Below are positions 1-37,031 of a DNA stretch of 37,031 nucleotides, in pieces. The stretch's first letter is position 1. Each line of letters begins with the position of its first letter. The stretch is from a virus. The translations under genes were made by a program, and so were the position numbers. The DNA lies in IMG/VR virus record IMGVR_UViG_3300017987_000195, positions 1-37,031 of that record. One strand, 5' to 3'. Below the pieces are notes generated by a model. That model ran no database searches. It saw only the letters and a list, made by a program, of their open reading frames with translations, and had not been told where the DNA came from.

Positions 1-1
1 A

Positions 2-1066
2 GCGCCTGGTGCGTGGGCAAGTGTAACGTCTACTTCTGGAACAGTTCAGATAACAGAAGGCGCCAATACTCTTAATTTAGAATCTATTGCTGGGCTTGGG
101 TCTCCGTATCTATTTGTTGGATCGAGTTTTACAGGTGTTTTTGCTGCCGGCCAACTTCCTGTAGCAATTGATAATTATGGAGCTACTCAGTTTGTTGTGG
201 TTACAGATAATACTGGTGGAACCTCAAAGATAGCGACTTCGGCTACTGGTATCGAAAGCTCTTGGACAGAAAGAGCCTCTGGCGCAGCCGGTACGGCATT
301 TTCGGACATTCATTGTGGGTCAGATGGTTATAATGTTGCAGTTATAGCAACAACTCCTGGAGCGCCATCTCACTCATTGCATTACTCTACAGACCCTACT
401 GCTGCCTGGACTAGTACGGTGGTTAATCCTGGAGGTGGTCTTTATCCTACAGGTCTAAATGCAGTTTATTTTGATGGAACTTATTGGGGATTGTTTGGTG
501 AAATAAATGCCGGTGGCACGTGGGCAGTTTATTATGCAACTGATCCCACAACGGGTACATGGACTGTCCAGAACATAAGCGGAACACAACTGAATGATGC
601 AGTTTTTGGAAATGGAACGTGGGTAACAGTTGGTAATACAGGAAAGATTTATTATAGGGCAACTGATCCGGCTGGAGCGTGGACTCAGGTGCCGGTAGCA
701 AGTACTGGATTTGATGTAACGGAAACCGGTCAGGCTATAAATGTGTTGTCAGTTGCTTATTCTTCAACGTTAAATTTATTTGTTGCTGTTGGAAGTGATG
801 CAAGGCTTTCAACATCTCCTGACGGTATAACGTGGACTCAGAGACGATCTGGTTTCAGTGCTGCACAGGATATAACTAATGTTTATTGGGATTCAACTAA
901 AGGGGTATTTACTTGTGTTGGTTCGGACGATTTTATCTATTCGTACAACGGTCTGTCGTGGACATTAGATAATTATTTTGATGGAGCTGGACACATTGCT
1001 ACTGGATCCAAGTCTGGAGTTGCGGTAGTCCTGAGGGCTGGAGCATCTTACGATTACAGCAGATAG
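2..1066 (+). CDS. Tail fibre / receptor-binding protein, C-terminal part (5' truncated)
   Basis: The frame is open from base 2, so the real start lies outside the window; the GTG at 197 is internal. The first ~35 residues (WASVTSTSG, ITEGANTLNLES) match the beta-repeat module seen in the fibre genes at 30826 and 36441. The rest has about seven repeats of 40-50 residues with W-T after a DP/DG turn and a VAVG-like strand (TDPTAAWTS, DPTTGTWTV, DPAGAWTQ, DGITWTQ). These are like the repeats of the 34596 gene, and seven of them suggest one seven-bladed beta-propeller. Such C-terminal domains on fibres usually bind the receptor. The gene ends just before a strong terminator, so it closes the rightward fibre operon. 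It may be the 3' end of the gene truncated at 36441-37031. Fibre call fairly sure; the fold is inferred from repeat spacing. Confidence 0.7.
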   Translation, partial: APGAWASVTSTSGTVQITEGANTLNLESIAGLGSPYLFVGSSFTGVFAAGQLPVAIDNYGATQFVVVTDNTGGTSKIATSATGIESSWTERASGAAGTAFSDIHCGSDGYNVAVIATTPGAPSHSLHYSTDPTAAWTSTVVNPGGGLYPTGLNAVYFDGTYWGLFGEINAGGTWAVYYATDPTTGTWTVQNISGTQLNDAVFGNGTWVTVGNTGKIYYRATDPAGAWTQVPVASTGFDVTETGQAINVLSVAYSSTLNLFVAVGSDARLSTSPDGITWTQRRSGFSAAQDITNVYWDSTKGVFTCVGSDDFIYSYNGLSWTLDNYFDGAGHIATGSKSGVAVVLRAGASYDYSR

Positions 1067-1089
1067 AAATTCTTCTCATCTCCTTTTGG

Positions 1090-1131
1090 CGCCGTCCCGG
1101 TTGGTTCGAATAAGCTGGGACGGTGTTTTTT
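1090..1131 (+). terminator. Intrinsic terminator after fibre gene
   Basis: Arms CGCCGTCCC (1090-1098) and GGGACGGTG (1117-1125) form a 9-bp GC-rich stem with one G-U pair, followed by six T (1126-1131). It lies between convergent genes ending at 1066 and 1144. The T-run is on the rightward side only, so it mainly ends the fibre operon. Confidence 0.9.
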
Positions 1132-1143
1132 CAGGAGAAAATG

Positions 1144-1908
1144 TTATAGTTTATTTTTGCCTTCTCTGGCGTTTATTATCTTTTGTGCCTGTTCGCGTAC
1201 TGCTTCGTATTTAGATCGTGGTATATCGGCTAGTGTTTGCACTTTAAGTGTTTCGAGTATTTGTTCTGCTATATCTGGGTAATTACTAAGCATGTATTGT
1301 AGTTCGTTAGCTTGGTGTTGTGTAACGGGCTCAAATGACTCCTCTTTTGCCTTGTATCGCGTGTTTATTCCTAGGCCGGCGTTGCGCTCCTTTCTAACTG
1401 TTTTCATGTCGTGTTCGCCATCGTCGTCGTCTAGGTCGTCTACTATGGTTACATTTAGAAGAGACATTATATCGTGTCGTTTCATTGCTTTTATGGCGGA
1501 GGCGTAAGATTGTATATCGTTCTTTGATGGGATTATTCTAGATCTTGTTTCTATGAACTGTGATGACTTGTGTCTTAATGTAGTGACAAGGATAGTCTTT
1601 TCGTTTTCTATTTTTGTTTGTTGGGTTACGGATAGGCCGTTGTCGGCTAGGGCCTTGCGTATGGTTCGCATGATTATATCTAGGTCTGAGTATTGGTTGA
1701 ATAGGAAGTTGTTGGCTCTGTTGGTCGTTATTGGTGGAAATTCGCCTTGAGCTTTGGCTAGGGCTGCGCATATTTGGTCTGTTTTTTCTGATTCGTATGG
1801 TTCGCTAGCTTTCTCTTTGATGTGCACGACTACTTTTTTGTTTATATGTTTTTCTAGCTCCTCAAAATGGGCTAGTTGATCTGAGAATGTTTCTTTATTT
1901 TCGTCCAC
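1144..1908 (-). CDS. ERF-superfamily single-strand annealing protein (copy 1)
   Basis: 254 residues from a GTG start at 1908, chosen because AAAGGAG lies a few bases upstream. ERF-type hallmarks are in order: the helix ALAKAQGEFPP (~48-58), the YSDLDIIMRTIRKALADNGL stretch (~73-92), strand ILVTTLRHKSSQFI (~105-118), then YASAIKAMKRHDIMSLLNV (~136-154) followed by the acidic DDLDDDDGE typical after the RYaL helix. ERF proteins anneal complementary single strands during phage recombination, replication and genome circularisation. The C-terminal ~90 residues are likely a helical adaptor region. It is the last gene of the leftward operon from 4004. A second, more compact ERF-type protein is encoded at 3274-3801; the two are strongly diverged, so this is not a recent duplication. 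Confidence 0.8.
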   Translation of the reverse strand: MDENKETFSDQLAHFEELEKHINKKVVVHIKEKASEPYESEKTDQICAALAKAQGEFPPITTNRANNFLFNQYSDLDIIMRTIRKALADNGLSVTQQTKIENEKTILVTTLRHKSSQFIETRSRIIPSKNDIQSYASAIKAMKRHDIMSLLNVTIVDDLDDDDGEHDMKTVRKERNAGLGINTRYKAKEESFEPVTQHQANELQYMLSNYPDIAEQILETLKVQTLADIPRSKYEAVREQAQKIINAREGKNKL

Positions 1909-1930
1909 GCTTCTCCTTTATTGTTTTTTG

Positions 1931-1993
1931 TTATGCGCCATAGGCACGTATTACCACTTATATATAATACAAATGATTACATATGGCGCATAA
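1931..1993. repeat. 12-bp perfect inverted repeat in the gap before the ERF gene
   Basis: TTATGCGCCATA (1931-1942) and TATGGCGCATAA (1982-1993) are exact reverse complements 39 bases apart. No T-run follows on the leftward strand, so it does not look like a terminator. The AT-rich loop contains TATATATAA, which could serve as a -10 for the 1908 gene. It may be an operator pair or an mRNA hairpin. Confidence 0.75.
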
Positions 1994-2000
1994 GTTTTGT

Positions 2001-2897
2001 TTATGCTGCTGGCATTGCGAATTCTACTGGCCCTATGTCGTAGGCTGGAAATTCGTAGTCGCCAATGTAAGCTCCATCGTCTTCTACTTCAGCAAATGTA
2101 ATAAGGTCATCATCGTCGTCTATGTCTAGTTCTAGAGATGGCATATCAAAAAACTCATCAGTTTCTATTGTTGATGAGGTACTATCGCTTGAATAGTCGC
2201 TAATTAAAAATTCGCCATCACTTGAAGAATCTGAAGAATCTGATGATACATATTGGTAATGTAGTCCGTATTCATAGTATGTATCGGCGTCAGGGTTTGG
2301 TATAAAAGTTTCTGGGATGTCTGTGTCTGGTGACATTTCATCTGTTCTGTCTTCTTCGGCTCTTCGCTCGGCTTCTTCTGCGCTAATTCGGCCAATTCTT
2401 GCCCATTGTATTCTGACGCTTGGTGTATCTGGAAGATCGCCTTCTCTGAGGCGATCTAGGTGCATAAATCTTGGTGGTATAGTGTCTCCTGCGTTTACGC
2501 GTATAATTCTAGTATCGATTTCGTCGCCTGATATCCTAAGGAATGCTAAGAATCGGCCGTACTCGCGTTCATCTTCAATTTGTTCGTCGGTAAAGCTGTG
2601 ATCTAGAAATTCTGTATAAGCGTGGTCTGTTGCAGCTTCTAGTCGATCAAATCTTTCCATTCCGACATCAAAAGGTTCTGCAGCTGAGGCTTCTGGGCTT
2701 TCGTCTGTCCGACGTCTTCTGAGGTGTTCGTCCAAGGAGGCGAGAAGAGCTCTTTGTTCTTCGTCCTCTCTTTGGCGTAGAACTCTTTCTTCTCGCAATC
2801 GTCTAAGTCTTTCTTCGTCTCTGCGCCTATCTTCGTCCATCCCATATCCTATTGCTGATATCATGCATAATGTTGTTAGTAATAGTATCTTCTTCAT
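2001..2897 (-). CDS. Exported acidic low-complexity protein
   Basis: 298 residues with a Sec signal peptide (MKK, hydrophobic LLLTTLCMISAI, cleavage near GYG-MDED, ~19). Next comes an Arg/Glu-rich charged helix (~20-60), a middle region with no recognised domain, an Asp/Ser-rich stretch (~215-245, with SSDSSDSSSD and DYSSDS), a DIDDDDD run and a C-terminus FAMPAA. The protein is very acidic and probably largely disordered. The start follows GGGAAGGGACAAAAC. The signal peptide predicts periplasmic, surface or secreted location. It sits with another exported gene between two ERF genes. Function is unknown; it does not resemble an endolysin. Host-surface or eukaryotic-effector roles are speculation. 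Confidence 0.75.
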   Translation of the reverse strand: MKKILLLTTLCMISAIGYGMDEDRRRDEERLRRLREERVLRQREDEEQRALLASLDEHLRRRRTDESPEASAAEPFDVGMERFDRLEAATDHAYTEFLDHSFTDEQIEDEREYGRFLAFLRISGDEIDTRIIRVNAGDTIPPRFMHLDRLREGDLPDTPSVRIQWARIGRISAEEAERRAEEDRTDEMSPDTDIPETFIPNPDADTYYEYGLHYQYVSSDSSDSSSDGEFLISDYSSDSTSSTIETDEFFDMPSLELDIDDDDDLITFAEVEDDGAYIGDYEFPAYDIGPVEFAMPAA

Positions 2898-2940
2898 GTT
2901 TTGTCCCTTCCCTAATTAGAACAATTATATTAAATACGCT

Positions 2941-2954
2941 CGCCCCCCACGGGC
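2941..2954 (-). promoter_or_regulatory. G-run leader element before exported gene
   Basis: On the leftward strand this reads GCCCGTGGGGGGCG, 44-57 bases before the 2897 start. A near copy, GCCCTTGGGGGGG, lies at 26370-26382, 20 bases before the exported gene starting at 26350. Both genes also share an AAGGGACA ribosome-binding context. A -10-like TATAAT is at 2929-2924 (leftward), without a convincing -35. Confidence 0.35.
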
Positions 2955-2963
2955 TACATTTTT

Positions 2964-3272
2964 TTAAGCCGCTGGTCTAGCGTCTGCCTTTCGTATTAAT
3001 TCTTCTTCATCAGAAGAGTAGTCTTCTACGTCTAGTAGATCTAAATCTTCGTCGGTTGTAACAGGAGATGATGGTGGTACCGGAATAATTAAGTCTTCTA
3101 ATTCTGCGGGTACGTCTACGACAACGATGATTCCATCTTCTGTTCGCACAAAGCGACGTATTTCGACCCTTAGCACACGTCCTACTGGTGTAACGTGTGT
3201 TTCTTCATCTTCCATGCAGTATGCGTTACAGGCTAAAAACATAGCTGTGCATGCTATTAATATTTTCTTCAC
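2964..3272 (-). CDS. Exported small acidic protein
   Basis: 102 residues from a GTG at 3272. That start is preferred over the ATG at 3302 because AAGGA stands 6 bases before it, and because it lies one base past the TAG of the ERF gene (translational coupling) instead of overlapping it. The signal peptide is VKKILIACTAMFLACNAYC-MEDEE. The mature part is short and acidic, with a Val-rich beta-like centre (VLRVEIRRFV, GIIVVVDV), then DYSSDEEEL and a C-terminal RPAA. The SSDE-type acidic motif and the PAA end recur in the other exported proteins of this phage. No domain recognised. Confidence 0.7.
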   Translation of the reverse strand: MKKILIACTAMFLACNAYCMEDEETHVTPVGRVLRVEIRRFVRTEDGIIVVVDVPAELEDLIIPVPPSSPVTTDEDLDLLDVEDYSSDEEELIRKADARPAA

Positions 3273-3273
3273 T

Positions 3274-3801
3274 CTAGTTCCTTGTGTATTGGCTGTTGCC
3301 ATCGGTATCTTCGTCTGCGTCTATCCCTAGCATTGATTTAAGTGCGTGTCTTTTTGTGTAGGTGAGTGCTCCTCCCATCGCTTGTAGGTTTTCGTTGGTG
3401 TTAACTAGTTTGCCTATCATGGTGTATTTTTCAGGAACGGCAGTTACGGATCTAAGATATTGGCCGCTGGAGTGCAATATAAGAGTAATTACATATGTTT
3501 TGTCAGCTATCGTGTGAACAGGCTGCATACACGACAGACCTTGTTTAGCTAACACTGGTGATATTGCACTAAGGAGAGCCGGTAGAGACTGGTATTTGTA
3601 TCTACCGCCAGCGGCCTTATCTGTTTTCATTTCTGGCATTGATTTTTTGAATTCTGCCATGGCTTTTACTAGTTCATTGACTTGTGAGGACATAATGTTG
3701 TAGAAGAACTCCTTCTTGGCAACTTGCCTAGCGAATTTCTGAAGGAGCGTTATTTCATTTAAACGCTCTTCGGTGAAATTATGTGTATTTTCTTCCATCA
3801 T
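3274..3801 (-). CDS. ERF-superfamily single-strand annealing protein (copy 2)
   Basis: 175 residues, close to a minimal ERF core. Motifs in order: LVKAMAEFKKSMPEM (~45-59), YKYQSLPALLSAISPVLAKQGLS (~69-91, the usual Y-x-L-x2-ll...GL block), strand YVITLILHSSGQYL (~103-116), then LQAMGGALTYTKRHALKSMLGI (~138-159) and the acidic DADEDTDG. This is a better match to the classic ERF pattern than the 1144-1908 protein. It is expected to coat and anneal single-stranded DNA. It overlaps the RHH gene by 4 bases (ATGA) and abuts the exported gene at 3272, so the three are one transcription unit. Confidence 0.85.
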   Translation of the reverse strand: MMEENTHNFTEERLNEITLLQKFARQVAKKEFFYNIMSSQVNELVKAMAEFKKSMPEMKTDKAAGGRYKYQSLPALLSAISPVLAKQGLSCMQPVHTIADKTYVITLILHSSGQYLRSVTAVPEKYTMIGKLVNTNENLQAMGGALTYTKRHALKSMLGIDADEDTDGNSQYTRN

Positions 3802-4004
3802 TCGTCCTCGTATGAATCGTATTTAATTCTGTACATTTGGTGTCTAAGCTTTTTGATTTCGTCTTTTTCGCTAGGAATTTCAGCATAGGTGCTTATTGCG
3901 TCTATGATGATCTCTCGCATCTTCATGTCATATAACAGGGCCAGGAACTTAATCTTTTCATGTATCTCTTTTGGCACCATAACGGTTAGTTTTACTTGTT
4001 TCAT
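3798..4004 (-). CDS. Ribbon-helix-helix transcriptional regulator
   Basis: 68 residues. The N-terminal strand MKQVKLTVMVP is followed by two helices (KEIHEKIKFLALLYD and REIIIDAISTYAEI), the Arc/MetJ/CopG layout in which the strand pairs in a dimer and enters the major groove. A charged C-terminal tail follows. It is first in the leftward ERF operon, directly behind a promoter whose -10 is covered by a short palindrome (4032-4043). Autorepression is the natural reading. It overlaps the next gene by ATGA. Confidence 0.75.
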   Translation of the reverse strand: MKQVKLTVMVPKEIHEKIKFLALLYDMKMREIIIDAISTYAEIPSEKDEIKKLRHQMYRIKYDSYEDE

Positions 4005-4031
4005 GGTTTAACCTCTCTAGATATCTATAAA

Positions 4032-4043
4032 ACAGTTTACTGT
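4032..4043. promoter_or_regulatory. Palindromic operator over the -10
   Basis: ACAGTTTACTGT has 5-bp arms (ACAGT/ACTGT) around a TT centre and covers the -10 of the leftward promoter. Its size suits an RHH dimer site; the gene product next door is the likely binder. Confidence 0.5.
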
Positions 4044-4062
4044 AAAAGCGGCTTATGGTCAA
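4034..4062 (-). promoter_or_regulatory. Leftward promoter of the RHH-ERF operon
   Basis: On the leftward strand, TTGACC (-35, 4062-4057), a 17-base spacer and TAAACT (-10, 4039-4034) lie 30 bases before the RHH start. This is sigma70-type with the best spacing. Confidence 0.65.
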
Positions 4063-4087
4063 GAGTTCTTGGATTGTTGCTGTGGGA

Positions 4088-4158
4088 GCCGCATGTCGAC
4101 TACTTAAACATATTGTGTGGTAGATTGTTGGTTTAAATATACACAATGGACATGCGGC
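4088..4158. repeat. Nested inverted repeats between divergent operons
   Basis: The outer arms are GCCGCATGTC (4088-4097) and GACATGCGGC (4149-4158). The inner arms are ATTGTGT (4112-4118) and ACACAAT (4141-4147). Both are perfect. The inner loop is AT-rich (GTTTAAATATA), with a possible rightward TTGTGT/TATACA promoter at 19-base spacing (4113-4143). This may be a regulator or initiator site. The divergent layout and AT-rich core would also suit an origin, but iterons are not seen. Confidence 0.6.
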
Positions 4159-4315
4159 AATTTTTCGAGAAAAAGAGTACCCAGGACGTCCAAAAATGCT
4201 AAAGTGCAACTTAAAACAAATAAAAAGCCATCCTGGGTTCACACAAGATCATAAAGAGGCCGTCTTTATAATCTCAGGTGTTAATTTAGGGATAATTTTG
4301 TGGAAGTGCAAAAAA

Positions 4316-4363
4316 AAATCCCGGAAAGATTTTCATCTGCCGGGATTTAGTGTATCATTTTTT
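4316..4363 (+). terminator. Intrinsic terminator / attenuator 1 ahead of wHTH gene
   Basis: Stem AAATCCCGG (4316-4324) / CCGGGATTT (4340-4348), 15-base loop with TTTTCAT, then seven T about 9 bases further on. A related hairpin lies one repeat unit (155 bp) downstream at 4469-4505. With no gene clearly ended here, attenuation of the 4523 gene is the likeliest role. Confidence 0.7.
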
Positions 4364-4367
4364 TACC

Positions 4368-4538
4368 ATGAAAAAGAACACTCTCTTAAGATATAAAAAA
4401 TCATACATAAGTCAAGCGGCAAACAGAAAAAACCTGTTGTATTCTGTTAATGTGAACGCTTGTAAAAGAAAAAACCCAAGGAACTTTCATTCTTTGGGTT
4501 TTTTTAGTACGTTAGTGTTATCATGCAAAACATACTAG
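4368..4538 (+). CDS. Possible short leader peptide or duplicated N-terminus
   Basis: 56 residues from ATG 4368, with no strong Shine-Dalgarno. Residues LRYKKSYISQA, then K-x-L-x-YS and C-x-RK, are repeated at the N-terminus of the 4523 gene. Beyond an identical 31-bp block, the conserved residues A, L, S, C and K use different synonymous codons in the two copies, which hints that the peptide is or was translated. Terminator 2 lies inside its 3' part. It may be a leader peptide, or a remnant of tandem duplication. Confidence 0.35.
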   Translation: MKKNTLLRYKKSYISQAANRKNLLYSVNVNACKRKNPRNFHSLGFFSTLVLSCKTY

Positions 4539-4572
4539 ATCTAAGATATAAAAAATCATACATAAGTCAAGC
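4387..4572 (+). repeat. 31-bp direct repeat pair (155-bp tandem duplication)
   Basis: Positions 4387-4417 and 4542-4572 are identical (they begin TAAGATATAAAAAATC and end CATAAGTCAAGC). The terminator stems ahead of them are spaced by the same 154-155 bp, so the unit is about 155 bp: roughly 4306-4460 and 4461-4615. Confidence 0.85.
4469..4505 (+). terminator. Intrinsic terminator / attenuator 2 ahead of wHTH gene
   Basis: AAAAAACCCAA (4469-4479) pairs with TTGGGTTTTTT (4494-4504), 14-base loop with CTTTCAT, T-run 4499-4505. This is a textbook intrinsic terminator 18 bases before the 4523 ATG. Its stem differs from terminator 1 by paired changes (CCCGG/CCGGG against CCCAA/TTGGG). Confidence 0.85.
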
Positions 4573-5698
4573 ATGGAAGCAAAAAAAGCTTTTTTATTCA
4601 GCAAAAAAAACTGTTTGCAATAGAAAGACGTCTTCTGATACCTGGTCGCTTCCATCACCCCTTTCTATTTTTAGGTTTAACCCACGTAAGTTCGTGCGTG
4701 ATTTTATGCGACCAATCGATCGAGCCGTGTTAAACCGGCTAGTATATCTCTCTCAAAAGTACACACATATTTACCAGTCACAAACAACGATAGCGGTTGC
4801 TACCGGCTATACTCGACAGGAGGTTAATGCGTCTATTGGCAGGCTGCGTGCATGGGGGTTGGTACGTACTATATATCGCCACTGGCAGCCTTGTATCTAC
4901 AAGTTGACTTCACTTTTAAGGCTCAGGCGTGTTATAACCAAAATAGGATCGTTCATAACAAGCGCCTGGAACTACTTACGCAACGATCTGACACAATTGA
5001 ATTATTTAGTTAGTAGTAAGTTAAGTAATAGTAGAAAATCATGTCCATGTAGTTACTTGACTTACAATAGTAAGAGAGACTCTCGACAAAAAAGTAACTT
5101 TCTTACTCAATCTCGACAATCAGCACGATATTGCCCACCAGGATTCCGTCCAAACAAAAGGCACGTGATGACGAAGGAAGAAATAAGCTACAGAGTGAAA
5201 GCTATAGAAGAAATCTGTCAAACTCTAGACCTGTCTCGATACGGGAAAGCTAACCTATCGATATTTCCCGACACTTCGTTACGTATTGCTCATGACAAAC
5301 TAATACATTCCCTAAAAAGGGGTGTAGAGATCAAGAACCCATTTGCTTATTTACATGAACTTGCCCATAAAGCCACTCAAGAACAAAACCTCAAGCTAGA
5401 CTACTCTCTTTTTGAGAGATATAACTTCTCTACTGCAGAAAAGAACCCCCTTAACTCCAAGAAGATAAATATAAAGGGACAAACAGTGCACCAAGCTTAC
5501 AAACAATGGGTTAAACCAGACTACAATTACGACTACGAAAAAGAGGTAAAGCGATATCACGAACCCGAGAAAATTGACGGATTTGCTGCCGCCATGGCAA
5601 ACTTATCTCGTCTGTTAGGAGAAGAAGGCGCCCGCCAGAACTTTGAGGCCTTTAAGATGAGATTCACCAAAAAAGCCATCGAGTGCGCTTCCAGATAA
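4523..5698 (+). CDS. Winged-helix DNA-binding protein, probable replication initiator
   Basis: 391 residues. A basic N-terminal extension (1-60) repeats the short peptide encoded at 4368. A winged helix-turn-helix follows at ~64-128: RPIDRAVLNRLVYLSQKY, the TIAVATGYTRQEVNASIGRL recognition unit and wing GLVRTIYR. A Ser/Lys-rich linker comes next, then a C-terminal helical region (~215-390) with no recognised fold. Rep-like phage and plasmid proteins often begin with such a domain. Position beside ERF genes and the control region also suggests replication. No good ribosome-binding site precedes 4523; a start nearer MRPIDRAVL (~residue 62) is possible, but the repeated N-terminal peptide argues for the long form. 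A transcription regulator is the alternative. Confidence 0.55.
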   Translation: MQNILDLRYKKSYISQAWKQKKLFYSAKKTVCNRKTSSDTWSLPSPLSIFRFNPRKFVRDFMRPIDRAVLNRLVYLSQKYTHIYQSQTTIAVATGYTRQEVNASIGRLRAWGLVRTIYRHWQPCIYKLTSLLRLRRVITKIGSFITSAWNYLRNDLTQLNYLVSSKLSNSRKSCPCSYLTYNSKRDSRQKSNFLTQSRQSARYCPPGFRPNKRHVMTKEEISYRVKAIEEICQTLDLSRYGKANLSIFPDTSLRIAHDKLIHSLKRGVEIKNPFAYLHELAHKATQEQNLKLDYSLFERYNFSTAEKNPLNSKKINIKGQTVHQAYKQWVKPDYNYDYEKEVKRYHEPEKIDGFAAAMANLSRLLGEEGARQNFEAFKMRFTKKAIECASR

Positions 5699-5709
5699 AA
5701 AGGAGAAAA

Positions 5710-6207
5710 ATGAGCCAAACTATTGATAATAACACGCCACATTTGGCCAGCGAAGTAGGATGGAAGGAAAAATATTACGTCAATTTCTACACCCATAGAC
5801 AGGATATAATATCTCCCAGAATTATTGAAGAGATGTCTAAAGACCTTGTAAAATGGGCTGCAAATAACGAAAAAGCTTTAAAGCTATCACAGTTTTATCT
5901 CGAAAAAGGTATCGCATCGTCAACCTTCTACTATTTTATGGATAAATACCCCGTATTAAAAAACGCGGCTAAATGCGCCAGAGAGTTAATAGGTAACCGC
6001 AGAGAAATAGGAGGCCTTTTAAATAAGCTTAATCCCTCTATCGTTATGTCACAAATGCCTAAGTACGATGAGTCATGGATGGATCTAGAGAAAAAACGCG
6101 CTGAAATTAAAGCGAAGGCCTTAGAAAAAGTTAATCCAGATATCAAATACGTAATAGCAGTAGAAGACTTTAGCGATAAAACTAACAACAAGGAGCAACC
6201 AAAATGA
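5710..6207 (+). CDS. Putative terminase small subunit-like DNA-binding protein
   Basis: 165 residues. ATG 5710 is chosen over an upstream in-frame start at 5683 because AGGAG lies at 5701-5705 and the longer form would overlap the wHTH gene. The centre (~45-100) reads as a helix-turn-helix: LSQFYLEKGIASSTFYYFMDKYPVLKNAAKCARELIGNRRE, broadly like small terminases that pair a recruitment helix with 'pef..a...a...' helices. The C-terminal half is charged and helical, which would suit oligomerisation. It lies ~2 kb before TerL in the same direction. TerS sequences diverge quickly, so this is a structural and positional guess. Confidence 0.45.
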   Translation: MSQTIDNNTPHLASEVGWKEKYYVNFYTHRQDIISPRIIEEMSKDLVKWAANNEKALKLSQFYLEKGIASSTFYYFMDKYPVLKNAAKCARELIGNRREIGGLLNKLNPSIVMSQMPKYDESWMDLEKKRAEIKAKALEKVNPDIKYVIAVEDFSDKTNNKEQPK

Positions 6208-6290
6208 ACATAGACGTAATTGTTTTAATACTAACTACTATCAACTCTGCAGTTTTGTTATGTCTGTTAATAGGAAAAATGAGAGAGTAA
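6204..6290 (+). CDS. 28-residue single-pass membrane peptide
   Basis: Sequence MNIDVIVLILTTINS... has one ~20-residue hydrophobic helix and the end GKMRE. AAGGAG (6190-6195) lies 8 bases before the ATG, and the start overlaps the previous stop (ATGA). The good signal and tight spacing argue that it is real in spite of its size. It heads a run of membrane-anchored proteins. A holin-like or assembly role is possible but unsupported. Confidence 0.55.
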   Translation: MNIDVIVLILTTINSAVLLCLLIGKMRE

Positions 6291-6291
6291 A

Positions 6292-6477
6292 ATGAATGAA
6301 GACAAAGAGGACGTTTTAACCTACATCCAAGAAGCACTTGAAAGAATATCATGTTCGCTTGCTGGGATAAATGGGACACTGGATAGAATCTTTGTTGAAG
6401 TAATGAACGAGAAAAAAGAAGAAGAACGCATAGCAAGAGAGAGCGTTCAAAGCTTAAAACATGAGGAAAATACATGA
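6292..6477 (+). CDS. Small charged coiled-coil protein
   Basis: 61 residues, starting one base after the previous stop and overlapping the next gene by 4 bases. Predicted helical with heptad-like hydrophobics (VLTYIQEALERISCSLAGI...LDRIFVEVM) and a Glu/Lys/Arg-rich end. No family recognised. Likely works with the neighbouring membrane proteins. Confidence 0.55.
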   Translation: MNEDKEDVLTYIQEALERISCSLAGINGTLDRIFVEVMNEKKEEERIARESVQSLKHEENT

Positions 6478-6896
6478 AAGAAAAGTTAGCTGAAAAGTTC
6501 GTTGAAGGTCTTGATAGGGGTTTTAGTTTTGACATTGGTAACGTTAGTGCTGACGTAGCAAGGTATTACTTTGACCTTAAGCGCTTTCAGATGATAATCT
6601 CGTATATATTCCAGGGTGTTATGGCCTGCGTAATCCTTGGAACGATAATTGCCTTATCGGTGATGTACATCAGATCCATCAGGAGAAATTCGTTGGCGAA
6701 ACGCGAAGAAGCGCTGGAGGAGATAGCCAATCAACGTGAAGTGTTTAGGAAACATATGGCGCGTGAGGTTAGAAAAGCCGCAAAGAAAGAGACCGACGAA
6801 CTTCGCAAAGACGTACAGCGCACCACTGACGCAGCCTTTGAGCAGCTTACCCAGTACAATAAAAAAGTACTTGAGGAAAAGCACAAGGAAAAATAG
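6474..6896 (+). CDS. Membrane-anchored coiled-coil protein
   Basis: 140 residues: an N-terminal soluble part (~1-40), one transmembrane helix (~41-66, YIFQGVMACVILGTIIALSVMYI) followed by RSIRR, then a long charged coiled coil to the end (EEALEEIANQREVFRKHM...). The positive-inside rule puts the coiled coil in the cytoplasm. No lytic motif. Part of the tightly packed 6204-7893 membrane group. Confidence 0.6.
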   Translation: MKEKLAEKFVEGLDRGFSFDIGNVSADVARYYFDLKRFQMIISYIFQGVMACVILGTIIALSVMYIRSIRRNSLAKREEALEEIANQREVFRKHMAREVRKAAKKETDELRKDVQRTTDAAFEQLTQYNKKVLEEKHKEK

Positions 6897-7187
6897 TTGG
6901 ATATAGACGGGCTAATTGTGTTACTTCTCGCAGCACAGTTCAAGATAGGTATTTACGTTTTCTGGAAGCTTTGTAAAAGATTAGACAAAATTGAGCGTGA
7001 TAACGTTGCGATCAAAAAATCCATAATGGTATTGCACAAGGAAGAGTTTAAAGAACTTAGGGACTCACTTAATCGAATCAACATAAATATGCTACAGCAA
7101 CAAACTGATTCTATAGGAAATGAAATAATTGATGCGCAAGCGGCAAAAATAGAGGATGATCTATGGCTAAAAGGAGAGACGGAGTAG
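6897..7187 (+). CDS. Small membrane-anchored coiled-coil protein (TTG start)
   Basis: 96 residues from TTG 6897, immediately after the previous TAG, with AAGGA about 9 bases upstream inside the preceding gene. N-terminal hydrophobic helix (IDGLIVLLLAAQFKIGIYVFW), then a helical coiled-coil region (LCKRLDKIERDNVAIKKSIMVL). It ends 25 bases inside the next gene. Function unknown. Confidence 0.55.
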   Translation: MDIDGLIVLLLAAQFKIGIYVFWKLCKRLDKIERDNVAIKKSIMVLHKEEFKELRDSLNRININMLQQQTDSIGNEIIDAQAAKIEDDLWLKGETE

Positions 7188-7390
7188 AGGACGCCATAAG
7201 GCGTATGGACTACTTAGCTTTAAAGCTCATAAATCTAGATGACGCACAGTTTGTAAAAAGCGTTTTTGATATAAACAAGTTAAGAGAATATGAGCGCGTT
7301 CCTGAAGATATAGCTAACAGAGTAGCTGATATCTTCGAAGAAAGACTCAAGGAACTTGAGGAAATAGAAGAAGAATACAACGAGGCTTAA
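7163..7390 (+). CDS. Small helical hypothetical protein
   Basis: 75 residues, soluble, with an acidic C-terminus (KELEEIEEEYNEA). It overlaps the previous gene by 25 bases; the start is supported by AGAGGATGATCT before the ATG. No recognised domain. Confidence 0.5.
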   Translation: MAKRRDGVEDAIRRMDYLALKLINLDDAQFVKSVFDINKLREYERVPEDIANRVADIFEERLKELEEIEEEYNEA

Positions 7391-7398
7391 GGAGAATA

Positions 7399-7893
7399 AT
7401 GGACAACTTTAGTTCACTGTTGGCAGCGGGGCATAGGGGAGCGGATGCATTAAAATCGTACGTAGATCTACAGTGGATAGTGTTTTATGCGATAGTAGCG
7501 TTTGCAGCGCTTTCAATGATATCTGTGTTTATATATACGCTTTCACGTGTTTTTGGAAAACTTAGGTTTAATCGCAAGCAGGAAAGGCTTCATCGTGAGC
7601 TACGTGCTCAGATAGAAGAAAGAGACGACCTTCTCCAGGCATCAGAAAAGAAGCAGCAGCACATGCGTAATATGATGTCTAATCTTCAGGACAGAATAGA
7701 CGTCTTAGATAACAAGCTATATCGCGTAGACGCTTTAAATATTTCTATAGACGAACTTAAGGGAACTTCTTCTATGGTCATGGATGAGGTAAGAAAGCTT
7801 GGCGAAAGCAGTGGGAAGGCTAAGAAGAAGGTTGGAAGGCCAAAAAAAAGGCGCGACATGAAAAAAGCACCAAAGAAAGTAGGTAACGGTTAA
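7399..7893 (+). CDS. Membrane-anchored coiled-coil protein with basic AT-hook-like tail
   Basis: 164 residues. A transmembrane helix (~26-51, WIVFYAIVAFAALSMISVFIY) is followed by a coiled coil (~60-125: RKQERLHRELRAQIEERDDLLQ and on) and a Lys-rich C-terminus (~140-164) containing KVGRPKKRR, a GRP core like an AT-hook. The arrangement could tether DNA to the inner membrane. Shine-Dalgarno AAGGAG is at the previous stop. The role is inferred only from architecture. Confidence 0.6.
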   Translation: MDNFSSLLAAGHRGADALKSYVDLQWIVFYAIVAFAALSMISVFIYTLSRVFGKLRFNRKQERLHRELRAQIEERDDLLQASEKKQQHMRNMMSNLQDRIDVLDNKLYRVDALNISIDELKGTSSMVMDEVRKLGESSGKAKKKVGRPKKRRDMKKAPKKVGNG

Positions 7894-7905
7894 AGAGGAT
7901 AAATA

Positions 7906-8280
7906 ATGGCACGAATAATTAAAGATTTTGAACGAGCTAAGCAGATATACGATTCGATTAATAACTTTGAAGATATTCAGTGGCTTTTTGATTATTTAGA
8001 CGACGTAGACGATGAATTAAAAGGAATGAAAAGCACTGCGTTTTTTAAGGCTGCCTATGCAAATCAGGAGGATGAAGAATCTAGGGAGGCTATGAAGGAA
8101 TGTCTTATTATTAGCATGGCTGGACTTGACCATGCATTAGAGTTTCCCAAGCTAGCCTCGAGATGCGACCGCAAGACTGCTCAAGAGGTAACTGACGAGC
8201 TTAGTAGTTATGAAATCTTTTTGGAGAGTTCGTCTGGGCATTCTTATGAGGGATGGAAGAAAGAGATAGAAAAACTTTAA
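7906..8280 (+). CDS. Hypothetical helical protein before TerL
   Basis: 124 residues, acidic, mostly helical, no signal peptide. AGAGGA precedes the ATG. It sits one base before the TerL ORF, so probably co-translated with it. No family recognised; by position it may assist packaging, but nothing in the sequence shows that. Confidence 0.55.
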   Translation: MARIIKDFERAKQIYDSINNFEDIQWLFDYLDDVDDELKGMKSTAFFKAAYANQEDEESREAMKECLIISMAGLDHALEFPKLASRCDRKTAQEVTDELSSYEIFLESSSGHSYEGWKKEIEKL

Positions 8281-8281
8281 G

Positions 8282-9640
8282 ATGGATCACCCCGTAGAAG
8301 TAAAAATTGCTCTTAATAAGTTTAGGCCTAGAGATTATCAGCGTCCTATTTTTAAGGCCTTTTTTGAAGATAAGTTTAGAAGGCTAGTAATTGTTATGTG
8401 TAGGCGTGCTGGAAAAGATCTGTGTACGTGGAACATAGTAATTAGGGAGGCTGCCACAAGGCCAGGAGTATATTACGTCGTATATCCCACATATGCTCAG
8501 GGCAAGAAAATACTGTGGTCGTCTGTAACTATATCAGGCATCCGTTTTTTGGATTATATACCCTACCAGCTTATTGATGGCTTAAACTCTCAGGAGATGA
8601 AAGTTACGCTTACTAATGGTTCAATTATTCAAATAATCGGTTCTGACAATCCTGATAGAATAGTAGGTACTAACCCCCAGGGCGTAGTATTCTCGGAATA
8701 TGCGCTACAAAATCCAAGGATTTACGCCCTGATGTCTCCAATTCTTGCAGCTAATAAGGGATGGGCAATATTTCAATCTACACCCAGAGGACGCAATCAT
8801 TTCTGGGATTTATACCAGCTTGCATTGAATTCGCCTGACTGGTGGACATGCAAGCTGGGTCTAAACGAAACACGGCACATAGATCCAGCTGAGATAGACA
8901 GAGAAATATCTGAAGGGCTAATGTCCCCTGATCTTGTTCAGCAAGAATATTACGTTAGTTTTGATGCTGGTGTCGAAGGCTCGTATTACTGTAAGTACAT
9001 AGATAGAATGCGTTTGAACAACCAGCTAAGCATTGTGCCTTGGGAAGCTGGATTTAAGGTGCATACTGCGTGGGATATAGGGGTAAGGGACTCAACCTCA
9101 ATAATCTTTTTTCAGACTATAGGTCAAACTGTTCGCATAATTGATTATTACGAGAAGAATAAAGAGGGTCTTGAGCATTATGTTGGCTATGTATTATCAA
9201 AGCCTTATACGTATGGTACCCACATAGCTCCACATGATATTAAGGTAAAAGAATTTGGCTCTGGGATGACTAGAATAGAAAAGGCAAAACAGCTTGGTAT
9301 TAAATTCACTGTAGCGCCCAATATTTCTATCATGGATGGTATAGAATCTGTGCGTTCTGCTTTTAGTAAAATATGGATTGATGAGGAACGGTGTGCCACA
9401 CTTATTAGATCATTGGAGAATTACAGGCAAGAATATGACTCAAAAAGGCAGGTTTACAAAGATGTTCCGCTTCATGATAAACATAGTCATGCTGCGGACT
9501 GCATGAGATACATGTGTATATCGCTTCCAAAGACGCGTGATGGCCTGTCGTCAGAAGAACTTGAGAAGATGCGAAATGAGGCTGTGTATGGGGTTGATTC
9601 GTCAATCCCGGCGTTTTTTAGGTCTAATAAAAGGTTCTAG
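8282..9640 (+). CDS. terL: Terminase large subunit
   Basis: 452 residues, normal for a compact TerL. The N-terminal ATPase has Walker A RRAGKD (41-46), Walker B GVVFSEY (134-140, catalytic Glu139) and coupling motif QSTPRGRNHFWDLY (~165-178). The C-terminal RNase H-like nuclease has AWDIG (Asp265), PHDI (Asp319) and HDKHSHAADCMRY (Asp399/Asp406). The motor cuts concatemers and pumps DNA through the portal encoded at 10273. Walker A is unusual in ending with K-D instead of K-S/T. The ATG follows the previous stop by one base with little Shine-Dalgarno, suggesting coupling. Confidence 0.95.
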   Translation: MDHPVEVKIALNKFRPRDYQRPIFKAFFEDKFRRLVIVMCRRAGKDLCTWNIVIREAATRPGVYYVVYPTYAQGKKILWSSVTISGIRFLDYIPYQLIDGLNSQEMKVTLTNGSIIQIIGSDNPDRIVGTNPQGVVFSEYALQNPRIYALMSPILAANKGWAIFQSTPRGRNHFWDLYQLALNSPDWWTCKLGLNETRHIDPAEIDREISEGLMSPDLVQQEYYVSFDAGVEGSYYCKYIDRMRLNNQLSIVPWEAGFKVHTAWDIGVRDSTSIIFFQTIGQTVRIIDYYEKNKEGLEHYVGYVLSKPYTYGTHIAPHDIKVKEFGSGMTRIEKAKQLGIKFTVAPNISIMDGIESVRSAFSKIWIDEERCATLIRSLENYRQEYDSKRQVYKDVPLHDKHSHAADCMRYMCISLPKTRDGLSSEELEKMRNEAVYGVDSSIPAFFRSNKRF

Positions 9641-9649
9641 GAGTGTATT

Positions 9650-9937
9650 ATGCAAAGAAAGAAATTTGCTGCCGTTTTGTTCTGTATAGTAAGTACAGCT
9701 TTTATGGTTTCTTGTTTAAAAAAAACTGCGTCAGGGGCCGCGACGGGTGTAATGAGCGGCCTAAAAACTGTTGCCCTTTGTGTGGGTGCAATATTCAAAA
9801 GTTTTAACCCAAGGCGTCACCGTCGACATATTCACGTTGAAAATACTTCAGAAGAAATGTCTCTTCCCCAGGTTCCTACAACAGATGAACCTGTAGCTCA
9901 AGATAAAACCATTGTTAAACGCGCAGAAAGTAAATAA
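9650..9937 (+). CDS. Small lipoprotein
   Basis: 95 residues with MQRKKFAAVLFCIVSTAF and lipobox MVSC (Cys~22), so a signal-peptidase II substrate anchored in a membrane. The mature part has a second hydrophobic stretch (VALCVGAIF), a basic RRHRRH patch and a Pro/Thr-rich end. The next gene encodes an N-anchored protein; the pair could be spanin-like, but lengths and motifs are not decisive. Confidence 0.6.
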   Translation: MQRKKFAAVLFCIVSTAFMVSCLKKTASGAATGVMSGLKTVALCVGAIFKSFNPRRHRRHIHVENTSEEMSLPQVPTTDEPVAQDKTIVKRAESK

Positions 9938-10186
9938 GTGAAATTGGGCTCGCTTCTTGGATTCTTGTGTGCGATAGCTTTTGTTGCAACATTGATAATT
10001 AGTACTCCTAGAGAAAAAGAAGTATTGATTAGCGCAACTAAAAAGATCATAAATGTTGTGGAATCAAATTTGGTTGTTTTATGGTACAAATTTCGAGGAA
10101 TTGAGCCCTTTTATATTGAGGAAGGAGAAGACCCCTTTAAGGGCTCCCGGGAGATTGAGCCTTCTGAGGGAAATGAATTTATCTAA
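9938..10186 (+). CDS. N-anchored small membrane protein (GTG start)
   Basis: 82 residues from GTG directly after the TAA of the lipoprotein gene. One N-terminal hydrophobic helix (LLGFLCAIAFVATLII), then a helical and acidic tail (EPFYIEEGEDPF). Probably an inner-membrane anchored partner of the lipoprotein. No clear Shine-Dalgarno, so coupling is likely. Confidence 0.5.
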   Translation: MKLGSLLGFLCAIAFVATLIISTPREKEVLISATKKIINVVESNLVVLWYKFRGIEPFYIEEGEDPFKGSREIEPSEGNEFI

Positions 10187-10272
10187 TTCTAATATTCAAT
10201 TCATGTACAAATGATTGTGTGGTTGTGTATTATTGAAAGGTATGAGTAACCTATTACAAAGGAAGTAGAAAG

Positions 10273-12336
10273 ATGCTCTTTCCCGAATTAGGCCCTCAGT
10301 TCTATGAGGAAAACGATAATTCTCTTCTCGCTAGAATGTCTACCTTCTACAAAGACAGCATCACGATTAACCAGTCCTTTTGGGAAGAAGCAGATATTGA
10401 TACAAGATTTGAGGCAGGCGACCAATCGCTGTGGACGGACATGTATGGACTTATTCCACATAATCGTCGCAAGCAATTTAATTTCAACAGGATACGTCGC
10501 GTTGTTAATATGATTTCAGGCTGGCAACGACAGAATAGAAAGTCGACAATTGTTACGCCAGTTGAGAACGGCGATTCAGAAACGTCAGATCAATTTTCTA
10601 AAATACTTATGTGGATCAATCAACGTGAGGGTGTTTTGGAAACTATTTCCGAAGCGTTTCATGGTTCTTTGGTTACGGGGATGAATCTATTACAGCTTTG
10701 GGTTGATTACAGAGCGGACCCTGTTTCTGGTTCTATAAAAGTAGACAATTGTGCTCACAATGCGTTCTTGATTGATCCCTTTTTTAGGAAGAAAGATCTT
10801 TCTGATTGCAACGCCATCTGGAAGCGTTCATATTTAACGCGTAGGGACGTTATGTCTCTTCTTCCAGATCATAAAGATTTAATTATGTCTCTTCCCGCTA
10901 AGGACGATCGTGATGGCAAATTCAACTATATGCCAGAAAGCTTTAATGTTGGTACAAAGAATTTGCTTATGTATGACGAGTTCTATTACAGAGATTATAG
11001 AAAACAGAAGATGCTGATAGATACCGTTACTGGTGAGACAATGGAATGGACGAGTCCTGATAAAGAAAAGTTAAAAGAATATTTAAGATTTTATCCGCAA
11101 GTCACGGTTACTGAGTGTGAGATACCAACCGTTAAGATGGCTGTAGTGGTTCAGGGTAAAGTTATGTATGACGGCCCTAATCCGATTGGGACTGATAGAT
11201 ATCCATTTGTTCCTGTTTTTGGGTATTATAATCCTCAAATGTCAGATTACCCATGGAGGATACAGGGAGTCGTCCGGGGCCTCCGCGATTCCCAGTATCT
11301 ATATAATCGAAGAAAAGTTATTGAGTTAGACATCCTTGAAAGTCAAATCAACTCCGGATTTAAATATAAGATCGATTCTCTAGTCAACCCTAAGGATGTC
11401 TTTCTCTCTGGTCAGGGAAGAGGTCTTGCTTTAAAGCAAGATGCTCAGATGACAGATGTTGAGCAAATTCTACCTCCTCAGATTCCTCCTTCAATGATTC
11501 AGTTATCAGAGATTCTTGGTCGAGAGATTCAGGAAATATCTGGTGTTAATGAAGAGCTGTTGGGATCAGCTACGGATGATAAGGCGGGAATCCTTTCGAT
11601 GTTGCGTCAGGGGGCTGGCCTAACCACCTTGCAGATACTGTTTGATCAGTTAGACAGATCGCAGAAGTTACTTGGAAGTCTGATGCTTGATGTAGTTCAA
11701 TCTAATTTTACCCCTGGCAAGGTTGCAAAGATAATAGAAGATGAGCCTACGGCACAGTTCTATAACAAAGCGTTTGGCAAATATGACGCAGCCGTCGAGG
11801 AGGGTATAAATACTACAACGCAAAGACAGATGCAGTTTGCCCAGCTTTTACATTTAAGAGAAGCTGGAATAGAGATACCAGATAGTGCTTTACTTGAAGC
11901 GTCTACTATTCAAAACAAAAAAGATCTTATAGATACAATTGAGTATCAAACTCAGCAAACGCAGAAGCTTCAGCAGTCACAGATGGAAATGGAGATGGAG
12001 CAAACGAAGGCTAATATTGAGCTTGCAAGGGCTAGAACTGTAGCTGACCAGGGTCTTGGTGTTGAAAGATTTAGTCGAGTACGTGAAAACGAAGCACTTG
12101 CTGTTGAGAGAAGGGCTGAAGCTGAAAAAGACCAGGCTACGGGCATTCTCAATATCGTAAAGGCGTTAAAAGAAATAGAATCAATTGACATTGCCCAGTT
12201 AGAAAAATTAGTCTCCTTGTCTAGGATTCTTTCTGCAAAAGAAAAGGTTTCAGAAGGAGAAGAAGCATTGGGACCTGTTGCTAATGCGATGCAACGAGCC
12301 CAAGAATCAACAAGGCAAACAGCTGAGTTAGGTTAG
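10273..12336 (+). CDS. Portal protein (P22 type)
   Basis: 687 residues, the size of P22-like portals. The N-terminal region has FNRIRRVVNMISGWQRQNR (~73-91), the family's conserved block, and a middle segment PFVPVFGYYN...WRIQGVVRGLRDSQ typical of the stem and wing. From ~560 a long Gln/Glu/Ala-rich helix (QTQKLQQSQMEMEMEQ, VERFSRVRENEALAVERRAEAEK) resembles the P22 C-terminal barrel. It forms the dodecameric DNA channel. AAGGAAG precedes the ATG. The 86-base gap upstream shows no convincing promoter or terminator. Confidence 0.92.
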   Translation: MLFPELGPQFYEENDNSLLARMSTFYKDSITINQSFWEEADIDTRFEAGDQSLWTDMYGLIPHNRRKQFNFNRIRRVVNMISGWQRQNRKSTIVTPVENGDSETSDQFSKILMWINQREGVLETISEAFHGSLVTGMNLLQLWVDYRADPVSGSIKVDNCAHNAFLIDPFFRKKDLSDCNAIWKRSYLTRRDVMSLLPDHKDLIMSLPAKDDRDGKFNYMPESFNVGTKNLLMYDEFYYRDYRKQKMLIDTVTGETMEWTSPDKEKLKEYLRFYPQVTVTECEIPTVKMAVVVQGKVMYDGPNPIGTDRYPFVPVFGYYNPQMSDYPWRIQGVVRGLRDSQYLYNRRKVIELDILESQINSGFKYKIDSLVNPKDVFLSGQGRGLALKQDAQMTDVEQILPPQIPPSMIQLSEILGREIQEISGVNEELLGSATDDKAGILSMLRQGAGLTTLQILFDQLDRSQKLLGSLMLDVVQSNFTPGKVAKIIEDEPTAQFYNKAFGKYDAAVEEGINTTTQRQMQFAQLLHLREAGIEIPDSALLEASTIQNKKDLIDTIEYQTQQTQKLQQSQMEMEMEQTKANIELARARTVADQGLGVERFSRVRENEALAVERRAEAEKDQATGILNIVKALKEIESIDIAQLEKLVSLSRILSAKEKVSEGEEALGPVANAMQRAQESTRQTAELG

Positions 12337-12349
12337 AGGTATTTTACCT

Positions 12350-12433
12350 TGACGCTTAGCTGCCCAAGAGGAAGTTATATGTATAAAATATATACTTTTT
12401 CACCATTATACGTTTTGGGCGGCGAAAGCGTCA
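12350..12433 (+). repeat. Long-range two-part hairpin after portal gene
   Basis: TGACGCTT (12350-12357) pairs with AAGCGTCA (12426-12433), and GCCCAA (12362-12367) with TTGGGC (12415-12420), separated by a small internal loop. The apical part is AT-rich. There is no T-run. It ends shortly before the ribosome-binding region of the next gene, so it could protect the mRNA or control translation. Confidence 0.6.
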
Positions 12434-12453
12434 GTTACCGGAAAGGGCTTGAA

Positions 12454-12681
12454 ATGGCCAAAAAGCGTTACTACGACAAAATGAGAGAGGCAACAGAAGG
12501 AGGAATGATTGCCGGTCCTGTAGGACAAGCAATGATGCCTCAGAATGTGATCATGAAGAATTATCCTAAAGATGGCTCTTATCTTCCCGAAGATATCAAT
12601 GATGGTTTAACAGGGATTGATAAGCAGATATCTGCAGCTAAATCAGACATAAAAAAACAGTTGTCTCCAACAAAGTATTGA
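12454..12681 (+). CDS. Small hypothetical virion-region protein
   Basis: 75 residues beginning MAKKRYYDKMREA. The start at 12454 follows GGAAAGGGC; an in-frame ATG at 12379 with AGAGGAAG upstream is an equal alternative, giving 100 residues. A conserved-looking middle (MMPQNVIMKNYPK, DINDGLTGIDKQI) suggests a real family, but I cannot name it. It lies between portal and scaffold, so a virion or assembly role is likely. Confidence 0.55.
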   Translation: MAKKRYYDKMREATEGGMIAGPVGQAMMPQNVIMKNYPKDGSYLPEDINDGLTGIDKQISAAKSDIKKQLSPTKY

Positions 12682-12709
12682 TAGTCTTTATTGCTACTAT
12701 TACTACTCT

Positions 12710-12748
12710 GGTATTGGGAATGCCATAACGGTACTCCCAATACCGTTA
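12710..12748 (+). promoter_or_regulatory. Two mutually exclusive hairpins before a start site
   Basis: Hairpin A is GGTATTGGGA (12710-12719) with TCCCAATACC (12735-12744). Hairpin B is TAACGGTA (12726-12733) with TACCGTTA (12741-12748). They share 12741-12744 and B sits in A's loop, so only one can form. B touches the Shine-Dalgarno (AAAGGA, 12748-12753) of the 12760 gene. No T-run. Confidence 0.6.
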
Positions 12749-12759
12749 AAGGAAATAAG

Positions 12760-12966
12760 ATGCCAGTTAATATAAGAAAAGATGGGCTTGGTAAAAAGAT
12801 TGCAGCAAATATTTTAGGCCCTCCAAGGGGTGGTTTAACCGATTCATTTGGAAACAGTAAACGTTTTGTTCCTAGAAGGGAGAGAAAAGATGCAGAAGCG
12901 CTCTATCAAGAAAGGCTCGAAGGCGAAAAAATCAACGGTCTCCAAAAAGCGGGCTATCGCTGGTAA
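12760..12966 (+). CDS. Small basic hypothetical protein
   Basis: 68 residues from ATG 12760, supported by AAAGGA 6 bases upstream. Gly/Arg/Lys-rich N-terminus (GLGKKIAANILGPPRGG) and a charged helical C-terminus. Its last 77 bases overlap the start of the next gene in another frame. No family recognised. Confidence 0.5.
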   Translation: MPVNIRKDGLGKKIAANILGPPRGGLTDSFGNSKRFVPRRERKDAEALYQERLEGEKINGLQKAGYRW

Positions 12967-13258
12967 GAAGAAAGTCACTGTTGCTAAAGGCGTTAAAATA
13001 ACCAAAGCCAAAGAAAAAAAGTTAGAGAAGAAGGCCGGCTCGTCTAATGTTGGTGAATACAAAAAAGTTTCTCCAAAAGAGTTTGCCGGAGCAGCTGGCG
13101 GCGCTTCAAAGTACTCCTATCCAATAAATACGCGCAAAAGAGCCATTGCTGCGTTAGCGTATGCACGCAATGCCCCTAACCCTGAGGGAATTCGCAAGAA
13201 GGTTTATGCTAAATATCCCGATCTTAATCCTAAGAACAAAAAGAAGGGAAAGAAGTAA
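12890..13258 (+). CDS. Lys-rich protein with DUF6582-like C-terminal domain
   Basis: 122 residues from ATG 12890 (GGGAGAG upstream). The N-terminal ~45 residues are a histone-tail-like Lys/Ala/Val stretch. The C-terminal domain has FAGAAGGASKYSYPINTRKR, AALAYARNAPNPEGIRKKV and YPDL, a pattern found in small phage proteins of the DUF6582 type. The basic tail may bind packaged DNA or negatively charged coat. It overlaps the 12760 gene by 77 bases and the next gene by one (TAATG). Confidence 0.6.
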   Translation: MQKRSIKKGSKAKKSTVSKKRAIAGKKKVTVAKGVKITKAKEKKLEKKAGSSNVGEYKKVSPKEFAGAAGGASKYSYPINTRKRAIAALAYARNAPNPEGIRKKVYAKYPDLNPKNKKKGKK

Positions 13259-13461
13259 TGGCAAAGAAAAAAAGCTGTCCTAAGACTAAAAAAGGCAAGC
13301 TTAAAAAAGTAAAAAAAGTCATGGAAGAGTTTAAAGAAGGAAAGCTTGATATAGGTAAAAGCAAAAAAAAGGTTAAAACGCGTAAGCAGGCTATAGCAAT
13401 AGCTCTTTCAGAGGCCGGTTTGTCAAAAAAGAAAAAAAAGCTTAAAAAGAAAAAGAAGTGA
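13258..13461 (+). CDS. Lys-rich DUF6496-like protein
   Basis: 67 residues. The core KKVMEEFKEGKLDIGKSKKKV and RKQAIAIALSEAGLSKKKK is the DUF6496 pattern known from phages and plasmids. Poly-Lys at both ends suggests nucleic-acid binding. It is coupled to the previous gene by TAATG and to the next by overlapping stop and start regions. Confidence 0.65.
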   Translation: MAKKKSCPKTKKGKLKKVKKVMEEFKEGKLDIGKSKKKVKTRKQAIAIALSEAGLSKKKKKLKKKKK

Positions 13462-13463
13462 TT

Positions 13464-13682
13464 ATGGAAGAAAAAGATATTCCAGAGCCCACCGATAGCA
13501 TCCAAGAGGAAAAGGAGACTCCCGATAGCGAAGATTCTCAGAATGTAGTTGCTGAGAGCAAAGAAGAAAGGGCTTCTTTAATGTTTATTAGGATATGTCG
13601 TATGATTTTAAGGCTTTTTGAGCGTTGGTTTATGAAAGCCCGACAAAGGCGCCTAGCAAAGAGGATGAATTCAAAGAAATAG
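13464..13682 (+). CDS. Small protein, acidic N-half and basic amphipathic C-half
   Basis: 72 residues from ATG 13464 (a GTG at 13458 is an alternative overlapping the previous stop). Acidic Pro/Glu/Ser-rich first half, then a basic amphipathic helix (MFIRICRMILRLFERWFMKARQRRLAKRM). That helix could touch membrane or nucleic acid. Weak Shine-Dalgarno. Function unknown. Confidence 0.5.
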   Translation: MEEKDIPEPTDSIQEEKETPDSEDSQNVVAESKEERASLMFIRICRMILRLFERWFMKARQRRLAKRMNSKK

Positions 13683-13689
13683 GAGAGGA

Positions 13690-14202
13690 ATGAGAGGAAG
13701 TGAAGCGTGCGACAAAAAAGATGGTGTTAAACGCAAAAATGTTGGCGAGCTGTCATTAGAGTTATCAAAGAAAGAACCTGCAAAGCATACAGCTATTGAT
13801 CAGATGAGAGAGCAGCTCAAAGATTACGAGAAGAATATTCATGAGTGTGTGAAGTCTAATCTTGGAAAATTTGATGGCGACTTTTACGTTGTATGTCTTA
13901 CAAAAAAAGAGCGCTTGATGCAAAATGTGTTAAGAGGCTATTTCTTTGCACGTCAATCATGTCCTACTCCGGACTATGATCAAGCTGTTTATAGGTATGT
14001 TCGAGCTGATAACAGGTTAGACTTTTTATGGGTCATTCCCGACGCAGCTGCAGTTAATTTCATGAAGAACAATCCGAACTCAGTTGACCCAGATAGGTAC
14101 GCACTCCTTGGATTTGTATTACAATTTGCAGACGGATCTCTTTTAAGGCTTGCCAAAAAACTAAATTCTGAAAAGAGAGATTCTAATCTGTTAGAAAGGT
14201 AG
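13690..14202 (+). CDS. Conserved phage protein between portal and scaffold
   Basis: 170 residues, with AGGAGAGGA before the ATG. The C-terminal two thirds carry a compact pattern (FDGDFYVVCLTKKERLMQNV, YFFARQSCPTPDYDQ, VIPDAAAVNFM, LLGFVLQFADG) that I recognise as common near portal/coat genes in podovirus-like phages, without a settled function. No signal peptide. Head assembly role inferred from place. Confidence 0.6.
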   Translation: MRGSEACDKKDGVKRKNVGELSLELSKKEPAKHTAIDQMREQLKDYEKNIHECVKSNLGKFDGDFYVVCLTKKERLMQNVLRGYFFARQSCPTPDYDQAVYRYVRADNRLDFLWVIPDAAAVNFMKNNPNSVDPDRYALLGFVLQFADGSLLRLAKKLNSEKRDSNLLER

Positions 14203-14204
14203 AG

Positions 14205-14891
14205 ATGGAAGAAAACCTACATGAAGAAACAATAAACACCGAGCAAGAACAGCCTATTGAAGAGCAAAAACACACGCAAAATTCTACAGAAGTAAATATT
14301 GTAAAATTGCGCGAGGCAAAAGAGAAAGCTGAAAGAGAACGTGCAGAGCTAGCCGCCAGAGTTGAAGAGCTTCAAAAGCAAAATGTAACGCCTGGTCCAG
14401 ATCAAGAAGAAATCCAAGATTATGGCGACGAAGACTTTGTTGAGGGAAAGCATCTTAAAAGTGAGATAGATAGGGTTAAAAAACAATTAGAGGCTTATAA
14501 AGCGCAACAAGCTACTATAAGCGATGAAGCTCGCCTTAAGCAGGCCTATAGTGATTTCGATAGCGTTGTTAACAAAGACAATCTGGCCAAGCTAAAGGAA
14601 ATGGACCCTGAAACAGCTGAAACTATAGCCCTGTCACAAGCCTCCTTATATACCAGAGGAGCTGCTGCATATAAAAGAATTAAAGAATTAAACCTCATAG
14701 TTCAAGACAATCATCAACAAGACAGAGCAAGGGCTGAGGGTAATGTAGCCAAGCCAAGGCCAATGAATAGTGTTTCACCGCAACAAGGAGATAGTCCTTT
14801 ATCTATGGCGAATGCATTTGCTAACGGACTTACTCCAGAGCTTAAAAGACAGCTATTGAAAGAAATGCAAGAAGCGTCTAAAAAACTTTAG
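14205..14891 (+). CDS. Putative scaffolding protein
   Basis: 228 residues, acidic N-terminus, a long coiled coil (~35-60, AKEKAERERAELAARVEELQKQ), a Gln/Glu-rich middle and a helical C-terminus (LTPELKRQLLKEMQEASKKL) ending in a basic KKL. This composition and position directly before the capsid gene are typical of scaffold proteins, whose basic C-terminal helix binds coat. It starts two bases after the previous stop and is followed by a terminator. Confidence 0.65.
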   Translation: MEENLHEETINTEQEQPIEEQKHTQNSTEVNIVKLREAKEKAERERAELAARVEELQKQNVTPGPDQEEIQDYGDEDFVEGKHLKSEIDRVKKQLEAYKAQQATISDEARLKQAYSDFDSVVNKDNLAKLKEMDPETAETIALSQASLYTRGAAAYKRIKELNLIVQDNHQQDRARAEGNVAKPRPMNSVSPQQGDSPLSMANAFANGLTPELKRQLLKEMQEASKKL

Positions 14892-14913
14892 GAAGGCACC
14901 CCCCTTTCTACGT

Positions 14914-14970
14914 GGTTGCGCATGTGAACTTGGCTTATCTATCTCCTCTTTCCATGCGCAATCTTTTTTT
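14914..14970 (+). terminator. Intrinsic terminator between scaffold and capsid genes
   Basis: TTGCGCATG (14916-14924) pairs with CATGCGCAA (14953-14961), extendable by two pairs, followed by seven T (14964-14970). It separates packaging genes from a capsid-led transcript. Confidence 0.8.
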
Positions 14971-14975
14971 AATAA

Positions 14976-15005
14976 TTGCATATCGCTTGTACGCATAGTT
15001 ATACT
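14976..15005 (+). promoter_or_regulatory. Probable capsid promoter
   Basis: TTGCAT (14976-14981), 18-base spacer, TATACT (15000-15005). It lies directly behind a terminator; the predicted start of transcription (~15011-15012) falls on the first of the tandem hairpins. A second -10-like TATAGT is near 15109, with poor -35 spacing. Confidence 0.5.
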
Positions 15006-15010
15006 AAATA

Positions 15011-15087
15011 TGCGTAAGAGGTTTCGCACCCTCAGCCAGGACGTAAGGGATTCGTCAACCCACGACGTAAGAGACTCGTCAACTCAC
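15011..15087 (+). repeat. Three tandem mini-hairpins in capsid 5' leader
   Basis: Units: 15011-15028 (TGCG, 10-base loop, CGCA), 15040-15063 and 15064-15087 (both GACG, 9-base loop, CGTC; 21 of 24 bases identical). All loops begin TAAG. Stems change together (TGCG/CGCA against GACG/CGTC). A competing hairpin ACGCATA/TATGCGT spans 14991-15015. Confidence 0.75.
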
Positions 15088-15149
15088 TTGTAGTTGTTTT
15101 TGCACTGTATAGTGTGAAATATTTTAGTTTTAACCATTAAGGAAAACTT

Positions 15150-16097
15150 ATGGCTATTACAACAACAAGTGTCTTGCCAGCCCCGGTTCAACAGAGCTTT
15201 TCAATGAAGCTTCTTTCTGTGCCGGTTCCTAGTATGATCCACAAAATTCCTGCAGTTTTAAAAACTATGCCGGCTAAAGGTGGAACAACGCTTAGGATGC
15301 GCAGATACAATCCGCTGGATACCGCTATGGTCCCACTTGGGAATACAGGCGTAACACCTCCAGCACAACAGCTAACAGCTGTAAATATCGATGCAGAAAT
15401 GTCTTTTTATGGAACATATATTCAATTGAACGAGCAAGTAACGCTCCAATCGCAAGATCCAGTTTTAAATGAAGCAGCAAAAAGACTTGGTACTTCACTT
15501 AGGCAAACTGAAGACCAATTGACAAGAGACATGCTTGCATCGACGGCTTCGTTCATCAACTGTACAGGCGGTGTAAATGGAGACAATCCAACTGAAATCA
15601 CAAGGTCAGATGTTGACACTGTCGTTCGAACCCTTATATCTGCAGATGCATATACAATCACAGATAACATTGAAGGTGAGAACAAGTTCGGTACGGCTCC
15701 TATTCGCGATGCATATTTTGCATTGTGTAATTCAAATCTTACTGGCGAATTAGATGCTGTTTCTGGTTTTATTAGTAAGAACCAGTATCCATCGCCTATG
15801 AATGAGATAAGAGCTGAATGGGGTGCAATTGGCAATCTTAGATTCTTGGTTTCCTCAGTTGGTTCTGTATCTGAATCTGCCTCTAATCTTGGCGAAGATA
15901 TTTATAATATCTTCTGTGTTGGTATGGAAGCTTATGCTTGTATTGAACAGGATCAATATTCTGCTCAATTCATCTATCGTCCGCCTATCTACGACGGACC
16001 GCTCGCACTTAATGCTTCTGTTGGATATAAGTTTGCTGAAGTTCCTCGCATCTTGAATGATGAGTGGATCATCAACTTACGAACAACACTATCCTAA
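15150..16097 (+). CDS. Major capsid protein (N4-gp56 type)
   Basis: 315 residues, a usual length for the N4-gp56 family. The HK97-fold pattern is visible: N-terminal arm, then MSFYGTYIQLNEQVTLQSQDP...AAKRLGTSLRQTEDQLTRDML (~90-140, spine helix), central domain with SDVDTVVRTL, and the C-terminal IYRPPIYDGPLALNASVGYKFA. Strong AAGGA before the ATG. The long structured leader and own promoter fit very high late expression. The next gene follows after 14 bases and probably shares the transcript. Confidence 0.88.
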   Translation: MAITTTSVLPAPVQQSFSMKLLSVPVPSMIHKIPAVLKTMPAKGGTTLRMRRYNPLDTAMVPLGNTGVTPPAQQLTAVNIDAEMSFYGTYIQLNEQVTLQSQDPVLNEAAKRLGTSLRQTEDQLTRDMLASTASFINCTGGVNGDNPTEITRSDVDTVVRTLISADAYTITDNIEGENKFGTAPIRDAYFALCNSNLTGELDAVSGFISKNQYPSPMNEIRAEWGAIGNLRFLVSSVGSVSESASNLGEDIYNIFCVGMEAYACIEQDQYSAQFIYRPPIYDGPLALNASVGYKFAEVPRILNDEWIINLRTTLS

Positions 16098-16111
16098 GAA
16101 AGGAGTAAATA

Positions 16112-17128
16112 ATGGCTTACAACACAATAATTCAACAAGGTGCATTTACATCCGACGGAAATGACAAAATCATCCCACTCAGATCAGATGTAGACTGGGT
16201 AGATGTTTGGAATCTAACCAATATTGCTGCTTCCACACAGTGGGCAGGTTGCACATGGCATTGGCAACGTGAAATGGCTGCAAATGATGCAGTAACCGAG
16301 TTTCATGCTGCAGCTTCACAAGCACTTTCAATGTCAACATGCGCAATTGGTTATAACGGTGCTACCTATAATGGTGTGCGCCTTATAGATTCATCTGACA
16401 GAACTCCAGGAAGTGCTGTTGCGGTAACGGCTGGAACCAATGCAACACAGCCTGTTTACAGCACCGCTGATACAGGAACAATGGCCGATGGTGCTGTTGT
16501 ACGTATTAGCAACACAGCTCATGACAACATAGATGGCTTGGACTTCACTGTTGATACAGTTACGGCAGACACCAGCTTTAGGCTTGCTAACACATTAGCG
16601 ACTGCTCCTGGCGTTATTGCTGGTACTGGTTACTACAGAATTGTTGCTCCTAATACAACCGTTTACAACATGTTCTATCCACGCAAACGTGTAATTGCGA
16701 ATATTACACAAGCAGCAGCTGGTGTGGTTACAACATTAGTTGATCATGGATATACAACAGGACAATTAGTAAGGATGAGTGTTCCATCAACATGTGGAAT
16801 GACGGAACTCGATGGACAACTTGTTACAGTAACTTATGTTTCTGCATCAACGTTCTCTATCAATGTTGATACAACTGGTTACACAGCGTTTAATTTCCCA
16901 CTTCCTGCAATTTCGCCGTTTACACCAGCACAGGTAACCCCTGTCGGTGAAACTGCGAATTTGACGTATGCAAATACCCTAGATGATGCAATGCTTAATA
17001 CAGCATTTATTGGCATGATTCTTGGTGCAGGTAGCAGTGCTGCAGTTAGACTCGGTAGTGCTGGCGGAACAGACGGAGACGTTATTAAGTGGGTTGCAGG
17101 TAAATCGTTTGCAACAGATATAGCTTAG
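16112..17128 (+). CDS. Head decoration-like protein with FCCH-type domains
   Basis: 338 residues, Thr/Ala-rich, beta. The region ~205-260 (ITQAAAGVVTTLVDHGYTTG, GMTELDGQLVTVTYV, FSINVDTTGYTAF) has the pattern of small FCCH-like beta domains used in phage structural proteins; ~120-165 is a weaker copy. AAAGGAG precedes the ATG. Directly after the capsid gene, so most likely a decoration or head-surface protein. A hairpin follows its stop. Confidence 0.6.
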   Translation: MAYNTIIQQGAFTSDGNDKIIPLRSDVDWVDVWNLTNIAASTQWAGCTWHWQREMAANDAVTEFHAAASQALSMSTCAIGYNGATYNGVRLIDSSDRTPGSAVAVTAGTNATQPVYSTADTGTMADGAVVRISNTAHDNIDGLDFTVDTVTADTSFRLANTLATAPGVIAGTGYYRIVAPNTTVYNMFYPRKRVIANITQAAAGVVTTLVDHGYTTGQLVRMSVPSTCGMTELDGQLVTVTYVSASTFSINVDTTGYTAFNFPLPAISPFTPAQVTPVGETANLTYANTLDDAMLNTAFIGMILGAGSSAAVRLGSAGGTDGDVIKWVAGKSFATDIA

Positions 17129-17136
17129 TAATAACA

Positions 17137-17166
17137 CTTTAGAGGGGGAAAATTCTCCCTCTAAAG
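17137..17166 (+). repeat. Stable hairpin after decoration gene, no T-run
   Basis: CTTTAGAGGG (17137-17146) and CCCTCTAAAG (17157-17166) pair perfectly, extendable inward. No T-run follows, and AAAGGAG of the next gene is just downstream. Probably protects the 3' end of the capsid/decoration mRNA or dampens read-through. Confidence 0.7.
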
Positions 17167-17181
17167 AAACAAAGGAGTAAG

Positions 17182-17580
17182 ATGGAAGAAAAACAGACAA
17201 CAACAATAATAAACAAGAGCCCGAAGAAGAGCTTGAAGTTTCAAAAAGACAAAGACAATGAGCTGGTTAAAGGGATATTTCGATTTCATGAAGTTCCCGG
17301 AGGAGTAATGAAGTTTGTTTTCTCTCAATATAAAGGAGAGCAGCCAAAAAAGTATGAACTTAGAGATGGCGAGGTTTATACAATTCCTTTAGGAGTAGCA
17401 AAACATTTAAATAAGAATTGTTGGTATCCGGTCCATGAGCATGCCATGGATCTTGGCGGCAATAGCATCTACAAAGTAGGAGAAAAAAAGAGGCGATGCA
17501 GCTTTCAGAGTCTGGAATTTATTGATCCAGATGATTTTTCTACCGTTGATCCAACAATCTTAACGGCTGAAAAGGTATAA
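17182..17580 (+). CDS. Conserved phage head-region protein
   Basis: 132 residues. Core GIFRFHEVPGGVMKFVFSQYKGE, YELRDGEVYTIPLGVAKHLN and CWYPVHEHA is a recurring pattern beside podovirus capsid genes; function not established. Beta-rich, soluble. Good AAAGGAG Shine-Dalgarno. Likely a head or neck structural component. Confidence 0.6.
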   Translation: MEEKQTTTIINKSPKKSLKFQKDKDNELVKGIFRFHEVPGGVMKFVFSQYKGEQPKKYELRDGEVYTIPLGVAKHLNKNCWYPVHEHAMDLGGNSIYKVGEKKRRCSFQSLEFIDPDDFSTVDPTILTAEKV

Positions 17581-17626
17581 TTGGATGCCTGTGTATTTAT
17601 TTAAAGTTAAAAAATAGGAGTAGATA

Positions 17627-18634
17627 ATGGCATCGATAGACTCAACGCTTTCTACGCTTACGGATATAAGGACAAAAATACGCAGGCTAACCCGTAGCCC
17701 ATCTTCTTCACAATTAACTGATGATCAGATTGATGATTACGTAAACACATTTGTTCTGTACGATTTTCCAGAATTTACAGTTGATAGTAAGCTTGTCTTT
17801 TTTTTGGTTCCAAATGTAGACGTTTATGATACTAATACAACAAACGAAGATGATCCCCTCTACAATTTCAAGAATGTATATCTTAGCGTTCAAAATCCTG
17901 TATATGTTGCCGGACAAGAAGTAGAACTTTCTCAATCAAGGGCTCAGTTTTTTAGAGAGTTTACGCAGTATGAAGCTTTAGAGACAATAGGGACTGGAGA
18001 TAATGTAACTGTGGCTTATTCGGGTTCCCTCTCTGCTTTTCCTGTGTTAGCAAATACAGTTACATTTAGCTCCGTTGATAGTGATGGAGAAGGAATTATT
18101 CTAAAAGATGTTCCACGTCTTGATGGTGTAACTGGAATACAAACCCAAACGGGAGACCTTGTTACGCCAAACGATACAACGAGTATGGGAACAATAAATT
18201 ATTTAACAGGGATATATTCATTTACGTTTCCAACGGCCCCCGGAACAGGCGAGGACGTTATATCCCAGGCCTACCCGTATACTTCTGCGCGTCCTAGAGC
18301 TGTAATGTTTGAGGACCATAAGTTTACTTTTAGGCCGGTGCCCGACAAAACCTATAGAGTTGAAGTTGATGCCTTTAAGCGTCCTACGGAACTTCTTAAT
18401 AGTACAGATCTGCCAGACATTGCTCAGTGGTGGCAATATATTGCTTATGGAGCAGCGAAAAAAGTGTTTGAAGATAGAATGGACGTTGAAAGCATTCAGG
18501 CAATTATGCCAGAATTTTTAAGACAAAGATCTTTGGTATTACAGAAATTGGTTGTACAACAATCAAGTGAGAGAACCGCCACAATTTATACAGAAAGAGG
18601 TTCTGGATTTTATGTGGACAAAGACACTTTTTAA
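17627..18634 (+). CDS. Putative head-to-tail adaptor
   Basis: 335 residues. The N-terminal TDIRTKIRRLTRSPSSSQLTDDQIDDYVN and C-terminal PDIAQWWQYIAYGAAKKVFEDRMD helices, with a beta insert between (~60-240), fit adaptor proteins that dock under the portal in podoviruses (FKFRP-type strand FTFRPVPDKTYRVEVDAFKRP). It lies after the capsid block and before the nozzle-like gene, as expected for neck proteins. AGGAG before the ATG. Confidence 0.6.
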   Translation: MASIDSTLSTLTDIRTKIRRLTRSPSSSQLTDDQIDDYVNTFVLYDFPEFTVDSKLVFFLVPNVDVYDTNTTNEDDPLYNFKNVYLSVQNPVYVAGQEVELSQSRAQFFREFTQYEALETIGTGDNVTVAYSGSLSAFPVLANTVTFSSVDSDGEGIILKDVPRLDGVTGIQTQTGDLVTPNDTTSMGTINYLTGIYSFTFPTAPGTGEDVISQAYPYTSARPRAVMFEDHKFTFRPVPDKTYRVEVDAFKRPTELLNSTDLPDIAQWWQYIAYGAAKKVFEDRMDVESIQAIMPEFLRQRSLVLQKLVVQQSSERTATIYTERGSGFYVDKDTF

Positions 18635-18773
18635 TACATTTGTAGATTTCCTACCCCGTTTGCTGATAATCATACTTTGTATTCATTTAATTTTACAACT
18701 TCAAAAAAGTCGATGGAGAAAGTAATGCACTTAAAAAATACTTACATTACGCATTTTATAGAAAGGAGGGTAT

Positions 18774-19340
18774 ATGGCCTATAAGGGAAATGTTCCGCAG
18801 CCAACACATAAACTTTCACAATCACAAGACGATCTTCTTAATAATTTTTCTACATTACTTACGGCATTTGATATTAACCATGTCACGTTCGATTCCTCAG
18901 ATGAAGGAAAACATGCTTTTATAGAGTTCCCAGTTCAGTCACCGGTTCCAACAACAGGCGCTGGTGAAGTTGGCTTGTATTGCCAAACATCTGCCCTTAC
19001 TGGAAATCCTGAATTAGTCTTCTCCCATGAAAGTGCTGGATCTACATATGAATTTACTTCCGCTGTTAAAGCTGAAACTGGATACGCAATTTTGCCGTCA
19101 GGTATAATCATGAAATGGGGATCAGGAACAGCTAACTCAAACACAACAACAGTTGCTACATTTGCTGCTGGTGCAGGAGTTCCTGTGTTTACAACTGTTT
19201 ATAATGTTAGCGTCACAAGAGAGGGAACAACCGGCGATACCGGAGTTCTCTATTATGAAAGTTTTACAACAACAAACATTACTGTTTTTAATACGGCGGA
19301 TGCTAGTAAGAAATTCTACTATACAGTTATAGGGGTTTAA
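18774..19340 (+). CDS. Tail fibre-like protein with gp53-like C-terminus
   Basis: 188 residues. The C-terminal ~85 residues (GYAILPSGIIMKWGSG, TTVATFAAGAGVPVF, VYNVSVT) follow the gp53-like tail fibre C-terminal domain pattern. The N-terminal part is probably an attachment segment. AAGGAGG Shine-Dalgarno. The 139-base gap upstream holds a possible 19-codon ORF with its own weak Shine-Dalgarno, not called as a gene. Confidence 0.6.
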   Translation: MAYKGNVPQPTHKLSQSQDDLLNNFSTLLTAFDINHVTFDSSDEGKHAFIEFPVQSPVPTTGAGEVGLYCQTSALTGNPELVFSHESAGSTYEFTSAVKAETGYAILPSGIIMKWGSGTANSNTTTVATFAAGAGVPVFTTVYNVSVTREGTTGDTGVLYYESFTTTNITVFNTADASKKFYYTVIGV

Positions 19341-19342
19341 TA

Positions 19343-21625
19343 ATGTATGATCGTTTTCTTATTGCTCCCATGAAAACAGGGCTTGTTACTGATGTCACCG
19401 CATGGCAAATCCCTGAGGACGCATTTGCTCGCCTAAGAAATGCTTATGTACATAAAGGAATAGTAAGAAAGCGGTTTGGTTCAGAGCTCATGGGAGGAAC
19501 AAATGCGTCCTCTATCCTTGATCAGTTAAATTCTAGACTAAGAGTAGAGGTTGACACTACAGACGGTGCTGGAGCTGCTTCTGGTACTGCTCCAGGCGTA
19601 ATATTTGAACCTGGCCAAATATTTTCAATTGGTGATGAAATATTTACTGTAACTGAATTCGGGACACCATCTGTAATGATAACAACTGGCTCTTCAACTA
19701 CATCAACTTTTAATACAACAACAGGAGCTTATGTGTTTGCTGGTGCAGCAGCTAGTGAGTCTGTATATTATTATCCATCTCACCCTGTTATGGGATTAAC
19801 ATATTATGAAGAAAATAAGGTTGTTAGTAATCCAACGTATGCATTCGATATTCAGTTCATTTATAGGTTTACAGGATCTGCTTGGAGGCGAGACGGAAAT
19901 ATTACCTTGCAGGGAGACAACTCGCAGTTTTTTTGGACAGCTAACTGGACGGGAAGAACGCTTGACGAGACAGCTTTATTTATAACTAATTTTAACGCTA
20001 CGGTTGGAACCCCAGGAGCAAACGATGATCCAATGTATGCATACAGAAATGGTACATGGGCAGAGTTTAGGCCTGTTTTTAATGTTGCAGCTAATCTTTC
20101 TGACGGATACGTACAGACAGCAAAGATAATTTTGCCGTTTAAAGACAGATTGATTCTATTAAACACAATAGAAAGAGATGTTACTGCTGGAACAAATTCT
20201 GAGCACGTTAATCGGTGCAGATTTTCTCACAACGGCACTCCATTTCCCGCCGACGTGCCAGATAACGTCGCTTCAGCAGTCTCCAATGCTTGGCTAGAGG
20301 GAAGCCTTACTTGGACTATAGGTGGAACTACTAGAAAGTCTGATGGAGCTGGCTTTATAGACGCTCCTACAGAAGAAGAAATAGAATCTGCAGAATTCAT
20401 CAAGGATCGCCTCATTGTTTATTTTGAGAGAAGTACGTGGGAATTGGCATACACAGGAAACCAAGTTCAGCCATTTGTATGGCAGAAGATTAATACTGAA
20501 CTTGGTTCGAAGTCTTTAAGGTCACCGGTTCCGTTCGATAAAGCTGTATTCGCTGTAGGAAGAACGGCAATTCATGGTTGTTCTGGTGCTAACGTTACAA
20601 AGATTAATGAAGAGATTTCTGATCAAGTTTTTGAAATAAGAAATAGCGACGAGGGGTTGCAACGAGTTTGTGGTATAAGAGATTATTTTACTGAAATGGT
20701 ATATTGGTCATTCCCTTCAGTAAACGCTAATGAAGACTCTAGTGTGTTTCCTGACAAGGTACTTATGTATAACTATATAGGTGATGCATGGGGGATAGCC
20801 GATGATACTATTACAGCATTTGGATATTATGAAGAGCAAGAAGAAGCAACCTGGGAATCAACAGAGCTTACATGGGCAGAAGCAAATTTTGCGTGGGATA
20901 GTGGTACAAAGCAGACAAAATATAGACAAATTATAGCAGGAAATCAGCACGGATTCATTTTTATATGTGATTCAACAATTTCAACCAATGAGGCTGTTTT
21001 GCAAATAACCGATATTGAAACTGTTGGGTCTGAGGTCCGTGCAACTATAATTAAACATACACTTAACGATGATAGCTATATCAGAATAATTGACCTAGAG
21101 GGGGCAACTTTAACTGGATCAGGAATATATGCCATTAGCGTAATAGACTCGGATACAGTCAGATTGCTAGATACTGTTTTGAGCGGGACATATAAGGGAG
21201 GCGGTCGCGCAGCGCGGGTTTCGCAGATTGACATACTTTCAAAGCAATGGAACTTCTACATAGATAAAGGAAAGAACTTCTATCTGGCTAAGATAGACTT
21301 TGCTGTACAGAAAACTTCTGCTGGTGAAATAACGGTAGATTATTATCCATCTGCAACGCAGCTATCTATGATTCAAAGTGGTCAGGCTACCGGCGCTATT
21401 CTTGGCGATAATAATCTGCAGACTTATCCATTTGAGCTTTATCCGCTAGAAAACTCGCAGACTAGGCTATGGCATCCAGTGTATTTTCAGACAGAAGGCG
21501 AATGTGTGCAAATAAGAATCTATCTTGATGATGCACAGATGAAGGATCCTGATATATCAGCGGCTGATTTTCAACTTGAGGGAATGGTCGTTTCTGCTTC
21601 TCCAACTTCTGAAAGGCTTCAGTAA
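19343..21625 (+). CDS. Large tail protein, probable nozzle/hub
   Basis: 760 residues, beta-rich. The N-terminus MYDRFLIAPMKTGLVTDVTAWQIPEDAFARLRNAYVHKG...RKRFGSELMG is a signature of large podovirus tail proteins whose exact name varies. A long mixed-beta centre contains RLIVYFERSTWEL; the C-terminal ~100 residues (WNFYIDKGKNFYLAKIDF) are beta. It starts two bases after the previous stop and ends in TAATG with the next gene. Nozzle versus stabiliser cannot be decided here. Confidence 0.6.
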   Translation: MYDRFLIAPMKTGLVTDVTAWQIPEDAFARLRNAYVHKGIVRKRFGSELMGGTNASSILDQLNSRLRVEVDTTDGAGAASGTAPGVIFEPGQIFSIGDEIFTVTEFGTPSVMITTGSSTTSTFNTTTGAYVFAGAAASESVYYYPSHPVMGLTYYEENKVVSNPTYAFDIQFIYRFTGSAWRRDGNITLQGDNSQFFWTANWTGRTLDETALFITNFNATVGTPGANDDPMYAYRNGTWAEFRPVFNVAANLSDGYVQTAKIILPFKDRLILLNTIERDVTAGTNSEHVNRCRFSHNGTPFPADVPDNVASAVSNAWLEGSLTWTIGGTTRKSDGAGFIDAPTEEEIESAEFIKDRLIVYFERSTWELAYTGNQVQPFVWQKINTELGSKSLRSPVPFDKAVFAVGRTAIHGCSGANVTKINEEISDQVFEIRNSDEGLQRVCGIRDYFTEMVYWSFPSVNANEDSSVFPDKVLMYNYIGDAWGIADDTITAFGYYEEQEEATWESTELTWAEANFAWDSGTKQTKYRQIIAGNQHGFIFICDSTISTNEAVLQITDIETVGSEVRATIIKHTLNDDSYIRIIDLEGATLTGSGIYAISVIDSDTVRLLDTVLSGTYKGGGRAARVSQIDILSKQWNFYIDKGKNFYLAKIDFAVQKTSAGEITVDYYPSATQLSMIQSGQATGAILGDNNLQTYPFELYPLENSQTRLWHPVYFQTEGECVQIRIYLDDAQMKDPDISAADFQLEGMVVSASPTSERLQ

Positions 21626-22152
21626 TGGCACAGGGAATAAATGCCGGTTCATTTGTACCAACTACTTTTGTTTGGGACGCAGCAGAGCTGCAGGATCTTG
21701 ATGTTAAAAGTGAACGATTTAAAGAACTTCTAGTTAGGCTTTACCAGAATCTTAATCTCATGCAATTAAATTTGAACATTAAGGATTCTGCATATTACGA
21801 TACAAATGAATTTGTTAATGGTCAGGTTTTTCCACCTAGCTCAACTGTGCCGTCTTCTAGTACTCAGGCAATTAATAGGCGCCAGGTGTTTAGAAAGATG
21901 ATTAATTTTGGCGCATTGCCTAACACCGCAACCAAGAATGTTGCTCATGGGATAGATGTAACTACTGGGTTTTCATTTACAAGAATTTATGGGTGTGCAA
22001 CTGATACAACAAACCGTGTAGCCACGCCAATACCTAATGCTAACAGTGATATACGAATAACAGTTACGGCGACTAATGTTGTAATTACAACCTCAGCAAA
22101 TTACGCTTCATATGATACTACTTATGTGATATTGGAATATTTGAAACAATAA
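21625..22152 (+). CDS. Conserved tail-region structural protein
   Basis: 175 residues, coupled to the nozzle-like gene by TAATG. N-terminal helix (SERFKELLVRLYQNLNLMQLNLNIKD), then a beta domain with VFRKMINFGALPNTATKNVAHGI, FTRIYGCATD and YVILEYLKQ, a pattern shared by small phage structural proteins. Possibly a short fibre or tail cap. No lytic motif. Confidence 0.55.
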   Translation: MAQGINAGSFVPTTFVWDAAELQDLDVKSERFKELLVRLYQNLNLMQLNLNIKDSAYYDTNEFVNGQVFPPSSTVPSSSTQAINRRQVFRKMINFGALPNTATKNVAHGIDVTTGFSFTRIYGCATDTTNRVATPIPNANSDIRITVTATNVVITTSANYASYDTTYVILEYLKQ

Positions 22153-22164
22153 TAAGGAGACAAT

Positions 22165-22746
22165 ATGGGTTTTTTTAGATCGCTTGGACGTATGTTTACT
22201 GGAAGAAAGCCAAAAGTAGAGCAAATTCAAAGATTTACCGAGCCCCAGCAGGCAGCCTTAAGTCAACTCTTGTCTCAAGGAATGAGAGATGTTGATCCTG
22301 CTTTATTGGAAAAAAAATATAGAGGGCAATTTGAGAGAGAAACGGTACCAGGCTTAGCAGAAAGGTTTACTGCTATGGGAGGTGGGCAGCGATCATCGGC
22401 CTTTGAGGAATCATTAAGACGAGGTGGTTTGGATTTGGCTGAACAGCTTGCAGGACTACGCGCACAAACTGGAATGCAAAAATTAGGGTTAGGCCTACAG
22501 CCTCAATTTGATACAGTTATGACACCAGGTTCACCGGGTCTTTTGCAGGGATTAATGGGCGGTGTAACCGGGGTTCTCGCCGGTGGTTTAGGAAGCAGGC
22601 TTGGAGGAATGTTAGGTTTAGGAAGGCAAATGGCTCCTCGATCTTATGTGCCTCCAAAAGGCGCTTATTTACCTGGTCAACCACGAGGAATTAGGAAGGG
22701 AATAAGCCCAGTGTTGCTCAAGATTTTAGAGGGTATTCAATTATAA
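22165..22746 (+). CDS. Probable internal virion / ejection protein, small
   Basis: 193 residues. Gln/Glu-rich helical half with YRGQFERETVPGLAERFTAMGGGQRSSAF, and a Gly/Leu-rich hydrophobic stretch (~130-150, GLMGGVTGVLAGGLGSRLGGMLGL) that could insert into membrane. This suits a podovirus protein ejected with DNA. AAGGAG before the ATG, next to the larger Gln-rich gene. Confidence 0.5.
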   Translation: MGFFRSLGRMFTGRKPKVEQIQRFTEPQQAALSQLLSQGMRDVDPALLEKKYRGQFERETVPGLAERFTAMGGGQRSSAFEESLRRGGLDLAEQLAGLRAQTGMQKLGLGLQPQFDTVMTPGSPGLLQGLMGGVTGVLAGGLGSRLGGMLGLGRQMAPRSYVPPKGAYLPGQPRGIRKGISPVLLKILEGIQL

Positions 22747-22755
22747 GGAAGTAAT

Positions 22756-24126
22756 ATGGCAGTTTATTTTGCACCTCCTCCTGCTGGCGGCTCTGCGGGT
22801 ATAGGCGCGTCAATTGGTGAAAGCCTCTCGAAGACATTACAAATGTTGGCTCAGAGCAAGATGCTTCAGCAGCAACAGCAACAAATGATGAGAATGCAAG
22901 AGCAAGCTCAGCAAAGAAAAGCCTTTGATGTTTCTCGGGGTTTAGCGGCGATGGGGGTCCCTGATGAAATTTCGCAGCAAATATCTTTCATGCCAGAAAG
23001 CCAGCAAAATTTGTTTTTAAAGCAGTTTTTCGGATCCGAGGCCTTTGGAGCAGGCGAAAGTGGAATGACAGGAGAATTAGAGGAGGGACTTCAAACGATT
23101 GATGCAGCAAAGGGACTAGAGGACTTGCTTGGGCCACGAAGGCCGGTTGTAGCAGAAGAAGTTGAAGCCGAAGGTATTGTAGAACCAACCGCGGTTGGGG
23201 AAGCTCCAGAGCCAGATTATGGTGCGCTTACAAAACAGATACAGGCCAAGGTAGATACATTGTCTCCGGAAGACAGAAAAGCTCTTAAGAGTGAAATTGA
23301 GCGTATTAAGACTGAAGTTGCTCCTAAGGCAGAAGAGGCTATTCCTGCAGAGGCTAGTAGAGAAGCAAAGCCTGGTTATAGGTTGCAAGCTAAGCCAGCC
23401 GCGAAAAAATCTTTTAAGGAACTGTTAGCAACTCCTAGGCCCACGGCTGCAGATCGTAAAAGAGCTGAAGATTTGGCTATGAAAAAGGAGACGATGTCGC
23501 TTGCACGCCAGAAAGAAATAAATAAAGATACAAAGTCATACTTTGATGAAACAATGAAGTCTGGAAAAGCTGCACGAGAAAATGACATGCGGCTTAAGAG
23601 AATGTCTGCTTTGCTTAAAAAGGGAAAGCTAACAAGTCCTGCATTCTATAATATATTAAATACAATAGATAAAGGTCTTTTTGGGTTTGGTGTTAACTTG
23701 AAGTTCTTAATGAACCCTGATTCTCAAGAATTTGAAAAGCTGTCTACAGATTTTACAAAGAATGCAAAAGATATATTTGGATCTCGTGTTACGCAGAGTG
23801 AAATACAATTATTTTTAAAAACTATTCCTACTTTGTCTCAAACAGATGCTGGAAAAAGGCGAGTAATAAGAAACTGGAAGATGCTTAATGAGGCCGGAAA
23901 GCTTAAAAAGAAAGCAATGTTAGAAATAATTGAAATGAATGGAGGCCAACGACCAGCAGGGCTACAGGTTCTTGTTGAAAAGAAGGTTGGACCAAAATTA
24001 GATCAACTCGCACGTCAATTTGCTGGAAAAAAGAAGGAAAAGAAGGCTAAGGATGAAGGAGTTCTCGGGACAATACTTGGTGGCATAGAAAGTGCTAGAA
24101 GATATTTGAGTCCAAGTAAGCGATAA
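22756..24126 (+). CDS. Probable internal virion protein, large
   Basis: 456 residues. Gly/Pro N-terminus, a poly-Gln-rich helix (~35-57, MLQQQQQQMMRMQEQAQQRK), an acidic Pro/Ala/Glu linker (~105-205), then a Lys-rich helical C-terminal half. Composition and last place in the structural operon fit an ejectosome component. The gene meets the leftward exported cluster tail to tail, 7 bases apart, with no clear terminator between. Confidence 0.5.
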   Translation: MAVYFAPPPAGGSAGIGASIGESLSKTLQMLAQSKMLQQQQQQMMRMQEQAQQRKAFDVSRGLAAMGVPDEISQQISFMPESQQNLFLKQFFGSEAFGAGESGMTGELEEGLQTIDAAKGLEDLLGPRRPVVAEEVEAEGIVEPTAVGEAPEPDYGALTKQIQAKVDTLSPEDRKALKSEIERIKTEVAPKAEEAIPAEASREAKPGYRLQAKPAAKKSFKELLATPRPTAADRKRAEDLAMKKETMSLARQKEINKDTKSYFDETMKSGKAARENDMRLKRMSALLKKGKLTSPAFYNILNTIDKGLFGFGVNLKFLMNPDSQEFEKLSTDFTKNAKDIFGSRVTQSEIQLFLKTIPTLSQTDAGKRRVIRNWKMLNEAGKLKKKAMLEIIEMNGGQRPAGLQVLVEKKVGPKLDQLARQFAGKKKEKKAKDEGVLGTILGGIESARRYLSPSKR

Positions 24127-24133
24127 ATCCTTA

Positions 24134-24379
24134 TTATTTAAAGCACAACTTTTTAAATATTCTTTTTAGTAGAGATTTTTTACGGCTTCCTTTTGCGAAT
24201 TCGCATTCGATAACCTTTTCAAGCATGTCTCCAAAAGGCCGCTCTGATTCTTCGCCAATTTCTATATTTGATTTAATTCTTTTTTGGATATTACGATCTC
24301 TGTGTCGGTGTTTATTTGATGAATAACAACCAGTTCCAATAAAAATTAGAGCTATAAAAGCGAGTAAAGATTTATTCAT
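24134..24379 (-). CDS. Small lipoprotein in the leftward exported cluster
   Basis: 81 residues. Signal peptide MNKSLLAFIALIFIGTG with Cys18 as lipobox (IGTGC), then a basic His/Arg/Lys stretch (KHRHRDRNIQKR) and a basic C-terminus (KKSLLKRIFKKLCFK). Membrane-anchored and positively charged. It overlaps the gene at 24372 by 8 bases. Unknown function; the basic amphipathic end could contact envelope. Confidence 0.6.
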   Translation of the reverse strand: MNKSLLAFIALIFIGTGCYSSNKHRHRDRNIQKRIKSNIEIGEESERPFGDMLEKVIECEFAKGSRKKSLLKRIFKKLCFK

Positions 24380-24629
24380 TTTCGTCGTCCTCTTTTAGTT
24401 CGTTTAATAGAAATTGCATTTTCTCTTTTAGATCACGCATGCATTTTAGCGCATGATTACTTAGAATTTGCACGTATATTTGTATTGTGCTCATATTTGG
24501 ATTTTTTTGGGCTATTTTGGATATCTCGTCTTGTAAAAGTTCTATGGTTACGTTGTTTCTTGGGCGTTCAATTGGAAAAGAACTTAGACTTGTAAGTAGA
24601 AGAAGGGTGGCTATAAGAACTGTTCTCAC
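24372..24629 (-). CDS. Small exported helical protein (GTG start)
   Basis: 85 residues from GTG 24629 with AGGA 6 bases upstream. Signal peptide MRTVLIATLLLLTSLSS, then a helical mature part (ITIELLQDE-like, ILSNHALKCMRDLKEKMQFLL) with an acidic end. Forms a pair with the lipoprotein gene. No domain known to me. Confidence 0.55.
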   Translation of the reverse strand: MRTVLIATLLLLTSLSSFPIERPRNNVTIELLQDEISKIAQKNPNMSTIQIYVQILSNHALKCMRDLKEKMQFLLNELKEDDENE

Positions 24630-24685
24630 TGTAAATCCTATCTTTTTAGATTAATACATGGAACGACACTCCATATAATTATACA

Positions 24686-24741
24686 CAAATGTCCTACTCC
24701 AATTTACCCAGGAGGAGGTTTTATTTGGAATAGGACATTTG
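24686..24741 (-). repeat. 17-bp hairpin after exported operon
   Basis: CAAATGTCCTACTCCAA (24686-24702) pairs with TTGGAATAGGACATTTG (24725-24741). The single mismatch is C-A in rightward RNA but G-U in leftward RNA, so the structure serves the leftward transcript. It lies just after the 24756 gene, but no T-run follows. It may end or process the exported operon mRNA. Confidence 0.7.
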
Positions 24742-24755
24742 CATTTGGGTGAGTG

Positions 24756-25187
24756 TTAGGCCGGAGGAGCGGCTCTAAGCCTTTCCATTTCCATTCTGGC
24801 TATTATTGCACGCGCTTTATCGTTGTAGGTATGAATAAATCTAAATCTTTCTTCAAAAGTAAATCTGTGAAATAGTGTTCTAGCCTCAGGAACTCCAATA
24901 CGGATAAGCCGTACTATTTCAGCAGGATCTTCTTGGAGCAATTCGCGTACTCTGTCTCGAGGCCTTCTCATGGCAACCGAGAGAATTTTTATTGCTAAAG
25001 CTGCCAGTGTTTCATCAAGTGGCCTTGTAATAGCCATAACTCCTCGATGTACCATTCGCACTGGAGCGTTAGCTGCAGAAATAATTCTTGATATAAGGCC
25101 TCTTTCTGCGGGCGCCTCTTCAATTCCATAAGCGTTTATACTTACCGATAACATGATCGCTATAAATAATGTTTTAATCGTTTTCAT
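24756..25187 (-). CDS. Exported Arg-rich helical protein
   Basis: 143 residues. Signal peptide ending near NAYG-IEEAP (~22), then mostly amphipathic helices rich in Arg, Ala, Ile (IISAANAPVRMV, IRIGVPEARTLFHRF, KARAIIARMEMERLR), ending RAAPPA. AAAGGACACT before the ATG resembles the signals of sibling genes. Such helices could disturb membranes or bind partners. No family recognised. Confidence 0.65.
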   Translation of the reverse strand: MKTIKTLFIAIMLSVSINAYGIEEAPAERGLISRIISAANAPVRMVHRGVMAITRPLDETLAALAIKILSVAMRRPRDRVRELLQEDPAEIVRLIRIGVPEARTLFHRFTFEERFRFIHTYNDKARAIIARMEMERLRAAPPA

Positions 25188-25199
25188 AGTGTCCTTTCT

Positions 25200-25775
25200 T
25201 TATTCATCAGAAGAAGAATCGTCTACTGAAATTCGTCTTTTGCGACGTCTTTTTTTGCGCTTTCTTCTTTCTCGGCCCTCGTCTGAGCTATAATAACGGC
25301 TTTCCTTAAGTCTTCCTTTAAGCAATAACTTTTCCCGTATCATTTCACGCCTAGCTGCGATAATGTCTTGCTCAGCTCTTTTAATAATGGCTTCTTTTCT
25401 TTTAAGTTCCTCATGAAGTTGTTTTACGGATGCTGCAGTTTTTTTAGCATTTTCAGCAGCCGCTTCTCTTTCTTGAATTCGTTCTTTTTCTGTGGCCATC
25501 TTATCTCTGTTTTGAAGCCAATTCCTTAGCTTTAAAAATCCGTATGTTCCGCCCGCAAGCAACAATGTTGCCATAGGGTGATTTACGCACAAGGATGCAA
25601 GTCTGGCGCTTAAAGTTACTGCTGTGCTAGCCAACCAGCTTCCAGATCTAACCATCACGTCAGAGACGTATTCTCCCCCCTCTGACGTGGATGTAACTGA
25701 AGTTGTAACAGCGTTTACTGAGTTAGCTATGAATACGGACATAACCAGTGCAAATATTATTGTTTTCTTTTCCAT
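25200..25775 (-). CDS. Exported membrane protein with coiled coil and RK/SSDE tail
   Basis: 191 residues. Signal peptide ~1-22 (ending SVNA), Thr/Ser-rich part, a transmembrane helix (~70-86, MATLLLAGGTYGFLKL), a long coiled coil (~90-150), then YYSSDEG, a run of Arg/Lys (~168-182) and DDSSSDE at the end. Its Shine-Dalgarno GGGGGA sits in the loop of an AU hairpin (25777-25793, ATATTT/AAATAT). The acidic Ser motifs recur in the 2001 and 2964 proteins. Function unknown. Confidence 0.65.
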   Translation of the reverse strand: MEKKTIIFALVMSVFIANSVNAVTTSVTSTSEGGEYVSDVMVRSGSWLASTAVTLSARLASLCVNHPMATLLLAGGTYGFLKLRNWLQNRDKMATEKERIQEREAAAENAKKTAASVKQLHEELKRKEAIIKRAEQDIIAARREMIREKLLLKGRLKESRYYSSDEGRERRKRKKRRRKRRISVDDSSSDE

Positions 25776-25816
25776 GATATTTCCCCCAAATATTATTTAT
25801 AACCTAACCAATTGTT

Positions 25817-26350
25817 TTATAGATATTCGTCGCGCTCATCTTCATCAAAGTAGTAATCATAATCATCGTCATCATCAAGGTCGTCCAAACCAAGACCGTC
25901 TAATTCAAAGTCAAAATACCTACTTCTTCTTCTTTGATGTCTGATCTTTGCAAGCCTTTTATTTGCTCGCTTTAGCGCTCTCATCAATAAAAGCTGTTTC
26001 TCTTCTTGCGAATGTCCCGAAAATTTGTCTTTTATGATGTCTGCGCCAGCAGCAATTAGATATGGAATAGCTACCTGTGCAACAGTTCCAAGCCCAAAAG
26101 GCAAGATTGTTGAAGCTAAAGCCGTACCAGCAATAGGTAGCGCGCCTTTGCTTAGAGCGCGTTTTCCGAGGCTATAAGCGCCTTTAAGTGCCGAGCTTCC
26201 AACTGAAGCTAGTCCCGATGTAATTGCAGATGTAATTCCTGACATTATAGATGGCGTCTCTATGACACCAGCAGCTGCTCCGGCCGATACATTATTAGTA
26301 ATTACCGCAAACAACGCTATCGCTAAAATCGTTTTCTTGAAATTCTTCAT
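25817..26350 (-). CDS. Exported Gly/Ala-rich protein with acidic tail
   Basis: 177 residues. Signal peptide MKNFKKTILAIALFAVITNNVSA, then a long Gly/Ala/Ser-rich hydrophobic segment (~24-110, SGITSAITSGLASVGSSALKG, ILPFGLGTVAQVAIPYLIAAG) that looks able to enter membranes, a basic patch (RHQRRRSR) and an Asp/Tyr/Glu-rich C-terminus. First gene of the exported operon. Ribosome-binding context AAAGGGACATC matches the 2897 gene. A pore or holin-like action is conceivable; there is no direct sign. Confidence 0.65.
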   Translation of the reverse strand: MKNFKKTILAIALFAVITNNVSAGAAAGVIETPSIMSGITSAITSGLASVGSSALKGAYSLGKRALSKGALPIAGTALASTILPFGLGTVAQVAIPYLIAAGADIIKDKFSGHSQEEKQLLLMRALKRANKRLAKIRHQRRRSRYFDFELDGLGLDDLDDDDDYDYYFDEDERDEYL

Positions 26351-26382
26351 GATGTCCCTTTCCTTTGCACCCCCCCAAGGGC

Positions 26383-26400
26383 GCGGTTAATATATACCGC
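26383..26400. repeat. Inverted repeat in leader of exported operon
   Basis: GCGGT (26383-26387) and ACCGC (26396-26400) flank TAATATAT. It lies between the promoter region and the 26350 start, next to the G-run element at 26370-26382. Confidence 0.45.
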
Positions 26401-26410
26401 AACTATAAAC

Positions 26411-26439
26411 AGCTTAACATTGTCCATTGTCTTTGTCAA
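26411..26439 (-). promoter_or_regulatory. Possible leftward promoter of exported operon
   Basis: A perfect -35 TTGACA (26439-26434, leftward) stands inside the palindrome TTTGTCAACAAA (26432-26443). The -10 at 17 bases (TAAGCT) is poor; a good TATAGT is too far (26 bases). An activator may be needed. Confidence 0.35.
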
Positions 26440-26467
26440 CAAAAATATTAAAAGCTGCAAAAGTGCC

Positions 26468-26495
26468 AAAAATAACCACTTTTGAGGTTATTTTT
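26468..26495 (-). terminator. Terminator at the end of the HNH gene
   Basis: AAAAATAACC (26468-26477) and GGTTATTTTT (26486-26495) form a perfect 10-bp stem with T-run on either strand. It overlaps the stop codon of the HNH gene and separates it from the exported operon promoter. Confidence 0.7.
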
Positions 26496-26970
26496 CGAGT
26501 TTTTTGTCTATTTTCTTCTCATATTCTACGACCTCAGAAAGCCTTTTAAATATATATTTTGTTATGGTTACATTGTATTTTTTTGCTGTTTTTCGGATGT
26601 ATTCCACGAGTGTTCTTGGAAGATCTACGCTTAGGCGTTCTCTTCCCAGTCTTTTTGACTTTCTCTCTTCTGGCTTCTTTCTGGTACCGCGTTCTTCAGA
26701 CAAGTACAGATGAGCTGGATTTGTGCACGCAACATTTTTGCATTTGTGACGAACATATTGATTTTTTGGTATTTTGCCATGTGAAACCATCCAGGCAGCC
26801 CTATGGGCCCAAATTGTTTCGCCATAAACGAATATTCGTGGAGGGCGCTTCTTGTTCTTTATTCTTCCACTCCACGCATAGCACTCATTCTCATTCGTTA
26901 TAATGCGATATTTATCAAGAGTTTCCAGGAATCTTGCTCTCCTGTATTTGTTCATATTTTTAATTTTCAT
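26488..26970 (-). CDS. HNH endonuclease fused to ribbon-helix-helix domain
   Basis: 160 residues. The N-terminal HNH_3-type nuclease (~28-95) has AHRAAWMVSHGKIP, VRHKCKN, the paired CTNPAHLYL and the catalytic His run (HrAa / HkC / NPaHL). The C-terminal ~45 residues (RLSVDLPRTLVEYIRKTAKKYNVTITKYIFKRLSEVV) have a strand-helix-helix RHH pattern. Homing-type HNH enzymes often carry a small DNA-binding domain at the C-terminus; RHH there is less common. It overlaps the 26960 gene by 11 bases. Could be a homing nuclease or a regulated packaging/defence nuclease. Confidence 0.75.
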   Translation of the reverse strand: MKIKNMNKYRRARFLETLDKYRIITNENECYAWSGRIKNKKRPPRIFVYGETIWAHRAAWMVSHGKIPKNQYVRHKCKNVACTNPAHLYLSEERGTRKKPEERKSKRLGRERLSVDLPRTLVEYIRKTAKKYNVTITKYIFKRLSEVVEYEKKIDKKLEK

Positions 26971-27205
26971 GATTTCTACCTCTCTCCCTTGATTTGCTCT
27001 GAAGCCTTCGTCTTTTAAGAACCGAAAGCCCTATGGCATATTCTCTAAATTGCCGAGCCAATTCTAGTGTTTGTATGAATTTTTCACGTTTTATATCGCT
27101 AAAGCAGTCAATGCCGAGCTCTTCTATAAACAAATCCCCTATGTATGGAATAGATAAAAACTCGGCATTAATCTTCAAAAGCTGTTTTTTTGTTATTTTT
27201 CCCAT
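26960..27205 (-). CDS. Small helix-hairpin-helix-like protein
   Basis: 81 residues. FLSIPYIGDLFIEELGIDCFSDIK (~16-39) fits the pattern L-x2-IP-x-IG-x3-A/I-x2-L-x-LGI-x-DL of HhH proteins (Cdd1-like), which bind DNA backbone without sequence preference. Arg/Lys-rich end (KRRRLQSKSRERGR). First gene behind a good leftward promoter and just before the HNH gene. Probable DNA-binding partner. Confidence 0.5.
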   Translation of the reverse strand: MGKITKKQLLKINAEFLSIPYIGDLFIEELGIDCFSDIKREKFIQTLELARQFREYAIGLSVLKRRRLQSKSRERGRNHEN

Positions 27206-27238
27206 AATAAACCCTTTTTCCCTTATTCTACTTACACT

Positions 27239-27267
27239 ATAGTACTATTGTCTCTGATGTTTGTCAA
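27239..27267 (-). promoter_or_regulatory. Leftward promoter of HhH-HNH operon
   Basis: TTGACA (27267-27262), 17-base spacer, TACTAT (27244-27239), ~34 bases before the 27205 start. Strong sigma70 match. Confidence 0.75.
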
Positions 27268-27271
27268 CAAA
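27260..27271. promoter_or_regulatory. Palindrome TTTGTCAACAAA over the -35
   Basis: The same 12-mer is found at 26432-26443, also over a leftward TTGACA. Arms TTTGT/ACAAA, centre CA. A shared operator for one regulator is likely, though part of the match is the -35 itself. Confidence 0.5.
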
Positions 27272-27355
27272 TATTGGCAAAGGTTAGCTTTTGTGTCGTG
27301 TCATCTGATATGGTGAAAGTGATGATAAATTTTTACTCATGTTAAGGAGGAAGTT

Positions 27356-29299
27356 ATGGCCGTAGATAGAAAGAACATAAAATTAGATACCTTTAGTCCG
27401 GATCAAACAAAGGGAATTTACAAAGACCCTATTGTTTCAAAGTCACGTGGACCGGCTACAACTGATAAGGCAGATATAGGTGCTATATGGATCGATAAGA
27501 GTACTGATACTGCATATATTCTTACTAGCATCACAGCCAATGTAGCTAACTGGGAAAACTTTACAGATGAAGTTACAACAACTGGAACAGATGGTCAGTT
27601 GTGGATAGGCGCTACAGGAGCCGCAGCGGCATGGGCTAATCTCACGTCTACGGGTGGTTCTGTTACAATCACAAATTCAGCAAATGGAATCAACCTTGAA
27701 GCGGCCGGTGTTGCAGCATTAACATCTCTTGATGGTGATACTGGAACAGCTACTCCTGTAGCAGGTGTTATTAACATTGTTGGTGGAACCAATATTACAA
27801 CAGCTGGCGCAGGTCAAAATATGACAATCAATCTTGATGCTAGCCCTTCTGTTGCAGGTTCTTTAACAGCTGGTGTCGATTTAACAATGAGTTCCGGTGA
27901 TTGCACAATTACTGCAGATACAGATGGCGCACAAACGATTTATTTGCATGCCAATGGCGGAACATCAGAAACAATAGAAATACACTCAGATCAGGGAACA
28001 GGTACAGATTCGGTTCATATTTACTCAGATGATGGCGGAATCACGCTTGACGCAGGCCTTGGAGCGGCTAATTCAATAATTATAGATGCATCAGATGCTG
28101 CTGGTGGCATAGATATAGACGCAGGAACAGGTGGTATCAACATTACTGCTACAAATGGCGCCATAGCGCTGGTTTCAGGAACAGGTGCAATAACAGTAGG
28201 TACAGATGCAGCTGCACATGCAGTAACAGTCGGTTCAACCAATACTACATCTGCTACAACAATTCAATCTGGTACAGGTGATTTAGCATTGACTTCGACA
28301 GATGCTGTAACGGTTGACGCTGCTGGTGTACTTGAACTTAACTCTTCTGCTGGTGTTATAGGGATTGGTAATGACGCTGTGGCTCAAAATATCAACATTG
28401 GTACTGGAGCTGCCGCTAGGACAATCACTATAGGAAATGGAACCGCGGCTACGGCTATAGATCTTAATTGTGGTACTGGTGATATAACAGTTGGTACAAA
28501 CGCAACAGCTCACACAGTTACTGTTGGTTCAACAAATACAACGTCCAATGTGATAGTTCAATCAGGTACTGGTGGAATTCAGGTTACAAGTGGTGGAGCA
28601 TATGCCGTAGATGCCACAGGTGCTTTAACAATCGAATCATCTGGTGGAACAATAGGGATTGGTGTTGATGCAGTAGCTCAGGATATAAACGTCGGTACAG
28701 GAGCAGCTGCTAGAACAATTACTGTAGGTAATGGAACAGGTGCTACATCAGTGGTTATTGATTCAGGAACAGGCGCAATAGACATTGGAACAAACGCAAT
28801 TGCCCATACAACAACGATTGGTAATGGAACAGGCGCTTCATCCGTTGTAGTTGAAACTGGAACAGGCGCCGCATCATTTGGTGCTAATGCTGTAGCGCAC
28901 ACGACAACAATAGGAACAACAACAGGAGCTGCTGATACAACTATTCAATCCGGTACAGGAGGAATATCGATTGAGGCTGCTGGTATTGTAGATATGGTTC
29001 CAGCTACAGCTTCTGTTGCTGGTGTTGCACTTACTATTAACGCCAATGTTGGCGTTGGAACCTTTACTGGTCAAACAACAGCTTCGGCAGCGAGTCAGGT
29101 GTTCACAATTACAAACTCTGTGTGCACGGTTGGATCAGCAATACTTGTCTCAGCAAGTAATCTTGGTGGTAACGATGCTCAAATGACTGTTACGAGGGTA
29201 ACTCCTGGTGCTGGCTCATTTACAGTTACATTAACCAATAATGGTGCAGCGGCTCTTAATGGAGACGTTATAATTACATTCTGGATTATTGCTGCATAG
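27356..29299 (+). CDS. Fibre protein with beta-repeat array
   Basis: 647 residues. The N-terminus has ADIGAIWIDKSTDTAYILTS...ANWENF, an attachment-like module also in the 36441 gene. Then about 450 residues of Gly/Thr/Ala repeats (units like GTGAITVGTDAAAHAVTVGS, TIQSGTGDLALTSTDAVTVDAAG), fitting a trimeric beta-helical shaft. C-terminal domain ~570-647 (FTGQTTASAASQVFTITN). AAGGAGG before the ATG; first gene of the fibre block. The upstream 150 bases hold the divergent leftward promoter, with no clear rightward one. Membership in the tail is inferred. Confidence 0.7.
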   Translation: MAVDRKNIKLDTFSPDQTKGIYKDPIVSKSRGPATTDKADIGAIWIDKSTDTAYILTSITANVANWENFTDEVTTTGTDGQLWIGATGAAAAWANLTSTGGSVTITNSANGINLEAAGVAALTSLDGDTGTATPVAGVINIVGGTNITTAGAGQNMTINLDASPSVAGSLTAGVDLTMSSGDCTITADTDGAQTIYLHANGGTSETIEIHSDQGTGTDSVHIYSDDGGITLDAGLGAANSIIIDASDAAGGIDIDAGTGGINITATNGAIALVSGTGAITVGTDAAAHAVTVGSTNTTSATTIQSGTGDLALTSTDAVTVDAAGVLELNSSAGVIGIGNDAVAQNINIGTGAAARTITIGNGTAATAIDLNCGTGDITVGTNATAHTVTVGSTNTTSNVIVQSGTGGIQVTSGGAYAVDATGALTIESSGGTIGIGVDAVAQDINVGTGAAARTITVGNGTGATSVVIDSGTGAIDIGTNAIAHTTTIGNGTGASSVVVETGTGAASFGANAVAHTTTIGTTTGAADTTIQSGTGGISIEAAGIVDMVPATASVAGVALTINANVGVGTFTGQTTASAASQVFTITNSVCTVGSAILVSASNLGGNDAQMTVTRVTPGAGSFTVTLTNNGAAALNGDVIITFWIIAA

Positions 29300-29319
29300 A
29301 CTCTTCTTTCGAGGGAGCA

Positions 29320-29355
29320 GGGAGTTTAGATTGGCTACTTCTGGTCTGAACTCCC
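29320..29355 (+). repeat. Hairpin after first fibre gene, no T-run
   Basis: GGGAGTTTAGA (29320-29330) and TCTGAACTCCC (29345-29355) pair with one G-U. No T-run. Like the hairpin at 17137, probably mRNA stabilising. Confidence 0.65.
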
Positions 29356-29417
29356 TTAGAAAGATAGAAGGTGTTAAGATAAAAATATATTGAATTGTTT
29401 GTTTTCAGGAGTATAAA

Positions 29418-29768
29418 ATGTCATTAAAACCAAGAATTAGAGCGGTTACTGGGTCGTTGCTTCCTGGTGCCTCTATTCCTGCTGGTGTATATACGCCAAT
29501 CAATCCTACCGGTCTACCTGAGGCATGCTTCTATGTAAAGGTTATAAATGCGTCTAGTGCCGAATTTTTTATATCATACGATTATCCAGTAAATACGAAT
29601 CATGCTTTTTTGCAGTCAGGTGGAACTCTTGAGGTTAACGCTGGTACGTTAGAAAATAGCAATGTTGGCCTAAAAAAGGGTACAGTAGTCGCTGTATATT
29701 ATGGGGGAGCCCCTGCTGTTGGAACTGTTTATTTAAGCGGATATTATCTAGCCCCAGAAGGATCGTAA
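29418..29768 (+). CDS. Small beta protein, tail family copy 1
   Basis: 116 residues. Core VKVINASSAEFFISYDYPVNTNHAFL...KKGTVVAVYYGGAPAVGTVYLSGYYLAP is shared by 29770 and 30466 (N-x-S...SYDg, GT-V-Y-V, G-x-VY). Beta-sandwich likely. CAGGAG before the ATG. Role in the tail or fibre joint inferred from place. Confidence 0.6.
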   Translation: MSLKPRIRAVTGSLLPGASIPAGVYTPINPTGLPEACFYVKVINASSAEFFISYDYPVNTNHAFLQSGGTLEVNAGTLENSNVGLKKGTVVAVYYGGAPAVGTVYLSGYYLAPEGS

Positions 29769-29769
29769 T

Positions 29770-30096
29770 ATGGCTCATAAAAATGCTATCAAGGCTGTCT
29801 CTTTGATAGGTATAGCCACAACAACAATAAACGCATTAACATTTACAGCCGTGGGAACTTTTACGCAAGCTTGTTTTTCGATTAGAGTGCAAAATGATAG
29901 CCAAATTGATATGGAAGTTAGTTATGACGGGGTAAATTCACATGACTATTTACCGGCTAATGGAACGATTATTGTTGAGCAGCCTATCTCTTATAGAGAA
30001 ACACCAAGATTTAAGAATAATACAACCGTTTACGTACGTGGAACTCCTGGAGGTGGTGCTGTGTATGCAAACGCTTTTTATCTTGAACAAGGATAA
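29770..30096 (+). CDS. Small beta protein, tail family copy 2
   Basis: 108 residues. IRVQNDSQIDMEVSYDGVNSHDYLPANGT...NNTTVYVRGTPGGGAVYANAFYLEQ aligns with the copies at 29418 and 30466. It starts one base after the previous stop. Paralogues in a row may form different rings or adaptors. Confidence 0.6.
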   Translation: MAHKNAIKAVSLIGIATTTINALTFTAVGTFTQACFSIRVQNDSQIDMEVSYDGVNSHDYLPANGTIIVEQPISYRETPRFKNNTTVYVRGTPGGGAVYANAFYLEQG

Positions 30097-30128
30097 ATTT
30101 ATTAACATTTTTACATATAAGGATTCAG

Positions 30129-30395
30129 ATGGAAGAAGATAAGAAGAAAGAAGAATCAAAATTTGAGGTAATGGAAACAAAAGTTTCTAACGATATGCTT
30201 ATTACTGTCACCGGAAAAGAAGGGCGTTTTTACAGATTTTCTATACCATTTCGTTCCCCTCTTTTAGAGAGCTATCATGCAGCTATAAATGCGGCCAATG
30301 AGATAGCGCGTTTATTTAAAGAAGCTGTAGAAAACAGTAAAAAAAATAAGGAAGAGCGAGAAGAAAAACAAACGGAAGAAACGAAATCTGAATAG
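30129..30395 (+). CDS. Small conserved hypothetical in fibre block
   Basis: 88 residues. ITVTGKEGRFYRFSIPFRSPLLESYHAAINAANEIARLF makes a beta then helix core; both termini are charged and probably disordered. AAGGA before the ATG. Function unknown; may be a chaperone for the neighbouring fibres. Confidence 0.5.
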   Translation: MEEDKKKEESKFEVMETKVSNDMLITVTGKEGRFYRFSIPFRSPLLESYHAAINAANEIARLFKEAVENSKKNKEEREEKQTEETKSE

Positions 30396-30400
30396 TTATT

Positions 30401-30453
30401 TTAATTCTGCTGTTAAGGCGTTTTTTCCTTTCTCGCTTTTACAGCAGAATTAA
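30401..30453 (+). repeat. 13-bp perfect inverted repeat between genes
   Basis: TTAATTCTGCTGT (30401-30413) and ACAGCAGAATTAA (30441-30453), 27-base loop with a T6 run. No T-run after the stem. It stands ahead of the Shine-Dalgarno of the 30466 gene. Confidence 0.65.
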
Positions 30454-30465
30454 CCCTGAGGAGAG

Positions 30466-30813
30466 ATGATGTCTAAATCACAAGCAATTAGGCTCGTTCC
30501 AGAAGCGGCTAGGTCCCTGGCTTTTGGGTCAATAGGAGCAGCCTACGCTGGAATAGGAACGGCCATAAACAATCCAGTTAGAATTCTTCATATTCAAAAT
30601 TTAACAGATGTAGTTTTAATGTTTTCGTATGATGGCATTAACGATCATTTCCCGCTTGCTTCTAATTCCTATCTTTTGCTAGATATAACTGCAAATAAAT
30701 CACGTGATCAAGGATTTTATCTTGCTGAAGGTACAAGGATATATGTAAAAGAAGATGGTACTCCAAGTAGCGGCTCTGTATATGTAACCGTATATTATGG
30801 CGCTATTGACTAA
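30466..30813 (+). CDS. Small beta protein, tail family copy 3
   Basis: 115 residues (ATG ATG start, GAGGAG upstream). ILHIQNLTDVVLMFSYDGINDHFPLASNSYLLLD and GFYLAEGTRIYVKEDGTPSSGSVYVTVYYG are the best-conserved form of the family with copies at 29418 and 29770. I know similar proteins from many podovirus-like phages, without an agreed function. Confidence 0.65.
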   Translation: MMSKSQAIRLVPEAARSLAFGSIGAAYAGIGTAINNPVRILHIQNLTDVVLMFSYDGINDHFPLASNSYLLLDITANKSRDQGFYLAEGTRIYVKEDGTPSSGSVYVTVYYGAID

Positions 30814-30825
30814 AAAGGAGACGAG

Positions 30826-33390
30826 ATGAGTCAAGCTGGACAATTTTTTCCGAGTGGAGTACTAGCAACTCTTACTGGAGATGCTGGTGGCGCTATATCG
30901 CCAGTAGCGGGAAATATAGATGTTCTAGGAGGACCCGGTATTACCGTCACTGGAAGCCCTGGAACTTTAACGATAGCTCATACTGGAGCATATTCAGATT
31001 CTTTTCCAACGGATGCAGGAACAGCTGTTCCTGTAGCAGGTGATACTAATATTTTGGGTGGTGCAAATATAAATACCACCGGAGCGGGTAATACAGTAAC
31101 AGTTATTCTTGATGATGATGTAACCCTTGCTGGTTTTATGGATGTTGGAACTACGCTCACCGTTGGAACGACCGTAACATTAACAAGTATTACGGATGGC
31201 GTACTTATTGCAGGTGCTGCTGGGGCTGTATCGGCTCTTACGGGAACAAATGGACAGGTTGTCATAGGTTCAACTGGAGCTGATCCTGTATTTGCAAACA
31301 TTACTTCTACGGGTGGCACAATAGAGATTACAGAGGGCGCCGGTACATTAAATCTTGAGAGTCTAGGCGCTAGCTACGCAAATACATTTACAATTTCACC
31401 ATCTGGGGGAGGTGATTACACAACTATTCAAGCGGCTTTAACTGCTAATCCTACAGCGGATACATTGTTTCTTGTTTATCCTGGAACATATGCATCTGAT
31501 ACGATAAATTTCACAGCTAATAATCAATCAATTGTAGGAATGGGCGGGTGTGGGTGTGCAGCCGATCAAGTAATTAGTGTTGCATCCGCAGATATATGTG
31601 ACTTTGCGGCTTACACAGATTGTTTGTTGGAAAATCTCAACCTCGTAGTTAGTGCTGCTGCTAGTACAGTTTATTGTGTTCGTGGAACAACTGGTTCAAT
31701 AAAGATAGTTAATTGTATTTTGAATTGTACTAATTCATCTGCGGCTCTTTCGCAGCCAGCTTGTGTTTATACAGGGGGCGCCGCAACGGTAGATATTATA
31801 GATTCATGTGTTTATTACACAAATGATGTGGCAGCTGGTCTAGGAATCAAAGTTCCATTTGTTTTTGGAGCAGATTCTGTCCTTTTGTTAGATAGAATAA
31901 GATCCGTTATTAACTGTGCGGATGCTGCCTTTGGAGCTGGTTTTTATTTTTCAAATGTTAATGCTTATTTAGAAATATCTAGATGTGATGTTGATATAAC
32001 GGCTACAACAGCTACAAATGTTACAGGTGTTTACTATACCGGGACTCCTGCATATGATGCACGCGTAAGTAATTCAGTATTTAACGTAACTGTTGGAGCA
32101 GCTAATACAGGAAGTGGTTTGTATACTGGCGGTACAGCTGTAGTAAATTCTCACGTTAATAGATATAACATTGCTGACGCTGGTGGTACTTCATACTCAT
32201 TTATAGTTGCAGCTGGAACAACTATTAACTCTAGATTTGATGACATAACAGCAGCAGATGGAGTATCTAATGCTGGAACGTTTACTGAAGCTAGTTGTGA
32301 AGGAAATGGAGATCTCGTAGCTTCAAATACAGTATTTAGCGGAACGTTTGACACTAACGTTGCCGCTGCCGGAGTAACTCTTTCGGGCACAACCCTTTCG
32401 GCCGATGGTACCGATTCAGATATAGATATTAACATTACCGCTAAAGGTACTGGTCAAGTAATAATAGATGATTTACAACTTACAACAGATCTTGCTGTTT
32501 CAGAGGGAGGGACTGGAGTATCGACCTTTACTGATCATGGTGTCCTTTTAGGATCTGGGGCTGCAGCAATAACTGCAACGGCAGTAGGAGCAACTGGAGA
32601 AGTATTCATAGGAAATACTGGTGCCGATGCGTCATGGAGCGCTACTCCTGCGGTTACATCTCTTACAGCAACAACTGTTTATGGAACAACGTTTGATACG
32701 AATGTAGCGGCAGCAGCCGTAACTCTTTCAGGGACAACACTTTCTGCCGATGGTACAGATGCAGATATAGACATAAATATTACGGCTAAGGGAACGGGGC
32801 AAGTAATTGTAGATGACTTACAATTAACAACGGATCTGGCTGTTAGCGAAGGAGGAACGGGCGTCTCTACGTTAACTGATCACGGTGTTCTTGTTGGTTC
32901 TGGAGCAGCTGCAATAACGCCCCTAGCCGTAGGAACTAATGGCCAAGTTCTTATAGGAAGCACTGGAGCTGACCCTGTTTTTGCATCCATTACTTCTGGA
33001 GATGCCTCAATTACAATAACTCCTGGCGCCGGAACACTTGATTTGGTTACTTCTGTTTCAGGAATTGCATGGTCTGAACAAACGGGTACTTCGCAGGCTA
33101 TGGTAGCCAACAATGGTTACATATTAAATAATGCTGCTTTAGTTACAGCAACGCTTCCTGCTACAGCCGCTGTTGGTTCAGTTTTAAGGGTTGTTGGAAA
33201 GGGTGCTGGAGGATGGGCTGTTGCTCAAAATGCTGGTCAGACAATATATTTTAGTTCTTCTACTACAACAACTGGAGTTGGAGGTAGTCTTGCTTCCACG
33301 GATGATCACGACTGTGTTGAAATGGTTTGCATAACAGCAGATACGGATTTTTCAGTAATATCGTCGGTTGGCAATATTACGATCACATAA
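30826..33390 (+). CDS. Tailspike-like protein with pectin lyase-fold beta-helix
   Basis: 854 residues. N-terminal repeat modules (GQVVIGSTGADPVFANIT) come first; ~185-505 is a right-handed beta-helix start and body (FTISPSGGGDYTTIQAALTANP, VYPGTYASDTI, then many N/C/D-rich coils). Two copies of a ~95-residue module (FDTNVAAAGVTLSGTTLSADGTD...GGTGVST..DHGVL) follow, and a C-terminal domain (LPATAAVGSVLRVVGKGAGGW, QTIYFSSSTTTTG). The helix region suggests polysaccharide binding or cleavage; no catalytic residues can be assigned. AAGGAG before the ATG. Confidence 0.7.
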   Translation: MSQAGQFFPSGVLATLTGDAGGAISPVAGNIDVLGGPGITVTGSPGTLTIAHTGAYSDSFPTDAGTAVPVAGDTNILGGANINTTGAGNTVTVILDDDVTLAGFMDVGTTLTVGTTVTLTSITDGVLIAGAAGAVSALTGTNGQVVIGSTGADPVFANITSTGGTIEITEGAGTLNLESLGASYANTFTISPSGGGDYTTIQAALTANPTADTLFLVYPGTYASDTINFTANNQSIVGMGGCGCAADQVISVASADICDFAAYTDCLLENLNLVVSAAASTVYCVRGTTGSIKIVNCILNCTNSSAALSQPACVYTGGAATVDIIDSCVYYTNDVAAGLGIKVPFVFGADSVLLLDRIRSVINCADAAFGAGFYFSNVNAYLEISRCDVDITATTATNVTGVYYTGTPAYDARVSNSVFNVTVGAANTGSGLYTGGTAVVNSHVNRYNIADAGGTSYSFIVAAGTTINSRFDDITAADGVSNAGTFTEASCEGNGDLVASNTVFSGTFDTNVAAAGVTLSGTTLSADGTDSDIDINITAKGTGQVIIDDLQLTTDLAVSEGGTGVSTFTDHGVLLGSGAAAITATAVGATGEVFIGNTGADASWSATPAVTSLTATTVYGTTFDTNVAAAAVTLSGTTLSADGTDADIDINITAKGTGQVIVDDLQLTTDLAVSEGGTGVSTLTDHGVLVGSGAAAITPLAVGTNGQVLIGSTGADPVFASITSGDASITITPGAGTLDLVTSVSGIAWSEQTGTSQAMVANNGYILNNAALVTATLPATAAVGSVLRVVGKGAGGWAVAQNAGQTIYFSSSTTTTGVGGSLASTDDHDCVEMVCITADTDFSVISSVGNITIT

Positions 33391-34219
33391 GGAGAAAAGA
33401 TGGCAACGCAAAATGCAATTGGTAGCAATATTCCAATCGAGATAACTTTAGGTGGTACGGGAGCTGCAACGTTAACAGATCATGGTGTTTTGATTGGTTC
33501 AGGTACAGGTGCTATAACGCCATTAGCTGTTGGAACAAATGGCCAAGTTCTTGTAGGAAGTACAGGCGCTGATCCTGTTTTTGCAACTATAGCCTCATCA
33601 GACGGATCTATTACTTTTGCTACAGGCGCAGGAACTTTAGGAATAACAGGAACTGCAGCAGGAGAAGCGCAGGTTGGATCAGTTGAGCTTGCAACAGATG
33701 CAGAAGCCATTGATGGAACAGATTCAGTAAGAGCTATTGTTCCTACCTCTTTAAAAGCAAAGCTTGGAACACAGACCGATCATGGTCTTCTTGTTGGTTC
33801 AGGAACGACCGCAGCAATTACAGCATTGGCTGTAGGCGCAACAGGCGAGGCGTTAATAGGAAATACTGGGGCGGATCCTAGTTGGAGTTCAACGCTTACC
33901 GTTACTACTGTAAATGCTACAACATTTGACACGAATGTGGCCGCAGCCGCCGTTACTCTTTCTGGCACTACTCTTTCAGCAGACGGAACAGACGGAGATA
34001 TAGATATAAATATCACGGCCAAGGGTACCGGTCAGGTTATTATAGACGATTTGCAGCTCACAACTGATTTAGCTGTAACAGAGGGCGGTACTGGGGCATC
34101 AACGCTTACAGATCACGGTGTTCTTGTAGGATCGGGTACAGCGGCTGTAACGGCATTAGCGGTAGGAACAAATGGCCAGGTTCTTGTTGGCTCTACGGGC
34201 GCAGATCCTGTTTTTGCAA
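32347..34219 (+). repeat. Fibre module repeated within and between genes
   Basis: A ~95-codon module begins at about 32347 and 32692 in one gene and 33925 in the next (protein blocks FDTNVAAA, LSADGTD-DIDINITAKG, DDLQLTTDLAV). A shorter copy of its second half lies at ~33440-33600. DNA differs mostly at third positions, so copies are old or selected at protein level. Confidence 0.75.
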
Positions 34220-34599
34220 CAGTAGCTTCTGCAGACAATTCAATAGAAGTTACTGGTGGGGCTGGAACAATAGATCTTTCGGCTACTGGAACAGTTGCTA
34301 TAAACGCTCAAACTGGAACTACTTATACGTTGGTTATTGGTGATGCTGGAAAACTTGTAACTCTTGATAATGCCGCAGCGATCGCAATGACAGTGCCACC
34401 TAATTCTTCAGTGGCATTTGATACAGGTACTACAATTATTTTTGCTCAAAAGGGCGCTGGTACCGTTACATTTACCGAAGGAAGTGGCGTTACTATTGAA
34501 TCTAGAGACGCTGCCTTTGATACTGTTGGGCAATTTTCTATGGCTTCCTTAGTAAAAATAGGCACTGATACTTGGTATTTATCTGGAGATGTTGAATGA
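33400..34599 (+). CDS. Fibre protein with repeated modules
   Basis: 399 residues. Contains GGTGAATLTDHGVLIGSG, the phage-fibre pattern GSVELATDAEAIDGTDSVRAIVPTSLKAKLG (~90-120) and one full copy of the module found twice in the 30826 gene. C-terminal ~90 residues (TYTLVIGDAGKLVTLDNAAA...FSMASLVKIGTDTWYLSGD) are a small beta domain often ending phage fibres. Overlaps the propeller gene by ATGA, so the two are made together. Confidence 0.7.
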   Translation: MATQNAIGSNIPIEITLGGTGAATLTDHGVLIGSGTGAITPLAVGTNGQVLVGSTGADPVFATIASSDGSITFATGAGTLGITGTAAGEAQVGSVELATDAEAIDGTDSVRAIVPTSLKAKLGTQTDHGLLVGSGTTAAITALAVGATGEALIGNTGADPSWSSTLTVTTVNATTFDTNVAAAAVTLSGTTLSADGTDGDIDINITAKGTGQVIIDDLQLTTDLAVTEGGTGASTLTDHGVLVGSGTAAVTALAVGTNGQVLVGSTGADPVFATVASADNSIEVTGGAGTIDLSATGTVAINAQTGTTYTLVIGDAGKLVTLDNAAAIAMTVPPNSSVAFDTGTTIIFAQKGAGTVTFTEGSGVTIESRDAAFDTVGQFSMASLVKIGTDTWYLSGDVE

Positions 34600-36422
34600 T
34601 AAACATTCTTGGTTCTATATGGTCGTCTAGAAGAGATCCATCTCTAGAATGGACTATAAATTCATCAGCTGCGACCTTATTTGGCGCTAATGAAATAAGC
34701 AATGTTCATTATGATGGATCATACTACTGGGTTGCTGTGGGCGCAAATGGGATCATAGGATACGCTATAAATCCAACTGGTACATGGACAGCAGCATCAA
34801 CACCATCATTTGGAACATCGTTAATACTTGATGTTTGGTATGACGGTACTACATGGGTTGCTTGTAGCATTGACTCAAAGATAGCAACTGCAACAGATCC
34901 TACTGGAACGTGGACTCAAAGATCTAATCCGTTTACTGGTTTTATATCATCTCTTTATTATGGTTCAGATGGTTATTGGGTAGGTGTTGGAGAGGGAGGC
35001 GAATTGGCTACCGCTACAGATCCTACAAGTACGTGGACGTCAAGAACATCAAGCTTTGGTGCAGATAATGTGTATGGCATTGCGTATGATGGCTCAACTA
35101 ATTGGGTGGCTACTGGAAACGCTGGAAAGATAGCTACAGCATCAGATCCAACAGGTACTTGGACACAGAGAACCAGCCCATTTTCTAGTATTAATGTTAG
35201 GGATGCGTTTTATGATTCAAATAATGGAATATGGTGCATTGTTGCTTATGATGGTGAGATAGCAACGGCAACTGATCCTACTGGTACTTGGACTTTAACA
35301 ACTGGGACAGGTTATGGCTCAAGTGATGACTTCAGAAGATTGTATTACGGAGATAAAAAGTTTTGTGCAGTAGGATTAGCAGACATAATAACGACATCTT
35401 TTAAACCTCAATTTAGGTGGAAAACAAATACTTCGCCATTTAGTGGAAGCAATATCCTTGGAGTAGCTTATGGAGAAGATGGATATTGGGTTAGTACGGG
35501 GGCCTCTGGAAATCTTGCCACGGCTCCAGGTTCTTTTCTGTTTCATTACGATTGGACATCAAGAAGTGCTGGAGCGATAGGGAGTTCTATGCGTGGCATT
35601 GCATATGATGGGAGCACGTATTGGACTGCGGTAAATGCGGACGGTTCAGGCTCTTCTGATCTTGTTACGTCTACTGACGCGATAACCTGGACAATCCAAG
35701 AAACAACTTTGAATGATATGAGAGATATAGACAATGACGGAACTTATTGGTGTGCTGTTGGTGATGCTGGTTATATGATAACAGCTACAGACCCGACATC
35801 TACCTGGACATCTAGAACGTCTGGATTTGGATCAACAAACATACAAGGTGTTTACTATGATGGCTCAACGTACTGGTTAGCGATGGGTAGTTCTGGAACT
35901 CTTACTACTGCAACCGATCCAACGTCTACATGGACATCTAGGACGTCTTCTTTTGGGACGACAGGCATAAGGTCAGCTGTTTATGATGGATCAACTTATT
36001 ATGTGATGGTTGGAGAAAGTGGAAAATTGGCCACTGCAACAGATCCAACGAGCACATGGACTCAAAGGACATCGTCTTTTGGAACTACTCGTATTAGGTA
36101 CGTAACATATTCTTCAGTTTTATCGTTGTTTTGTGCTGTTGGAAATGATGGGAAGATAGCTACGGCAAGTGATCCAACTGGTACATGGACGCAGAGGACA
36201 AATGTATTTGGTGCTTCAGAGATTATTTCAACAGTTAGATGGGATCCAGTTAAAAAATTATTTGTTGCGATAGGAACTAGCGGCACTATAGGCTTGTCTG
36301 CGGATGGAATAAATTGGATTGCTGACTCTGGAGGTTTTTCAAATGATTGGGATTTATACGAAGGCGATGGATTTTTAGTTGCAGTTGGAGACGGTCCAAC
36401 AATTAAGACTAGTTTTAGTTAA
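34596..36422 (+). CDS. Double beta-propeller-like receptor-binding protein
   Basis: 608 residues made almost wholly of ~14 repeats of 40-48 residues with the consensus T/SDPTGTWTQRTSxF...YDGSTYWVAVGxxGKIATA. Fourteen would give two seven-bladed propellers; near-identical ends ADIITTSF (after repeat 6) and PTIKTSFS (end) could instead mark 6+8. No signal peptide or shaft, so it probably binds the preceding fibre (ATGA overlap). Repeats 10-12 are closest to each other, suggesting recent duplication. Receptor or glycan binding inferred. Confidence 0.7.
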   Translation: MINILGSIWSSRRDPSLEWTINSSAATLFGANEISNVHYDGSYYWVAVGANGIIGYAINPTGTWTAASTPSFGTSLILDVWYDGTTWVACSIDSKIATATDPTGTWTQRSNPFTGFISSLYYGSDGYWVGVGEGGELATATDPTSTWTSRTSSFGADNVYGIAYDGSTNWVATGNAGKIATASDPTGTWTQRTSPFSSINVRDAFYDSNNGIWCIVAYDGEIATATDPTGTWTLTTGTGYGSSDDFRRLYYGDKKFCAVGLADIITTSFKPQFRWKTNTSPFSGSNILGVAYGEDGYWVSTGASGNLATAPGSFLFHYDWTSRSAGAIGSSMRGIAYDGSTYWTAVNADGSGSSDLVTSTDAITWTIQETTLNDMRDIDNDGTYWCAVGDAGYMITATDPTSTWTSRTSGFGSTNIQGVYYDGSTYWLAMGSSGTLTTATDPTSTWTSRTSSFGTTGIRSAVYDGSTYYVMVGESGKLATATDPTSTWTQRTSSFGTTRIRYVTYSSVLSLFCAVGNDGKIATASDPTGTWTQRTNVFGASEIISTVRWDPVKKLFVAIGTSGTIGLSADGINWIADSGGFSNDWDLYEGDGFLVAVGDGPTIKTSFS

Positions 36423-36440
36423 AGCTTTTAAGGAGATGTA

Positions 36441-37031
36441 ATGGCAAGACCAAAAAGAGTTACAGGAAGAGAGCCTCTTTCGTATATGGGTGTTGAGGCT
36501 ACTACGCCTCCTCAGTTGATTTCTATTGACAGTGATCCAGATGCTACAGATCGTGACTTTGAGATAGGAAGTTTGTGGGTAAATTATACTACCGATGATG
36601 CCTGGATATTAACGGGCCTTATTGGAGGTGTGGCCACATGGACTCCTATAAATAATGAAGAATTGACGATTAATGGAGACACGGGAAGCGCTACTTCGGT
36701 TGGCAATGAGTTAAATATCATTGGCAGTGGTGTTCTTGATACAACTGGTGCAACAGACACATTAACGCTTGGCATGACAGCGGCGGCTGATGGTCAATTG
36801 ATTATAGGTGGTAGTGGTATAGATCCTGCATGGGCAACTGTTACATCGTCTGATGGAACAATTACAATTACTGGTGGTGCAAATAGTTTAGATATCACTA
36901 GAACTGGTGGTGGTGGGGTTACAGATTTCCTTACGGATTCGGGAACAGCCGTTGGTGCAGCAGCACAGATAACTGTTTCTGGCGGTACAAATATAAACAC
37001 GGCTGGTGCAGGAAATGTTGTAACAATTAAT
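36441..37031 (+). CDS. Fibre protein, N-terminal part (3' truncated by window end)
   Basis: 197 codons, open to the last base, from ATG 36441 with AAGGAG upstream. N-terminal MARPKRVTGREPLSYMG, then DFEIGSLWVNYTTDDAWILTG...ATWTPI, the same module as residues ~40-70 of the 27356 gene, then repeats (GQLIIGGSGIDPAWATVTSSDGT, DSGTAVGAAAQITVSGGTNINTAGAGN) close to the start of the 30826 gene. It could be the missing 5' part of the gene at 2-1066. Confidence 0.7.
   Translation, partial: MARPKRVTGREPLSYMGVEATTPPQLISIDSDPDATDRDFEIGSLWVNYTTDDAWILTGLIGGVATWTPINNEELTINGDTGSATSVGNELNIIGSGVLDTTGATDTLTLGMTAAADGQLIIGGSGIDPAWATVTSSDGTITITGGANSLDITRTGGGGVTDFLTDSGTAVGAAAQITVSGGTNINTAGAGNVVTIN

What the first reader, a model, noticed from the sequence alone, without database searches (positions are those of the whole stretch)
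24134..26350. Phage-encoded battery of exported low-complexity proteins
Five leftward genes here, plus two at 2001-3272, encode Sec-exported or lipid-anchored proteins without known domains. They share features across two distant cassettes: acidic serine motifs (DYSSDEEE, YYSSDEG, DDSSSDE, SSDSSDSSSD), signal peptides ending in YG/YC before an acidic start, basic or acidic tails, and in two cases the same leader signals. Clustering leftward against the structural genes suggests a separate programme. The SxxE/D motifs look like casein kinase 2 sites; if the host lives inside a eukaryote, they might be effectors. Envelope remodelling or lysis without a classic endolysin is an equal alternative.
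Basis: partly seen in the sequence, partly recalled or inferred. Interest (0 to 1): 0.75.

Follow-up and report, generated by a model that had tools for sequence, protein, structure and literature searches.

The report
Phage cassette of exported fast-evolving proteins
A virus of bacteria that probably live inside protists carries a separate, quickly changing set of genes for proteins sent out through the bacterial membrane; they are real genes, they do not look like its normal lysis or particle genes, and they most likely act on the host's envelope or surroundings, although nothing yet shows which.

Summary
All seven ORFs exist, with ribosome sites and Sec-type leaders; 9 of 52 window genes pass my leader rule, against 0 of 91 non-gene ORFs. 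The five at 24134-26350 sit in a leftward run behind an HNH-Arc-like gene. Nearly every close relative has a similar leftward run of exported genes (1-7) at this spot, but sequences turn over fast: major capsid protein is 88-93% identical while cassette proteins are 42% at best or undetectable. dN/dS is 0.21-0.35 against 0.03-0.07 for virion genes, so they are coding.

The 'CK2' motif is not enriched. No endolysin was found in this clade, although distant relatives have an M15 endolysin; two relatives lack exported genes at this spot, so a lysis module is possible but less likely.

Host evidence points to Chlamydiota, not Dependentiae (which could not be tested): the nearest genome-derived terminases, one remnant inside a chlamydial contig, and secreted proteins of related phages (Peptidase_A4, 'GGGP' family) with chlamydial chromosomal homologues.

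Best reading: exported host-interaction cargo of a Chlamydiota-associated tailed phage. Eukaryote-directed effectors are not excluded and not shown.

The parts
26960..27205 (-). 81-aa first gene of the leftward run, not exported; homologue in L086 (60% identity)
27239..27267 (-). Promoter-like site TTGACA-17-TACTAT just upstream of the leftward run (10/12 match; the number of such sites in the region is no more than in shuffles)
26488..26970 (-). HNH endonuclease with C-terminal Arc-like ribbon-helix-helix; most constant gene of the cassette (42-53% identity); candidate regulator or mobility gene
25817..26350 (-). Exported protein, 'T family': signal peptide, Gly/Ala-rich hydrophobic segment (about residues 69-102), basic coil, acidic tail; found in 8 phages, 31-42% identity to the window copy
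25200..25775 (-). Exported protein: signal peptide, hydrophobic segment, coiled-coil-like and basic region, DDSSSDE end; positional counterpart of SP-hydrophobic-segment proteins in relatives (homology weak, hhalign E=7e-4 over the N-terminal 49 residues only)
24756..25187 (-). Exported helical protein, 143 aa; no homologue found; unreliable model (pLDDT 51), no PDB fold match
24372..24629 (-). Exported small protein, 85 aa; positional orthologue in L075 and L076 (hhalign E=2e-4)
24134..24379 (-). Exported small protein, 81 aa, lipobox-like (GTGC) in the window only; overlaps the preceding gene, as do the counterparts in L075 and L076; aligned Cys shared with relatives but homology not significant
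2001..2897 (-). Exported acidic protein, 298 aa (mature net charge about -45), SSDSSDSSSD; no homologue found
2964..3272 (-). Exported acidic protein, 102 aa, DYSSDEEE; no homologue found
1144..1908 (-). Erf-like ssDNA annealing protein flanking the second exported pair
3274..3801 (-). Second Erf-like annealing protein on the other flank
9650..9937 (+). Conserved exported lipoprotein between terminase and portal (third exported-cargo spot)
9938..10186 (+). Short exported or membrane protein following the lipoprotein
8282..9640 (+). Terminase large subunit, anchor for relatives and tree

Best explanation
24134-27205 is a leftward accessory (cargo) cassette of a short-tailed-type phage whose host is most likely a Chlamydiota bacterium. 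An HNH-ribbon-helix-helix gene heads it, followed by a fast-changing set of Sec-exported, non-virion proteins. Shown by sequence: the genes, leaders, strand, conserved location, coding constraint and rapid turnover; similar exported cargo at two further spots (Erf-Erf, terminase-portal) in relatives. Inferred: the proteins leave the cytoplasm during infection and act at the host envelope or beyond it (blocking or remodelling the surface, or acting in the vacuole of the protist), and their turnover reflects changing hosts or rival phages. Inferred: the HNH gene or nearby recombination (two Erf proteins) helps exchange the cargo.
For: Leader rule: 9/52 genes against 0/91 non-gene ORFs. Among genes opposite to TerL, 44/109 have leaders in the close clade against 14/107 in outgroups, Fisher p=6e-6. 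The same interval carries leftward exported genes in L075, L076, L077, L083, L086, L089/L091, L098, L100, G017 and G018. MCP 88-93% identity against at best 42% for cassette proteins; dN/dS 0.21-0.35 against 0.03-0.07. Tandem paralogues in L076. Host: in a scan of 84,980 species genomes the best TerL relatives include three Chlamydiota contigs among the first four (L126, L127, and L128 = G160, which lies in the Chlamydiota set) plus L130; a portal-TerL remnant lies inside a 125-kb chlamydial contig; the 52-row TerL clade has five Chlamydiota rows of six genome-derived rows. Phage G028 in the sister clade carries an exported Peptidase_A4 (E=1.4e-27) with 38-50% identical homologues in 16/234 Chlamydiota, on chromosomal contigs where inspected, and 0/90 Pseudomonadota. 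The exported GGGP family of G016/G028/G031 occurs in 4/234 Chlamydiota and 0/398 Pseudomonadota.
Against: No function, structure or expression evidence; both models are poor. Leader prediction is a home-made rule. The T family has no match in 234 Chlamydiota genomes, and the window's own 16-row subclade has no genome-derived member, so the host is inferred from neighbours in the tree; the nearest genome-derived TerL by score is in a Methylococcaceae bin (L125). Specificity was tested only against Pseudomonadota. G011 and G004 have only 1-2 exported genes here and L095/L096 none.
Confidence: 0.55

Rival explanations
1. The cassette is a non-canonical lysis module: the SP-hydrophobic-segment proteins make membrane lesions and the coil or lipoprotein members act like spanins, enough for a host with little peptidoglycan.
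For: No peptidoglycan hydrolase found by Pfam or PHROG in the window or in the novel proteins of six relatives, although an M15 endolysin is found in relatives of lower TerL identity. Hydrophobic segments in 25200 and 25817; weak Rz-like match E=0.021; overlapping small pair at the end of the run.
Against: L095/L096 have no exported gene in this interval, and G004 has one. Several relatives outside the clade have neither the run nor a detected endolysin, so the two do not go together. The lipobox is not conserved. Leftward against the structural genes.
Confidence: 0.22
2. The proteins are effectors that leave the bacterium and act in the eukaryotic cell housing it, comparable in role to the eukaryotic association module of phage WO.
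For: Chlamydiota-type host inferred; related phages export a Peptidase_A4, a clostripain (C11, E=8.6e-41) and a HIT-like protein (E=1.3e-3, HxHxH); RS-rich and acidic-serine stretches in some members.
Against: CK2-type sites are not enriched; no eukaryotic-type domain in the window's seven; Sec export alone reaches only the periplasm and no onward route is shown; chlamydial effectors mostly use type III secretion without a Sec leader (background knowledge).
Confidence: 0.18
3. The genes are neutral or decaying ORFs kept by chance in a variable spot.
For: Very fast turnover; several members have no detectable homologue.
Against: dN/dS 0.21-0.35, SD sites, leaders and gene order maintained in many phages.
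Confidence: 0.05

Closest known systems
Pelagibacter phage HTVC010P and related short-tailed phages
   Same: TerL relative (about 37% identity) in a 34-37 kb genome
   Different: Exported cassette was not looked for in HTVC010P; virion gene order not compared here; host differs
Eukaryotic association module of phage WO (PMC5062602)
   Same: Accessory genes in a phage of an intracellular bacterium, outside the structural operon (functional analogy only)
   Different: The WO module carries genes with eukaryotic-like domains; here small exported proteins without known domains
Chlamydial inclusion membrane (Inc) proteins (background knowledge)
   Same: Closely spaced hydrophobic segment followed by coil or charged region, as in 25817
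   Different: Inc proteins are type III secreted without a Sec signal peptide; these have one; no sequence match
Canonical holin-endolysin-spanin cassette
   Same: Several small membrane or exported proteins in one run, one with a weak Rz-like match
   Different: No endolysin detected; dispensable in two relatives; fast-changing membership

Membership tests
Canonical dsDNA-phage lysis cassette | Peptidoglycan hydrolase (endolysin) | tested here: not met
   None in Pfam/PHROG scans of window and relatives; M15 endolysin detected in distant relatives as positive control
Canonical dsDNA-phage lysis cassette | Inner- and outer-membrane spanin pair | tested here: inconclusive
   Rz-like E=0.021 for 25200; lipobox in 24134 not conserved; lipoprotein at 9650 conserved
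Canonical dsDNA-phage lysis cassette | Holin with membrane-lesion activity | not testable with these tools
   Hydrophobic segments only
Casein kinase 2 substrate-like effectors | Excess of [ST]xx[DE] sites | tested here: not met
   104 observed, 100.1+-8.8 in shuffles; acidic-serine windows 10 against 4.9+-1.8
Eukaryotic association module (phage WO) | Eukaryotic-like protein domains | tested here: not met
   No significant Pfam match for the seven proteins
Eukaryotic association module (phage WO) | Host is an obligate intracellular bacterium | tested here: inconclusive
   Chlamydiota link from relatives, none from the window's own subclade
Chlamydial Inc proteins | Type III secretion without Sec leader | tested here: not met
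   Signal peptide predicted
Short-tailed-type phage with HTVC010P-like terminase | TerL, portal and major head protein families | tested here: met
   phrog_2/2472, phrog_156, phrog_1357; TerL 37% to HTVC010P

The most novel reading that the evidence does not exclude
Tailed phages of protist-dwelling Chlamydiota carry, at several genomic spots, exchangeable sets of secreted proteins, including proteases shared with chlamydial chromosomes, that act outside the bacterium on the vacuole or the eukaryotic cell, so the phage influences a host two levels up.
Probability: 0.2. Interest if true: 0.9.

Novelty: new variant of a known kind. Interest (0 to 1): 0.58.

Why it matters
My literature searches found no description of tailed phages of Chlamydiota with exported cargo (limited library). 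If the host link holds, this phage family opens the question of how a virus reaches and leaves a bacterium inside a eukaryotic cell, and whether phage-borne secreted proteins (for example the Peptidase_A4 shared with chlamydial chromosomes) move host-interaction genes among intracellular bacteria. It also gives a set of small, fast-evolving exported families to test as superinfection-exclusion or lysis factors.

Tried and rejected
Structure prediction of the 25817 family (pLDDT 49) and of 24756 (pLDDT 51; no PDB match): uninformative. TerL query alone in genome contigs: no relatives; the profile did find some. Search of the T family in Chlamydiota genomes and of the C11 protease: no match. Homology of 24134, 24756 and 25200 to positional counterparts beyond the N-terminus: not supported. 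I suspected ankyrin repeats in L227:2734-3258: no Pfam match. CK2 motif idea: rejected. Dependentiae as host could not be tested: no genome handle was available. Promoter and terminator scans gave no more sites than shuffles.

Full report
What is there. The window is a 37,031-base phage record from IMG/VR whose two ends both lie in tail-fibre-like repeats and share no terminal repeat, so it is probably a cut or permuted genome. Terminase, portal and major head protein match phage families. The five leftward ORFs at 24134-26350 and two at 2001-3272 exist as described. With one rule (hydrophobic core, positive start, small-residue cleavage site, SD site) 9 of 52 genes pass and 0 of 91 non-gene ORFs do. 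The rule is mine; no dedicated signal-peptide predictor was available.

Conservation of the spot. Terminase and tail queries brought in over a hundred related loci. In close relatives the interval between the last virion gene (22756-24126) and the first fibre gene (27356) carries a leftward run of exported genes next to an HNH-Arc-like gene: L075, L076, L077, L083, L086, L089/L091, L098, L100, G017, G018. The number varies from one (L083/G004) to seven; L095 and L096 keep the HNH gene without exported genes, as do the more distant L299/L300. Among genes opposite to TerL, leaders occur in 44/109 in the close clade and 14/107 in outgroups, p=6e-6. Genes and genomes are related, so this p-value is only indicative.

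Turnover and constraint. Major capsid protein is 88-93% identical to relatives, while of the seven only 25817-26350 has blast-level homologues (34-42% identity). That family (8 phages) has a leader, a Gly/Ala-rich hydrophobic segment, a basic coil and an acidic tail. 24372-24629 has a positional orthologue by profile (E=2e-4); 24134, 24756 and 25200 do not beyond the N-terminus. For pairs that can be aligned, dN/dS is 0.21-0.35 for five exported families against 0.03-0.07 for TerL and MCP (synonymous sites partly saturated). The genes are thus coding and evolve several-fold faster. Coding constraint was not tested for 2001, 2964, 24134 and 24756, which lack alignable relatives.

Motifs. The acidic-serine strings are real but occur in three of seven proteins. 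Across exported proteins of the clade, [ST]xx[DE] is at shuffle level (104 against 100.1+-8.8); windows rich in both Ser/Thr and Asp/Glu are mildly over-represented (10 against 4.9+-1.8). The casein-kinase argument is therefore not supported.

Lysis. Scans of the window and of the novel proteins of six relatives found no peptidoglycan hydrolase. The method does find endolysins in this family: an M15 protein (PHROG E=1.2e-10) in G033, with homologues in L037, L122, L106, L060/L061, L028/L105, L045 and L048/L049. Absence of a detected endolysin also holds for several relatives without the exported run, so it does not point to the run as its replacement. A holin- or spanin-like role for some members stays possible.

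Host. A profile of TerL searched in 84,980 species genomes gave, in order of E-value, a contig in a Methylococcaceae bin, two in Chlamydiia MAGs, and one titled Acidobacteria that is found in the Chlamydiota set of the genome search (L128 = G160), with a Simkaniaceae contig two rows below. Chlamydiota are 234 of about 98,000 species in the collection of the genome search. One chlamydial 125-kb contig holds a portal fragment and TerL, with insertion-sequence genes, between chromosomal genes. In the TerL tree the 52-row clade with the window has six genome-derived rows, five of them Chlamydiota; branch support there is moderate and the window's 16-row subclade has none. Related phages share exported genes with Chlamydiota: Peptidase_A4 of G028 (sister clade) has 38-50% identical homologues in 16/234 Chlamydiota and 0/90 Pseudomonadota; in the contigs I read, these have leaders and sit beside what look like housekeeping genes such as clpX, ileS and aro genes. 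In one (G115) a terminase relative of another group lies a few kilobases away. The GGGP family of G016, G028 and G031 is in 4/234 Chlamydiota and 0/398 Pseudomonadota; the chlamydial copies I read have no evident leader. Dependentiae could not be tested.

Mechanism. Sec leaders place the products at least in the periplasm. Fast change with kept architecture, and exported cargo at three spots (virion-fibre, Erf-Erf, terminase-portal), fit host-interaction genes better than virion parts. I put host-interaction cargo (envelope or beyond) at 0.55, a lysis module at 0.22 and eukaryote-directed effectors specifically at 0.18. No step past export is shown.

Noticed in passing
L236 / G016 (IMGVR_UViG_3300017991_000034), oriented 10981-12888: TerL open frame appears interrupted by an intein-like segment (Hint-like start; a LAGLIDADG_1 match occurs among the scanned proteins of relatives, not assigned to this one).
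   Followed up: partly
L253:4900-5724 (-), phage G028: Exported Peptidase_A4 (acid glutamic-peptidase type) in a phage, with chlamydial chromosomal homologues.
   Followed up: yes
L236:3482-4810 (-), phage G016: Exported clostripain-family (C11) protease between terminase and portal; no match in 234 Chlamydiota genomes.
   Followed up: partly
L224:11403-12314 (+), phage G001: Exported HIT-like protein (HAHLHF motif; Pfam HIT E=1.3e-3, just under its cut-off) next to Erf1.
   Followed up: partly
G195:C1 about 18.5-25.5 kb (L215, L216): Degraded prophage (portal fragment, TerL) with insertion-sequence copies inside a chlamydial chromosomal contig.
   Followed up: partly
window 1144-1908 and 3274-3801: Two diverged Erf-like annealing proteins in one phage, both conserved in close relatives.
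   Followed up: no
window 34596-36422 and 197-1066: Fibre-like gene with repeats of about 42 residues, matching repeats at the other end of the record.
   Followed up: no
window 4387-4626: Two 85-base direct repeats (74% alike) at the start of the rightward early region.
   Followed up: no
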